This document shows, one piece after another, positions 1 to 64,000 of a stretch of 64,000 bases of DNA (its first letter is position 1; the number at the start of each line of letters is the position of its first letter). Under the pieces are notes generated by a model. The model did no database searches. It was not told the DNA's origin and saw only the letters and a list, made by a program, of their open reading frames with translations. Source of the DNA: an uncultured Eubacterium sp. (GTDB taxonomy: Bacteria > Bacillota > Clostridia > Lachnospirales > Lachnospiraceae); contig CANRTU010000006.1 of assembly GCA_947642745.1 (NCBI GenBank), positions 1-64,000 of the forward strand, written 5' to 3'. The translations under genes and the position numbers were made by a program.

Positions 1-148
1 CAGGCTTTATGCGGCCTATAGATACTTTTTGCGTTATGGAACTGTCAAAGACCCGGGTGTTTGTCGTAACGAATAGGCCCGGTCTGCTTTACAAAACAAT
101 CTTTTAGGATTATAATTCCTATATAAATTCAACGAAATGAGGTGACCC

Positions 149-2257
149 ATGAATCCATTACCATTAAACAGAATCCACTTAATACCTTTTGACAATGTAT
201 CCGGCTATGATGTACGTCCCGGCTTTTATGACATCAACGGGGCAACCGCCATTCCGGGCGGCGTAAACTTTACTGTACATTCCAATCATGCCACATCCTG
301 CGAGCTGCTGCTGTTCCACCGTCAGGAAGACGAACCTTATGCGATCTTAAAGTTTCCGGATAATTACCGGATCGGTAACGTATATTCCATGATCGTATTC
401 AAACTTAATATCGAAGAATTTGAGTATGCCTACCGGATAGACGGCCCTTACGAACCAGACTGCGGCCTGATCTTTGATCCTACAAAAAATCTGCTTGACC
501 CATATGCCAAAGCTGTCACCGGCCAGAGTATCTGGGGCAATCGTGAAACACAGAACCGTTTTTACAAAGCCAGGGTAGTAAAAGACGATTTTGACTGGGG
601 CACATTAGTCCATCCAAAAATCCCGATGGAAGACCTGATTATCTATGAACTGCATGTCCGGGGATTTTCCATGGCAGATGGTTCACTTCAGGCAAAACCC
701 GGCACCTTTGCCGCACTGACAGAAAAAATACCGTACCTGAAAGAGCTCGGTGTAAATGCCGTGGAACTAATGCCTATATTTGAATTTGACGAAACCGGTT
801 CCCTGCGCACCTATAACGGACAGGACCTGATCGACTACTGGGGTTACAATACCGTCAGCTTCTTTTCCCCAAATACCAGCTACTGCGGCGGTATCGAGTA
901 CAATCGTGAAGGTACGGAGTTAAAGCAGCTGATCAAAGCGCTTCATGAAAATGAAATTGAAGTTATATTAGATGTCGTCTTTAACCATACTGCGGAAGGA
1001 AATGAAAACGGACCGTTTTTCTCCTTCAAAGGATTTGATAATAACATTTATTATATGCTGATGCCAAACGGCGAATACTATAATTACAGCGGCTGCGGCA
1101 ATACCTTAAACTGCAACCACCCGATCGTACAGGAAATGATTACAGAATGCCTCCGTTACTGGGTAACCTCCTACCGGGTAGACGGGTTCCGTTTCGATCT
1201 TGCTTCCATCCTTGGACGAAATGAAGATGGTTCTCCGATGAGCAAACCGCCGCTGATCCAGCGTCTGGCATTTGATCCGATTCTGGGCGACACAAAACTG
1301 ATCGCAGAGGCCTGGGATGCCGGCGGCCTTTATCAGGTGGGAAGTTTTCCTTCCTGGAAACGTTTTGCGGAATGGAACGGGCGCTACCGGGATGATATTC
1401 GCAGCTTCCTGAAAGGGGATTCTGATACGGCGGGAATTGCCGCAAGACGTATCACCGGTTCTGCCGATTTATACGATCCGCTTACCAGGGGACATAATGC
1501 TTCCGTGAATTTTATTACCTGCCATGACGGCTTTACCATGTATGATCTCTATGCTTATAACCAGAAACACAATGAGGCAAACGGCTGGAATAATACAGAT
1601 GGCAGCGATAACAATCTGAGCTGGAACTGCGGCGTGGAAGGCGACACAACCAGCCCGGAAATTCTTGATCTGCGGGAGCGGATGATCAAAAATGCCTGCG
1701 CGGTTTTACTATGCAGCCGTGGAACCCCGATGTTCCTTGCCGGAGACGAATTCGGAAATACCCAGTATGGAAATAACAACGCCTACTGTCAGGATAATAT
1801 GATCTCCTGGCTGGACTGGTCCTTATTGGAAAAAAATAAAAATCTGTTTTCATTTTTTAGCTATATGATCCAGTTCCGGAAATCCCATGCTGTTATCCGC
1901 CGGAATACGTCAGAAAGCTCCGTAGGATTTCCGTCTGTCAGTCTGCATGAAGCACAGGCCTGGAATTCTGATTACCAGTGGGATTCCCATGTGATCGGCG
2001 TCATGTTCGCCGGAAAGAATGAAAAAAACGGCTCTGACGATATTGTATTTCTGGCCATTAATTCCTACTGGGAAGATGTTACCCAGCATCTGCCGCAGCT
2101 ACCTCCAACCATGCGCTGGACGGTTGTCGTAGATACCTGGCAGAAACAGAGTGTACTGCCACAGCCACAAAAAGTCCAGAACCACACGATCGTATTAAAA
2201 CCACGGAGCGTACAGGTACTGGTTGCCACTAATGTATTCTTAAATGTATTTTCGTAA
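149..2257 (+). CDS. glgX: Glycogen debranching enzyme / isoamylase-type GH13 (GlgX-like)
   Basis: 702 aa ORF; GH13 motifs (DVVFNHT, GFRFDLA, FITCHDGFTMYDL) and GlgX-like N-terminus; RBS gaggtg before ATG. Confidence 0.9.
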   Translation: MNPLPLNRIHLIPFDNVSGYDVRPGFYDINGATAIPGGVNFTVHSNHATSCELLLFHRQEDEPYAILKFPDNYRIGNVYSMIVFKLNIEEFEYAYRIDGPYEPDCGLIFDPTKNLLDPYAKAVTGQSIWGNRETQNRFYKARVVKDDFDWGTLVHPKIPMEDLIIYELHVRGFSMADGSLQAKPGTFAALTEKIPYLKELGVNAVELMPIFEFDETGSLRTYNGQDLIDYWGYNTVSFFSPNTSYCGGIEYNREGTELKQLIKALHENEIEVILDVVFNHTAEGNENGPFFSFKGFDNNIYYMLMPNGEYYNYSGCGNTLNCNHPIVQEMITECLRYWVTSYRVDGFRFDLASILGRNEDGSPMSKPPLIQRLAFDPILGDTKLIAEAWDAGGLYQVGSFPSWKRFAEWNGRYRDDIRSFLKGDSDTAGIAARRITGSADLYDPLTRGHNASVNFITCHDGFTMYDLYAYNQKHNEANGWNNTDGSDNNLSWNCGVEGDTTSPEILDLRERMIKNACAVLLCSRGTPMFLAGDEFGNTQYGNNNAYCQDNMISWLDWSLLEKNKNLFSFFSYMIQFRKSHAVIRRNTSESSVGFPSVSLHEAQAWNSDYQWDSHVIGVMFAGKNEKNGSDDIVFLAINSYWEDVTQHLPQLPPTMRWTVVVDTWQKQSVLPQPQKVQNHTIVLKPRSVQVLVATNVFLNVFS

Positions 2258-3016
2258 TATATCTACTGTATGTCCACTGGCTCCAATCAGATCCTGTCGT
2301 TCGCATACACTCATCTGATACCGGATGAACAGTTCAAATGTTTCTTCATCCATCGTACGCAGCGCCTGGCGCATATAATTGGCCGGGCCGTCTGGTGCGA
2401 TGATCTGTATACGTTCCAGACCAGCAGTTTCATTAATCATATCAATATCTTCCATCCTGATATAATCATACAGATCTTCCGGCTGCGAGACACAGTGATA
2501 ATTCTCGTCCAGCCTTCCATCCGCCAGACATTCCTTTACATTCTGATCCCGGAATCCGTATATCAGTACACCATATTCATTCATACAGTAAGCTGCCAGA
2601 ACGTAACCTCCGGGCTTCGTCACACGTTTTGCTTCCCGTAGCGCCTGTACCTTATCTTCCATCTGATACAGATGATACATGGGACCCAATACCAGCGTCA
2701 TATCAAAACTATCTGCCCCGAAACGGGATAAATCCAGGGCATTACCCTGATATGCCCTGACTGCGCTGCCTTTAGATTTTAGTATACCCAGATTATATTT
2801 TACCAGCTCCACTGCGGTTACATCATATTCTTCATCTGCCAGCGCCACGCTGTAACGTCCGGTTCCCGCTCCCACATCCAGTATCTTTGGATGCTCCATT
2901 CCTTCCAGATATTTATGTATATATTTCATTGTAATAATATATTCCACCTGTCCGTGACGGCTCTTTAAGCGTTTATCCTCACAGAATTTATTATAATATT
3001 TTTCCAGCTCAGTCAT
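2240..3016 (-). CDS. Class I SAM-dependent methyltransferase
   Basis: ILDVGAGTGRYSVALA motif I and downstream methyltransferase motifs; 3' end overlaps glgX 3' end by 18 nt, convergent. Confidence 0.88.
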   Translation of the reverse strand: MTELEKYYNKFCEDKRLKSRHGQVEYIITMKYIHKYLEGMEHPKILDVGAGTGRYSVALADEEYDVTAVELVKYNLGILKSKGSAVRAYQGNALDLSRFGADSFDMTLVLGPMYHLYQMEDKVQALREAKRVTKPGGYVLAAYCMNEYGVLIYGFRDQNVKECLADGRLDENYHCVSQPEDLYDYIRMEDIDMINETAGLERIQIIAPDGPANYMRQALRTMDEETFELFIRYQMSVCERQDLIGASGHTVDILRKYI

Positions 3017-3046
3017 TACTGCTCCTTTCTTAACAATATAAGATAA

Positions 3047-3136
3047 AAAAGTATCCGGCTGCAGTTTCCTTTTCAGCGCAGGCGATCCTCCCAGAGAGTT
3101 TTACTCTATCGGACGTTCTTTCCTATAGAGTAAAAA
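3047..3136 (-). repeat. Structured intergenic repeat, copy A
   Basis: Minus strand TTTTACTCTATAGGAAAGAACGTCCGATAGAGTAAAACTCTCTGGGAGGATCGCC; similar to copies at 8966, 16741 and 55700. Confidence 0.7.
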
Positions 3137-3166
3137 GCAGGGCTGCTCCCCGGCTGCCCTGCTTTT
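3132..3166 (-). terminator. Rho-independent terminator after glgP
   Basis: Minus strand AAAAGCAGGGC..GCCCTGCTTTTT stem plus T-run just downstream of glgP stop. Confidence 0.75.
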
Positions 3167-3201
3167 ATCTGTTTTACATTATTATCTGTTTAATCCCTGC
3201 G

Positions 3202-5673
3202 TTATTTTTCCACCGGCATCTCCACATGCAGTTTTCTCAGATGCCAGATATCCCGCACATATTCTTCAATCGTACGGTCAGAAGAAAACTTCCCGACATT
3301 GGCCACATTGAGTATGGCGCTCCGTGCCCAGCGGCTTTCATCTTTATAAGCCTCCATGACACGCTCCTGTGCCTGTGCGTATGCACGGAAGTCTTTCAGT
3401 ACAAAATATCTGTCCGCATACTGGGTACAGTTTGTATTCAGCAGCGAATCATACAGACTGCGGAACTGCTCTGTATCATTGTGGGAATAAAATCCGTTAA
3501 TCAGCTGCATCAGTACCTGACGGATTTCTGCGTCACTGTTAAATATTTCCATCGGATTATAATCACGGCGCTGTTCGTGTCCGATGACTTCATCTGAACT
3601 CATACCAAAGATAAAGGCATTTTCTTCGCCCATCTCTTCTACCATTTCCACATTCGCACCGTCCATCGTTCCAATTGTCAGGGCGCCATTTAACATAAAC
3701 TTCATGTTACCTGTACCTGAGGCTTCTTTGGAAGCGGTAGAAATCTGCTCAGACACATCCGCCGCCGCGAAAATCCATTCCGCATTGGATACCCGGTAAT
3801 CTTCAATAAATACAACTTTGATTTTATTATTGATACTCCGGTCATTATTAATCACGTCTGCCACGCTGTTGATTAACTTAATCGTAAGCTTTGCAGTTCT
3901 GTATCCGGCCGCTGCCTTGGCGCCAAAGATAAATGTCCGTGGAATAAATTCCATTTCCGGATGTTCTTTGATCTTGTTATACAGATACATAACATGCAGA
4001 ATGTTCATCAGCTGGCGTTTGTACTCATGCAGACGCTTCACCTGTACGTCAAAGATAGACCGTGGATCTACCTCAATTCCGTTATGTTCCAGAATATATT
4101 TTGCCAGACGCTGTTTATTCTGGTATTTTATATTCATAAATTCATGCTGCGCCTTTTCATCTGATGCGTAGATCGCAAGGCGTTTCATGTGTGAAAGATT
4201 AGTAATCCAGTCTGTGCCGATATGGGCGGTTACCCAGTCTGCCAGTAATGGATTGCCGTGGAGCAGAAATCTCCGCTGTGTGATCCCGTTTGTCTTGTTG
4301 TTGAACTTCTCCGGAAACATCTCATAGAAATCCTTTAATTCCTCATTCTTTAAGATTTCCGTATGAAGCCTTGCCACACCATTGACAGAATAACCTGCCG
4401 CAATTGCCAGATGAGCCATTTTTACCTGTCCGTCATAAATAATGGCCATTTTCTGGATTCTGTTATGATCATTTGGAAATTTAGCCTGGATCTGTAAAAT
4501 AAATCTGCGGTTAATTTCCTCAACGATCTGGTAAATTCTCGGAAGCAGTCTGGAGAAAATCTCAATCGGCCATTTTTCCAGCGCTTCCGCCATAATCGTA
4601 TGGTTGGTGTAGGCACAGGTCTTTGTGGTAATCTCCCAGGCTGTATCCCATCCCAGACCTTCCACATCCATCAGAAGACGCATCAGCTCTGCCACCGCCA
4701 GCGTCGGATGGGTATCGTTCAGCTGTACTGCCACTTTATCCGGCAGGGTGCGGATATCGTCGTGATTTTTCTTAAATTTGGATATAGCTCTCTGCAGGGA
4801 AGCAGACACAAAGAAATACTGCTGTTTTAACCTGAGCTCTTTGCCGGCGATATGATCGTCGCACGGATACAGCACGTCCACCAGGTTTCTGGCCAGATTT
4901 TCCTGCTCTACCGCTTTATGGTAATCTCCTTTGTCAAAGGAATTCAGCTCGAAGACCTCCATTGGTTCCGCATCCCAGATCATCAGCGTATTTACCATAT
5001 TGTTGTTATAACCCACAATCGGCATATCGTATGGAATCGCCTTAACAGACTGATAGCCTTCATGGACGAATCTGGTCCTGCCATCCGCATTATTTTCCGT
5101 ACGCACATAGCCGCCAAATTTTACTTCATAACTGTATTCCGGTCTGCGCAGTTCAAACGGATAACCGTCTTTCAGCCAGTTATCCGGCGCCTCAATCTGG
5201 TAGCCGTCCCGGATCTCCTGACGGAACATACCATAACGGTAACGGATTCCACAGCCATATGCCGGATAGCCAAGCGTGGTCAGGGATTCCAGAAAGCAGG
5301 CGGCAAGTCTTCCAAGGCCGCCGTTGCCCAGTGCCGGGTCTGGTTCCTGATCCTCAATCACATTTAAATCCAGTCCGATTTCTTTTAATGCCTCCATCAC
5401 TTCCTGATAAGCGGTTAAATTAATCAGGTTGTTGCCCAGCGCACGGCCCATCAGAAATTCCATCGACATATAATAAACAATCTTTGGATCTTCTTTATCA
5501 AAAGTTTTCTGGGACGCCAGCCAGTTATCTATGATTACATCCTTAACGGTATGAGCCACAGCCTGGTAAATTTCCTGCTGGCTGGCCTCATCAAGAGTCT
5601 TGCGGTACAGATTTTTTACATCGTCTTTTACACTCCTGATAAATGCCTCTTTTTCGAATATTTGATTTTTCAT
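3202..5673 (-). CDS. glgP: Glycogen/starch/alpha-glucan phosphorylase
   Basis: 823 aa; EASGTGNMKFMLNGALTIGTMDGANVE PLP-site region. Confidence 0.95.
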   Translation of the reverse strand: MKNQIFEKEAFIRSVKDDVKNLYRKTLDEASQQEIYQAVAHTVKDVIIDNWLASQKTFDKEDPKIVYYMSMEFLMGRALGNNLINLTAYQEVMEALKEIGLDLNVIEDQEPDPALGNGGLGRLAACFLESLTTLGYPAYGCGIRYRYGMFRQEIRDGYQIEAPDNWLKDGYPFELRRPEYSYEVKFGGYVRTENNADGRTRFVHEGYQSVKAIPYDMPIVGYNNNMVNTLMIWDAEPMEVFELNSFDKGDYHKAVEQENLARNLVDVLYPCDDHIAGKELRLKQQYFFVSASLQRAISKFKKNHDDIRTLPDKVAVQLNDTHPTLAVAELMRLLMDVEGLGWDTAWEITTKTCAYTNHTIMAEALEKWPIEIFSRLLPRIYQIVEEINRRFILQIQAKFPNDHNRIQKMAIIYDGQVKMAHLAIAAGYSVNGVARLHTEILKNEELKDFYEMFPEKFNNKTNGITQRRFLLHGNPLLADWVTAHIGTDWITNLSHMKRLAIYASDEKAQHEFMNIKYQNKQRLAKYILEHNGIEVDPRSIFDVQVKRLHEYKRQLMNILHVMYLYNKIKEHPEMEFIPRTFIFGAKAAAGYRTAKLTIKLINSVADVINNDRSINNKIKVVFIEDYRVSNAEWIFAAADVSEQISTASKEASGTGNMKFMLNGALTIGTMDGANVEMVEEMGEENAFIFGMSSDEVIGHEQRRDYNPMEIFNSDAEIRQVLMQLINGFYSHNDTEQFRSLYDSLLNTNCTQYADRYFVLKDFRAYAQAQERVMEAYKDESRWARSAILNVANVGKFSSDRTIEEYVRDIWHLRKLHVEMPVEK

Positions 5674-5693
5674 TGGTGTCCTCCTTCTGGTTG

Positions 5694-8600
5694 TTATTGC
5701 TTTTCGACACTTAGAGTTACTTTTTCACCATTGATATTCCACTCTTTGATATACCCGCAAAGTGCGTCCGCCTCCAGGCGTACGCCAAGTACATCCGACT
5801 GGATTATATTTCCATTTTTTGCGAAAATATCTGCAATCTTTTCATTTGCGGTGTAAGAAACCGCAATCTGATCCATAACCTCAAATCCAGCTTCTTTCCT
5901 CATGGTCTGGAGTTTGCTGATAATCTCCCGCACAAAACCCTCTTCCAAAAGCTCCGGTGTCAGTCTGGTATCCAGTACAACAGTAATGTTATGGTCGTTC
6001 ACTGCCATGTATCCTTCCTGCTGCGTCATCGTAATCAGCAAATCCTCTTCTGATAATACGATGTTCTCACCAATACTGTCAAGTGTGATTATACCTTTTT
6101 CCCTTAATTGTGTCATTGCGGCGTTTCCATCCAGTCCGGAAAGCGCCTGTTGAATCTGCTTTAAATATTTTCCATACTTAGGGCCTACTGTACGAAGCTG
6201 TGGTTTAAACGTATAATCTGTATAAGAGCTGACATCATCAGAAAATGTAATCTTCTTTATATTTAATTCTTCTTCAATGATTTTTACGAAATACTCTGGC
6301 AGCTCAAACGGCGCCCTCACAAATAAATTTCCCACTGGCTGACGGTTTTTAATATTTGCCGAATTACGGCAGGAGCGTCCCATAACAACGATCCGGAGCA
6401 CCTCGTCCATATTTGTCTCCAGCCCGGCATCTATCCAGGATTCATTAACTGCTGGAAAATCACACAGATGAACGCTCTCCGGCGCTGTAGCGTCAATGCC
6501 GCATACCAGATTGCGGTAAATATCCTCTGTCATAAACGGAATCAGTGGCGCGGCTGTCTTCGTAACTGTTACCAGTGCGGTATACAGCGTCATGTAAGCA
6601 TTGATCTTATCCTGCTCCATGCCCTTTGCCCAGAAACGCTCCCTGCTTCTTCTTACATACCAGTTGGACATTTCATCCACAAAGCCATCCAGTGCCCTGG
6701 CAGCTTCCGGAATCCGGTAACTGCCCAGATTTCCATCCACGGATTTTACAACTGTATTCAGCCTTGATAACAGCCATTTATCCATAACGCCCAGTTTATC
6801 ATATTCCAGCTCGTATTTTGTAGCGTCAAATTCATCAATATTAGCGTATAAAACGAAAAACGCATAGGTATTCCACAATGTGCCCAGGAATTTCCGCTGT
6901 CCTTCCAGCACGGCCTTATCATGGAAACGGTTTGGCAGCCATGGCGCACTGTTGATATAGAAGTACCAGCGGATTGCGTCCGCTCCGTATTTTTTCAGCG
7001 CTTCAAACGGATCGACAGCGTTGCCTTTGGACTTGCTCATTTTCTGTCCTTTTTCATCCTGGACATGCCCCAGCACAATGACATTTTCATACGGCGCCTG
7101 ATTAAAAAGCAGGGTAGATTCCGCCATCAGTGAATAAAACCATCCTCTGGTCTGGTCCACGCCTTCAGAAATAAATTTTGCCGGAAACTGCTGCTGGAAC
7201 AGTTCTTTATTTTCAAACGGATAATGATGCTGGGCAAACGGCATGGCCCCGGAATCAAACCAGCAGTCGATTACCTCTGGTACTCTGCGCATCGTACCGC
7301 CGCATTCCGGACAAGGTAACGTTACGTCGTCAATATATGGCCTGTGCAGCTCCACGTCCGCCGCTTCCGGCCGGCCGCTTTTTTCCGCCAGCTGCGCCCT
7401 GCTGCCAATACATTCCTGGTGTCCGCAGTCACACTCCCAGACCGGAAGCGGTGTTCCCCAGTAACGGTTACGGGATATTCCCCAGTCCTGGATATTTTCC
7501 AGCCAGTCGCCAAAGCGTCCTTTTCCAATAGAATCCGGAATCCAGTTGACTGTATTGTTATTGCGGATCAGATCATCTTTTACCGCCGTCATTTTAATAA
7601 ACCAGGATTCTCTCGCATAATAAATTAACGGTGTGTCGCATCTCCAGCAATGAGGATAATCATGTTCAAATTTCGGCGCATCAAAGAGCAGCCCTTTCTG
7701 TTCCAGATCATTCAGAATCTTAGGATCTGCTTTTTTGACAAAAATTCCCGCATATGCGGTCTCTTCTGTCATTTCGCCCTTGCTGTTGACCAGCTGTACA
7801 AACGGAAGGTCATATTTTCTGCCTACCTTTGCGTCATCTTCACCAAATGCCGGCGCTATGTGTACAATACCGGTACCGTCTGTCATGGTGACGTATTCAT
7901 CACAGGTAATATAATGCGCCTTTTTATTCTGTTTTGCTATGATATCCGCCGCAAAGTCAAACAACGGCTCATACGCTTTATGCTCCAGACCGGTACCGGA
8001 ACATGTTTCCAGCACTTCGTACGCCGCCACGCCTGCGTCTTTATCGCCCAGCCTGCCCAGAACCTGGCCCAGCAGCGCCTGCGCCATATAATAAATATAG
8101 CCGTCCGCCGCTTTTACTTTACAGTAAGTCTCCTGTGGATTCACGCACAGCGCCACATTGGACGGCAGCGTCCATGGCGTGGTGGTCCATGCCAGAAAAT
8201 ACGCCTCTTCCCCGATTACTTTAAAACGGACCACCGCAGAACGTTCCTTTACGGTTTTATAACCCTGCGCCACCTCCTGTGAGGAAAGGGGCGTACCGCA
8301 GCGTGGACAGTAAGGAACAATTTTAAAGCCTTTGTATAGCAGCTTTTTATCCCAGATCTGCTTTAACGCCCACCATTCGGACTCTATAAAATCATCTTCA
8401 TAGGTGACATAAGGTTGTTCCATATCCGCCCAGAAAGCCACCTGGTCTGACAGGTCTTCCCACATGCCTTTATACTGCCAGACAGATTCCTTACACTGTC
8501 TGATAAAAGGCTCCATGCCATATTCTTCAATCTGCTCTTTTCCATTCAGCCCCAGGTGTTTTTCCACTTCCAGTTCTACTGGCAGTCCGTGGGTATCCCA

Positions 8601-8852
8601 GCCCGCTTTGCGGGGTACGTATCTGCCTTTCATCGTCTGGTATCTCGGAATCAGATCTTTAATGGAACGTGTGAGTACATGGCCGATATGGGGTTTACCA
8701 TTGGCAGTCGGCGGTCCGTCATAGAAAGTGTATGTTTCTCCTTCTTTTCTGGAATCCAGGGATTTTTGGAAAATTCCCCGCTCTTTCCAGAAGGCCGCAA
8801 CTTTTTGCTCTCTTTCCGCAAAATTCATGTTCGTATCTACTTTGTTATACAT
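5694..8852 (-). CDS. ileS: Isoleucyl-tRNA synthetase
   Basis: 1052 aa; class I aaRS signatures PHIGHVLTRSIKD and KMSKSKGN; IleRS layout; preceded by a T-box. Confidence 0.95.
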   Translation of the reverse strand: MYNKVDTNMNFAEREQKVAAFWKERGIFQKSLDSRKEGETYTFYDGPPTANGKPHIGHVLTRSIKDLIPRYQTMKGRYVPRKAGWDTHGLPVELEVEKHLGLNGKEQIEEYGMEPFIRQCKESVWQYKGMWEDLSDQVAFWADMEQPYVTYEDDFIESEWWALKQIWDKKLLYKGFKIVPYCPRCGTPLSSQEVAQGYKTVKERSAVVRFKVIGEEAYFLAWTTTPWTLPSNVALCVNPQETYCKVKAADGYIYYMAQALLGQVLGRLGDKDAGVAAYEVLETCSGTGLEHKAYEPLFDFAADIIAKQNKKAHYITCDEYVTMTDGTGIVHIAPAFGEDDAKVGRKYDLPFVQLVNSKGEMTEETAYAGIFVKKADPKILNDLEQKGLLFDAPKFEHDYPHCWRCDTPLIYYARESWFIKMTAVKDDLIRNNNTVNWIPDSIGKGRFGDWLENIQDWGISRNRYWGTPLPVWECDCGHQECIGSRAQLAEKSGRPEAADVELHRPYIDDVTLPCPECGGTMRRVPEVIDCWFDSGAMPFAQHHYPFENKELFQQQFPAKFISEGVDQTRGWFYSLMAESTLLFNQAPYENVIVLGHVQDEKGQKMSKSKGNAVDPFEALKKYGADAIRWYFYINSAPWLPNRFHDKAVLEGQRKFLGTLWNTYAFFVLYANIDEFDATKYELEYDKLGVMDKWLLSRLNTVVKSVDGNLGSYRIPEAARALDGFVDEMSNWYVRRSRERFWAKGMEQDKINAYMTLYTALVTVTKTAAPLIPFMTEDIYRNLVCGIDATAPESVHLCDFPAVNESWIDAGLETNMDEVLRIVVMGRSCRNSANIKNRQPVGNLFVRAPFELPEYFVKIIEEELNIKKITFSDDVSSYTDYTFKPQLRTVGPKYGKYLKQIQQALSGLDGNAAMTQLREKGIITLDSIGENIVLSEEDLLITMTQQEGYMAVNDHNITVVLDTRLTPELLEEGFVREIISKLQTMRKEAGFEVMDQIAVSYTANEKIADIFAKNGNIIQSDVLGVRLEADALCGYIKEWNINGEKVTLSVEKQ

Positions 8853-8965
8853 GCCGCAACTCCTTTTTTATTTAAATATCCCGCCCTTTCCGGCCCTGTG
8901 CCCGTCATACCGCTTTTCTGGTATGCTGGTCAGAACCGTTTCATAATGGGATTTTCATAGAAATT

Positions 8966-9097
8966 AAAAAAATATCCGGCAAAGCCGGATACTCCGCCTG
9001 CGGCGGGCTGCCCCCGGCAGCATCTTCCTCTCCGCCGCAGGGCGATCCTGCCCGGAGGACTTTTATCTTACAGGACGCTCTTTCCTATAAGATAAAA
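8966..9097 (-). repeat. Structured intergenic repeat, copy B (inside ileS leader)
   Basis: Minus strand TTTTATCTTATAGGAAAGAGCGTCCTGTAAGATAAAAGTCCTCCGGGCAGGATCGCC...ATCCGGCTTTGCCGGATATTTTTTT. Confidence 0.75.
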
Positions 9098-9375
9098 AAA
9101 CCCCGTCCTGTTATAGGACGGGGTCTGACCCGCTTTTATACCACCTGTAACACGATACTTATGGCACAACGCCATGCATATCTGTTCCCTGTAACGCAGG
9201 AAATACGTCAGTGCTTACTGGCCTCCGGATAACTCCAGACTGCTGTTTTTCCGGAAACTGTTCAGACTGCTGCTCAGAAGTGATCTTCAGAAATTCCGTG
9301 ACTCATACCGGCTTTCACCCTCCCGGCTCGCTGTCATTTTTGCGGAACTCTTACTGTCTTCGTCAATGCATTTAA
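9094..9375 (-). promoter_or_regulatory. T-box leader of ileS, ending in terminator/antiterminator
   Basis: Minus strand ACAGGTGGTATAAAAGCGGG (T-box-like) followed by CCCCGTCCTATAACAGGACGGGGTTTTTTT; GGGTGAAAGCC stem I region; possible ATC specifier in CTGAAGATCACTTC. Confidence 0.78.
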
Positions 9376-9574
9376 TTATTAATAGCAAGCATAGTATATC
9401 CGCTAATGAAGCATCTGTCAAGAAGTTCTTCACCGCTTAATATTATCCACGGCTGCGCCGTTTCAGTTCACATTTATGCCTGTAACCTTTAAACCGCAAA
9501 TCTGATGTAAACCGGACTCTGCCTGTCTGTTTAAAGCTGCCTGAAGACAGACAGGAGCGCACACCTGACACCAT

Positions 9575-10504
9575 TTATCTGCCAGGCGTACCATGCGGCG
9601 GCGTCCATGACATCGGTTTGAACGGTAACCCGTTTGGGTCATATCCGGAGTCATCCCGGAATGGAAAATCAAACAAATCATCGTAGTCAGACTCATAATC
9701 GTAATCACCGTCATATTCAGAAGAGTACGGCATCTCCTGCATGACTTCCCAGTAAAAGGACTGGAACGGTCCCCACAGCAGCACGAGCGTTACGATAAAG
9801 GCAATGACTGACAATATGGCTGATACAATTCCGGTAACAGCCATAGCCCTTCCTTCCGTACTCCGTCCCAGATGCAGTCCCCCGAAAATAACCGCCGCAA
9901 CAGACAGGGGAATATTCAGGCAGGTACAGAAAAGAACCAGTGACATTATGCCAAGAATCATGGACGCAATCCCAAATCCATTCCCACTGCTGCTTTTTTT
10001 CTGGAACTGATCCGGATGCAGGCCGCCGCCAGTCTGGTTCTCATAATATGGCCGCCCGTTCTGATTCTGTGTCTGCTGATACTGCTGGTATGGTCCTCCG
10101 GGCTGGTTATATGTCTGGTAATATCCGTTCCCCTGCTCTCCGCTCTGGTACTGCTGGCTGCCGCCCTCTGTATAGCCACCGCCGTATGACTGGTCAGAAC
10201 CGCCTGCGTCATTCCTGCCAGACGGCTGCTGGTAACCGCCTCCGGCCTGATATTGTCCATAAGGCTGCTGGTACGTGTTTCCGGTCTGGTTCTGTCCATA
10301 GGGCTGCTGGTACGTATTTCCGCCATAAAAAGACTGGCCGGAGCTGTCCGATCCGGACTGATCCCATCCGTAAGGCTGGCCGGAATTATCCGGCTGACTG
10401 TCCGGCTGACTGTCCGGCTGACGGCCGGAATCCGGCTGACCCATTTCATCTTTTGCATCCGCCGCATCCAGTCCGGAACCGTTATTCAGGTTATTATCTT
10501 CCAT
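9575..10504 (-). CDS. DUF4190-like membrane protein with Q/G/Y-rich N-terminal region
   Basis: QQPYGQNQTGNTYQQPYGQ low-complexity repeats, then two TM segments; start set at MEDNN with GAAAGGAGAAG RBS. Confidence 0.7.
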   Translation of the reverse strand: MEDNNLNNGSGLDAADAKDEMGQPDSGRQPDSQPDSQPDNSGQPYGWDQSGSDSSGQSFYGGNTYQQPYGQNQTGNTYQQPYGQYQAGGGYQQPSGRNDAGGSDQSYGGGYTEGGSQQYQSGEQGNGYYQTYNQPGGPYQQYQQTQNQNGRPYYENQTGGGLHPDQFQKKSSSGNGFGIASMILGIMSLVLFCTCLNIPLSVAAVIFGGLHLGRSTEGRAMAVTGIVSAILSVIAFIVTLVLLWGPFQSFYWEVMQEMPYSSEYDGDYDYESDYDDLFDFPFRDDSGYDPNGLPFKPMSWTPPHGTPGR

Positions 10505-10784
10505 CACTTCTCCTTTCGTCTTTGTCTGTATATATTTCGTCATTGCTATCCGGATAAAATACCAGTGTACCCCTGATCCGCAAAGAGGAACATATCATGC
10601 CCTCCAGGGTACATCTGCCGGAAAACATGTTTCGGACACACTCCGGGGTAAACCACGCATGATACTGCATGATTATCTGTCATTTCGTTCAACGGGTCAG
10701 CCGCAGATAAATGTATATTTCCCAGACGCCAGAATGCAAAAATGAGAGTTAACCATGCATAATCCAGTATTGTCCAAACACGCT

Positions 10785-12020
10785 CTAGTCCCTGCCATAC
10801 AAATCCCTGGTATACACTTTCTCTGACACATCCTCCAGCTCCGGCGCAAAGCGGTTTGCCACAATCACGTCTGCCCTGGACTTAAATTCCGCCAGATCCC
10901 TGACTACTTCACTTCCGAAAAACGCCTCTTCTTTCAGAACCGGTTCATAAATTATGACAACCGCACCCTTTGCCTTGATACGTTTCATAACGCCCTGAAT
11001 GGAACTCTGCCGGAAATTATCCGAATTGGTTTTCATCGTAAGACGATAGATTCCTACCACACAGGCATTTCCCGGCACTCCATTTCTGCCTTTTCTGCCG
11101 TTCACGTCAAAATAACCGCCTTTATCCAGTATCTGTTCAGCCACGAAATCTTTTCTCGTACTATTGGACGCCACGATTGCCTCTATCAGGTTTTCTGGCA
11201 CATCTTTGTAATTTGCCAGAAGCTGTTTCGTATCCTTCGGCAGACAGTAGCCGCCATAGCCAAAGGACGGATTGTTGTACTGGGTGCCGATACGGGGGTC
11301 CAGGCAGACCCCTTCGATAATATGCTTTGTGTTCAGTCCCCGGACTTCTGCGTAGGTATCCAGCTCATTAAAGTAAGAAACACGCAGCGCCAGGTACGTA
11401 TTGGCAAATAACTTGACAGCTTCCGCTTCTGTGGTTTCCATATGAAGCAGCGGTATGTCTTTCTTTTCCGCTCCTTCCTGCAACAGATCCGCAAAAACCA
11501 CGGCCGCCTTCCGCATTTCTTCATTTCCGGAAGGACTTCCTACAATGATTCTGGATGGATACAGATTATCATATAAGGCATGACCTTCCCGCAAAAATTC
11601 CGGTGAAAACAGAATCCGTTCTGTCCCGTATTTTTTGCGCACATCCTTTGTAAATCCAACGGGCACCGTGGATTTCACAACCATGACCGCCTTCTGGTTT
11701 ACTTCCAGCACTGTCTGAATGACTTCTTCCACAGAAGACGTATCAAAATAATTCAGCCTGGTTTCATAATTGGTGGGCGTGGAGATAATGACAAAATCAG
11801 CATCCACATAGGCGCTGCGCCCATCCGTTGTGGCACATAAATGTAACGTCCTGTGGGCAAAAAAGTCTATAATTTCTTTATCAATAATGGGAGACTGGCG
11901 CTGATTAATCAGTTCCACCTTTTCAGGCACAATATCCACTGCTGTTACTTCATGATGCCGCGCCAGCAGGACTGCCAGCGACAACCCCACATACCCGGTA
12001 CCTGCCACTGCTATTTTCAT
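10785..12020 (-). CDS. ugd: UDP-glucose 6-dehydrogenase family nucleotide-sugar dehydrogenase
   Basis: [23 protein letters not shown] Rossmann start, [23 protein letters not shown]; start reassigned to internal ATG with AGAGAGGAAACAG RBS. Confidence 0.9.
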
Positions 12021-12085
12021 AAATCTGTTTCCTCTCTGTCTTTTTTTACGGCCCCGCACTGTATCCGCTTTCCGCCCGTCATGGA

Positions 12086-12991
12086 TCAGGTCCACAGCTC
12101 AGGCCCATAGACTCCCTGTGCCACCAGGTTTTTAAACGCTTCCACCACACTGTCTTTATCCGCCGCATATGTAACGCCAAACCATTTATCCGCAGTAGGA
12201 AGTACTTTTACTGAAGCCTGACCGCTGCCGATCATCTGGTCAATCACCGACGGCAGCAGATATTCCGCCTTGATATCTCCCGGTTTTACCTGCTGTAAAA
12301 ACTCTGTAAATTTCTGCTCCAGTACCGGAAGGAAATCCGGTCCCAGTCCCCACAGGTTCATGGATACAAGTGTATCATCAGAAAGGACTCCTCCGTCCGC
12401 ATCTTTTACCTGTCCGGAATCCATCCGTTCCAGCCCGCCGGTTTCCACTACTTTCAGCAGGTTGTTTTCATCATCCATGGTGCAGATCCCCCGGGTAACG
12501 GCGCCGTTTTCACTTAATGTATTTCCAATCCGGAAGCCCGCCATACAGTACTGACGTTTATCCTCATAATGTTCTTCCAGATATTTATATATAATCTGAA
12601 ACGCCGTCTTTCCATAATAGTCATCCGCATTAATCACGGCAAATGGCACATGCAGTACTTCCCAGCACGCCAGCACGGCCTGGCCGGTTCCCCATGGTTT
12701 GACACGGTCCGGCGGACACTGAAATCCTTCCGGCAGGTCCTCTTTATCCTGGAATACATATGTAACCGGACAGATTTTTTCGATCCTGGAACCAATTGCT
12801 TCTTTAAACTCTGCTTCTATATCTTTGCGTATTATAAAGATTACTTTTGTAAATCCTGCCTCCAGCGCATCATGAATGGAATAATCAATAATGATTTCTC
12901 CCTGTGGCCCCACTTTCTGCAGCTGCTTGATGCCTGCGCCATAACGGGACCCGATGCCTGCCGCCATAATTACCAGTGCGATTTCTTTCAT
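12086..12991 (-). CDS. Sugar nucleotidyltransferase-like NTP transferase
   Basis: [32 protein letters not shown]-terminal nucleotidyltransferase motif. Confidence 0.82.
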
Positions 12992-13262
12992 ATGTTAATA
13001 TCCCCCTTGTATTTCTTTTATTTACCGTTTATAATAACATCAATGTCCGTATAGTTCAAGCTTTCATTTTTTACCATAACGGGCAGAAATTGCAGCGGTG
13101 CCAGAGCCAGGCTGTAATGCTGATAGTTACAGGTCACATAAAACAAATCTATATACGCAGCCGGCTGTCAGGATGCGCCCCATAAATATTCCCGCCTGCG
13201 ATACGCAGTCAGGAATAAAATATTTTCAGGCCTCCGTCAGCCGGTTATCAGGAGAATCTGAC

Positions 13263-14441
13263 ATGAATGAATTAGAATTAAAATACGGATGCAACCCGAA
13301 CCAGAAACCTTCCAGAATTTTCATGAAGGACGGTTCCCCACTGCCGGTAAAAGTATTAAATGGAAAACCGGGCTATATTAATTTTCTGGATGCTTTTAAC
13401 GGCTGGCAGCTTGTTACAGAATTAAAACAGGCCACCGGACTTCCCGCTGCGGCTTCTTTTAAGCATGTATCCCCGGCCGGCGCAGCTGTGGGCCTGCCGC
13501 TGACCGCCATAGACCGTAAAATCTGTCACGCAGAGGACGAAACAGAATATTCACCGCTGGCCTGCGCTTATATCCGGGCAAGGGGCGCTGACCGCATGTC
13601 ATCTTTTGGCGATTACATTGCCCTGTCAGATGTGTGCGATACGTCTACAGCGGAATTTATTAAACATGAAGTGTCCGACGGTATTATCGCTCCCGGCTAT
13701 GAGCCGGAAGCCCTGGATATTCTGAAATCAAAAAAACGGGGCACTTATAACATTGTGGAAATGGACCCTTCCTACAAACCGGCTCCGCTGGAACAAAAAG
13801 ATGTGTATGGCATTACTTTCGAACAGGGCCGTAATGAGTTAAACATTGACAAAGATTTCTTCCAGAATATTGTAACGGAAAATAAAGACCTTCCGGAATC
13901 AGCCCGTATCGACCTGGCCATCGCAATGATTACCTTAAAATATACCCAGTCCAATTCTGTATGTTACGCAAAGGGCGGGCAGGCCATCGGTATCGGCGCC
14001 GGACAGCAGTCCCGTATTCACTGCACCAGACTGGCAGGTACAAAAGCCGACAACTGGTTTTTACGCCAGTCCCCGCAGGTACAGGATCTGCAGTTCCTGG
14101 ATACCATCAAACGGGCGGACCGGGACAACGCCATTGATCTGTACATTGGCGACGACTATATGGATGTGCTGGGAGACGATGTATGGCAGCATACATTTAA
14201 GGTAAAACCTCCGGTATTTACAGCTTCAGAAAAACGTGCGTGGCTGGACCGGAATACAGACGTAGCCCTGGGTTCTGACGCTTTCTTTCCATTTAGCGAT
14301 AATATCGAACGGGCTTTCCGAAGCGGCGTAAAATATGTGGCGCAGCCGGGCGGCTCGAAACGGGATCAGGATGTGATTGACGCATGTAACGCCCATCAGA
14401 TGGTAATGGCATTTACCGGTATCCGCCTGTTCCATCATTAA
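13263..14441 (+). CDS. Stand-alone phosphoribosylaminoimidazolecarboxamide (AICAR) formyltransferase
   Basis: LKYGCNPNQKPSRIF, AASFKHVSPAGAAVG, SNSVCYAKGGQAIGIGAGQQSRIHC, PFSDNIERAFRSGVKYVAQPGGSKRDQDVI; start reassigned to MNELELKYG. Confidence 0.9.
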   Translation: MNELELKYGCNPNQKPSRIFMKDGSPLPVKVLNGKPGYINFLDAFNGWQLVTELKQATGLPAAASFKHVSPAGAAVGLPLTAIDRKICHAEDETEYSPLACAYIRARGADRMSSFGDYIALSDVCDTSTAEFIKHEVSDGIIAPGYEPEALDILKSKKRGTYNIVEMDPSYKPAPLEQKDVYGITFEQGRNELNIDKDFFQNIVTENKDLPESARIDLAIAMITLKYTQSNSVCYAKGGQAIGIGAGQQSRIHCTRLAGTKADNWFLRQSPQVQDLQFLDTIKRADRDNAIDLYIGDDYMDVLGDDVWQHTFKVKPPVFTASEKRAWLDRNTDVALGSDAFFPFSDNIERAFRSGVKYVAQPGGSKRDQDVIDACNAHQMVMAFTGIRLFHH

Positions 14442-14481
14442 TTAACCAGACTTTTTTAAATCAGTCTCTTTCTCTGGCGGG

Positions 14482-14533
14482 CCGCCCCATACGGCAGGAA
14501 TCTTTCAGGCTGTATGGAGCGGTTTTCGTTTTT
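14482..14533 (+). terminator. Rho-independent terminator after AICAR formyltransferase
   Basis: CCGCCCCATACGGC..GCTGTATGGAGCGG followed by TTTTCGTTTTT. Confidence 0.65.
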
Positions 14534-14651
14534 GACAGTCCTGTTTTTGTGTGGCAGACAGTTCAGTTTCTGAAAAAACGCCGGCCGCATCCCGCCCGCA
14601 AACCGCTTCTGACATGGAATGCCACACGGGATTGTCATTGCGGAAAGCCTG

Positions 14652-15605
14652 TCAGCGGCTCCCCGCTTCCAGATCTCTTCTGATATAACTCACATACGTA
14701 TCCACAATATTATCATCCGTCAGCGCATACAGCATACGTGCACCCACCACATCCTCAATTTCATTAAATACCGGCCTGCCATGATGAAATATAAAATCAA
14801 CGCCCGCCATTCCAATATCAAGTTCAGATATAATTTCTTTCACAAGTCTTGTCTCTTCGCTGTTTAGTTCATACATTACAGCCTCTCCTCCCAGACCTGT
14901 ATTACTGCGGAAATCCACCCTGCTGGTACGTAGTACACTGGCCACGATCTGACCGCCCACTACGTAGACACGCAGATCCCTGCCGGTATCAGAAGCAGCC
15001 TGCTGTACCACATATTTTGTGTCTTTCTGGTAACTGTCCTGTTTCCAGCGCCTCCATTCAGCTGCGTCACATATCAGAAAGACTTCTGTTCCGCCATGTC
15101 CGGCACAGGATTTTACCACTACCGGATAACAGTCCGGTTCAGCCTCTGCCCCGCAGACTATGGGCATAACCGGAATTCCCCGCCGCTGCATATAGCGGTA
15201 AGCCATATCCTTATCGTTGCCCAGTCTGGCAACCTGTGAATTGTTGTAAACACGCACGCCTGACGCTTCCAGCGCCAGGGCCAGCCGGTAATCCCTGGTC
15301 CGGTTTACCACAAAATCAGGCCGCTGCTGGCAAATCAGCTCACACAACCGTTCTTCCCGGCCGTCTGCATATGGTGAAACCGGAGATTCTGATCCGTTTA
15401 TACACAGCACCTCCGGCCGTTCCTGGTCATATATACCAAGGGTGACTGACATGCCATATTTCTGACATGCCTCGTGATACAGATCTATATAATGCCGGTT
15501 TCTGATACTTTCCGGACGGGTATAAAGAATCCATCCCTGATACGCATGATCCGCATTATTGTTATCATATTCTTTATTGTCATTGTTTTTCCGCTCTTGT
15601 TCCAT
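14652..15605 (-). CDS. RimK-like ATP-grasp protein
   Basis: YPVVVKSCAGHGGTEVFLI, FRSNTGLGGEAVMYELN, GVDFIFHHGRPVFNEIEDVVGARM. Confidence 0.8.
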   Translation of the reverse strand: MEQERKNNDNKEYDNNNADHAYQGWILYTRPESIRNRHYIDLYHEACQKYGMSVTLGIYDQERPEVLCINGSESPVSPYADGREERLCELICQQRPDFVVNRTRDYRLALALEASGVRVYNNSQVARLGNDKDMAYRYMQRRGIPVMPIVCGAEAEPDCYPVVVKSCAGHGGTEVFLICDAAEWRRWKQDSYQKDTKYVVQQAASDTGRDLRVYVVGGQIVASVLRTSRVDFRSNTGLGGEAVMYELNSEETRLVKEIISELDIGMAGVDFIFHHGRPVFNEIEDVVGARMLYALTDDNIVDTYVSYIRRDLEAGSR

Positions 15606-15821
15606 TTCATTATATCCTTTTTATATATTTGCGCACTCTTTTTCACAGGGTTATCTGTCCGGATGTTTACGGGCAGACATTCCGGGGGGCTTTTCTTCTG
15701 TCCGCCATTCATAATTCATCCGCTTTTCTTTCTCTGAATGTCACTGTCTGGCCAGTCTGATGTTTGTAAACATCCATGATTCCTTATGATCCTTTGTACA
15801 GGGCACTTACCTGTCCACGTT

Positions 15822-16724
15822 TCATGGCTGTTCCTCTGCGGATTCCTGTATGCAATATCTGATAATATCATCTGCGGCATTGATTCCTGTACACTGATAC
15901 ATATTTATAAAATGTGCATTTGAATTTACTTCACACAGTACCGGCCCGCCGTCTTCTCCGGACAACAGGTCAATCCCGGCAAAATCCAGCCGCAACAGCC
16001 GCATGACTTTCCGGGACAATTCCGTCTGTTCCGCATCCGGCTCATAACGTTTCATGCTGCCTCCGTTTGTAATATTGGCCCGGAAATCCTTCTCATTGTA
16101 CCGGTGCATTGCGGCTACCGCCTTATCTCCCACCATCTGTATCCGTACATCGGATCCGGCGGAAGCTCGGATATATTTCTGAAACAGGCAGGGACGGTTC
16201 TGAATGCGCAAAAGACACTCCTCTGTCTGCTGTCTGTTGTATACCAGATATACCTGCTGGCCAAAAGAACCATAGCATTCTTTCACTACAAAAGGATATC
16301 CCAGCCCCTCTTCCACTTTCTTTAAAAATCCCAGATCCGCAAACCCTTCCGGCCGGAATGTTTTCGGGGCAACGACAGTCTCCGGCATCCGGATGCCACT
16401 GCCTTGTAGTTCTATAAATGTCCGTGCTTTATCGTCGCAGATACTGATGCTTTCCGCCCGGTTAAACAGCCGCAGACCGCATGATTCCAGAATCCGTGCC
16501 AGGCGTACATCTTTATCCCAGAAAAGAACAAACCGGGGCCTGCGTGTTGTCCGCAGCTTTACCTCCGGTCCCAGAACCAGCTCTGGCAGCAGCTGTGTAT
16601 TGGTCATTATTTCCAGCCTGCAGTTTTGCTTTGCGGCTGCTTTTACCAGCCATTGAAACAGCTGGCGGAATTTTTCCGAACAGATAAATCCGTTTACTAC
16701 AAGCCATGCATATATTTCATTCAT
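15822..16724 (-). CDS. RimK-like ATP-grasp protein (paralog of previous gene)
   Basis: YPFVVKECYGSFGQQVYLV, FRANITNGGSMKRYEPD, GIDLLSGEDGGPVLCEVNSNAHF. Confidence 0.82.
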   Translation of the reverse strand: MNEIYAWLVVNGFICSEKFRQLFQWLVKAAAKQNCRLEIMTNTQLLPELVLGPEVKLRTTRRPRFVLFWDKDVRLARILESCGLRLFNRAESISICDDKARTFIELQGSGIRMPETVVAPKTFRPEGFADLGFLKKVEEGLGYPFVVKECYGSFGQQVYLVYNRQQTEECLLRIQNRPCLFQKYIRASAGSDVRIQMVGDKAVAAMHRYNEKDFRANITNGGSMKRYEPDAEQTELSRKVMRLLRLDFAGIDLLSGEDGGPVLCEVNSNAHFINMYQCTGINAADDIIRYCIQESAEEQP

Positions 16725-16740
16725 TGATTACTCCTCCTGT

Positions 16741-16851
16741 TTTGTCAGTCGTATCCGCAGGACCGGCTCCGGCGCTTTTCCGTCCCGGCACAGGCGTCCC
16801 CCGGATAGTTTCATCCTCTGGGAAATACAGTTTCCTACAGGATGAAAAAGG
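16741..16851 (-). repeat. Structured intergenic repeat, copy C (diverged)
   Basis: Minus strand TTTTTCATCCTGTAGGAAACTGTATTTCCCAGAGGATGAAACTATCCGGGGGACGCC; same hairpin layout as copies A and B. Confidence 0.5.
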
Positions 16852-17268
16852 GGCTGCCGGAAAAGCACTGTCCCTGACAGGACAGCCTCTCTGGCAGCTT
16901 CAGCCAGTGTACTGTCTGAAACTGTCAGTTCCCGATAACCCCTTTCATACGTTATCAGCTGCCTTTTCATTCAGCAGCCCTACCTTTCATTGAAAGATAT
17001 CATATTTTATTACTTATATAACCAGCGCCGGCGCCGGATCAGACATCATATCTGACCGCAGGATTCCGGAATATGTGAATCAGATACATTTTACCGGATT
17101 ATTACTGGTTTTCCTTTTCTTCCATTTTATTTCAGCTGCCGGATACAGCCCTGTCCACTACCGGGACAGACATATTTTATACATCATGATTGTAACAGCA
17201 CGTCGTTTGTAACTGTTACTCATTTTTCTCTTGTTTATATCTGTATAATCCTTCTCCTCTCTATTTGT

Positions 17269-18039
17269 TTACCCCCACAGACCGTCTGCCTGTAACTGCT
17301 CCCAATCCACTTCCAATAATAAATGCGTATGCTCGTGATCTCTTCCTGCTTTTTTGGCACGAACCTCGATATACTTCTGGCTAATCATTCCATCTAATGC
17401 GGTTTTTACACGATTTTTCGGTACACGATTATAAGAAGCAACACTTTCAATTGTTTTCCAGTAAGATGGTTTTCTATCCGCATTTTTCTTACGCAAATGA
17501 TCCAGACTCGCAAGAATAAGGTCATTGTAATGATTTCGTTCCTGTTCCTGTCTGGGCATTTCCACATAACTGGTGGCAACGGATTTTAAAGCATTACTGA
17601 ACGCAAACCGCACACCGTATATGATTACTTTTTTGTCTTTTTCCTTAAGGTATTCCGCTACTTTTGTAAAATGTGCGTCTCCCGTGAAAAGAACGTATAT
17701 TTCGTCATCATTTCTATCGGCCATGCTGCGGTAAATCGTATCCAGCATAATAATGTCTGTAAAATCCTTGTCCACACCTTCCTTTGTGCTTGCCGTGTGA
17801 ACTACATATTCGGTAAGCGATTTCAGCTTTTCCAGTTCAGTGCCGATTTTCGGTTCTGAAAAATCCCCAAAAATATAGAGCCTATCCAATTCATACTCCT
17901 GTTTCAGTTCTTCCAGCCATTCTTCTACATTCGGTTTCATCTGCACTTTGTTGTGATATCCATAATACCAATGCTCATAGTCAACGAATACTGCGGCTTT
18001 CGGTTTACCGGAAGTCTTTTTTTTAAAAAAACTAAACAT
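17269..18039 (-). CDS. NYN-domain (PIN-like, LabA/DUF88-type) protein with C-terminal winged-helix-like region
   Basis: AAVFVDYEHWYYGYH, DKDFTDIIMLDTIY, YVLFTGDAHFTKVAEYLKEKDKKVIIYGV. Confidence 0.8.
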   Translation of the reverse strand: MFSFFKKKTSGKPKAAVFVDYEHWYYGYHNKVQMKPNVEEWLEELKQEYELDRLYIFGDFSEPKIGTELEKLKSLTEYVVHTASTKEGVDKDFTDIIMLDTIYRSMADRNDDEIYVLFTGDAHFTKVAEYLKEKDKKVIIYGVRFAFSNALKSVATSYVEMPRQEQERNHYNDLILASLDHLRKKNADRKPSYWKTIESVASYNRVPKNRVKTALDGMISQKYIEVRAKKAGRDHEHTHLLLEVDWEQLQADGLWG

Positions 18040-18379
18040 CAGTTCCTCCTTTCTTTATATTATTGTTCCAGAGCGTGGGCTGGCTGTTTTGGATAGTCTT
18101 TATATTATATACTATTTCTTCCATTTATTGAAGCTTTTTCTTTCAGGTTGGAAAAAAAAGCGTCCGGCAAAACCAGAAATACCAGAGGTTCTACAAATGC
18201 CGGACGTCTGCGAATAATAATGAAACGGAAATCCAAAACAGATTGATTTTTTCCATCCCGGACAGTATGATATATCTGCACCAGAACACGCTGCTTACGC
18301 AAAATATGATCCACCACGCCCCAGACCGTCGCACGCAGCCGTTCACACAAACAGCCAGCTTAAAACAGGAGACGAAACT

Positions 18380-19519
18380 ATGCGGGAAATGAACCTTTTA
18401 ATCAAGCCAGCTTCCGGGCTGTGCAATATGAAATGTGATTATTGTTTTTATACGGATGAAATGCGCAGCAGAGAGCTGGCATCCTACGGAATTATGACAG
18501 ACGAAGTAATGGAACAGGTCATAAAAAAAGCCCTTGCAAAAGCTTCCGGCAAATGTACGTTTTTATTTCAGGGAGGGGAACCTGCCCTGGCCGGACTGCC
18601 TTTTTATGAGAGATGGCTGGACTATGAAAAAAAATATAATGTGAACCGGATAGAAACCGCACATGCCCTGCAGACCAACGGTTACCTGATAAATGAAGAC
18701 TGGTGCCGGTTTCTTGCAAAACATCACTTTCTGGCCGGACTGTCCATAGACGGCGTAAAGTCTACCCACAACGCTTACCGGAAAGACCCGCAGGGAGAAG
18801 GCACTTATTTCAGGGTACTGGATGCGGCAGACAGACTGCGCAGCGCCGGTGTGGAATTTAATATACTGACCGTGGTAACAAAGCAGACAGCGGCAAAAAT
18901 CCACCGTATATATGAAACTTACCGCCGCCAGGGTTTTGTCTGGCAGCAATATATCGCATGCCTCGATCCGCTGGAAGCAGCGCCCGGAAGCATGGATTAT
19001 TCCCTTACACCGGAAATTTATGGACAGTTTCTGACAGACCTGTTCCGGTTATGGAACATTGATCTGCAAAATGGCAGACAGCCCCATATCCGTCAGTTTG
19101 AAAACTACATTGGCATTCTGCTTGGCTATGAACCGGAATCCTGTGAACAGCGGGGCGTCTGCAGTTTCCAGAATGTTGTGGAAGCGGACGGAAGCGTATA
19201 TCCCTGTGATTTTTATGTACTGGATCAGTATAAACTGGGAAACCTCTTAACAGATGATTTCGACATAATAGAAGAAAGGCAGAAACAGAGCTCTTTTCTC
19301 CGCCGCTTTCAGGCCTCTTATGACGCATGCGCCGGCTGCCGGTACTATATGCTGTGCCGTGGCGGCTGCCCCAGACATAAAGAACAGCAGGGCGCTGCGA
19401 CAGGACAGAACTATTTCTGCAGATCATACCAGATGTTCTTCGATGCCTGCCTGCCCGAAATGGAAAGAATTGCCAATGCGATAAAAAGCAAAAAAATCCA
19501 TACGAAAGACATGATTTGA
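18380..19519 (+). CDS. Anaerobic sulfatase maturase (radical SAM/SPASM)
   Basis: PASGLCNMKCDYCFYTDE (CxxxCxxC), FQGGEPALAGLPF, SPASM cysteines CEQRGVCSFQN / CAGCRYYMLCRGGCPR. Confidence 0.92.
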   Translation: MREMNLLIKPASGLCNMKCDYCFYTDEMRSRELASYGIMTDEVMEQVIKKALAKASGKCTFLFQGGEPALAGLPFYERWLDYEKKYNVNRIETAHALQTNGYLINEDWCRFLAKHHFLAGLSIDGVKSTHNAYRKDPQGEGTYFRVLDAADRLRSAGVEFNILTVVTKQTAAKIHRIYETYRRQGFVWQQYIACLDPLEAAPGSMDYSLTPEIYGQFLTDLFRLWNIDLQNGRQPHIRQFENYIGILLGYEPESCEQRGVCSFQNVVEADGSVYPCDFYVLDQYKLGNLLTDDFDIIEERQKQSSFLRRFQASYDACAGCRYYMLCRGGCPRHKEQQGAATGQNYFCRSYQMFFDACLPEMERIANAIKSKKIHTKDMI

Positions 19520-19583
19520 AATAGTAATAAAAACTCCTTTTTTTATAATGACAGAATACCGGTATGAGGAAAGGAGAATTGAT

Positions 19584-20375
19584 ATGATAAAACTATTTAT
19601 GATTCTGCTTATTTGTTTCTTTTCATCCGCAGCAGGTTCCATCTGTGGAATAGGCGGGGGCGTCATTATCAAACCAGCGCTGGATGCGTCCGGTATTATG
19701 GATGCGGCGTCCGTGTCATTTCTGTCAGGCTGCACCGTGCTTTCCATGGCTGCCGTTTCTCTTTACAATAATCTGAAAAACAGAAAGAACAGTGATTTTG
19801 ACAAAATATCAGCCTCTATCCTGACTCTTGGAAGCATCGCCGGAGGTGTACTGGGAAAATCGGCGTTCCAGTATATCCTGCTCTTTCCGGCAATGAAACA
19901 CAGGGCCGGCGCCATACAGGCCGCCATTCTGCTGGTCATTACGGCCGCAACACTGGCCTGTGAGCTGAACAAAGATAAAATCGTTACCAGAACCATAACA
20001 AGTAAAGCGGTCATCTTTTTTACCGGATGTTTTTTAGGCGTGCTGTCCGCCTTTCTTGGAATCGGGGGCGGGCCGGTCAACCTGATTGTACTGTTCTGTC
20101 TCTTCTCCATGAAGACAAAAGAAGCCGCCTTGTATTCTATTTTCATCATTCTGTTTTCACAGGCAGCCAGCCTGCTTTACAACATACTGGCGGGTAATGT
20201 ACCCCACGTTTCCACAGATATTCTGGTCCTTATGAGCGGCTGCGGTATTCTGGGCGGCCTGGCAGGTTCCGCTGTCAGCCGGAAAACAGATAACAGAACG
20301 GTGGATCAGTTATTTACCGGACTTATGACTGTTATTATCGTAATCAGCATATACAATATTTTCCGGTACTATTAA
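19584..20375 (+). CDS. TauE/SafE family sulfite exporter-like membrane permease
   Basis: Repeated GIGGG motifs (ICGIGGGVIIKP, FLGIGGGPVNLIVLF) and ~8 TM; RBS AAAGGAGAATTGAT. Confidence 0.82.
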   Translation: MIKLFMILLICFFSSAAGSICGIGGGVIIKPALDASGIMDAASVSFLSGCTVLSMAAVSLYNNLKNRKNSDFDKISASILTLGSIAGGVLGKSAFQYILLFPAMKHRAGAIQAAILLVITAATLACELNKDKIVTRTITSKAVIFFTGCFLGVLSAFLGIGGGPVNLIVLFCLFSMKTKEAALYSIFIILFSQAASLLYNILAGNVPHVSTDILVLMSGCGILGGLAGSAVSRKTDNRTVDQLFTGLMTVIIVISIYNIFRYY

Positions 20376-21247
20376 TCCTCTTGTTTCTGAAACCAGGACG
20401 GCGTATTGCCGCCTGCGACACTATGGTAAAATTCATTGGGTGCTATACCAGTATATTTTTTGAACACACGGCTGAAATACAAAGGATCTTCAAACCCGGC
20501 AAGCTGTGCCGCCGTCGCAACCGGCATGGAATTGGTCATCAGAAAATCCTTCGCCTTTTCGATCCGCAGATTATTTAAAAACCGCATCGGGGACACACCC
20601 ATCCGCTGACGGAACGTATGGGAAAAATAGCTGTTACTTAATTTACAAAAATCAGCCATGTCAGATACGCTCCAGTTTTGCATGTATCTGGAATTCAGCT
20701 CACAGATCAGCCGGTCAATGGTGAAATCATTTTCACAGGAATGCGCCAGCTGCTCAAAAGACCGGTGGATCGTACTAAGCAATATAGAAAAATTAGCCAG
20801 AACCACATTTTCATAATGAGGTTTCTTTAACTGCAGTTCTGTAATAATATACTGAAAAAGCATCCTGACAGCCAGGCTCTCCCCGATATAGCAGTTTTCA
20901 ACTGCGTATCTGTTTAAAACCGCTTCGCACTGGCTGCCCGTAAAATGAATCCAGTAAATCTCCGGCCTGTCTTTCGCATAATAGGAATACTGCTGGTGTT
21001 CCAGCGGACGGTATAAGACCAGGTTACCCGCCGGCAGTACTTCCCATTTGTGATTCAGAAAATAATGCCCGGCTCCTTTATAAATATAAATCAGCTGATA
21101 ATCCAGGCGTCCCTTTTCACGGTTCAGAAAATAATCCTGTTCCACAAATGTCTGTTTTCCACAACAATTTACCATCAGATCCACGCTTTCATCGCAAAAT
21201 CCAAGGATATTCCTTCTGTCACGTAAGTGTCCGCTGATGTTTATCAT
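20372..21247 (-). CDS. AraC family transcriptional regulator
   Basis: C-terminal two-HTH AraC domain (SNSYFSHTFRQRMGVSPMRFLNNLRIEKAKDFL...DPLYFSRVFKKYTGIAPNEF). Confidence 0.92.
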   Translation of the reverse strand: MINISGHLRDRRNILGFCDESVDLMVNCCGKQTFVEQDYFLNREKGRLDYQLIYIYKGAGHYFLNHKWEVLPAGNLVLYRPLEHQQYSYYAKDRPEIYWIHFTGSQCEAVLNRYAVENCYIGESLAVRMLFQYIITELQLKKPHYENVVLANFSILLSTIHRSFEQLAHSCENDFTIDRLICELNSRYMQNWSVSDMADFCKLSNSYFSHTFRQRMGVSPMRFLNNLRIEKAKDFLMTNSMPVATAAQLAGFEDPLYFSRVFKKYTGIAPNEFYHSVAGGNTPSWFQKQED

Positions 21248-21509
21248 ATTTCCCCTTTCTGTTGTATAGTCCGGCTGTCATGATTTATTCCATTTTTCCT
21301 CAGAATACCACATAAAAGCAGAAAAGTCCATATAAAAAACATATCTCCCAATGGTATCCGGACGGTTATTTTTGTAACATACTTTTACAGGGACAGTAAC
21401 CAGACCGCCGCCTGGCCAGAAAGGAGGAAGCGCAGGCATCACATGGTTTCTGCCTGTACATATCTGAATAGAAAGGAGAATAATATTGAAAAAATAGGTT
21501 ATTGTTATA

Positions 21510-23015
21510 ATGACAGATACCACCTGCAAAGAAATGCTTGGATGTTATGGAAACAAAAACATGCATACGCCAAACCTGGATTCACTTGCGGCTGAAGGAA
21601 TCCGTTATGAAAATGCGTATACCTGCCAGCCCGTGTGCGGCCCTGCCCGCAGTTCCATATTTACAGGACTGTTTCCCCATTCAAATGGAATGATTACCAA
21701 CGGCCTTCCACTGGGCGCAAACGTAAAGACCATTGGCCAGCGGCTGACAGACTGTGGTATTGAGTGCGGCTATATCGGCAAATGGCATCTGGACGGCGGT
21801 GATTATTTCGGGCTTGGAACATGTCCCCGGGGATGGAATGCGGACTACTGGTATGATATGAAAAATTACCTGGACGAACTGACCGCAGATGAACGGCTCC
21901 GTTCCAGACAGTCCGACGAAGCTTTCGCCCCCGGTTTTTCAGCGGAATTTACATACGCACACCGCTGCACCAACCGGGCTGTCCGGTTTCTGGAGCAATA
22001 CAGCGACGATGATTTTTTCCTTACGATATCTTATGACGAACCCCATGCGCCGTCTTTGTGCCCTGCTCCTTACAACCAGATGTATGCGGATTTCAGATTT
22101 GACCATTCACCCAGATTTCAGGATGATCTCAAAGACAAACCGCTGATGCAGCGGCTCTGGGCCGGCAGCCTTCTAACCGCTCCGGAAAGCCGCCTCAACA
22201 GACCTTCCCAGTCCCTCTCCCTGCTTTTGGGATGCAATTCCTTTGTGGATCATGAAATCGGACGTATTCTGGACCTGGTGCGCAAAAAAATTCCGGAAGC
22301 GCTTATTCTGTATACTTCCGATCATGGCGATATGCTGGGAGCCCACAGACTCTTTTCCAAAAATGCCGCCGTATACCGGGAAGTAGCCAATGTTCCCCTG
22401 ATTATCCGGGGAGGAGATAAGGGCAGGGTTGTAAACGCACCCGCATCTCATATTGATATTGCTCCTACCATTCTGGATTATTTTGGCCTGCCTGTACCAG
22501 ATCTGCTGGAAGGAAGGAGCATGCTGCCGCAGATTTACGATACAGACAAACGGATCAACGACGTGGTATTTACAGAATTCACCAGATACGAAGTAGATCA
22601 CGACGGATTTGGCGGGCTGCAGCTGATGCGGGCTGTCATCTCTGAAAACTACAAGCTTGCCATTCATCTGCTGGATAAGGATGAATTTTATGATCTAAGG
22701 GCAGATCCGGAGGAACTGGAAAACCGGATTGAAGACGACGGCTGCCTGGACATCATAAAATCTTATCATCAGCTTCTGATCCGCCACATGAACGATACGA
22801 GAGATCCATACCGGGGTTACCAGTGGTCGGCAAGACCCTGGAACAAAGGATTCATTCCCCAGTGGAACAACGAAGGATATACGAGACAACGGGAAGACGA
22901 CGGCTACGGGCACTGGCAGCTGGATTATGATACGGGACTTCCAATGGCCCGTGCAGTCCGTAAAAAAAATCTATATGAACTGGAGGAAAACGCGAATGAA
23001 CCGGACAAAACATAA
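21510..23015 (+). CDS. Cys-type arylsulfatase-like hydrolase, N-terminus interrupted by an in-frame TAG
   Basis: CGPARSSIFTGLFPHSNG (C-x-P-x-R), YTSDHGDMLGAHRLF; upstream frame TTG AAA AAA TAG GTT ATT GTT ATA ATG preceded by AAAGGAG. Confidence 0.87.
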   Translation: MTDTTCKEMLGCYGNKNMHTPNLDSLAAEGIRYENAYTCQPVCGPARSSIFTGLFPHSNGMITNGLPLGANVKTIGQRLTDCGIECGYIGKWHLDGGDYFGLGTCPRGWNADYWYDMKNYLDELTADERLRSRQSDEAFAPGFSAEFTYAHRCTNRAVRFLEQYSDDDFFLTISYDEPHAPSLCPAPYNQMYADFRFDHSPRFQDDLKDKPLMQRLWAGSLLTAPESRLNRPSQSLSLLLGCNSFVDHEIGRILDLVRKKIPEALILYTSDHGDMLGAHRLFSKNAAVYREVANVPLIIRGGDKGRVVNAPASHIDIAPTILDYFGLPVPDLLEGRSMLPQIYDTDKRINDVVFTEFTRYEVDHDGFGGLQLMRAVISENYKLAIHLLDKDEFYDLRADPEELENRIEDDGCLDIIKSYHQLLIRHMNDTRDPYRGYQWSARPWNKGFIPQWNNEGYTRQREDDGYGHWQLDYDTGLPMARAVRKKNLYELEENANEPDKT

Positions 23016-23946
23016 ACCAGCGGCCGCAGTCACAAAAAGACAGCGGCAGGAACGCTTCAGAATGAATGCCTGGTGCTGGCTGTTTATGCTGCCAGCGGTA
23101 GGTTTTTATATCCTGTTCCAGGGATATCCTATTATATGCAGTATACAGTATTCCCTGCTGGACTGGTCCGGCATGACCTCGGATGCGGTTTTTACCGGAC
23201 TGGCTAATTATAAAGAACTGATTCAGGATGGCTTATTCTGGAATGCGTTCTTTAACAGTTTCAAATACATGCTTATGATTGTACCACTGGAACTGGCTGT
23301 TTCATTGTTTCTGGCTTATATGCTGAATAACGAACGGTTGAAAGGACGCTCTGTATACCGGACCATGTATTTTATTCCGGTCATTACAACCGCGTCTGTG
23401 GTGGGCATTATTATGATTTTTATACTAGGCGTCCAGGGCCCGGTCAACTATCTGCTTACTACCCTGCATATTCTTGACCAGCCGGTTAATTTTCTGGGAG
23501 ACGCAAAAGCAGCCCTGCCCACCCTGGTAATTATTTCCCTCTGGAAAGACTGCGGCACATACATGATTTACTGGCTCGCCGGCCTGCAGGGCGTGTCTAA
23601 AGATGTATATGAAGCCGCCACAATTGACGGCGCAGGCAGGGGAAAGACCTTTTTCTATATCGTGCTTCCCCTCATTGCGCCCACCGGCGGCATTATCGCA
23701 ATCTTATGTACCATCAATTCCCTGAAAGTATTTGATATTGTAAAAACAATGACAGAGGGCGGACCTTATTACGCAACCGATGTCATTGCTACTTATGTAT
23801 ACCGGAACGCATTTTCCAGTGAAACCGGAATGCCAAGGCTCGGTTATGCAAGTGCGGCCGCAATGTTTTTCGGAATAGTCATTATCATCATCGGACTTGT
23901 CCTGAATTCTGTCAAAAGCCGGCTGGGCAGGCATTCACAAATGTAA
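22996..23946 (+). CDS. Carbohydrate ABC transporter permease (MalF-like)
   Basis: EAATIDGAGRGKTFFYIVLPLIAP EAA loop; TM segments; start reassigned to MNRTKHKP with GGAGG RBS. Confidence 0.9.
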   Translation: MNRTKHKPAAAVTKRQRQERFRMNAWCWLFMLPAVGFYILFQGYPIICSIQYSLLDWSGMTSDAVFTGLANYKELIQDGLFWNAFFNSFKYMLMIVPLELAVSLFLAYMLNNERLKGRSVYRTMYFIPVITTASVVGIIMIFILGVQGPVNYLLTTLHILDQPVNFLGDAKAALPTLVIISLWKDCGTYMIYWLAGLQGVSKDVYEAATIDGAGRGKTFFYIVLPLIAPTGGIIAILCTINSLKVFDIVKTMTEGGPYYATDVIATYVYRNAFSSETGMPRLGYASAAAMFFGIVIIIIGLVLNSVKSRLGRHSQM

Positions 23947-23957
23947 GGAGGAAATTT

Positions 23958-24800
23958 ATGAACGGAGAAAAAGCATTCCGCAAGGCAAAAACCACAATCA
24001 CGCATCTGCTGCTGGCAGGCATTGGCTTTATCTGGATCTATCCTTTCATCTGGATGATTTCGGCTTCTTTTAAAAGTCAGCCTGAGTTTTTTGATAACCG
24101 CCTCGGTCTGATTCCAAAATCTCCCACCATTGATAACATGATCCGCATCTGGAGCAAAGCAGATTTTGGCACGTATTTTATTAATACAATTATTGTCACC
24201 TTTTTTTCTGTAATAATCGTATGGATTATGACCATGATGGCCGGATATGCCATGGGACGCTTCCGGTTCCGTGGACGGAATCTGTGCATGGCCGTATTCC
24301 TGGCAAGTATCGCCATTCCCCTGGTAAGTACGATTATTCCGACTTATGAGGTGGTAAAAAGCATGAACCTGGTAGGTACGAAGACCGGCCTTATATTATC
24401 CCAGGCCGGCGGCGCACACGTTATTTTCCTGCTGCTGTTTACCAGCTTTTTTGAATCTGTGCCGGATGAACTGGAAGAAGCCGCAAAAATGGACGGCTGC
24501 AACTTTTTCCAGACATTTTTCTATATTATGATGCCATTATGTAAACCAGTTGCTACTACTGTCGTCATAATGGAGACTATCTGGGCCTGGAACGCATTTA
24601 TGCTTCCGCTTGTACTTACTCTGAATTCCCCTGCCTCCAGAACACTTGCTGTTGGGCTTTATGCCTTCAAGGGAGAAAATACTGTAGACTGGACAGGGAT
24701 TGCCGCTGGCGGAACAATTGCCGTTATCCCGGTAATCATACTCTTTATCTTTATGCAGCGTCACTTTGTTGAAGGTATCGCCGGCGCTGTTAAGAGCTGA
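23958..24800 (+). CDS. Carbohydrate ABC transporter permease (MalG-like)
   Basis: EEAAKMDGCNFFQTFFYIMMPLCKP EAA loop; MalG-like C-terminus. Confidence 0.92.
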   Translation: MNGEKAFRKAKTTITHLLLAGIGFIWIYPFIWMISASFKSQPEFFDNRLGLIPKSPTIDNMIRIWSKADFGTYFINTIIVTFFSVIIVWIMTMMAGYAMGRFRFRGRNLCMAVFLASIAIPLVSTIIPTYEVVKSMNLVGTKTGLILSQAGGAHVIFLLLFTSFFESVPDELEEAAKMDGCNFFQTFFYIMMPLCKPVATTVVIMETIWAWNAFMLPLVLTLNSPASRTLAVGLYAFKGENTVDWTGIAAGGTIAVIPVIILFIFMQRHFVEGIAGAVKS

Positions 24801-25068
24801 TACGTCCTGCCGGAAATATCCGTTCTGGGAAAAAACTGCCATCTGACCAAAAAGGAGCTTCCCCAGCGGAATGACTGCCGTCTTTATTGATTATTTATAT
24901 GCGGCGTTTCTTTGCGAAAGGCACCGCCCGGCTGTTAAGTACTGATACGCTCTGTCAGAAAGCCGCCAGAGAGCAGCTGATCATAAAGAGTCTGACATAA
25001 AAAATCTGATATAAAACCTGATAAAACGCAAACTGCGATCAGAACTAACTATATATGGAGGAAAAAAC

Positions 25069-26580
25069 ATGAAAAAAAGAAAAACCTTAGCATTTCTGCT
25101 GACAGCCGCCCTGACGGTTACCATGCTGACAGGCTGTGGCGCAATGCCGTCTACCGGCGGAAAGAAAGACCGGGATACTGATACCAGCGCTGACAATACA
25201 GATACCACGTCGTCTGATGACAAAAAGTCCAAAGACGGCAAAGTCACACTGCGTGTGGTTGACTGGAGCGACGGCTCCGCCGGACAGAGAGAGGAGTTCC
25301 ATAAAAAATTTATGGAACAGCATCCGGATATTAATATCGAATATACCATGCTGACCGTTGACCAGTTCAAAAACACCATTGTAACAATGATTAAATCCGG
25401 CGAAGGCCCGGACCTCTTTCCGATCCCTGTAGGGCTCACACTAAACACAGCCGTTGCAGAAGACTGGTACCAGCCTATGAATGATTATGTCACTGAAGAT
25501 TTCGCAAAACAGTTTGACCCCCTTTCATTCGAAGAAGGTGTAACACATATCGGAGACGACTGGTACACCATTACAGAAGTAATGCCAACCATACAATGTC
25601 TGTTTTTTTACAACAAAGATGTTCTGGCCGCCGCAGGCGTGGATAAAGTTCCCGCCACATACTCCGAATTCCGGGAAGCCTGCAGAAAAGTAACTGAACA
25701 GGGCAAAGGCAGCACATACGGCCTGGCAGACGGCGGCAAGCAGACAAACCGCATGGATGTTCTGGCACGTTCGCTGGCTGCCGCTGCAGGCGGTAAAATC
25801 GCAGCCACCACAAAGGTACTGACAGATAATGGTACCGCTCCTTTTGATACCAGCCAGATGAAGCAGGCAATGGAACTGATTAAAGGCCTGACTGACGATG
25901 GAAGTATTCATCCGGACACGATCAATATCAGCGCTCCGGAAGCAAGAGAATTATTTGCCCATGGTCAGGCCGCTTTCCTCTGTCAGGGTATGTGGTGCAT
26001 TTCCCAATGGGATGTGGATTATCCGGATCTGAACTATGGCGTTATGGCTGTACCGGTGCCTGACGGGATATCTGACACTTATGTCCAGGCAGGCGGGCTG
26101 TCGCCCTGGATTGGCATTTACAAACAGTCAGAACATCCACAGGAAGCCGCAGAATATTTAATGGCATTGTACAGTGAGGAATACGGCTACCAGTCCGGCT
26201 GTGTCTCTGACGGCACGTTTGTATCAGTTATTCCATCTATTAATGAAAAATATATGACGAATGAAATTATGAAAGATTACTACACCATTGCGGAAGACAC
26301 CTCAAAGACTGTTCCCACACTTGTGAAAAGAGATCTTAAAGCCAATGATCTGTATGCCGAAATAAAAGATGTGCAGCCGGGCCTCGGAGCCATCGTACAG
26401 GGCATTATTTCAAAGAGCATTACCGATTATAATTCTGCCCTGAAGACACTGGCAGACGCATCCACCGCAGAATGGAAGCGGGCATGTGAAGCTGTCGGTA
26501 TGGATTTCAGTGAACTTGAATTTCCAAACTGGGACCCCAAAAAAGATTATACGAATAAAGATTATGAAGCACTAAAGTGA
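25069..26580 (+). CDS. Sugar ABC transporter extracellular solute-binding lipoprotein
   Basis: Lipobox LTGCGA; family 1 solute-binding layout. Confidence 0.92.
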   Translation: MKKRKTLAFLLTAALTVTMLTGCGAMPSTGGKKDRDTDTSADNTDTTSSDDKKSKDGKVTLRVVDWSDGSAGQREEFHKKFMEQHPDINIEYTMLTVDQFKNTIVTMIKSGEGPDLFPIPVGLTLNTAVAEDWYQPMNDYVTEDFAKQFDPLSFEEGVTHIGDDWYTITEVMPTIQCLFFYNKDVLAAAGVDKVPATYSEFREACRKVTEQGKGSTYGLADGGKQTNRMDVLARSLAAAAGGKIAATTKVLTDNGTAPFDTSQMKQAMELIKGLTDDGSIHPDTINISAPEARELFAHGQAAFLCQGMWCISQWDVDYPDLNYGVMAVPVPDGISDTYVQAGGLSPWIGIYKQSEHPQEAAEYLMALYSEEYGYQSGCVSDGTFVSVIPSINEKYMTNEIMKDYYTIAEDTSKTVPTLVKRDLKANDLYAEIKDVQPGLGAIVQGIISKSITDYNSALKTLADASTAEWKRACEAVGMDFSELEFPNWDPKKDYTNKDYEALK

Positions 26581-26598
26581 GGAGTGAGGATCGTAAAA

Positions 26599-26630
26599 AC
26601 AAAAAGCGGGGGTTCCCGCTTTTTGTTCTT
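26599..26630 (+). terminator. Rho-independent terminator after solute-binding protein gene
   Basis: ACAAAAAGCGGG GGTT CCCGCTTTTTGT. Confidence 0.8.
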
Positions 26631-26765
26631 ACATCAGGAATATAACCACATACTCCGGACGTGCGGAAAAGACGTGCTTCCCCAGCTGTTTCCGGCGTAT
26701 CTGTATCTTCATCCTGCCTGCCGGTATACCGTATCCCTGCAATAAAATATGGAGGAATCTGAATC

Positions 26766-27533
26766 ATGAAACAGAAAATACTGGTTATAGACGATGATAT
26801 TGATTTATGCAGACTGTTAAAAAATAATCTTGAGCAGGAGGGCTATGATGTCCACACCTGTCATGACGGAATAACAGGTCTTAAACATTTGTGGCATTAT
26901 GATTATCAGCTTGTGGTTCTGGACATAATGCTGCCTTTAAAAAACGGATATGAAGTATTGAAAAAAATCAGGGAAGAAAACGTTGTTCCTGTTTTAATGC
27001 TCACAGCCAGAGACAGTGAGGGCGACAAAGTATCCGGTCTTAGAATGGGAGCGGACGATTACTTAACAAAACCTTTTGCCAATAGTGAATTTCTGGCAAG
27101 GGTGTCGTCTCTTTTACAAAGATATACTGTTTTTAACACACCGGATGTTACCAGTAAGTTTATAACAGCCGGCAGACTGTCTATTGATAAACCGGGCCGT
27201 ATAGTCCGTAAGGATGATATTACGCTGGAGCTTACCGCAAAAGAATTTGATCTGCTTTTATTTGCGACGCTTACGCCATTTGTATCTCTTACCATTTATG
27301 TAAAAGGTACCCTTGCGCCATTTATCGTTATCGTTACAATCAGTCAGTTAAATGTAGTATTATCCGGTTCCCCAATAGCGGGATATTACCCGTGGACCGC
27401 CACGTATCTATTGCTGACCGGCCGGCTGGCACAATCCGCTTCTGCCCTGCCCGGGATATTAATTATATTATTTGTATGCCTGTCCGGAATATTCAGTAGT
27501 ATCCGCTGGTTTCAAAAAGAAGATGTTGTGTGA
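26766..27533 (+). pseudogene. Chimera: OmpR-type response regulator (receiver plus start of wHTH) fused in frame to C-terminus of an ABC-2/LanE-like permease
   Basis: Receiver motifs VIDDD, VVLDIMLP, KPF, then ELTAKEFDLLLF directly followed by hydrophobic ATLTPFVSLTIYVKGTLAPF...SSIRWFQKEDVV. Confidence 0.7.
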
Positions 27534-27655
27534 ATCCCGCAGATATTGCAGACAGATCTGCTCCTCCTTATAACGACAGTTTTATGTATCTGATTTACTT
27601 ATCTGTTCTGACTGTTACCGGAGGAGTATTGATTCTGGCTGCTTACAAACCATGA
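27530..27655 (+). pseudogene. C-terminal fragment of a second ABC-2-like permease
   Basis: Open frame VNPADIADRSAPPYNDSFMYLIYLSVLTVTGGVLILAAYKP* (42 codons). Confidence 0.5.
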
Positions 27656-27669
27656 AAGGGGATAACAGA

Positions 27670-28216
27670 ATGGAACGGAACTATTTCAGGGACAGGCTTT
27701 TTGATTGACTGAACGACAGCGGGGGGATGGGGATTGCTGGCCTTTCACAGGCAGATTGAAGTGACTTGTGATGAGGGTGTTACAGCGGAGTATGCTGCCC
27801 GGTCCATTCGCTGGCTGGCGGAGGCAGATGAAACTCTGGTAAGGGAAATCTGCCAGTACGCTCTTTATTATCTTCAGGATGAGTCAGAATCCACAAGCAG
27901 GGGAGAACTGTCGGACGAAGATATGCGGCACATACAAGAGCCGTCAGAGGTTCTTCGCTATATGGAGTCTGGCAGCCTGGACATCAGGATTCCCAAAGAT
28001 CTGGAAATCCCTGTACTGGATCTGAGTGGTGGCTGTGACTGGCAGGAGGATGAGGGGCTGCACTGTCTGATAAAAAATGGCCATGTGGTCTACATGGGTT
28101 CCTGGAATGATGAGGATGTGTGGGATGAGCACTTGCTGAACGATGATAAATATTTATCCAATTATGTGCTTTATCCCAAACGTGAGGAGTTGCGGCAAAA
28201 GCTGCGGAGAGACTAA
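27670..28216 (+). pseudogene. Broken gene for a hypothetical (DUF6985-like) protein
   Basis: MERNYFRDRLFD*LNDSGG then frameshift at GGGGGG (27721-27726) into GGWGLLAFHRQIEVTCDEG...; good RBS GAAAGGGG. Confidence 0.6.
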
Positions 28217-28479
28217 AACAGCATCCGCCAGAGAAAATCCCACACCTGAAGCTGCCATGAATACTCCGGTCAGAAAATTTGTGGAATTTCTTCCCGCAGG
28301 AGCGGAACACTGTACCCCCCCCCTGGGGGAATCATGGTCGAAACCGAAAGGAACCCGCCTGATGACTACCTTGCAAGAAGATTCTTCTCTGGCAGGGGAG
28401 GACGCTTCTTTGCTGTATCGCTGTTATTGCATGAAGCTGAATCAGCCTCCAAATGCCGTTGCATGGATAAAAGCCCGGG

Positions 28480-28620
28480 CAACGGCATTTCCTTATCTCC
28501 GCTTCATCCTGCTCAACGGGTATACCGGCCTTATCCGTGACTACTGCCGGGAGTTTTTTGTTTCCAAAGGCATGATAGCCGGCTTTGCCATCCACGACAA
28601 GAAGGACGCCATAGCTGTAT
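28480..28620 (+). pseudogene. MobA/MobL-type relaxase fragment
   Basis: LIRDYCREFFVSKGMIAGFAIHDKKD resembles the MobQ-family segment preceding the HxH motif; continuation diverges. Confidence 0.45.
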
Positions 28621-28669
28621 TGTTCCTGCTAATTGGGGCTGACACATATCATGCCCTTCAGGATACATC

Positions 28670-30748
28670 TCACGAAAAGCATTTTTCAGACACGCTCTGG
28701 ATAAAATGGATTACCTCTTCTTTTTTCTGTAACAATGCCCCTTCCGCAACCGGATATCCCAGCGCTATGGCTGCCCATACAATATCGTTTTGCGGAATGC
28801 CAAGGCTGTCCAGCTCACTCTTAACCGGCGGTGCGTCACGCAGTGTCTTCAGCGGATTTAACCATACCGAACCGATTCCATAAGAAGCGGCTGCCAGCAT
28901 GATATTCTCCGCTGCGCAGGAGGCGTCCTGACATCCATCGGCATTTCTCTTATCGTTTGACACCAGCACTAATGCCTGCGGATTCTCCCATCCATAGAAG
29001 TAAACCCGGTTCTGTTGTGCTGCCTCCTGCGTCTTTTCACGAAGCCGCCTGATATCTTCCTGAGACGTCAGGACAGTGAACCTCCAGCTTTGCATATTAT
29101 GGCCGCTCGGAGCATAACACCCTGCCCGCACAATCATTTCCAGGACAGGGCGCCTGATTTCCTGTTCTGTAAATTTCCGCACACTCCTCCTGGAAAAAAT
29201 GACCTGCATCACCGGATTCATCAGCTCCAGACTTTCCTTATCTTCCCAGAGCATACGCAGTTTTCCGCAGTCAGTCTTCTGCATCCGGTTACGTGGGATA
29301 CGCCGGACCACCACTGCCTGTCTGGGGATTTTATGCCGCTGCAGCCTTGTGGATAAAAACTTTAGCAGTCCTTCCTGCGTATAGCCGCTTTTTACAGCCA
29401 CAAAAAGAACCGGCACCTGCCCAAGGATGCCATCCGGATCATCCACACCGATACAGGCGCATTCCCGTACAGAATCGTATTGCCCGGCAGCCTCTTCCAC
29501 CTCAACCGGCGAAACTTTTTCCCCGCCCACGTTAATGATGTCATCTGCACGTCCCAGCATATAGAGATACCCTTCCTCATCCATATAAGCCATATCCCCG
29601 GTCAGAAGCCATCCTGCGGTCAGCGTCTTCTCCGTTAGCTGCGGCTGTTTCCAGTAACCTGTCATAAGCATATCACCCTTTAACGCCATGCGGCCCGGAT
29701 TCGTACTGCTGCTATCCATTTCCTTTCCGTCCGCATCCACAATCTTAACCTGCACATGCGGCAATGTCTTCCCCAGCATCCCGGCCCTGGCCGGATCACG
29801 GACAGCCTGCGCCACATCGCAAAAGACCGCTCCGCCGGACTCAGAGCTGCCCCATGTATTAAAAATCCGCACCCCCGGCAATAATTCCGTAATCTCTTTC
29901 CTCTGGCGGATACTAAGGGAGCCGGCGCCAAATTCAATAAACCGCATTCCGCCAAGTACCCGTGCAAACGCATCCTGCATCTGCGAACGCATAATCTCGT
30001 AAGCAGCCGGAACTGCCGCCATACAATTACATCCAAAAGCGGACACATTCTGCTCTGCTTCCCTGGCAAATGTAAAACCATTTTGCAACACGACCGTCCC
30101 GCCCTGATACAACACCGCACGCAGGACACGCAGCGCAAAGGAATGATGCAGCGGAAGCGGCAGCAACAGGCAGTCCTCCCTTTGAATCCCTATCCCCTGC
30201 GCCGTATCTGTCAGAATATGGTATACCGAACGGCAGGTCAGTATCACTCCTTTTGGTTTCCCCGTCGTACCCGTTGTAAATAACAGCTCCGCAATCTCCT
30301 CTTCTTCTGGTGAAACAGGCACAGCAGGCTCCAAAGGGCTGCCATTTCGCACCGCCTCCCCTGCACGGCGGTACATTTCCCGCAGTGAAAGGATACGGCA
30401 CAAAACTTTCCCTTTCACCGGCTTATCCGTCAGTAAAAGGGATGCGCCCGCTTCTGTACATATTGCCGCCATACTTTCCGGCGTGCCGTTTTTATCCAGA
30501 AAGACAGCAACTGCCCCGCTGGCCCGGACCGCCATATAAGCCGCCACCATCTCCGGCCCTGATACAGCGGAAAAACAGACCCTGTCCCCATGCCTGATCC
30601 CCTCCGCACGCAAAGCCCCTGCCATACAGACAGCCCTTTTCACTAATTCCTGATAGGTAAGCTGTTCCTTTTTAAAGATTACCGCCCGCCGCTCCGGCTG
30701 GGATTCTGCCAGCTCCAGCAGGCGGTTCCACAATGTATCCATACGCAT
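28670..30748 (-). CDS. Adenylation (AMP-binding) domain fused to C-terminal nitroreductase domain
   Basis: LLFTTGTTGKPKGVI P-loop, YLYMLGRADDIINVGGEKVSP, then IFSRRSVRKFTEQEIRRPVLEMIVRAGCYAPSGHNMQSWRFTVL nitroreductase. Confidence 0.88.
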   Translation of the reverse strand: MRMDTLWNRLLELAESQPERRAVIFKKEQLTYQELVKRAVCMAGALRAEGIRHGDRVCFSAVSGPEMVAAYMAVRASGAVAVFLDKNGTPESMAAICTEAGASLLLTDKPVKGKVLCRILSLREMYRRAGEAVRNGSPLEPAVPVSPEEEEIAELLFTTGTTGKPKGVILTCRSVYHILTDTAQGIGIQREDCLLLPLPLHHSFALRVLRAVLYQGGTVVLQNGFTFAREAEQNVSAFGCNCMAAVPAAYEIMRSQMQDAFARVLGGMRFIEFGAGSLSIRQRKEITELLPGVRIFNTWGSSESGGAVFCDVAQAVRDPARAGMLGKTLPHVQVKIVDADGKEMDSSSTNPGRMALKGDMLMTGYWKQPQLTEKTLTAGWLLTGDMAYMDEEGYLYMLGRADDIINVGGEKVSPVEVEEAAGQYDSVRECACIGVDDPDGILGQVPVLFVAVKSGYTQEGLLKFLSTRLQRHKIPRQAVVVRRIPRNRMQKTDCGKLRMLWEDKESLELMNPVMQVIFSRRSVRKFTEQEIRRPVLEMIVRAGCYAPSGHNMQSWRFTVLTSQEDIRRLREKTQEAAQQNRVYFYGWENPQALVLVSNDKRNADGCQDASCAAENIMLAAASYGIGSVWLNPLKTLRDAPPVKSELDSLGIPQNDIVWAAIALGYPVAEGALLQKKEEVIHFIQSVSEKCFS

Positions 30749-30852
30749 TTCCTTCTCTTTCTATTTGTTTACATATTTGAAAACAAGGCAGGCATTAACC
30801 GTCTGTCGCTTCTTTTCCGCCTGCTCTGGCGTTACATTTCAGAATTTTCCAG

Positions 30853-31080
30853 TTATGCCCGCAGCCGCCCGATCATCTTCGCCAGCCCGCTGACAGAATT
30901 AAAATTTTCCTCTATAATCTCTTCATATGGGATTGTGATGCCAAACTCCATGGTCAATGCCGCAATGATCCCTGTAATTGTCAGGGAATCCAGTATCCCG
31001 TCATCTACCAGCGCATCCGACGCCGTAAAATCAATCTCCGGATATTCCTCTGCCAGAAGCTCCAAAATCTTCTCTTCCAT
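30853..31080 (-). CDS. Acyl carrier protein (DltC-like)
   Basis: 75 aa; LVDDGILDSLTITGIIAAL phosphopantetheine DSL site. Confidence 0.88.
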   Translation of the reverse strand: MEEKILELLAEEYPEIDFTASDALVDDGILDSLTITGIIAALTMEFGITIPYEEIIEENFNSVSGLAKMIGRLRA

Positions 31081-31096
31081 TAATTAATTCCTCCAT

Positions 31097-32728
31097 TTAA
31101 AATTGTATGTATACAAAATTGCTCCCACCCTGCTCCGGCCCATAAATGCCAAAAATTATAACAGCCATGATCGAAGCTACATAAAAAACACAGCGGACAG
31201 GCAGATACCAGCCGGCAATTTTCTCCCGTACGCACCCCTTTTCCTGCTGTATATCGACAAACCAGAGTATGCCGGCCGCAAAAAGCGCCAGCGCAAATTC
31301 TTTCCACTCCAGCCCCTGCTCATACAGCGTATTATCCACTAACTGCCATAATTTGGGCTGTGTCAGGATTCTTTTAAAAATCATTCCGGATACATGCAGA
31401 TCCCCCGGAACCGTAATGATCCTTCCGATACAAAACAGTAAAAACGTGCGTATTGTCCGGAATACTTTCCACCCTTTCTTTTCCAGATCCACATGCAGGA
31501 TCTTTGACATTTTTCTTATTTCCGGCGCAAACACTGTTGATAAAATAATCAGCGACCCCCAGTAAACGCCCCATACCAGATAACTGGCCCCTGTACCATG
31601 CCATAGCCCCGTTAACACCCAGACAACGGACAGAGGGACTACCGTCAGTACGGCACGGCCTGCCCTTTTACCAGCTTTCCTGCCTGCCATACCTGATAAA
31701 CGGATCAGGCGGGGTGAAATGACCAGAGGCATATAGACATAATCCCTGAACCATACGCCCAGTGTTATATGCCATCTGCGCCAGAATTCCGACGCTGATT
31801 CCGCAAAAAAAGGATGGTTAAAATTCTTTTCCAGAACAATACCAAACATCTGTGATACCCCGGCCGCAATGTCCATGCAGCCAGAAAAATCGCTGTAAAT
31901 CTGAACTGCTGATAAAATGACCGCTATACACAGTACCGCCCCGCCGGGCGCACCCTCATCTGAAAACACTGTGGCAGTAAACAAAGCAATGCGGTCAGCA
32001 ATAACCATTTTCTTAAAATATCCCCAGATGACAAGCTGTGCGCCAAAGCAAAAAGACCGGTAATCAAACCGATGCCCCTGATACAGATACCCTGCCAGTA
32101 TTCTGTGTTTTGCAACCGGCCCCTGCAATATTTTGGGAAAAAACAGGATAAACAGCAGCAGCTTAAAATAATTCCCTTCCGGCTGGTCCTTTTTCCAGTA
32201 TACATCCGCCAGATATCCAATTGATGAAAACGTATAATAAGAAATACCAAGCGGAACCACAAATCCGGACTTCCATTCCAGAAAGGAATGCAGCTTGCAA
32301 AATAACAGAATCACCAGCAGCACAATACTCCCTGCCATAAGATAAAACCGTGATTTTTTCTTCTGTTTATTACAATCTCCTTCCTGATCCATGCAGCCAG
32401 TACAAACGCCTGCACAATATACGATAAAAGACGTCATTAATACAAACACCAGCGTATTGACTCCGGCGGTACTGTAAAACGCAATACTGCCAGCCAGCAG
32501 CACCACCCACTGCACTCTGCCCGGTACAAGATAGTAAACAAACAGCAGGAGCAGTACAAACACTATAAAATAAAACGATAAAAACGACGGATTTAATGTA
32601 TGAAACCACTCGTCAAAGTGAAACTCTGTATATGGATTTGACGAAAACATCTGATACTCCTTCCTGGCATATTTGATAAACGCTTTCCGTGAGATCTGTC
32701 CGACGGTATGATACATCCTGCGGGTCAC
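31097..32728 (-). CDS. MBOAT family O-acyltransferase (AlgI/DltB-like)
   Basis: FFPKILQGPVAKH, FWRRWHITLGVWFRDYVYMPL, VWVLTGLWHGTGASYLVWG. Confidence 0.92.
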   Translation of the reverse strand: MTRRMYHTVGQISRKAFIKYARKEYQMFSSNPYTEFHFDEWFHTLNPSFLSFYFIVFVLLLLFVYYLVPGRVQWVVLLAGSIAFYSTAGVNTLVFVLMTSFIVYCAGVCTGCMDQEGDCNKQKKKSRFYLMAGSIVLLVILLFCKLHSFLEWKSGFVVPLGISYYTFSSIGYLADVYWKKDQPEGNYFKLLLFILFFPKILQGPVAKHRILAGYLYQGHRFDYRSFCFGAQLVIWGYFKKMVIADRIALFTATVFSDEGAPGGAVLCIAVILSAVQIYSDFSGCMDIAAGVSQMFGIVLEKNFNHPFFAESASEFWRRWHITLGVWFRDYVYMPLVISPRLIRLSGMAGRKAGKRAGRAVLTVVPLSVVWVLTGLWHGTGASYLVWGVYWGSLIILSTVFAPEIRKMSKILHVDLEKKGWKVFRTIRTFLLFCIGRIITVPGDLHVSGMIFKRILTQPKLWQLVDNTLYEQGLEWKEFALALFAAGILWFVDIQQEKGCVREKIAGWYLPVRCVFYVASIMAVIIFGIYGPEQGGSNFVYIQF

Positions 32729-35700
32729 AGGGCTGATTTTTCAGACAGATTTATATGTGTGATCTGATAGTCATCCATACGGCTAAAAACAATAATATCC
32801 ACAACCGTATCTGTCACTTTATTGTATACGACCAGGATAATCCCAACACCCGCAACTACTTTACTTTCTACTTTACTTTCCTCTTTTCCCTGTATCGTAA
32901 TTTCACATCCACTGTAGCCCCTCATAACTCCGATCTTTTTGGTGCCATGTATTACCTCTTCCGCCTTTTCCCTGTCACCGGCTGTCTCCTCTTCCATCCA
33001 TGTCAGCGTATCCAGCTGTTCCAGCGCATCCATAAGCTCTTCGTAGTTTTCTGAATCATCATCCTCTGTCCCATATGGTATAGCAAGGCAGGACACCTTT
33101 CCCTGTGCCAGTTCATCCAGATAGTCGTCCTTATCGCTGATACTCTGAAGCAGGCGGTCTGACAGCTTTGCCATTGCCACGTCCCATTCCCGGTAATCCT
33201 CATCTCCCCGGTGATCTGTGAGGGCGTAGCGCTCCCTGAGATAAGCGCCAAGGTATACACTGTCTTTCCTTACCCCATAAACATTCAAATGTGCGTTATC
33301 TTTATAAAAATCCCTGCGTGAAAAATTCAGTTCACGGTCTAAATCCGTAAAATTAATAAAAGGCACCTCATACGCTTCTGCGATCAGCGATACAGTATGA
33401 AAATAAGGCTGCTGCTGGTCCGCATTCATCGGCTGGGTCGATACAAACACCAGGGGGATATTGTTTTCCCTGCATAAACGGATGATCTTTTTCAGATAAT
33501 ATTCCTGCTTCTCACCAACCGCCAGATACTCTATGCAGTCGGCCCCTGTGTTCATCTGCGCATCCGCTCTCCCATATAAAGGGGCAGACCCTTTATCGAA
33601 TTCCAGCTCCCCGCTCCAGTTATAATGCATAAAATCGTTTTCTGACAATTCCCAATACCGGCCATGGAATAATGGAAATTGCAGAATAAAATCCAGCCTG
33701 TCTTCCATGCTGCAGGAAGCGGCTATGGCTTCTAATTTTATCAGGCCGTTTTTTAGCCCCGACGTATTGGTCATTTGCTGCTGATAGCCTGAAAACTCAT
33801 CCTGAAACCGCATGGAACTGACCTCAAAAACAACTACCTTTGGCGGATTTATTTTTAATGCCTCTTTCATAAAATAATAACTGTTCCATACCGGGCTGGT
33901 GTTTCCCCACAGGTTGTAAGCGCTGATTCCAAATTCATCCCATAAAATCCCCCCGTCGAGATTAATTCCTGTCCTGCTGCTGCCAACAAGCAGCACATCC
34001 ACACTTCCTTTTTCCTGCAGGTAATAGTTTTGCATCGTAGTAATACCATCGGTATTTTTATTCCTTAATGTATAGCAGGCCACATACATTGCTGTCAGCA
34101 GCAGGGCAGCACAAAGCATACATGATACCGCCCGCTTTGCGTATTCTGTCCGGTCATAAGTCAATGCTTCGTCAGACCGGTGGTTATTATACTCTTTTGC
34201 GCCTGCCTGTCTGTTCACCCATGAGCCGGGTAAAACAGCCAGCTTTCCCGAACGTAAGTATAAATTGCGCAGCGCTGCGGCTGCGGAAAGAACGCACAAT
34301 ATTACCAGGGCAAACCATGGCGCCCGCGAAAATAACTGATAATATTTTATGTATTCCGGTATGTAACCGGGGCCGAACCTGATCTGCCCATCCCCTGAAC
34401 CTGCGATATATATAAGCTCCCCAGTCTCTTTACCTGCCTCTCCTTCATAATCAGGGACTGTCCGGTAAATGCCCTTAACCGTATCAGCAGTCTCAGATTT
34501 GCTGATCAATTCTGATTCTGTAATTTCACCTGTAAATGTCCTGGGATTTACCAGCATGACGTCCCCGGTAGAAAAGCAGGATGTAATCATGCCAGACCCG
34601 TAAGATGATATGGATGCGGCAATCCCCTCTTTGCCGGAGACGGACACATCCCCCAGGTTAAGGCAGTATAGAATTTCCCCCGCAAAATTATCCGCCAGAC
34701 CCCCTGCCCGGTATTTCCCCCTTACCTTTGCCTTGTTATAACAGTTTATGATCCGTGCATTTCCACCTCCGTGGCTTGTAATGCTGCCTATGCATTCACC
34801 CCGGAACAAACCGCTTTCTATCCCCAGATTTCTTACTTCGCCTCCCAGTAAGGCAAAAATCCCGGCATACCTGTCCTCGCAGGACACATTATATATACAA
34901 TGCCCCTGCCCGTCATACGTTCCATTAAAAAATATCCCTTTTTTTACATCACCGATTGGTTTCCAGTTTTCCCCGTCCGGAAAATAAAGGTCCTGCGTCT
35001 GTTCAAAAAAATATCCGGCATAATTGACGCCTATATTTACACAATCCCTTAAACATGCCAGGTCTTCGCAGGAAGAAATTAAAAAGGGGTCTTCTTTCGT
35101 GCCCTTCCCGTCAAAACTGTATTTCTTCTCAGACAACGTAAGGAACTCCTGTTTCTTTTCTTCTCTTTCCTGCCGGAAAATATCCGGCTCATACGTGCTG
35201 TCAAAGCAGACGCCGCCTTCTTTCCATACCATAAAAACCGTATTGCCACGGGTAATCAGCTTTTCCTCTTTCTCTTTATCTGCTGTATACTGCTGAAAAA
35301 GGTTTTGATAAAACAGCTCCATGCATGACCCGGCCTCCCGCAGAGCTACAATACCGGAATCTGAGATAGTCCCTGAAAACGTACCATCATCCGTCAGCTT
35401 CTCTGCGTCCGCCGCATAACAGTAACGGATGTCCGCACTACCATATGAAGTAATCCCTGCCGTAACTACGCTCTCACCCGCACCTTCCACATGTCCGGAA
35501 TTCCAGCAGAACATAATAAGTCCCGGATAATTATCGGTAATCCCGCCAGCCCGGCTGTCCGCATATACATCCGCCTTATTATAACAATTAATAATCCTGG
35601 CTGTTCCTGTCCCATGGCTGGTAATACTTCCCGCACAGTTCCCCTGAAAATAGCCGCTTTCAATTCCCAGGTTCCTTACTTCCCCGCCTAAAAACGAAAA

Positions 35701-36057
35701 CAGTCCGGCATACTGGTTATTGCTGTAAATATTTGACAATGTATAGCCATCGCCGTTATACGTCCCCGCAAAAATATGACCCGACAGATCTCCAATCGGA
35801 ATCCAGTTTTCTCCGTCCGGAAAGAAAATATCCGCTGTCTGCTTAAAGAATACCCCTTCCAGACTATCCCCATCATTTACCATATCCCGGAGGCTGGATA
35901 GATCTTCGTACGAAGAAATGAGGTATGGGTCATCCGTTACCCCTCCCCCTTCCCAGACATCCTCCCGCCCTTCCGCTGATACTGGCGCTGCCCGGGCAAA
36001 TACCATTATGCACACCGCCATTAGCAGTATCCCCAAAAAACATATCTGCTTTTTCAT
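32725..36057 (-). CDS. Signal peptide - two GLUG-like repeat units - TM - SGNH/DltD-AlgJ-like domain protein
   Basis: N-terminal signal peptide; two units with LGGEVRNLGIESG.F.G.C.GSITSHG; C-terminal VLLVGSSRTGINLDGG ... FYKDNAHLNVYG; ATGA overlap with MBOAT gene. Confidence 0.8.
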   Translation of the reverse strand: MKKQICFLGILLMAVCIMVFARAAPVSAEGREDVWEGGGVTDDPYLISSYEDLSSLRDMVNDGDSLEGVFFKQTADIFFPDGENWIPIGDLSGHIFAGTYNGDGYTLSNIYSNNQYAGLFSFLGGEVRNLGIESGYFQGNCAGSITSHGTGTARIINCYNKADVYADSRAGGITDNYPGLIMFCWNSGHVEGAGESVVTAGITSYGSADIRYCYAADAEKLTDDGTFSGTISDSGIVALREAGSCMELFYQNLFQQYTADKEKEEKLITRGNTVFMVWKEGGVCFDSTYEPDIFRQEREEKKQEFLTLSEKKYSFDGKGTKEDPFLISSCEDLACLRDCVNIGVNYAGYFFEQTQDLYFPDGENWKPIGDVKKGIFFNGTYDGQGHCIYNVSCEDRYAGIFALLGGEVRNLGIESGLFRGECIGSITSHGGGNARIINCYNKAKVRGKYRAGGLADNFAGEILYCLNLGDVSVSGKEGIAASISSYGSGMITSCFSTGDVMLVNPRTFTGEITESELISKSETADTVKGIYRTVPDYEGEAGKETGELIYIAGSGDGQIRFGPGYIPEYIKYYQLFSRAPWFALVILCVLSAAAALRNLYLRSGKLAVLPGSWVNRQAGAKEYNNHRSDEALTYDRTEYAKRAVSCMLCAALLLTAMYVACYTLRNKNTDGITTMQNYYLQEKGSVDVLLVGSSRTGINLDGGILWDEFGISAYNLWGNTSPVWNSYYFMKEALKINPPKVVVFEVSSMRFQDEFSGYQQQMTNTSGLKNGLIKLEAIAASCSMEDRLDFILQFPLFHGRYWELSENDFMHYNWSGELEFDKGSAPLYGRADAQMNTGADCIEYLAVGEKQEYYLKKIIRLCRENNIPLVFVSTQPMNADQQQPYFHTVSLIAEAYEVPFINFTDLDRELNFSRRDFYKDNAHLNVYGVRKDSVYLGAYLRERYALTDHRGDEDYREWDVAMAKLSDRLLQSISDKDDYLDELAQGKVSCLAIPYGTEDDDSENYEELMDALEQLDTLTWMEEETAGDREKAEEVIHGTKKIGVMRGYSGCEITIQGKEESKVESKVVAGVGIILVVYNKVTDTVVDIIVFSRMDDYQITHINLSEKSAL

Positions 36058-36099
36058 AAGCTCTGTCCTCCTTCATATTCAGTTTAATCTAATATAGTG

Positions 36100-36124
36100 C
36101 GATTATCAATCCATATTTCAAATT
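36100..36124 (-). promoter_or_regulatory. Shared promoter-proximal motif upstream of GLUG-SGNH gene
   Basis: Minus AATTTGAAATATGGATTGATAATCG; matches 59254-59278 with two mismatches; TTGATA -17- TAAACT. Confidence 0.5.
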
Positions 36125-36249
36125 GCAGACGATAATATGTTGCCTGGGCGAAGTTTTGGAGACTATTTCCTGTTAAAAATTCACATATAATAGGATTTTT
36201 ACTCTAAAACTGTATTTAATAGTAAAATGGGACAAAAGGAGATCATTCT

Positions 36250-36663
36250 ATGAATCAGTTTGGAGACAGGTTACGGGAATTACGTGAAGAGCGGAATTTA
36301 AAACAACGGGATGTTGCACAGGCCCTTTCCATCAGCAATAAAGTCCTTTCCAGTTACGAACGCAACGTTGCGTTTCCTTCAATAGAAATGCTGAAAAGAA
36401 TCTGTGAATATTACAATGTATCTGCGGACTACCTGTTGCAGATTGATGTAAAAAAAGAAAAACCGGAAACCAGAAATTCTTTCCGGCTTGTCGCACTAAA
36501 CCCACATCAGATAAGGCTGCTTTCCTATTATGAACGGCTCAACACTGAAAACAAAGACGCTGTCCGTGGGGCAATGGTGCTTTATTATAAAGAACAGATG
36601 CGAAAAAAAAACGATACCCGGACGGATTCTGATGACGAAAAAAACAGCAGCCCACCACATTAA
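36250..36663 (+). CDS. XRE family helix-turn-helix regulator
   Basis: FGDRLRELREERNLKQRDVAQALSISNKVLSSYERNVAFPSIEMLKRICEYYNVSADYLL. Confidence 0.93.
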   Translation: MNQFGDRLRELREERNLKQRDVAQALSISNKVLSSYERNVAFPSIEMLKRICEYYNVSADYLLQIDVKKEKPETRNSFRLVALNPHQIRLLSYYERLNTENKDAVRGAMVLYYKEQMRKKNDTRTDSDDEKNSSPPH

Positions 36664-36963
36664 AAGACTCATGCGCAGCCATTCCATGAATAAACAAGAA
36701 GATAGCAGATCCTGTTTTTTCCAGGTTCATACTCTTAGTATACGCTATACTGTAAATGTTGTCAATTTATTTTTTACTAATCTAGTTCTGTTCTATTTCT
36801 TTGCGATTTTCTTTTGTCATGCCAGAAAATGAATCTGTCCCCGTTCCTTAAAGCATATCTGAAAAATGCTTTAAGGCAGTTTTCCGCTCCCAGCTTTGTA
36901 CCTTCAAGGTATATCACACTTTTCAGGATACAAGGCAGGGAGCTCAGATGACGAATACAATTT

Positions 36964-38229
36964 TCAGACACGCTCCCGTACAACGGGAACCAGAACAAGC
37001 AGAAAACATACGCTCACCAAAGCCATCAAAGCTGTGTACAATACCGCTGCGCCAGACATCTGATACGCTTCCACTACCACATTCGCACAGGCCATCGCCA
37101 GGACCGATATCCCGGCATAAATCCATACCAGGACTTTCTGGCGGCGGATAATTGTAATTACCGCATTCAGCAATCCTGAAAGTCCCAGGAAACCGCCTCC
37201 CAGCAGCAGGATCAGCAGTTCCCTTTTATACGGCTTCAAATCTGCATGATACAAAAACGAGAGAACAGGTATCCCGAATAAATCCGCCCCCAGGATACAT
37301 ACGCCCGTAATTCCGGCTACTGCCAGAACCTGAACTCCGACCTGCTTTAAAAATTCTTTCTTCCTGCCCTCACTCCACAACCGGGATATCTGATAAAGCA
37401 TAGGATTAAAAATAAAGTTATTCAAAAGTCCTATCACAAACACCGGCATCGAAACAAATCCATAGCAGGCCTGTAGTTCGTCCGATAGCAGTGCGTCAAT
37501 GGCATATTTGGGTATATTTCCAATATATACGGATAAAAAACTGCCGGCAAATAGTGGAAAACAGTTTTTGAGCAGCGCCAGCAAATGTTCTCTGTTAAAC
37601 TCCGGCTGTTCCCTGTATGGTACGCATGTCCACTTCAAAAAAACAACCATCACGACAACAGTCACCCCGGCTGCCGCAACAAGCGCCACCAGCTGTTTTT
37701 TTACCAGTATCAGCAAACCCGCATATACAGCAATTGTAATCAATAGCCGGATTGTCATTGCCTTAGACGCAATGTCCAGACGCCCCCGCCGCTGATACTC
37801 CCCAAAGTACACATCCTCGGCCGCATCAGGTATTTTTAACAGGCACATCCAGATAATCACCATACTCTTTTCAAAAGTATAATGCCTTGTAACGGACAAT
37901 ACCGCCACATACGTACAGGATGCCGCCAGCATGGCGGCTATTGACACATATCTTGTATGCAGGTAATCCCGGAAGGAAAACTGCCCCTCCACGTCAGAAA
38001 CCTGATAATTGCGCATACCATACTTCCCGATATTTAAAAACAAATTGGCGTTCACATTTGCGATTGTAAAAATCCCCGCTTCCGCAAGGCCTGCCGTCCT
38101 GGTTATTATCATCAGCAGAATCACCGACTGGAAGGCCATAATCATACTTCCCGCCATGTTCCAGACAAAACTGTCACGTGCGATATTGTTACTTTGCAAA
38201 AGAAATTTCTTTAATGTCATTGGCTTCAA
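36964..38229 (-). CDS. Polysaccharide flippase (Wzx/MOP superfamily)
   Basis: Multi-TM protein, MIMAFQSVILLMIITRTAGLAEAGIFTIANVNANLFLNIGKYG N-terminus. Confidence 0.82.
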   Translation of the reverse strand: MKPMTLKKFLLQSNNIARDSFVWNMAGSMIMAFQSVILLMIITRTAGLAEAGIFTIANVNANLFLNIGKYGMRNYQVSDVEGQFSFRDYLHTRYVSIAAMLAASCTYVAVLSVTRHYTFEKSMVIIWMCLLKIPDAAEDVYFGEYQRRGRLDIASKAMTIRLLITIAVYAGLLILVKKQLVALVAAAGVTVVVMVVFLKWTCVPYREQPEFNREHLLALLKNCFPLFAGSFLSVYIGNIPKYAIDALLSDELQACYGFVSMPVFVIGLLNNFIFNPMLYQISRLWSEGRKKEFLKQVGVQVLAVAGITGVCILGADLFGIPVLSFLYHADLKPYKRELLILLLGGGFLGLSGLLNAVITIIRRQKVLVWIYAGISVLAMACANVVVEAYQMSGAAVLYTALMALVSVCFLLVLVPVVRERV

Positions 38230-41021
38230 ATCTCTTTACATAAAACAGGATATGATCCGCCCTTTACAAATTCCCAGGGAACCAGATCAATTTCATACGT
38301 CAAAGAATTCTGAAGGTTTATTCTTCCGTCTGTATACATACTGCTATCCGGGCTATTCATATCTGTAACCAGCTGATTCAGCTTATTTAACAAAATAAAC
38401 GAAGACATATATTTTTTAGTACAGCGCATAACATTCAGATTTCCTACATTTCCTACGATCTGCGGATGTAACGCTCCGGATAATGAATACACATTTTCTA
38501 TACTGCCTGCATAATACGACACTCCGCCTGCTGTTTCCATGCCATAGATCTCCCCGGTACTAATACAATTGGCAATATTACCGCTGAAATTGTCAGCAAT
38601 GCCGCCTGCCCGCAGGCCGTTCACATCAGCATCTGTATAACAATTCACAATTGCGGCCTGATGGTCAACAGAATGGCTGGCTATAACACCCACGCAGCTG
38701 CCTGCAAATCTGCTATTAATAATACCTAAATTACATACAATTCCACCCAGCTGTCCAAACAATCCTATATTATCATTTTTCGTACAAACAATATTTGATA
38801 TCGTATGTCCCCGGCCATCATAAATACCTTTAAAATAAAATCCGCTGTTAAATTCTCCGATCGGGTTCCACGGCCTCATAAAGGGTGTATTTGACAAATC
38901 CAGATCGACAGTCTGCCTGAAATAAATTCCCGCACAATCATTTCCGTTTTTTACCCATTTTTGCAGGCGCATCAGATCACCTGTATTCTGGATCAGATAT
39001 GGCATATCCTTCGTACCGTGTCCATCAAAACTATCTTTTATTAATTCCTGATTTTTCTTATAATATAATAAAAAGCTGTTTCCCTGTGCGGATTGTACTC
39101 TTCCATAAAATGTATATCCATATATCTGTGTAAAACCCAGCAAAAAATTCCGCATTTTATGCGTCGCTGAAATATTTCCATTTCGAAACGCATGATCATG
39201 TGCCCGGTAAACATCCTGAGCTGTTTCATAAATTAAAACTGCTTTCGGCGGATTTTGTTCCAGCACATCCATATCCTGTATAATTGATTCATCTGAAACA
39301 ACATCCATCCACTGTACTTTTGCACGGACACCCGGATCTTTTCGATTACAGAGATTATAAAAAACTGGTATGTGCGGAAAACAATAAATTGCATCTCCAT
39401 CTTTTGTGTTTTCCTCCAGAACGCCGCATATTTCTTCATATGCCTGCCGTGTTTCAGCAGACATCCGTATTCCTTCTAACATATCTATACTGCTTAAATT
39501 ATCGTTGCTCCAAAATTCTGGTTCCGTCAGTCCCCACCAGTTATATGTACAAACCATTTTCTTTGCAGCGGATTGAATCGTAATCAAAAAAGCTGCCGTA
39601 ACTATGATAAGCTTTGCCGCTTTTGACAATATATTACATCCGGCCGTAAAACCGTCTGCTGTTTTTTCTAAACAAAAATTACAAACCTCCAATAATAAAG
39701 CCACTAACCATGCGACTCCGATAGTGGCCTGCCCTTCCGCTAACCCACCGCACATGATACAGCTGTAAGAAACCGCAAAATACGAACCTGCCACTGTCAT
39801 AAACAATAATTCCTGTTCCAAAAATTCTTTTTTAATTATAAACCGGCTAAGCGCATGAACGGAACAGCAAAAAAATAATGGTACTATCATTAAAAAAACC
39901 GCATATGGACTCAGATACGCATAACCAGCCATTCGCTCTGCAATTCCTTTCTTATTTACAGAAAGTATTAAAACTTCAACGATTACCATACAAAACAAAA
40001 AAGCCCACATTTGATCAAAATACGTGTTTTTACCCGCCGGCAAAAATAACTTTGACACAGCTCCTTCCGTGTTTCGCAATTCTGGAACCGTTCCCCTCTT
40101 TTTCAAATAAGAATATTTAAATACACAGAATAGCGCCAGGAACAGCAATACAAAAAGCGACAGATTCATAGCGCTTTTGAAATAACCCATGTTATTTATA
40201 AATCCTCCAAAAAGGATTGCGGAAACCCCTCCCTTCGCAGCAACAGCATTTGAACCAGCCAGTTTCAGGAACGGAAAAAAACTGCCATTTAACAGGAGGA
40301 TTACCAAAACTATAAAAACCGGAACGCAAAATCCACACAGAAAAAAACCAAGGCTTTTTAAAATTGCTTTCCATGGTTTAAATGCAAAAAGGCCGACTGT
40401 AAAAAGTAAAATCAACGCATATGCTGCATATACCAGACCGTTATTCTGCTTTGTCAAAACTATCCCCGCATTGGAAATTCCCGCAATCAACAGATACTGG
40501 TCATAACGGCTCTGACTTTCTACCCGCAATTGTTTTACTGCTTTTACCAGAAACAATACTGTCAGACACGTAAATATATCCATGAACCGCACATAATCAT
40601 AAAACACCTGCACAACTTCTGACTGCATATAAAATACAGATGCTATGGCGGCAATACAGGCAAAAGAATCCCGGAACAGTTCCCGCATAATAAAGAAAAC
40701 CAGGCATCCAATCAGGCAGTAAAAAATTATTCCAACCACACGTAATACAATAATTTTGTATCCAAAAACCCCCGTCACAAACGCAATGAAATAAAGGTAC
40801 AAAGGGGTGTATAAATAATCAAAATCCCTGTATGCAGCCTCTCCATTATGAATACATTCCGCATAATATGTATACCACCCTTCAGCAAAAGGCATCGTTT
40901 TATCAAACATAATAAACGCATATAACCCTGTAACAAGAAGGATTCCAAGCAGGTACCTGCATTTAAATATAACTTCCCGAACTGTAAGAACTGCCTTTCG
41001 GCCATTTATTCCCGGCATCAT
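38226..41021 (-). CDS. GT-C-like polytopic membrane glycosyltransferase fused to C-terminal GLUG-like domain
   Basis: ~11 TM N-terminus with EAAYRDFDYLYTPLYLY; C-terminus IGLFGQLGGIVCNLGIINSRFAGSCVGVIASH...NCYTDADVNGLRAGGIADNFSGNIANC. Confidence 0.75.
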   Translation of the reverse strand: MMPGINGRKAVLTVREVIFKCRYLLGILLVTGLYAFIMFDKTMPFAEGWYTYYAECIHNGEAAYRDFDYLYTPLYLYFIAFVTGVFGYKIIVLRVVGIIFYCLIGCLVFFIMRELFRDSFACIAAIASVFYMQSEVVQVFYDYVRFMDIFTCLTVLFLVKAVKQLRVESQSRYDQYLLIAGISNAGIVLTKQNNGLVYAAYALILLFTVGLFAFKPWKAILKSLGFFLCGFCVPVFIVLVILLLNGSFFPFLKLAGSNAVAAKGGVSAILFGGFINNMGYFKSAMNLSLFVLLFLALFCVFKYSYLKKRGTVPELRNTEGAVSKLFLPAGKNTYFDQMWAFLFCMVIVEVLILSVNKKGIAERMAGYAYLSPYAVFLMIVPLFFCCSVHALSRFIIKKEFLEQELLFMTVAGSYFAVSYSCIMCGGLAEGQATIGVAWLVALLLEVCNFCLEKTADGFTAGCNILSKAAKLIIVTAAFLITIQSAAKKMVCTYNWWGLTEPEFWSNDNLSSIDMLEGIRMSAETRQAYEEICGVLEENTKDGDAIYCFPHIPVFYNLCNRKDPGVRAKVQWMDVVSDESIIQDMDVLEQNPPKAVLIYETAQDVYRAHDHAFRNGNISATHKMRNFLLGFTQIYGYTFYGRVQSAQGNSFLLYYKKNQELIKDSFDGHGTKDMPYLIQNTGDLMRLQKWVKNGNDCAGIYFRQTVDLDLSNTPFMRPWNPIGEFNSGFYFKGIYDGRGHTISNIVCTKNDNIGLFGQLGGIVCNLGIINSRFAGSCVGVIASHSVDHQAAIVNCYTDADVNGLRAGGIADNFSGNIANCISTGEIYGMETAGGVSYYAGSIENVYSLSGALHPQIVGNVGNLNVMRCTKKYMSSFILLNKLNQLVTDMNSPDSSMYTDGRINLQNSLTYEIDLVPWEFVKGGSYPVLCKEI

Positions 41022-41119
41022 ACATCATCCTTTCCAGGTTATGAACAATTATGAATCGCAGCTATTCTAATTACAAATATAATAACAACTGAACTCATCC
41101 ATAAAAAACATTTTTATGT

Positions 41120-42145
41120 TCACTTTTCATCCATACCCTGTTCATTTAATTCCCTGACTTTCTCACTATGTAAAGAATCAATTCCAGAATTAATTTTATC
41201 CTGATCACCGAAATTAATCCTCTCCTGTTCAATCACTAAAGGTCTGTTAATGATACGCTGGTTCATGCTGCTAATATATTCCCCTAAAAAACCTAAAAAA
41301 AATAATTGTACGGATCCCAGAAAAAACATGCCGATCAGAATCGGGGCCATACCTGCCGCAAACTGTTCCCAGAAAAGCAATTTCAGCACCAGATATACAA
41401 TCGCTGCCACAGTGCTGACAAATCCGCAGGCAATACCGGAAAATGTCGCTATCCGCATCCCCACTTTTGTATAAGTCGTAACGCTCAGCATCGCCGCATC
41501 ATAAAGTGTATACCAGTTATTATGTGTTTTCCCTGCCCTCCGTGCCGGCTGCTCATAAGGTATTTTTTTTATACCATAACCAAACTCCGCTACAATCCCT
41601 CTTAAAAAAGGCATCGGATCTTTCAGCTGCCGCAGTACTTCTATAAATTCATGGTCATATAACCCAGAACCTGTAAAATGCTCGATCAGCTCAATGCTGG
41701 AAAATTTTTGTAGTAATTTATAGTACATGCTCCTCAGCCTGTATACAATCATATTCTCTTTGCTTCCTGTCTTAACACCAATCACAATTTTATATCCATT
41801 TTCCCACTCTTTTACATACTGTGGGATCAGCTCCACCGGATCCTGGAAATCACAGCACATACCAATTGTACAGTCACCGCTCGTTTGCAGCATACCATGG
41901 TAGGGGGAATTAAACTGTCCGAAATTCTTCGCATTAAATATAACCCTGACCCTGGGATTCTCAGCGCAGATCTGACGAAGCAGCGTCCTCGTCGCATCTC
42001 TGGAATCATTGTCTATAAATAAAAGCTCATAATCATATTCCGGAAGCTGTTCCCGGAAAATATCCGCTATTGCCCTGCTCATTGGAACAACATTTTCTTC
42101 TTCATTGTAACATGGAATCATAACGCTTATTTTTTTCATTTGCAT
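41120..42145 (-). CDS. GT2 glycosyltransferase, DPMS/GtrB-like with C-terminal TM pair
   Basis: ISVMIPCYNEEENV, MCCDFQDPVELIPQ; C-terminal two TM; start set to ATG after AGGGGTGTAAA. Confidence 0.88.
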   Translation of the reverse strand: MQMKKISVMIPCYNEEENVVPMSRAIADIFREQLPEYDYELLFIDNDSRDATRTLLRQICAENPRVRVIFNAKNFGQFNSPYHGMLQTSGDCTIGMCCDFQDPVELIPQYVKEWENGYKIVIGVKTGSKENMIVYRLRSMYYKLLQKFSSIELIEHFTGSGLYDHEFIEVLRQLKDPMPFLRGIVAEFGYGIKKIPYEQPARRAGKTHNNWYTLYDAAMLSVTTYTKVGMRIATFSGIACGFVSTVAAIVYLVLKLLFWEQFAAGMAPILIGMFFLGSVQLFFLGFLGEYISSMNQRIINRPLVIEQERINFGDQDKINSGIDSLHSEKVRELNEQGMDEK

Positions 42146-42146
42146 T

Positions 42147-43058
42147 TTACACCCCTGATAGATCTGCTGTTTTTCTGATACCATCCGGAAAATGCACGGC
42201 AGGCCCGAATCCGGTATCTTTTTTCAACTCACTGATATCAGCCTGCAAGTGCATCACCTGCCCCGCAGCATATGGAACAGCGCCAAGCCTTACTTCTGCG
42301 CCGGGAGATATGATATCCCGAAGCTCTAAAATATATTCTGCCAGTGGCTTTGCTTTCCCACTGCCGAGAACATATATTTTTTTATCCGCCCCTTTCTCTC
42401 CGATCAGATAAAGCGCCCTTGCCGCATCCGCACTGTACAAATAGTCCCACATCTGCTCCCCTTTGGTAAATTCCGGCGTTTCCCCAGCCAGAAGTTTCCT
42501 TATGGCTGACATAATCATACTATTTTCACCATCACATGGGCCATATACACTTAACACCCTCACCCATATATGACGTAAACCAAGCTGTCCCGCCAGTTCA
42601 CGTGTCATCAGCCCCGCACACAGCTTTCCCATCCCATATCCATTTTCCGGAAAAGCAGGAGTATCCGGCCGTAAAACACCTTCAACGCACCCATATTCAG
42701 CCTGGGACCCTGTTCCGACAAATACAGAACACCCGAATCGTCTTGCTGCCCGCACCGCATCCAGGGCATATGCGACATTCTGGTTCTGCAAGTACAAATC
42801 ATTTCTTGCATTTCCAAACGTTCCCGCCCAGGCAAGATGATAAAAAACATCATACATGCTGCCTGTATCATTTTGTATCCCTGCAAGCTGTTCCAAAGAA
42901 CAAAATTTCTTTGTTACCAGAGAATGCCGCGGTATGTTCCTGTTCCGTAATGAATCTTTTCTGCATAATACAAGTACTTCTATGCCCTGTTGAATACATT
43001 CATTAACTAAGGCTGTTCCTATTGCGCCTGTAGCGCCAGTAATTACCACTCTTTTCAT
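42147..43058 (-). CDS. NAD-dependent epimerase/dehydratase
   Basis: MKRVVITGATGAIGTALV Rossmann; YGMGKLCAGLM (YxxxK). Confidence 0.85.
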   Translation of the reverse strand: MKRVVITGATGAIGTALVNECIQQGIEVLVLCRKDSLRNRNIPRHSLVTKKFCSLEQLAGIQNDTGSMYDVFYHLAWAGTFGNARNDLYLQNQNVAYALDAVRAARRFGCSVFVGTGSQAEYGCVEGVLRPDTPAFPENGYGMGKLCAGLMTRELAGQLGLRHIWVRVLSVYGPCDGENSMIMSAIRKLLAGETPEFTKGEQMWDYLYSADAARALYLIGEKGADKKIYVLGSGKAKPLAEYILELRDIISPGAEVRLGAVPYAAGQVMHLQADISELKKDTGFGPAVHFPDGIRKTADLSGV

Positions 43059-43189
43059 ATCACACATCCAGCTCCGGAAAGATAACAGAAACCAGCAATA
43101 CAAACCATACCTCCTGAATTCTGCCTTTCCAGCTATCTCAATAATTCTGAGTACAACTATAGTACTATGCCGCTATTTACTATAAGCTG

Positions 43190-45997
43190 CTATTTATGGA
43201 CAAGACGTATCTTACCGCCAATGATCTCCCAGAAACATAACATCTGTCCGCCATTCTTTGCCCTTTCCATATTTAAAGCGGTAACATAACCATTCAGATT
43301 ATCTGTCGTATCCGCATCGTAAAAATAACCGTCATCAATCGAAATATCATTTCCTGTATTACTATAACAATTTATTACAGAATTCGTATGATAACCAGAA
43401 ATACCGGAGGACAGTCCTCTTCCATTAAATGTACAGACCGCTAAACAGTTTATAATCTTTCCGCCAAAATTATCCGCAATACCTCCTGCCCTGCCACTTG
43501 CATGAAATTTCCCGCTTACAAAACAATTAATTATCGCAGAATTTCCATTCAGTCCATGCGATGTAATGCCGCCGATGTTGGTTCCCACAATTTTGCAGTC
43601 CACGACAGCAAGATTCTCCACCGTGCCTGCTAACTGTCCAAACAGCCCGACATTCCCTTCCGGATCATTGATATAAAGGTTAGAAACAGAATAGCCTCCT
43701 CCATCATAATAGCCTTCAAATAATCTGCCGCTGTTATATAATCCGACCGGTTTCCAGTTTCCAGAAGACTTTAGGTCGATGTCCGATACCTGACGGATAT
43801 ATTCGCCTGCAAAAGACCTTCCATGATTCACTAATTTGCGAAATAATTTCAAATCCTTTACATCAGAAATTAAATATGGGGATTCCATGGTACCTTCCCC
43901 CTTCAGGCCGCATGGTTCTGGTTCCGGTGCTGCTATATTGTATACCGCAGTCGTATTTTCCTTTGATTTTCGCTCAATACAGGTTGTAATACAGTCCTTC
44001 CCATCATCCAGTTTATACACAAATACATTATCCACCTGTCCAATCAGTATGTAATCTTTTTCTTTTGCTTGTGAAAACCACTTTTGTATCTCCCTTTGTC
44101 CGCAATATTCTCCATTACGGTAAACAGCTTCATGCACCTCCATACAATCCGGCACATCCATCCATACTACGATATCTGGTTCGTTTTTGGACAACAGCTC
44201 TGCTTCCGCAGCCGCAAAATCGTCCGCACAGACGTCATAGTAAGGGACTGGCACAAAACCGTTCATATTATAATTATCCAGCAGTACATTAAACACTTTA
44301 CAATGAGGAAAGCCCCAGATCGTCGCATTCTCATCTGTATTCGCTTTGATAACCTCATATAGCTTTTCATACTTTTTCTTTTCCTGCGGACTGAATTTAA
44401 AGCCTTTCACAGAATCTATGTCAATCGTTTCCGTCTTTTCCCAATACGATGCCATGGAATCTCCCCACCAGAAATAGGCACATACCAGTTTCTGGGAAAG
44501 GCAGACAACAAAAATACACGATACAATAACATGAAAAATATGAAAAGTGATGAAACCAGATCCATTTTGCGGCTTATTCTTAAATATAATATATGTCAGA
44601 CATGGAATGCTGATAAACGCCGCAACTGAAACAACCCCTGTTTCCCCGTTTGTCATAGCCCAGGCATAACTGCCTGCCACTCCTCCAAACGCCATAACAA
44701 GCCTGTCCTGTTCAGGCTCCTTTTGCTCAATTCTTCTGCTCCATATATGATAAGGAATCCACAAAATCAGAAAACAAAAAACCACAGTCAGCGCAACCGG
44801 CAAAAACTTAAATAAACCTGTCTGCTCATAAATCTGAAAAGCAATGCCATTGATATTTACAATCAGCAGTACTGTATATAGCGCACAAAAAAACAAATTT
44901 GTAAGCCATCCCTCCCGCATACTTTTCAGTACAAAAAACACTAAAAATATATCTGTCAGAAACAAAATAATAAGCCTCGTATTCCAAAGAATTTTCATTG
45001 TCTCAATGAATACCCAGCCATAACCATAACCAAGGAATAAACCGGCGCCTGTTGCCAGGGCAATTCCCGCAGTGATAAAATGCCTTTCCACTAATTCCCA
45101 CTTTTTTTTATGAATAGAAATATAGGAAAAACAAAGCAGGCAGGTACAGGCACAAATGCCACACCATTCCTGTTGAAAGATTCTTATCATTTTTTCAATG
45201 AGTACATGATAAAAACCGCCTTTTGAACTCATATCAATAAAAATCTGATAAAAGAAATCCCGGACCGCATGATGATAACCCAGATAACAAAGCGCTGCCA
45301 CAACAGGACACATAGCGCCCAGAATGACGCAAAGCGACATTTGAATCCAGTTTCTTTCCAATTTTAGAACAATCAATATTCCGAAAAACACCGCAAAAGA
45401 CATTGCGCTTGCCAGTACAACAGGCTGCTTCGATAACAGCATCACTCCTCCACATAAACCGGAAAGAAACATCCAGACTTTTCGTCTGCGGATACTGTTT
45501 TGTGCCGCAACATATCTGTTCATAAAAAAAATCAGGAAAACAATATGGATCAGATTCGTCTGATTATAGTCGCCTATAACATCATGTACAGTCGCCGCTC
45601 CCAGAACAGCAGCCGCAAAACAAGCCACAGACGCAATATACGGACTTACTTTGTGACAAATCATACAATAGAGGAATACCATCATTACAATCCGTTCCAG
45701 CAGCCTCCACAACCTGTATATTAAAAAACTTCCAAAAGACAATTTCAGTATTACGTGGTCAACAACCAGATTGAAAGGTGGGAGATAATAATAAAAATCC
45801 CTGTATGGTATTTTCCCCTGCGCAAGCAATGCATCGTAAAATCCGGCCCAGCCTTCAGCCATAATAAATGTCTTATCCAGCCAGACAAAATGATACAGGA
45901 TTACAGCCAGAACCAAAACAATGCCGCATATCCATTTTTCCAGATACGCAGTATCAGATTTCTGCTTTTTAAATTTCAGACATTCCATCACCTTCAA
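43190..45997 (-). CDS. GT-C-like polytopic membrane glycosyltransferase fused to C-terminal GLUG-like domain (paralog of 38226..41021)
   Basis: KIPYRDFYYYLPPFNL; C-terminus VGLFGQLAGTVENLAVVDCKIVGTNIGGITSHG...SGRAGGIADNFGGKIINC. Confidence 0.75.
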   Translation of the reverse strand: MKVMECLKFKKQKSDTAYLEKWICGIVLVLAVILYHFVWLDKTFIMAEGWAGFYDALLAQGKIPYRDFYYYLPPFNLVVDHVILKLSFGSFLIYRLWRLLERIVMMVFLYCMICHKVSPYIASVACFAAAVLGAATVHDVIGDYNQTNLIHIVFLIFFMNRYVAAQNSIRRRKVWMFLSGLCGGVMLLSKQPVVLASAMSFAVFFGILIVLKLERNWIQMSLCVILGAMCPVVAALCYLGYHHAVRDFFYQIFIDMSSKGGFYHVLIEKMIRIFQQEWCGICACTCLLCFSYISIHKKKWELVERHFITAGIALATGAGLFLGYGYGWVFIETMKILWNTRLIILFLTDIFLVFFVLKSMREGWLTNLFFCALYTVLLIVNINGIAFQIYEQTGLFKFLPVALTVVFCFLILWIPYHIWSRRIEQKEPEQDRLVMAFGGVAGSYAWAMTNGETGVVSVAAFISIPCLTYIIFKNKPQNGSGFITFHIFHVIVSCIFVVCLSQKLVCAYFWWGDSMASYWEKTETIDIDSVKGFKFSPQEKKKYEKLYEVIKANTDENATIWGFPHCKVFNVLLDNYNMNGFVPVPYYDVCADDFAAAEAELLSKNEPDIVVWMDVPDCMEVHEAVYRNGEYCGQREIQKWFSQAKEKDYILIGQVDNVFVYKLDDGKDCITTCIERKSKENTTAVYNIAAPEPEPCGLKGEGTMESPYLISDVKDLKLFRKLVNHGRSFAGEYIRQVSDIDLKSSGNWKPVGLYNSGRLFEGYYDGGGYSVSNLYINDPEGNVGLFGQLAGTVENLAVVDCKIVGTNIGGITSHGLNGNSAIINCFVSGKFHASGRAGGIADNFGGKIINCLAVCTFNGRGLSSGISGYHTNSVINCYSNTGNDISIDDGYFYDADTTDNLNGYVTALNMERAKNGGQMLCFWEIIGGKIRLVHK

Positions 45998-46165
45998 AAA
46001 TTACTCCCCCTTATCCGGATGCTATACGTTTTGCATTTTTGCAGTACACTGACTGTATCCCGTTAACCGCCCTGTAATAAAAATCAGACATATCTTATCA
46101 GATTCAAAAATTCTCATAGAAGTAACGTATCGTCTTTACATATAAGCATTGAATTTGTATTTTTA

Positions 46166-47488
46166 CTAAAACGAACTATCTGCCCCGTATTTGTATAAGC
46201 CATGTAGTGTTTCGTCCGCTGCTATAACTACTTTTACATCCTTTGCATAATGTCCTAAAATATCTGCACGCAGCCTTTCAATTTTTTTTGCAATACCACC
46301 TGAAAAAATAACCGTATCCACCAGTTCCGGCTGTGGCCCGACCCGGTCTGCAGCCAATAAAATATTATGTTTCATCTCATCCAGAACACTATGCATTAAA
46401 TTCCCCAGTGTCAGCGTATATTCACTGATATTGTAAATACTCCCTCTTGTATGATCTGTAATTGCATTTTCAAAAAAACTCATATCACATAACAAATCAG
46501 ATGTCTTAACTTTTTTCTCTTCCTGTAATAAGATATCCCAAATATTATCATCTTCTCTATGCACTCCAAATTTATCCAGTACATCCTTTACAAACCGGAT
46601 ATACACATTTAATGCTCTTCCAGATGGTATAAACGGTATGGTTTTTAAATATGCACCATTGAAATATGGCCTTAGCTGACAACCAGGAACTTTAGAAAGC
46701 TTTCTGACAACTGTACTAACCTGTGCTCCTGTACCAAGATTAAAAGAAATTGTATTTTCAGTCAGCACCCCTGCGCCATACAACGCAGCCTGCTGATCTC
46801 CCAGAGCAGGCCTTGCAGTTACAAGTGTTTTTCCAGGCAGGCCAAAACAGACATTTTCCGTACCAATAGCCGGAAAAACAATTTCTCCACCGATTGTCTG
46901 TAAAAGTCTCTGATTCCATCTCCCTGATCTTAACTCATACAACCCTGTTGCCGCAGCATTCGTAGGATGACACACCGGCTCCTGTCCTGACAGTCTCTTT
47001 AATATATAATCCCCCAATGTATAAAAAAAAAGCTTACCAGATGTTGTATTCAGATACCCCTGCCGTGACAAATATAACAGATTGCAAACCGGAAGCCCGG
47101 CCCTCAATGGCATACCTGTGTCAGCTATCGTATCTGCATAAGCTTTCTCACCTAATATATCCATTGATGATTTTCCCGCTATTTTAACCGCACCATATTC
47201 TTTCTGCCAGGAAATATAATCCGTATATGGCTTTCCATCCTCATATGCCAGGAGAAAACCATGCATTTCATTTGAGATACATAACCGAAACCGCTCAAGC
47301 CCCTCTGATAATTTCATAACCATGTTATACACAGATGCGACCAGCTTTTCAATTTGTACAATTTCCGTCAATTCTCTTTCCAGACTGACCTGCGGTGCAT
47401 ATTCCTGTATTTTCTTTATTATTTGCTGGTTTTTCAGACGGGCTCCTTTTAAAAAACTTGCTCCACAATCAATCGCTATAATATTCAT
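46166..47488 (-). CDS. FGGY family carbohydrate kinase
   Basis: IIAIDCGASFLKGARL, FNLGTGAQVSTV, FSGGIAKKIERL. Confidence 0.78.
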   Translation of the reverse strand: MNIIAIDCGASFLKGARLKNQQIIKKIQEYAPQVSLERELTEIVQIEKLVASVYNMVMKLSEGLERFRLCISNEMHGFLLAYEDGKPYTDYISWQKEYGAVKIAGKSSMDILGEKAYADTIADTGMPLRAGLPVCNLLYLSRQGYLNTTSGKLFFYTLGDYILKRLSGQEPVCHPTNAAATGLYELRSGRWNQRLLQTIGGEIVFPAIGTENVCFGLPGKTLVTARPALGDQQAALYGAGVLTENTISFNLGTGAQVSTVVRKLSKVPGCQLRPYFNGAYLKTIPFIPSGRALNVYIRFVKDVLDKFGVHREDDNIWDILLQEEKKVKTSDLLCDMSFFENAITDHTRGSIYNISEYTLTLGNLMHSVLDEMKHNILLAADRVGPQPELVDTVIFSGGIAKKIERLRADILGHYAKDVKVVIAADETLHGLYKYGADSSF

Positions 47489-48539
47489 GTGTTTCCTCTA
47501 TATAATTCAAAAAAATATTTTCAAGTGTTTGATTAATCTCTACAGGATACACTACTAAATGACTTCTTCTATCCAATAACGCAAAATGGAGTATATTTCC
47601 CCTTACTTTCTTATCTGTATGGATAATCGCAAATAATTCTTTTGGATTTTCAATGATTACCTCTTCTGTAATAAAAGCTTTTTTGATCAAAGATTTTATT
47701 TCCAGATAATAACTTCTATCTATTAATCCTTCTTTCCAGGCAATATAATTCGCTACATCAATTCCCCATATAACTCCTTTTCCATGCGGAACTACATTCT
47801 TAGTATACGCTTCAAGGGCATGGCCGAATGTATGTCCATAATTCAGCACCCGTCGCAAATCGGATTCAAATTCATCTATCTCAATAATCTTTTTTTTCAC
47901 CAATAATCCTTTTTTTATATACTCCTCCAGCTGCGTACAGGGAATAAACGTTTTCTCATTTTTTAACTCATTATAAAAAGTCTCACCATCTGTCAGAGAA
48001 AATTTTAGCAATTCTCCCCATCCGTTTAAGTAATCTTCCTCTGACAATGTATGTATAAAATGAGTATCAATAATAATTTCCCCGGGCGGATAAAAAACTC
48101 CAATCTGATTCTTATATGGTCCAAAATTTATCCCGCTCTTCCCTCCGATACAGGAATCACACATAGACAATAAAGTAGTTGGAAAAAATATCCAGTCCAC
48201 ATTCCGTAAAAATAAATTACTGGCAACCGCCACTACGTCCTGTGTAATTCCACCACCAAAACAAATAACCTTCCAGTTTTTTTTCATATTTAATTTTTGA
48301 AAAAAAGACAAAAGATCCATAACAGTGTCCATATTTTTGTGATTTTCAGTAGCATCAAAAAAATAAATCTTTTGCTTGTCTATAACCTGAAATTTTTCCT
48401 TATACAACCGATACACGTTTTTATCAATAACATAAACGGCTGTATCAGTCACAGCAGACAAATTTTCCACAAAATCTTCCGTAAAACAAACCTTATAATC
48501 GTGCAAACCTGAATTAATCTGAATTGTATCCATATCCAT
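47469..48539 (-). CDS. 3-dehydroquinate synthase-like sugar-phosphate cyclase
   Basis: CFGGGITQDVVAVASNLFLRNVDWIFFPTTLLSMCDSCIGGKSGINF, LRRVLNYGHTFGHALE. Confidence 0.85.
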   Translation of the reverse strand: MDMDTIQINSGLHDYKVCFTEDFVENLSAVTDTAVYVIDKNVYRLYKEKFQVIDKQKIYFFDATENHKNMDTVMDLLSFFQKLNMKKNWKVICFGGGITQDVVAVASNLFLRNVDWIFFPTTLLSMCDSCIGGKSGINFGPYKNQIGVFYPPGEIIIDTHFIHTLSEEDYLNGWGELLKFSLTDGETFYNELKNEKTFIPCTQLEEYIKKGLLVKKKIIEIDEFESDLRRVLNYGHTFGHALEAYTKNVVPHGKGVIWGIDVANYIAWKEGLIDRSYYLEIKSLIKKAFITEEVIIENPKELFAIIHTDKKVRGNILHFALLDRRSHLVVYPVEINQTLENIFLNYIEETHEYYSD

Positions 48540-48589
48540 ACATTTGTTCTCCTGTATTTTCTTGTAAAATCCTGATTTTCAATACCGTA

Positions 48590-49258
48590 TTATTGTGATG
48601 TATATCCTCCGTCTACTATTATCTTTTGTCCTGTCAGATATGTATTGCTCTCTCCTGCCAGATAGCAGATTACGCCTGCAATTTCGTCTGGCTGTGCCAT
48701 ACGCCCCAGCGGAATCTTTTTTTCAATTTCATGAATTTGTTCCTTTGTATTATTTTTATACGTTAATTCTGTAAGTGCAAATCCCGGACAAACTGTGTTT
48801 ACTAATATATTATACCCACCAAGCTCTACAGCCAGCGTTTTCGTAATGCCATGTATTCCATGCTTTGTCATGCTATATACGATACGGCCGTGTTTGGACA
48901 CAACCCCCCAGACTGATCCAATATTGATAATTCTTCCATACCTGTTTTTCTTCATAGATGGCACAAATGCACGTAAGAGCAATAATGGCGATATTAAATT
49001 AACACGCATGGAACGCTCTATCTCATCATCTGTCACATTTTCTATATCGTTAACTTCGTTGATCCCCGCATTATTGATTAAAATATCATAAGAATCATTT
49101 TTATGTAATTCCAAAAATTTTTCTACTGAAATAATGGATGATAAATCCATTTCTTCTCTGGTGGGGGCATATACGTCATAACCCATTTGCACAAATTTTT
49201 CCACAACTGCCTGTCCAATTCCTCTGCTCCCACCTGTTACAAATGCAGTTTTTTTCAT
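48590..49258 (-). CDS. SDR family oxidoreductase
   Basis: TAFVTGGSRGIGQAVVE, NNAGIN, YSMTKHGIHGITK. Confidence 0.9.
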   Translation of the reverse strand: MKKTAFVTGGSRGIGQAVVEKFVQMGYDVYAPTREEMDLSSIISVEKFLELHKNDSYDILINNAGINEVNDIENVTDDEIERSMRVNLISPLLLLRAFVPSMKKNRYGRIINIGSVWGVVSKHGRIVYSMTKHGIHGITKTLAVELGGYNILVNTVCPGFALTELTYKNNTKEQIHEIEKKIPLGRMAQPDEIAGVICYLAGESNTYLTGQKIIVDGGYTSQ

Positions 49259-49293
49259 TCCCTGTCCTTTCTCTGTTCATTTCCCGAAATCCT

Positions 49294-51105
49294 TTACACC
49301 TGTCTTTTCCATTCCGCACTCACTTGTATATACTCGTCTCTATCCAGAAATGGCGCCATGTCATCCATTGAAGGAGAAATAATTCTGCCATCCTGAAGTA
49401 CTTTGGAAGAAGCCTTCGGAGCAAATTCCTGCCGTTCATCCACGAACACTTCACAAACAGCCATCCCCTCTTCTTCCAAAACACGGTCTATGATTTCCTC
49501 TGCACTATCCTGCTTCCGAATATAAAAATATGGTATGTCAAATGCCCCCGCAAGTTTTTGATAATCCGGAATCGCTACGCCACTTTTCAAATCCACACCT
49601 GCTAAAGGTTCTCCAAAATTACGAAGCTGTGTCTGACGAATGGAATGATATCCATTATTATTATAGATAAATATTTTTACATTCAGGCCATAGTATTTCA
49701 TAGTTGGTAATTCCTGAATATTCATCATAATACTTCCATCGCCTTCCAGACAAATTACCCGCCTTCCCTTTAACGCTACCGCAGCACCCAGGGCTGCCGG
49801 TAACCCGTACCCCATAGCCGCACAACCAGAATTGCAAAGCATTCTCTGCCCCTGTTTCAGTTCGCTTACCTGTATTGGGACAACACAGGCGCTACCATTA
49901 CTACAGACGATTGTATCATCATATTCCAGGCTGCCATACAGATAATGTGTAAATACATAAGGGTTAATATTTGTTTCTGACTGGAAATAGGATTCTGCGA
50001 CAACCGGATACCTCATTTTAATATTCTGGCACCATTCCAGCCAGATATCATGCCGCCCAGGTCTTGTATATTTACACTCTAACATCGCACTAATGACATC
50101 CGAAACATCTGCGCATACCGGCCAGTCTGGCTGGTATGTAGGCTTATATAACTCCTCCTTCTCAATATCAACCATTATCTTATATGCATTTTTTGCAAAA
50201 TCTCCTTTTTCGTAACCTACCATTCTTACATTCATACGACATCCCAGCGACAACAGGCAGTCACACTGTTGTAATACAAAATTGCCCGCTCTGGTACCAA
50301 CGGTACCCGGAACACCGATATAATAATCACTAGTATAAGAAAGCAGATCATTTGCTGCCCATGCTGTTACAACCGGAATTTTTAATTTATCTGCCAATTT
50401 TAAAAATAAATCTCCAGAATGACTATATCGAATGCCATTTCCCGCAAGTATAAGCGGAGCTTTCGCCTGCGAAATCCTGTTTAAAATATACTCTGCCTGT
50501 GTACCGGCATACTTTTTCCTCTCCGGACAGCTTTCTTCTTCTGGATGAAAATGAACTAATTGTTCTGTCTCAATCCTGCTCCCCTGAATATCTAACGGTA
50601 TATCCAGCCAGCAAGGCCCGCCTTTTCCTTTTTTACTTAAATACAGCGCCTTTTCCAGATGATAAGCAATTTTATTTTTGTCCTTGACCATAACACAGTA
50701 TTTTGTAAAATTTCTGGCACACTGGACAATATTAAATTCCTGATCTCCTAACTGCCTGATGTGCAATTCAGGATGATTTTCCGTGGTCATTTCCAGTTTC
50801 ACCTGTCCGGAAATAACAAGCATTGGTATCGAATCCAGCCAGCCACCTGCCACCCCTGTAATCGCATTCGTACCCCCGGGACCACTGGTGACACATACGC
50901 ATGCCAGCTTTCCTGTCAGTCTGGTATATGCTTCCGCCGCAATCGCACTTGCCTGCTCGTGATGATTATAAATACATTCAAGATCTTCGTTATGTCCAAA
51001 AGCATCGTTTAAATGCATGGCGCCTCCACCAGTAACGGTAAAAACATGCTCTATTCCACATCTTACTAAAAAATCAGCAATGTAATCCGATATTTTTTGA
51101 ACCAT
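49294..51105 (-). CDS. Thiamine-pyrophosphate-dependent enzyme (acetolactate-synthase-like)
   Basis: HHEQASAIAAEAYTRLTGKLACVCVTSGPGGTNAITGV; GDGSIMMNIQELPTMKYYGLNVKIFIYNNNGY TPP motif. Confidence 0.88.
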   Translation of the reverse strand: MVQKISDYIADFLVRCGIEHVFTVTGGGAMHLNDAFGHNEDLECIYNHHEQASAIAAEAYTRLTGKLACVCVTSGPGGTNAITGVAGGWLDSIPMLVISGQVKLEMTTENHPELHIRQLGDQEFNIVQCARNFTKYCVMVKDKNKIAYHLEKALYLSKKGKGGPCWLDIPLDIQGSRIETEQLVHFHPEEESCPERKKYAGTQAEYILNRISQAKAPLILAGNGIRYSHSGDLFLKLADKLKIPVVTAWAANDLLSYTSDYYIGVPGTVGTRAGNFVLQQCDCLLSLGCRMNVRMVGYEKGDFAKNAYKIMVDIEKEELYKPTYQPDWPVCADVSDVISAMLECKYTRPGRHDIWLEWCQNIKMRYPVVAESYFQSETNINPYVFTHYLYGSLEYDDTIVCSNGSACVVPIQVSELKQGQRMLCNSGCAAMGYGLPAALGAAVALKGRRVICLEGDGSIMMNIQELPTMKYYGLNVKIFIYNNNGYHSIRQTQLRNFGEPLAGVDLKSGVAIPDYQKLAGAFDIPYFYIRKQDSAEEIIDRVLEEEGMAVCEVFVDERQEFAPKASSKVLQDGRIISPSMDDMAPFLDRDEYIQVSAEWKRQV

Positions 51106-51229
51106 TTCTCTAATCCCCTTTAAAATTTCATACTTATCTGTCGTTATCACAGAGCGTATTTGAAAAACGCTTCCCACAAAATGGAAAATTCAAATGGCTG
51201 GAATGAATTTTGTCACGCTCTACGGCCAC

Positions 51230-52855
51230 TTACAGCAATAATTCAGAAATATATTTACTCTCTGTCAAAAACATAATATCCATATCATTCTTTGTGGTCT
51301 TTCTAAAATCCACATACATATCACGGATTTCCTCATTCAGCTCCTGCCACTTTTTTCCGGGATTAATATATGGGAGCGCCGCATCCGCATAAGTATCCGC
51401 ATACACATCTCCAAAACCATCAAAACCAGCCACAGCCACATGTCTGATATGAAGCCTGTTCAAAAGACGCAAAAACATAATGCCCGCATTGTCAGAATGC
51501 TGCCATCCCCGTTTCACAAGAAAGTTATAATTCACAATCATTTCTAAAGGACCAGGCTGCGTCTTAATACTGGATGCCAGTATTTTCCAGCAGTTCTGAA
51601 AGACGTCTGTATATACTTCAGCTATATAATCATAACGGATCTGATTGCTGAAGAATAAATAATCATATGTATATTCCCGTAATACCGAATTAATCCCCAC
51701 AACGACCGGCTGATATTTATCTATATACGCCTTAATCTGTTCTTTTTTAGTCAGAACAGACTTTCCCGGGAATAAAAGCAGTATGATCCTGTCAGCAAAA
51801 GCTTTTTGCAGTTTTTCCATTGCCGCTTCGTCATCAATACTACTATTCAGATAATCCATCAGTTTTTGCTCCAGTAAATCATAGTCATATTTTTTCCGGT
51901 CAGCAGGAGGTAAGGATTCGATAATATTGCGCATCGCCCTTGCATTTGTCCGATGACTATCCAGCAGATACATAATATTATTCACATGCGCACCATACAT
52001 TCCCGCTATAAAATATGGCGTGGAATATCCCCATTTATAATTCTCCTGAAAATAAACCATATAAGTATCAATGGCATCCAGGATGACATTCATATCATAA
52101 TTGCAGTGATATTTGCGGTTTAAAAATGAAGCGACCAGTTCTGTTGTCGCATTTCCCGCTCCTCTTCCCATACCGCACAGACTCGCATCTACAACCATAT
52201 TTCTTCCTGTTTTCTCCAGCTGGCGGACAAACGCCATCGTAAGAGAAAAAGAAAGCTGCTGATTATTATGGGAATGGAATCCCAGCTTAATATCTTTATC
52301 CAGACTGCTGTCCAGGATCGATATAATATGCTCCAGGTCCTCCGCATACATAACGCCAAACGTATCTACAACAGACAGACATACCGGTTTTATCTGATTG
52401 ATCTCCTCCGCAAGCGCATACAGTTCCTCATCACAATAGCCTGATGTATTGGCTGCCTGAAAAAACACCTGATATCCTCTTTTTTTAATCTCTTTGCCTA
52501 CCGCTATACCTTCGGGGAACTTTTCCCTGGGGAACACTACCCGGATCGCATCCACTGACTGCCCGTCATTTTCCGGCAGATACTTCAGATCGTACCTGTC
52601 CCAGTCAATCATGGCCAGATATATCGTATGCTTACTCTTTTCTGAAATATATGATTTCAGGTCTGAAGGAACATGAAAAAAGGAAGATCCATCCTGATGC
52701 GGCGTATTTTTAAGCCACCCACATTCAATCATCTCAATATTCGCATCCTGCATTTTCCGGATAATACCCTTTATTGCCGGGACCCCGAATTTTGCGTCTA
52801 CGATATAAGCCCCATCTCTCAATGTACAATCCAGCATCTGAATTCTATTGTCCAT
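51230..52855 (-). CDS. DRE-TIM (HMGL-like) aldolase-domain protein with C-terminal extension
   Basis: MLDCTLRDGAYIVDAKFG; KLGFHSHNNQQLSFSL; DASLCGMGRGAGNATTE. Confidence 0.85.
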   Translation of the reverse strand: MDNRIQMLDCTLRDGAYIVDAKFGVPAIKGIIRKMQDANIEMIECGWLKNTPHQDGSSFFHVPSDLKSYISEKSKHTIYLAMIDWDRYDLKYLPENDGQSVDAIRVVFPREKFPEGIAVGKEIKKRGYQVFFQAANTSGYCDEELYALAEEINQIKPVCLSVVDTFGVMYAEDLEHIISILDSSLDKDIKLGFHSHNNQQLSFSLTMAFVRQLEKTGRNMVVDASLCGMGRGAGNATTELVASFLNRKYHCNYDMNVILDAIDTYMVYFQENYKWGYSTPYFIAGMYGAHVNNIMYLLDSHRTNARAMRNIIESLPPADRKKYDYDLLEQKLMDYLNSSIDDEAAMEKLQKAFADRIILLLFPGKSVLTKKEQIKAYIDKYQPVVVGINSVLREYTYDYLFFSNQIRYDYIAEVYTDVFQNCWKILASSIKTQPGPLEMIVNYNFLVKRGWQHSDNAGIMFLRLLNRLHIRHVAVAGFDGFGDVYADTYADAALPYINPGKKWQELNEEIRDMYVDFRKTTKNDMDIMFLTESKYISELLL

Positions 52856-52959
52856 TTGTATCTCTCCTTTTTGTCACCCACACTGCTTTACCAGATCTTT
52901 ATCCTTCCAGACTGCCCTTTGTTTTCACAATATTATATGGCCGGATAAAATATTTATCT

Positions 52960-54318
52960 TCAATTTCTTACCGCATCTGTCAGCGTCTGCGCCACATAAT
53001 CAATTTCCGCATCCGACATCCCCGGATACACACCGACCCAGAAACTGTTTTCCATGATATAATCGCTTACCGCAAGTCCGCCGGCAATCCGGTAAATACC
53101 TTCCTGCGGACTTCCCGCAAGACACGGCTGCTTTGTCAGGTTGCCCGCAAAAAGGAGCCGTGTCTGTATACCGTGCGTTTCCAGATAGTCCAGTATTTCA
53201 TCCCTTGTTCTTCCGCTTACGGGTTTCACACTGATTAAAAAACCAAACCAGGACGGATTGCTGTTTTCTGCCTCCTGCGGCAAGAGTAATACGTCTTCCA
53301 CGCATTCCAGCGCACGGCGCAGCCTCTGCCAGTTATACCTGCGTTTTTCTATGAAATCCGGCAGTTTCTTCAGCTGCTCTACTCCGATTGCAGCCTGCAA
53401 ATCCGTCATTTTCAAATTATATCCAAAATGGCTGTATACATATTTGTGATCGTAGCCCTTCGGGAGTTCTCCATGCTGTCCGTCATAACGGTGTCCGCAA
53501 CAATTATCCTCTCCGGGCGGACAGGCACAGTCCCTCCCCCAGTCACGGTAAGACAATATCAGCCGGTGCAGCAGCGGATTGTCTGTATATACGCAGCCAC
53601 CCTCTCCCATCGTCATATGGTGCGGCGGGTAAAAACTGCATGTCCCGATATCGCCCCATGTACCCGTATATTTGCAGACGCCGTCTACCGTGCAGACAGA
53701 GCCAAGTGCATCGCAGTTATCCTCAATCAGCCACAGATTATGCCTCCCGCAAAATTCCATGACTGCTTTTACATCAAAGGGGTTCCCAAGCGTATGCGCC
53801 ACCATGACTGCTTTTGTCTTTGACGAACAGGCCTCTTCCAGTTTCGATACGTCTATATTATATTGCGGAATTGTAAGATCTATAAAAACAGGGACCGCCC
53901 CGTATTGAACAATCGGCGCAACCGTCGTCGGAAATCCGCAGGCAGCCGTAATAACCTCATCACCTTTTTTTATCCGGCGCTCCCCAAGCTCCGGTGCTGT
54001 CAGCGCCATAAAAGCAATCAGGTTTGCAGACGAGCCGCTGTTTACCAGATGTACATATTTCGTGCCTATCCATTGCGCAAACTCCTGTTCAAACTGCCTG
54101 GTAAAACGCCCTGCCGTAAGCCAGAAATCCAGCACTGCGTCCGTAAGCCCGCACATCTCTTTTTCATCATACACACGAGCGGCGTAAACAATCCGCCTGC
54201 CCGGTGCAAATGCCTCTTTTTGCGCCGGCTGCTTAAAGGCATGGTAATATTCCTCTACCATTTTTTTTATTTCTAAACGTGCTTCCTGTTCGCTGCCCCA
54301 TCTTTCCATTTCGTCCAC
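52960..54318 (-). CDS. rfbH: CDP-4-keto-6-deoxy-D-glucose 3-dehydrase family PLP enzyme (RfbH-like)
   Basis: DegT/AspC fold with FWLTAGRFTRQFEQEFAQWIG, VNSGSSANLIAF, GDIGTCSFYPPHHMTMGEGG (His replacing the PLP Lys, as in RfbH/E1). Confidence 0.88.
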   Translation of the reverse strand: MDEMERWGSEQEARLEIKKMVEEYYHAFKQPAQKEAFAPGRRIVYAARVYDEKEMCGLTDAVLDFWLTAGRFTRQFEQEFAQWIGTKYVHLVNSGSSANLIAFMALTAPELGERRIKKGDEVITAACGFPTTVAPIVQYGAVPVFIDLTIPQYNIDVSKLEEACSSKTKAVMVAHTLGNPFDVKAVMEFCGRHNLWLIEDNCDALGSVCTVDGVCKYTGTWGDIGTCSFYPPHHMTMGEGGCVYTDNPLLHRLILSYRDWGRDCACPPGEDNCCGHRYDGQHGELPKGYDHKYVYSHFGYNLKMTDLQAAIGVEQLKKLPDFIEKRRYNWQRLRRALECVEDVLLLPQEAENSNPSWFGFLISVKPVSGRTRDEILDYLETHGIQTRLLFAGNLTKQPCLAGSPQEGIYRIAGGLAVSDYIMENSFWVGVYPGMSDAEIDYVAQTLTDAVRN

Positions 54319-54456
54319 CTCATTTAAACCTTTGTATAATACTCATGGGCGTTGAATCTGCCTTCTGGTCAGATTCCCGGCGATCCGGCACGCCTCTGCC
54401 CACAGCTTCTTAAACCGGCGTTATCCGGCGAACTTTCATGTCCGCCGGTATAAAAG

Positions 54457-55530
54457 CTAAAGTGTTCCATCCACATGTTCCGCCTGACTCCAATATTGTG
54501 TAATCTGCCGCCGCATACATGCCGCCGGGTCATCTCCAGCCATATAACACTTTACCCATTCCACAGTCCTGTCTACCGCAATGCGGATATCCCATACAGG
54601 TCTCCAGCCAGTCGCCGCCCTGATCTTCGAACAGTCAAGCTTTAGAAAGCCCGCTTCATGCGGTCCGTTATCCCCCTGCGCATGCCAGGAACATCCGTCC
54701 CCCCACGCCCTGCAAAAGTATTCTGCCAGTTCACCAGTCGTAATGCAGCTGCTATCCTCCGGCCCTACATTATATGCGCACGACAGGGAACTATCCCTGG
54801 CCTGTCCTTCCGCAATCAGAAGATATGCCGACAACGGTTCCAGCACATGCTGGTAGGGGCGTACCGACGCAGGATTGCGCACCACAATTTCTTTCCCGGA
54901 CATCGCCGCCCTGATGCAGTCCGGCACTATGCGGTCTTTGGAAAAATCCCCTCCGCCGATTACATTGCCTGCCCTTGCGGTAGACACGGCGACTCCCTGC
55001 TGCCGCAAAAAAGACTTCTGGTAGCTGTGGGTAACCATCTCCGCACATGATTTACTGTTCGAATACGGGTCATAACCATCCAGCGCATCTGTTTCACGGT
55101 ATCCCCAGGGCCATTCCCTGTTGTCATACACTTTGTCTGTCGTCACATTCAAAAAAGAGCATACCCGGCTGCCCTTTCGTATGCATTCACAAATATGTAC
55201 CGTACCAAGCACATTAGTTTCATATGTATATACCGGATTCTGATAAGATTCCCGTACAACAGGCTGCGCCGCAAGATGAAATACCACCTCAGGCCCGCTT
55301 TCTTCAAATGCCCGGTACAAAGCGTCAAAATCCCTGATATCCCCATAAACGGCGCGCATCCCATCTTCCACACCTGCCAGTGAAAACAACGACGGACTCC
55401 GGGGCGGCAGGGCATAACCCGTCACGTCCGCTCCCAGCTTTTTGAGGATCATGCACAGCCAGCTCCCTTTAAACCCGGTGCATCCGGTTACAAATACTTT
55501 TTTTCCTTTATACCAGGATGTCTTTTTCAT
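54457..55530 (-). CDS. rfbG: CDP-glucose 4,6-dehydratase
   Basis: KKVFVTGCTGFKGSWLCMIL, HLAAQPVVRESYQNPVYTYETNVLGT, DPYSNSKSCAE. Confidence 0.93.
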   Translation of the reverse strand: MKKTSWYKGKKVFVTGCTGFKGSWLCMILKKLGADVTGYALPPRSPSLFSLAGVEDGMRAVYGDIRDFDALYRAFEESGPEVVFHLAAQPVVRESYQNPVYTYETNVLGTVHICECIRKGSRVCSFLNVTTDKVYDNREWPWGYRETDALDGYDPYSNSKSCAEMVTHSYQKSFLRQQGVAVSTARAGNVIGGGDFSKDRIVPDCIRAAMSGKEIVVRNPASVRPYQHVLEPLSAYLLIAEGQARDSSLSCAYNVGPEDSSCITTGELAEYFCRAWGDGCSWHAQGDNGPHEAGFLKLDCSKIRAATGWRPVWDIRIAVDRTVEWVKCYMAGDDPAACMRRQITQYWSQAEHVDGTL

Positions 55531-55699
55531 CTGTTATCATTCCTTTCCAGGCTGTACACCGGTTCTTTCTTAAATTTTGGATATTTTGTATTTGCCAGTA
55601 ATTTAAATTTTGCCAGAAATATAATGTACCGGCAAAACTGCATCTGACAGCATTTCCAAACATGAGAAAGAACCTGTGTACCTTCTGTTATCCCTTTAT

Positions 55700-55790
55700 T
55701 ATCTTATAGGAAAGTGCGTGAAATCTGATAAAAAGCACTGCGGGCAGGATCGCAGGGTCTGCCCTGTTTTACCGGGCACAGCGGCGTAAG
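55700..55790 (+). repeat. Structured intergenic repeat, copy D (opposite orientation)
   Basis: TTATCTTATAGGAAAGTGCGTGAAATCTGATAAAAAGCACTGCGGGCAGGATCGC; aligns with copy B. Confidence 0.65.
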
Positions 55791-55797
55791 CAGCCTT

Positions 55798-57105
55798 TCA
55801 TGTCCCTTCTTTCCACACCCAGACAAAAAAAAGGAAAAACGCAAGCACAGCCACTGCCGACACAAGATAAGGCTCTGCCAGCCCCCTGTGGTATTCTGTC
55901 CAGGGATATACAAGATAATCCATGCCCACGACCAGAATATACACAGCCGAATATAACAGCGCACACCAGAATCGCCCCTTTGTCTGCTTCAGTACGAAGG
56001 CAGACAGCAGCAGAAACACAACCGGATACAGGTACCGGGACATCATTTTGACTGCAAACGTATAAGTCCCGGCTACCAGAACTGCCGCCACAAGCGGATA
56101 TGCATCGTATACGCCCTTTCTGTGCCAGAATAGTACAATAACCGCCGCTACTAGTAATACAAGAAACAATGTCCCCCATGCATGACAGGATAATAACCCG
56201 AATTTTTCTTCCACCGGAACCTGGTTGAACCCTGCCAGCATCCAGAAGTTGCAGGCATTCTGGCTGCCTTTACCAAAGCTCTGGATACTGCTGGTAAAAT
56301 TATTCCAGAAGCCTCCCTGCCCTGTTCCGCCATTTTGCGGCAGCAACGGCAGATAGGAAACAAAAATAGCGGCAATTGCCAGCAGGCCGCCTGTCAGTTT
56401 TTTCCAGAAGTTTCTCCAGCAAAACCCGTTTCCAAAAACCTGCCAGGCTGTCGCAAGTAAGACAAGCGGCGTAAGGAATACCGCCTGCAATTTTAACAAT
56501 ACCGAAGCCGCAAAGCAAAAATAGGCGGCAATCAGCTTCTTTTTCGCAAGTAAAAAAACCGTAAACACCAGAAATCCAATATAAAGCATGTCCACCTGAC
56601 AGACAAAAGCCGTCGTAAATAACACGGCCGGATTCATCAGGGACAGATAACAAACAAGGCATTCTCTGCCCTGTTTTCCTTCCCCGTTTTCCATACAGCG
56701 GCAGCACAGCCATACAACCAGAAATTCCATCAGGATACAGGGAAATCTGATGGCAAACACAAACGCCCGCATCCCTGCATCTATCGGAATGCCAGTGAGC
56801 CGCATTACCAGATAAACGATATAATATATGAGCCAGAAAAGCGGCGGGTAGGAAATCCCGCCTCTGGCATAAAGCCCCCGTATGGATCCATCCGCAAATG
56901 CCTCCATCATATGCTGGAAATCTCCCGCATCTCCAAAAGATGAATAGGACGCCAGCTTCAGGCTGAAAAAAGACGCAAATAAAATCATGAGAAGCTCCGC
57001 TAAAAATAAACGTCCCTCATGCTTTTCCCTCTGTACATAGATATAAAATCCTGTCCCCCCTGCCACATAGATAACTGCCGCCATGCATACCCACACGAAC
57101 ATCAT
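55798..57105 (-). CDS. GT-C-like (mannosyltransferase-type) polytopic membrane protein without GLUG domain
   Basis: Multi-TM; YARGGISYPPLFWLIYYIVYL; ATGA overlap with rfbF. Confidence 0.7.
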   Translation of the reverse strand: MMFVWVCMAAVIYVAGGTGFYIYVQREKHEGRLFLAELLMILFASFFSLKLASYSSFGDAGDFQHMMEAFADGSIRGLYARGGISYPPLFWLIYYIVYLVMRLTGIPIDAGMRAFVFAIRFPCILMEFLVVWLCCRCMENGEGKQGRECLVCYLSLMNPAVLFTTAFVCQVDMLYIGFLVFTVFLLAKKKLIAAYFCFAASVLLKLQAVFLTPLVLLATAWQVFGNGFCWRNFWKKLTGGLLAIAAIFVSYLPLLPQNGGTGQGGFWNNFTSSIQSFGKGSQNACNFWMLAGFNQVPVEEKFGLLSCHAWGTLFLVLLVAAVIVLFWHRKGVYDAYPLVAAVLVAGTYTFAVKMMSRYLYPVVFLLLSAFVLKQTKGRFWCALLYSAVYILVVGMDYLVYPWTEYHRGLAEPYLVSAVAVLAFFLFFVWVWKEGT

Positions 57106-57887
57106 GTCGATTTACTCCAGACCATCCAGGGCGCTTTTTTGCATTGGATCATTTCTTCCAGATTTTCTTTCTCCCGCTGGGTATCCATGCATTTCCAAAA
57201 GCCCGGATGTTCATATGCCATAAGCTGCCCGTCTGCGCACAGCCGTTCCAGCGGCTCTTTCTCTAATACGATACCATCCCCATCTATATAATCGAATACT
57301 TCCGGTCCGAATACCATATAGCCGATATTGATTAAAGGGCCATCTCCCTGGCTCTTCTCACGGAAAGAAGTAACCCGCTTATTTTCATCTACTTCCAGCA
57401 CACCAAATCGCTGTGCCACACTACACACGCTGACCGTCGCAATCTTTCCATGCGACTTGTGAAAGGACGCCAGTGCAGCCAGATCAATATCCGCAACCCC
57501 ATCCCCATAAGTAAGGAAAAAAGGCTCTTCGCCTACATAAGGCTGTATCCGCTTTACCCTTCCGCCTGTCATCGTTTCCAATCCAGTATCTACAACTGTA
57601 ACCTGCCAGGGTTCTGACACATTGCTGTGGATGACCCTGTTATCCCTGTCTGCGAAATCAAACGTCACATCACTGTTATGTAAATAATAATTTGCAAACC
57701 ATTCTTTAATTACCTGCTGTTTGTATCCCGCACATATGATAAATTCATAAAAACCATAATACGAAAACTCTTTCATAATGTGCCACAAAACTGGCTTTCC
57801 GCCAATTTCTATCATTGGCTTTGGCCGCAGATGGCTTTCTTCACTAATCCGTGTCCCAAATCCCCCAGCCAAAAGCACCACTTTCAT
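57102..57887 (-). CDS. rfbF: Glucose-1-phosphate cytidylyltransferase
   Basis: MKVVLLAGGFGTRISEESHLRPKPMIEIGGKPVLWHIMKEFSYYG; start reassigned from upstream ATG. Confidence 0.95.
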   Translation of the reverse strand: MKVVLLAGGFGTRISEESHLRPKPMIEIGGKPVLWHIMKEFSYYGFYEFIICAGYKQQVIKEWFANYYLHNSDVTFDFADRDNRVIHSNVSEPWQVTVVDTGLETMTGGRVKRIQPYVGEEPFFLTYGDGVADIDLAALASFHKSHGKIATVSVCSVAQRFGVLEVDENKRVTSFREKSQGDGPLINIGYMVFGPEVFDYIDGDGIVLEKEPLERLCADGQLMAYEHPGFWKCMDTQREKENLEEMIQCKKAPWMVWSKST

Positions 57888-57922
57888 AGTCTTCCCTCTT
57901 CTGTAAACCCATCCCTTCGTCT

Positions 57923-57963
57923 TTTGCGGCACGGGCTTTTCCGGGAAAGGCCCGTGCCGCAAA
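57923..57963. other. Perfect 14-bp inverted repeat between the wall-protein gene and rfbF, no U-tract on either strand
   Basis: TTTGCGGCACGGGC ... GCCCGTGCCGCAAA. Confidence 0.75.
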
Positions 57964-58000
57964 TTTATAGAGGAGAAGATGGTTCTATTTCAAATAAACT

Positions 58001-59086
58001 TTATCTTTGTTTCTTTACTTTCTGCGTTTTTGTAATCTTTCCACTCTTGTCGCAATAATACCTCTTATTGCCAACAGTTACCCATTTGTTTGTAACAATA
58101 ACGCCGGACTTATTCGTATAATATTTCTTGCCCTTTACGTTCACTACTTTATTTGTGACAATAACGCCATTTTTGTTTGCATACAGCTTCTTTCCATTGG
58201 CGTTTGTAACCATCTGGTTCGTTGCGATTGCGCCGGACGCCTTTGCAAAATATTTCTTGCCATTTACACTTACTACTTTATTTGTAACAATGACACCATT
58301 TTTGTTTGCATACAGCTTCTTTCCATTTGCGTTTGTAACCATCTGGTTTGTTGCGATTGCGCCGGACGCCTTTGCAAAATATTTCTTGCCGCCTACGCTG
58401 ATCGTCTTGTTCGTAATAATCGAACCATCTGCAGAGGCATACATCTTAACGCCTTTTTCGTTCGTGACAAATTCCTGTTTTGCAATGGTGCCGTCTTCTT
58501 TGGCATAATATTTCCTGCCATCTACTGTAACAGTCTTATCCGCGACAATCCTGCCATTCTCGTCAGCATATACCAGATTGCCGTCTGCCGTCGTACATAA
58601 CTCGTTGCCTGCCCTTGTGCCGTCTTCTTTTACCGCAATCTTTTCACCGTTTTCTTCTTTGATTTCAACCGATGGTTTTTCCTCTTCCTGCCCCGGTGTC
58701 GTCGGCGTTGTTGTACTATCATCTCCCGTCGGCGTGGTTGGCGTTGTCGTACTGTCGTCTCCCGTCGGTGTCGTTGGCGTTGTCGTGCCGCCTCCCGACG
58801 GTGTCGTCGGCGTCGTCGTGCTGGCTGTTGGTTTAGTTGGTGTTGTCGGGTTTGTTACGTTTGATGAACCTCCTGAAGAGCCGCCTGAATTTGATGAGCC
58901 GCCCGAGCCTGTTGGTGGTGTCGTCGGCTTCTGGTTCGAACTGCCCTGATCACTCCCTCCACTCGCAAGGGAAATCCGTGCTGTTTCCTGGCCTGTAGAC
59001 GCTGCGGATACTGCAAAAGTACCGCCTGACAGACACAGGGTCAGTGCAACCACAATCCCTTTTTTTGTCAACCAATTACGTTTCAT
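58001..59086 (-). CDS. Secreted cell-wall-binding-repeat-like protein with T/P-rich linker
   Basis: Signal peptide; GDDSTTTPTTPT repeats; tandem KKYFAKASGAIATNQMVTNANGKKLYANKNGVIVTNKVVSVNG units. Confidence 0.78.
   Translation of the reverse strand: MKRNWLTKKGIVVALTLCLSGGTFAVSAASTGQETARISLASGGSDQGSSNQKPTTPPTGSGGSSNSGGSSGGSSNVTNPTTPTKPTASTTTPTTPSGGGTTTPTTPTGDDSTTTPTTPTGDDSTTTPTTPGQEEEKPSVEIKEENGEKIAVKEDGTRAGNELCTTADGNLVYADENGRIVADKTVTVDGRKYYAKEDGTIAKQEFVTNEKGVKMYASADGSIITNKTISVGGKKYFAKASGAIATNQMVTNANGKKLYANKNGVIVTNKVVSVNGKKYFAKASGAIATNQMVTNANGKKLYANKNGVIVTNKVVNVKGKKYYTNKSGVIVTNKWVTVGNKRYYCDKSGKITKTQKVKKQR
58135..58400. repeat. 129-bp (43-aa) tandem repeat inside the wall-protein gene
   Basis: cgtttgtaaccatctggtt at 58201 and again at 58330. 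Confidence 0.8.
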
Positions 59087-59230
59087 TAAGTTTCCCCCTT
59101 TTCTTTTTGCGGCAGTAACGTATTGCGTACCTTAACAGATTACGTCAGCCTGCCAATTTTTTATATTATCAGAAAGGTAAAATTTCCCAATAAATACCCA
59201 AAATGATAAATGTTTTTAAATCAAATTTTA

Positions 59231-59278
59231 TACTAGTATAGTCTCATTTTATACGATTATCAATTTATATTTCAAATT
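59231..59278 (-). promoter_or_regulatory. Predicted sigmaA promoter of the wall-protein/glycan operon with shared upstream motif
   Basis: Minus AATTTGAAATATAAATTGATAATCGTATAAAATGAGACTATACT: TTGATA - 17 nt - TATACT. Confidence 0.65.
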
Positions 59279-59504
59279 TAATGCGATTTTCTATTGGTCA
59301 TGATTTATTTCAGACTGATAAAAAGGATACTAAGGGAATTTATAGGATGATAAACCCGAATTTCAGATTCATAACAAAACGGACATCTGACAGTCCGGGA
59401 ATCAGGAAACTGCCCGCCGTCAGGAGCCTGCGGACCGGGTACGCCCGGCTGTTGGAAGAAAAGAAAAAATTACTCTGGGTACAGGCGCTCCTGCCTCTGT
59501 CTGC

Positions 59505-59559
59505 AAAAACAAAGCTGCCTGTTAACAATTTTTCCATGTTAACAGGCAGCTTTGTTTTT
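59505..59559. terminator. Bidirectional intrinsic terminator, 23-bp perfect inverted repeat
   Basis: AAAAACAAAGCTGCCTGTTAACA atttttcca TGTTAACAGGCAGCTTTGTTTTT. Confidence 0.85.
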
Positions 59560-59569
59560 AATAATATAT

Positions 59570-59830
59570 TAGCGGAACATCTTAATGTACTAATGTTCCG
59601 CTGACAAATGCATTCCTTATACTATTTTCATACATTCCGGAAATTCTCAAACATCTCATACAGATCCAGCTGCCCCCACCCCGATTGGGTCAGGTTAACG
59701 TCATAAAACATTTTCAGTTTTTTTGTGAAAATCGCTGTAACCTGCATAACTTCATTGGGGTTTAGGTAAATTAATGCTAAATTAGCAAAACATTGGTGTT
59801 AAATTACAAACATTCGTTCTGCAATAGCAC
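59570..59830 (-). pseudogene. Decayed copy 1 of subtilase 3' end plus flanking sequence
   Basis: Minus WGQLDLYEMFENFRNV* followed by AGCGGAACAT..ATGTTCCGCT hairpin; matches 62100-62360. Confidence 0.7.
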
Positions 59831-59981
59831 TATTACCATCCCTATTTTCATGATAATTCCTAACACATTGCTTTTTAAGCCATTTTCATTGGCACTATAT
59901 AGTTCCTAATATTTCTCTCCATTTTCACCTAAAAACCAGGTGATTTTTTCAACTGCCTGTCCAATTAATTTACGAAAAATC

Positions 59982-60389
59982 TCATAATAATGTAATAAAT
60001 TCATCCGGACTGTAAACCTTTGTTTTAGCCATCTTAAAATCTTTTAAATTACATGTCACCAGACAGTCTGCATTTACCATTCTTGCACATTTATCCTGCA
60101 GGCAATCCTCAAAATCTTTAAACTGTACATTTTCTATCGCCTCTAAAACCTGAGCGTGTGAAGCGCCCGCAACTGTCAACAGCCTGCAAATATCTTTTAA
60201 CCACATTCGCTTCCCCTCATTCGGAATCCGAAGCGAATACCATATAACAGACAACGAATGAAAAGCTATATATCCATCAACTTTTCCTTGAGAACACAAA
60301 TCCATAACCATCTTTGAAGAATCCCGAAACCGATCTTCACGGTCTGTAATATAGTTTAATATAACATTCGTGTCAATTAACGCAACCAT
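59982..60389 (-). CDS. PIN-domain ribonuclease toxin
   Basis: MVALIDTNVILNYITDREDRF; NADCLVTCNLKDF acidic motifs. Confidence 0.87.
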   Translation of the reverse strand: MVALIDTNVILNYITDREDRFRDSSKMVMDLCSQGKVDGYIAFHSLSVIWYSLRIPNEGKRMWLKDICRLLTVAGASHAQVLEAIENVQFKDFEDCLQDKCARMVNADCLVTCNLKDFKMAKTKVYSPDEFITLL

Positions 60390-60639
60390 ATTTTTCTTCC
60401 ATAGCCTCCCTTCTGATTTGTTCATAGTCATAATCTTTTGGGAACTGATACTTCTTTTTTAATTCTTCCATGTGTAAAAACGCCTCTCTTTTTTCCGAAA
60501 GTAAATTTTGATTCCCAGATATTTCTTCAGGTTTCCCTGCCACTATATTAAATCGCCGAATCATATCTATAAAAAACTGAACACTGTCATCATCAGGTAA
60601 AGAATCAATCATAGCATATGCTTCCTGACGCAAAGTCAT
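60373..60639 (-). CDS. Antitoxin partner of PIN toxin
   Basis: Small ORF overlapping PIN start by 17 nt; start MTLRQEAY with GGAGGTGGAACAA RBS. Confidence 0.7.
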   Translation of the reverse strand: MTLRQEAYAMIDSLPDDDSVQFFIDMIRRFNIVAGKPEEISGNQNLLSEKREAFLHMEELKKKYQFPKDYDYEQIRREAMEEKYGCVN

Positions 60640-60681
60640 TTGTTCCACCTCCAATCGTTTCAATTTAGCAATCACAAATTT

Positions 60682-61662
60682 TCAACATCTATCATATATA
60701 TCACCACTTTTACAGCTTTTCTGTATAATAAATCTATCATTCTTACGGTTGCTTTCATGTATTAATAGCAGTAATCCACAGCATATTACGATATGTTTTT
60801 TCGTGGCATAGCTTTTTCCTGATCGTATATCATCCGGGATTCTCACTTCATCAACAGAAAGATCAACATATTCTGCAATCTTTTCAAGCGTTATTGTTCC
60901 ATCTTCCAGCATTTTCTTTGCAACATTAATCATTCCCTCTTTCAATGTCTGATTCCTCATATCTTCCATAGCCCGGCACATAATTTTGATTCCCGCCCTG
61001 CTCTCTTTAAAAAATCTCACTCTGTCTGCCAATATCCCATAGTACATATCCGCTGCGTCCGTACAAGAGAAGTCATGCATTAACTTTCCAATCGGCGTCT
61101 CTTCACCGTAAGAGCTATTTACATACAGTATGTGCGAACCTTCCTCAAATCTTTCTCCGGTTCCTAAAAAGCACCGCTCAACCGGATAGAGCGGCAGCCT
61201 GTCAAAATCCTCGCCTTTCTTCAAAAGGTTTGCGTCCATCATGCCCTTTATCAACTCAGGCGCCCTGTCATATCTTTTTATTATTTTTTCCTCCGGTACA
61301 TCATGGCCGCCTGATTCCACCCTGGATCTCACACGCCAGACATTAATCATGGGATCAGCAGTAAGAACATAATAGCAGCGTATAAAATATCCTTTCTCTT
61401 TTGCCCTTTTTAATAATCTTAAGTTTCTCTTTGTTGACAAAACCGTTTCAAAACAAAACTCATTCATCTGTCCGATATGCTTTTCACGCTGTTTTTCTGC
61501 CAGCTGTGCTGCTTCCAGATCTGAACATTTCATGTTTTTCTTAATTTCGTCAGCATTAATATAATCCATTGGCGGTTTTAGCTATTCAGTAATGGTACTC
61601 TTTCCGGAACCGTTCGGATCAGCAAAAACCACAACTTCAGGCTTTTTTTGCAGCACGCTCAC
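60682..61662 (-). pseudogene. Zeta-toxin 5' part fused to Rpn/PD-(D/E)XK transposase-type C-terminal region, with in-frame TAG
   Basis: VSVLQKKPEVVVFADPNGSGKSTITE*LKPPMDYINADEIKK ... then MMDANLLKKGEDFDRLP...IGKLMHDFSCTDAADMYYGILADRVRFFKES...MLEDGTITLEKIAEYVDLSVDEV. Confidence 0.7.
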
Positions 61663-61721
61663 TATAACGCCCCTTTCTCATTCTTCTGCCCACTTCTACT
61701 CTTGAGCCATCACTGCTTTCC

Positions 61722-61919
61722 TTATATAATCTGCTTATCTCTGTCATATACAATTATTGGAACATCCATTGCCCTTTTCTTCTCTGGTTCAATCCTCACA
61801 GCCGCATTTACGCGCTTTACAACCATCTCATCTGAAATATACTCTTCCCGTCTCATATTTAACAACATCCTTTTCTTACTATCATACCTTAACCAGTTAA
61901 TTCTATCAATCATTTTCAT
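61722..61919 (-). CDS. Small protein upstream of zeta toxin (possible antitoxin)
   Basis: 65 aa MKMIDRINWLRYDSKKRMLLNMRREEYISDEMVVKRVNAAVRIEPEKKRAMDVPIIVYDRDKQII; adjacent and co-directional. Confidence 0.45.
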   Translation of the reverse strand: MKMIDRINWLRYDSKKRMLLNMRREEYISDEMVVKRVNAAVRIEPEKKRAMDVPIIVYDRDKQII

Positions 61920-62099
61920 CCAATAAATCTTTTCTAATATTCCCCACTGCGTAACATTCTGGACAAATTGACATATGAGAACAATTTATCCATAATCATA
62001 TATCTTTCTCTTATCAATATCTTATACCATCCTCTCAGCATCCAGCCGTTTACCAGACATTCCTGAATTTTACCTTCAACAGCCAAAGGCATCAAAAAA

Positions 62100-62360
62100 C
62101 AGCGGAACATCCTCATTACACGAATGTCCCGCTAAAACATTTTCTAACTACACAAACTCATTCATTTCAAAAATTCTCAAACATCTTATACAGATCCAGC
62201 TATCTCCAGCCCGATTGAGTCAGGTTAATGTCACAAAAAATTTGAGGCTTTTTTCTGCGAAAATCGCTGTAACCCGCATAACTTCGTTGGAGTTGAGGTA
62301 AATTAATGCTAAATCAGCGAAAAAATGGTGGTAAATTAATGTCACAAACAGTTGTTCCTC
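62100..62360 (-). pseudogene. Decayed copy 2 of subtilase 3' end plus flanking sequence
   Basis: Minus SGWR*LDLYKMFENF* and AGCGGGACAT..ATGTTCCGCT-like hairpin; collinear with 59570-59830. Confidence 0.7.
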
Positions 62361-62494
62361 TATTTCATATGCAACTTATACTTTTCCCATCTGCCCGGAA
62401 AAAATATATTTGATTTCAATTAATCATCAGAATATATCAACTTTTTATCAATATATCAACTATTTAAATTCTTTTACACTTTTTCTAAATAACT

Positions 62495-64000
62495 TCACAC
62501 ATTCCGGAAATTCTCAAACGTCTTATACAGATCCAGCTGCCCCCACCCCCATTCCCTGTTGGGATACGTCCGGAAATCATCTCTTGCGGCGCCACGGATT
62601 AAATAATTTTTGATCGTTACCGACGTAGCTGAAATATCATTGCGCCGTACGCCGGTCCATTCCAGCATCAGGGCGCCTGCGCCTGCCGTAATGGCTGCCG
62701 CTATGCTGGTGCCGCTGCGGGTACCGTACTGCCCGTTACCAGCCGGGCCTGAGACATCCACGGCTGGCGCCGCAAAGTCCGGTTTGATATTTCCGTTAAC
62801 GGCAAACCCACGGCCGGATTCAGCGTAAATGCTGTCATCCTTTGTGTTATAGCCTCCCACCGTAATCGGCTGTTCCGAGTCAGAAGGCACCGTAATCGTA
62901 GTATCCGGATTAGAACGCAGAAAAATCACTTCACCGGATACCATTTCAGACATAGGCAGCCAGATATGATAGCGTCCCTCCGCATAATTGCGTACATGTA
63001 CAATCAGTACCCATATTCCGGCGGCCGGCCTGTCAAACCGGATGCTCACCAGTTCATTGCTGTTAAACGCGCCTACGAGACGATAATCTACAGATACCAT
63101 CGTCCCCTCAAATAAAAAACGATACTCCGTGTGCTGAAATGGCGTGGAGGGCCGTGCGTTGAACCGTTCTCCGGTAGGAGACAGCACCGATATTTCATAC
63201 AGTTCCGGAGCCTGTGCCCATAGCTCTGCAATAAAGCCACTGACCCCTTCCGCAACGCTGATTTCCACCCGTTCTTCTTCGTTCTGCCCACGGACTCCGC
63301 CCAGAAAATGATGCCTTTTGTCCGCTTCATTGCCAGCCGCTATAACCACGCAGCGCTGCCTTCTGCTGGCCACCGTGGCCAGCGTGCCGGAGATCAGATT
63401 AGTTCCGCTGCGGTTGCCCATATTTGTTCCCAGCGCAATACAAAGCGCCAGGGGTTTACGCAATTTAATAGCCAGCAGATTCAGGTAATGGATGCCTGCC
63501 ATAATATCATTTTCCTGGAAGACCCTGGCCTGTTCCGGAATAAAATAATAATCCTTCAGATACTGCTTCGCACTTTTTAGTTGTACAAACGCTATATCGC
63601 AGCTGGGTGCCGCTCCGCTAAACTGGTTTGTATAATCCTGTGATCCTGCCGCCAGCGCTGCCAGAAATGTGCCGTGGCCACTTACATGTGAAATTCTTCT
63701 CTCCGTCTCATCTGCCAGCAGTTCCGCATTGATCTGCTCCCTCGTATATTCCGTTCCATAAATAAAGTCCAGAGGCGGCAGTCCGCTCCGGTCCTGCTGG
63801 TTCCAGATCGCTTCAATTCTGGTCGTCCCGTCCGAATGGCAGAACAGCGGATTCGTAAAATCAAAATCTGTGTCTATAAATCCCACCAGCACTCCCTCTC
63901 CTGTCAGCGCCAGGTTCGTCTGGTCCCTGACTTTCAGAATGCCGCTTTGTTCCAGCGCAATGTTATCCAGAAGTCCAAAACACTTGGGAACGGAGCCATA
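62495..64000 (-). CDS. S8 family subtilisin-like peptidase (Csp-like), 5' end beyond window
   Basis: GFIDTDFDF, SHVSGHGTFLAALAAG, GTSIAAAITAGAGALMLEW; frame stays open to window edge. Confidence 0.9.
   Translation of the reverse strand, partial: YGSVPKCFGLLDNIALEQSGILKVRDQTNLALTGEGVLVGFIDTDFDFTNPLFCHSDGTTRIEAIWNQQDRSGLPPLDFIYGTEYTREQINAELLADETERRISHVSGHGTFLAALAAGSQDYTNQFSGAAPSCDIAFVQLKSAKQYLKDYYFIPEQARVFQENDIMAGIHYLNLLAIKLRKPLALCIALGTNMGNRSGTNLISGTLATVASRRQRCVVIAAGNEADKRHHFLGGVRGQNEEERVEISVAEGVSGFIAELWAQAPELYEISVLSPTGERFNARPSTPFQHTEYRFLFEGTMVSVDYRLVGAFNSNELVSIRFDRPAAGIWVLIVHVRNYAEGRYHIWLPMSEMVSGEVIFLRSNPDTTITVPSDSEQPITVGGYNTKDDSIYAESGRGFAVNGNIKPDFAAPAVDVSGPAGNGQYGTRSGTSIAAAITAGAGALMLEWTGVRRNDISATSVTIKNYLIRGAARDDFRTYPNREWGWGQLDLYKTFENFRNV

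Follow-up and report, generated by a model that had tools for sequence, protein, structure and literature searches.

We propose that a GLUG-like beta-helix carried by three membrane enzymes of one glycan locus is a non-catalytic extracytoplasmic acceptor-recognition domain, shared by enzymes for the assembly and acylation of a single surface glycan with a CDP-derived branched 3,6-dideoxyhexose; the probability that we give to this reading is about 0.5. The locus lies in the window, that is, the whole stretch of 64,000 nucleotides that was analysed. An earlier note had reported a pair of GLUG-like units in an SGNH protein and a single C-terminal unit in each of two GT-C proteins, and exactly this arrangement is found, four units in three genes. 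The interval given there, 34467-45997, contains all four units, but the SGNH gene runs on to 32725, outside it. On the minus strand, from 57962 down to 28670, the locus has the following order, interrupted by one ORF on the plus strand:

57102..57962, minus: RfbF-like glucose-1-phosphate cytidylyltransferase (PF00483, 1e-17)
55798..57105, minus: GT87-like GT-C glycosyltransferase without GLUG (PF09594, 19.7 bits, below cut-off)
54457..55530, minus: RfbG-like CDP-glucose 4,6-dehydratase (PF16363, 2.7e-36)
52960..54318, minus: RfbH, CDP-4-keto-6-deoxyglucose 3-dehydrase (PDB 3bcx, 1.8e-142)
51230..52855, minus: HMGL-like aldolase-type enzyme (PF00682, 1.4e-18)
49294..51177, minus: YerE-like ThDP enzyme, proposed to add a two-carbon branch (TPP domains; PDB 8rph, 9.5e-119)
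48590..49258, minus: short-chain dehydrogenase (SDR), possible keto-sugar reductase (PF13561, 2.5e-45)
47469..48539, minus: AroB-related sugar phosphate cyclase (TIGR04425, 5.9e-99, 331 of 400 bits)
46166..47488, minus: FGGY-type sugar kinase (PF00370, 1e-13)
43190..45997, minus: second GT-C protein, P0003, with C-terminal GLUG and a TTG start (21% identity to P0002 over the GT-C part)
43343..43906, minus: GLUG module at the C-terminus of P0003 (alignment, profile)
42147..43103, minus: NAD-dependent sugar epimerase (PF01370, 3e-34)
41120..42184, minus: GT2 polyprenyl-phosphate sugar transferase, PgfS-like, with 2 TM segments (PF00535, 5e-21; NF047588 PgfS, 2.1e-45, below the equivalog cut-off)
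38226..41021, minus: GT-C glycosyltransferase (PMT_2), P0002, with 11 predicted TM segments, an alpha/beta domain and a C-terminal GLUG (PF13231, 36.1 bits, cut-off 26.1)
38472..39029, minus: GLUG module at the C-terminus of P0002, 38229-39044 with its tail (alignment, profile, AlphaFold model)
36964..38229, minus: putative Wzx-type flippase (no Pfam match of its own; the relative L097:16311-17576, 521 bits, matches Polysacc_synt)
36250-36663, plus: regulator ORF interrupting the locus
32725..36057, minus: SGNH (DltD/PatB-like) acyltransferase partner with a signal/TM segment, 2 GLUG, 2 TM and an SGNH domain (DUF1574, 18.8 bits, below cut-off; motifs)
35395..35955, minus: first GLUG module (unit 1) of the SGNH protein (match of 2.5e-90 to the profile built from unit 1; alignment)
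34552..35115, minus: second GLUG module (unit 2) of the SGNH protein, with 55% identity to unit 1 (alignment, profile, tree)
31097..32728, minus: MBOAT acyltransferase with C-terminal FVYIQF, an FXYXXF acyl-shuttle motif (PF03062, 3e-9; DltB model 8.3e-44, below cut-off)
30853..31080, minus: acyl carrier protein, 75 aa, with the attachment motif DDGILDSL (PF00550, PP-binding, 29.5 bits, cut-off 20.8; DltC model below cut-off)
28670..30748, minus: AMP-forming acyl ligase with a fused nitroreductase domain, the proposed charging enzyme of the carrier (PF00501, 3e-65; PF00881, 6e-24)

The alignment of the four window units gives a length of about 188 aa, 39-55% identity to unit 1 and about 47 invariant columns. 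The profile was trained on the units themselves, so their high scores are partly circular; outside the window units it finds one further match in the 4.1-Mb genome, a weak one (25 bits, contig 32). Chance resemblance is excluded by the match of the unit profile to the solved beta-helix 3n6z (E = 8.7e-19). The same structure is recovered by fold: for the AlphaFold model of the P0002 module (pLDDT 84, pTM 0.88), 3n6z (6.5e-07) is the sole PDB match below E 0.001, the pneumococcal IgA1 protease being next. Homology to a solved GLUG-type beta-helix is thus seen both by profile and by fold, and the window units are real homologues of 3n6z. At the Pfam level, GLUG (PF07581) scores 16.8 bits in the SGNH protein, under the gathering score of 20.5, and gives no match in either window GT-C and none in the whole genome at 20.5 bits. 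Among GLUG right-handed beta-helices, the unit belongs to a dedicated sub-lineage.

Both structural neighbours resemble the module in fold, and 3n6z, from B. ovatus, also in sequence. However, their beta-helices belong to soluble secreted proteins, whereas the module of the window sits on polytopic or membrane-tethered glycan enzymes. In the pneumococcal IgA1 protease the beta-helix shifts by about 10 A and gates the entry of substrate to the active site, which is a precedent for a GLUG-like helix controlling access of substrate.

The assignment of the carriers is of unequal strength. P0002 has fold matches to STT3, AglB, DPY19, AftA, ArnT and Pmt4, the full-length model (pLDDT 75, pTM 0.68) being sufficient for the fold class and insufficient to place the module over the active site. 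The soluble domains of GT-Cs of these types face outward. P0003 has no Pfam glycosyltransferase match of its own and is assigned to GT-C solely via its alignment to P0002. The SGNH protein has the catalytic motifs GSS (692-694) and DNAH (920-923), and its relative in L067 keeps GSS and DDSH. NCBIfam offers no useful model for the three window carriers. As predicted from hydropathy, the module lies outside in P0001, P0002, L097, L161 and three carriers of Lachnospiraceae U.6_1; the prediction is the opposite for other carriers and is mixed for several GT-Cs.

As judged from its gene families, the locus combines three parts: synthesis of a CDP-3,6-dideoxyhexose, to which a YerE-like ThDP enzyme belongs; a Pgf-like set of GT2, epimerase and two GT-Cs; and an MBOAT-SGNH unit for acylation that is fed by a carrier. 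RfbF, RfbG and RfbH of the CDP-3,6-dideoxyhexose pathway are all present in the window. The ThDP enzyme has its ThDP domains and adjoins these genes; we propose that it would add a two-carbon branch to the keto-sugar. The HMGL-like enzyme (51230-52855) repeatedly adjoins the YerE-like ThDP enzyme in many Clostridia loci and may supply or extend the keto-acid donor. The pair of AroB-related cyclase and FGGY kinase (46166-48539), inside the glycan locus, may yield a cyclitol or an unusual sugar. Just upstream of RfbF, positions 58001-59086 encode a secreted protein with a Ser/Thr-Pro-rich stretch and choline/glucan-binding repeats, which may act as an anchor in the wall or as a target of glycosylation. 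At 26766-27533 a response-regulator receiver domain passes into a hydrophobic C-terminus and not into a DNA-binding domain, possibly due to a deletion or an assembly join.

The acyl carrier protein gene (30853-31080) is an addition to the earlier finding. It stands beside the shuttle-bearing MBOAT, and this arrangement is repeated in L067 (18470-20376) and L127; the MBOAT motif is FVYIQF in the window and FIYAGF in the U.6_1 relative. FXYXXF is the acyl-shuttle motif, and among MBOAT-SGNH pathways Dlt alone is described as having a carrier (PMC12148441). The AMP-ligase, carrier, MBOAT and SGNH partner, together with the FXYXXF and SGNH motifs, are common to the window and to the Dlt (DltABCDX) and PatAB-type systems (PMC12148441). 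The scores required for D-alanylation are not reached, being 150 against 375 (DltB) for the MBOAT and 26.4 against 68 (DltC) for the carrier. Gene neighbourhood points to a hybrid, carrier-fed as in Dlt and with the shuttle on the MBOAT as in PatA, and the two GLUG modules on the SGNH protein set it apart from both.

The nearest known gene set is that of Streptococcus mutans Pgf (pgfS-pgfM1-pgfE-pgfM2; PMC5856776), which, like the window, combines a GT2, an epimerase and two membrane proteins, PgfM1 being of the PMT_2 family. Unlike the window, the domain scheme of Pgf has no extracellular beta-helix, and the operon has neither a CDP-dideoxyhexose pathway nor an acylation unit (PMC5856776); the window GT2 scores 155 bits against a PgfS equivalog cut-off of 500. 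GT-Cs with extracytoplasmic accessory domains are exemplified by PMTs with MIR domains and Emb arabinosyltransferases with a C-terminal CBM. These likewise place a non-catalytic outer domain on a GT-C that uses a polyprenyl-phosphate sugar, but the fold differs, and the domain of the window occurs on acyltransferases as well. The literature on GLUG or beta-helix domains fused to a glycosyltransferase yielded nothing relevant, that on Roseburia flagellin glycosylation showed no link with CDP-glucose, and the literature searched held no description of branched dideoxyhexose glycan loci of Roseburia or Gemmiger.

A profile search for all carriers, as the earlier note had suggested, shows a wider spread than noted there, with GT87 enzymes, acyltransferase-3 and an 11-12-TM protein also carrying the module. 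For the GT-C profile, full-length relatives are present in 3 of 396 family genomes, and all three have the C-terminal GLUG, one of half length. A fused-alignment scan of 85,462 species genomes gave 15 loci, among them Lachnospiraceae U.6_1 (L067), Gemmiger formicilis ATCC 27749 (L069), Roseburia inulinivorans DSM 16841 (L071) and an uncultured Clostridiales (L070). The U.6_1 locus repeats the whole arrangement, with RfbG, the 11-12-TM protein (1278 aa, two GLUGs), RfbH, the ThDP enzyme, epimerase, GT2, GT-C-GLUG, GT87, SGNH-GLUG, MBOAT and carrier. G249 has a GT87 GT-C with a GLUG fused to its N-terminus; in L070 and G321 (L097) the GLUG is fused C-terminally to acyltransferase-3. In G470 a separate signal-GLUG-TM protein of 308 aa is encoded by a gene that shares a 4-nt overlap with an acyltransferase-3 gene, the YerE-like enzyme being on a different contig; this split form is the strongest single hint of cooperation between the module and the acyltransferase. 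The carrier genomes are those of gut and rumen Clostridia. Across Clostridia the partners are PMT_2 GT-C, GT87 GT-C, acyltransferase-3, SGNH and the 11-12-TM protein, and the gene context common to the carriers is RfbF/G/H, the ThDP enzyme, epimerase and GT2. One beta-helix is thus attached to membrane enzymes of five or more unrelated kinds, all involved in building or decorating a rare branched-sugar glycan, which suggests that all of them use it to recognise the same surface target.

The expectation that GT-C-GLUG fusions always accompany the acyl cassette does not hold: both are found in the window and in U.6_1, G138 has an acyltransferase-3, and nothing of the kind is seen within about 10 kb in Gemmiger and Roseburia. 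Several of the fusion genes are broken or short, with a run-of-G frameshift in U.6_1 (L067, about 12194-12201), three ORF pieces in R. inulinivorans (L071, 9980-12645) and half a module in G138 (L050, 9796-10062); assembly error, decay or phase variation may account for such draft genes. Directly after the R. inulinivorans gene (L071, 13010-18645) come a reverse transcriptase with a TOTE primase domain and a 1041-aa protein with no Pfam match.

The ThDP enzyme is present in 87 of 396 genomes of the family and in 28 of 388 of the class. Among the surrounding loci that were retrieved, the RfbF/G/H-ThDP-epimerase-GT2 core is seen in many and the module in few, so that the module is an optional addition; since, further, the GT-C relatives in L070, L072 and L157 are without it, it is not needed for the chemistry. 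With the window excluded, enzyme-GLUG genomes number 4 of 85 with the ThDP enzyme and 0 of about 592 without it (Fisher p = 2e-4), the genome counts being taken by hand, the absences resting on incomplete assemblies and windows of +/-10 kb, and the architecture having been inspected for part of the weak GLUG matches. Generic GLUG proteins are widespread, with at least one in 128 of 298 genomes of the family and in 168 of 388 of the class. None of 41 generic control carriers is polytopic, all having two predicted TM segments or fewer, and none has cassette genes nearby; 19 further generic carriers from the class scan have at most one predicted TM segment.

In the tree, the 15 enzyme-linked units form one clade (support 98/90) apart from 35 other GLUG units. 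The clade is characterised by conserved SH and RAGGxxD residues, and a set of clade-specific residues (Q703, Y734, N743, S782, H783, R804, D810 and F812 of P0002) is rare or absent in generic GLUGs. Inside the clade, P0002 groups with the GT-C units of G210 and Roseburia, the SGNH tandem of the window groups with the acyltransferase-3 unit of G321, and the U.6_1 units are scattered. The grouping of the units follows neither the locus nor, in any strict way, the enzyme, and those of the same locus are not closest relatives except for the SGNH tandem; hence the module has moved between enzyme types and was not recently copied in place. Secreted proteins with four GLUGs from the same cassette, considered as further carriers (L147, 13422-19604; L149, 13665 onward), fall in the generic clade.

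GLUG-CotH kinase and GLUG-Cthe_2159 proteins are among the nearest rows outside the clade, on a weakly supported branch; surface proteins and enzymes with a single attached GLUG are hence somewhat more widespread than the clade itself. The CotH fusions (L040, 8083-10404; L041, 8044-10371; L043, 7831-10371), of which L040 and L043 have the units on that branch, likewise have one GLUG on a membrane-tethered surface enzyme; they differ from the window carriers in being outside the clade, with one TM segment and no cassette genes found nearby. In L041 the GLUG-CotH gene adjoins an MBOAT-SGNH pair.

The earlier note had argued that the shared domain implies a common scaffold or ligand. The ligand fits, since the same module is found on the acyltransferase partner, the GT-Cs, acyltransferase-3 and GT87 in like loci. 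A scaffold would require docking domains that bind each other or a common surface protein and so hold the GT-Cs, SGNH protein and MBOAT as one assembly complex. Both the window and U.6_1 do have several units on three different enzymes each, and the split GLUG protein of G470 could be a subunit. However, seven of the nine other genomes have exactly one enzyme-linked module, in a single gene product, which disfavours a self-assembling module-module scaffold and makes an obligate one unlikely, and the units of one locus, the SGNH tandem apart, are not each other's closest relatives; we consider docking rather unlikely. We are similarly doubtful that the modules are generic adhesin-type beta-helices joined by chance recombination, mere spacers or stabilisers embedded in the wall, for which the abundance of GLUG proteins and the half modules and broken genes of L050, L067 and L071 would speak. 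A generic adhesin repeat, named beforehand as grounds for abandoning the idea, is a true description of the fold, but it fails for the enzyme-linked sub-lineage, which forms a separate clade and has SH and RAGGxxD as conserved residues peculiar to it; the recurrence of fusions with unrelated enzymes within one locus type and the lack of polytopic proteins among the controls also stand against the spacer.

Large secreted surface proteins of the same genomes carry GLUG domains, so the module might instead bind a host or dietary ligand, with the enzymes doubling as adhesins, or hold the enzymes at a site such as the septum. This is very improbable: the enzyme-linked carriers have one or two units and not long repeats, and they are polytopic or membrane-tethered, hence the module should sit beneath the wall. 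Still less credence is due to the module itself being the acceptor, glycosylated or acylated, even with a separate GLUG protein adjoining acyltransferase-3 in G470 and with Pgf systems modifying proteins, as what is conserved is a glycine-rich beta-helix core with a few polar residues and no Ser/Thr-rich acceptor stretch.

The reading that we prefer is acceptor recognition. Beyond what is observed, namely the enzyme families, the homology of the modules, their fusions and the clade, we infer binding of the acceptor at the outer face, the structure of the sugar, transfer of an acyl group and a sequence of events as follows. RfbF, RfbG, RfbH and the ThDP enzyme would make the branched CDP-sugar, the GT2 would load the sugar onto polyprenyl phosphate, the flippase would turn the lipid-linked sugar outward, and the GT-C enzymes would transfer it to the acceptor. 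An acyl group would then travel from the carrier-fed MBOAT, via the tyrosine of the FXYXXF motif at the MBOAT C-terminus, to the SGNH protein for acylation of the glycan; MBOAT-SGNH acylation chemistry has precedent (PMC12148441). At each outer-face active site, in the GT-Cs as in the SGNH protein, the beta-helix would hold the same acceptor. This acceptor may be a wall polymer, an exopolysaccharide or a protein; by analogy with Pgf, the gene set would equally allow protein glycosylation and the decoration of a wall polymer. More tentatively, a single beta-helix lineage could act as a portable acceptor-address tag that is exchanged between membrane glycosyltransferases and acyltransferases of unrelated kinds and aims different transferase chemistries at the same branched-dideoxyhexose glycan.

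Little is known of how membrane transferases select an acceptor at their outer face. With its recurrence on the GT-C, MBOAT-SGNH and acyltransferase-3 systems of one kind of locus, the domain offers a single soluble, expressible module for identifying the acceptor, and it marks branched dideoxyhexose glycan loci in common gut genera such as Roseburia and Gemmiger. If true, the portable tag would be the glycan-biosynthesis counterpart of carbohydrate-binding modules.
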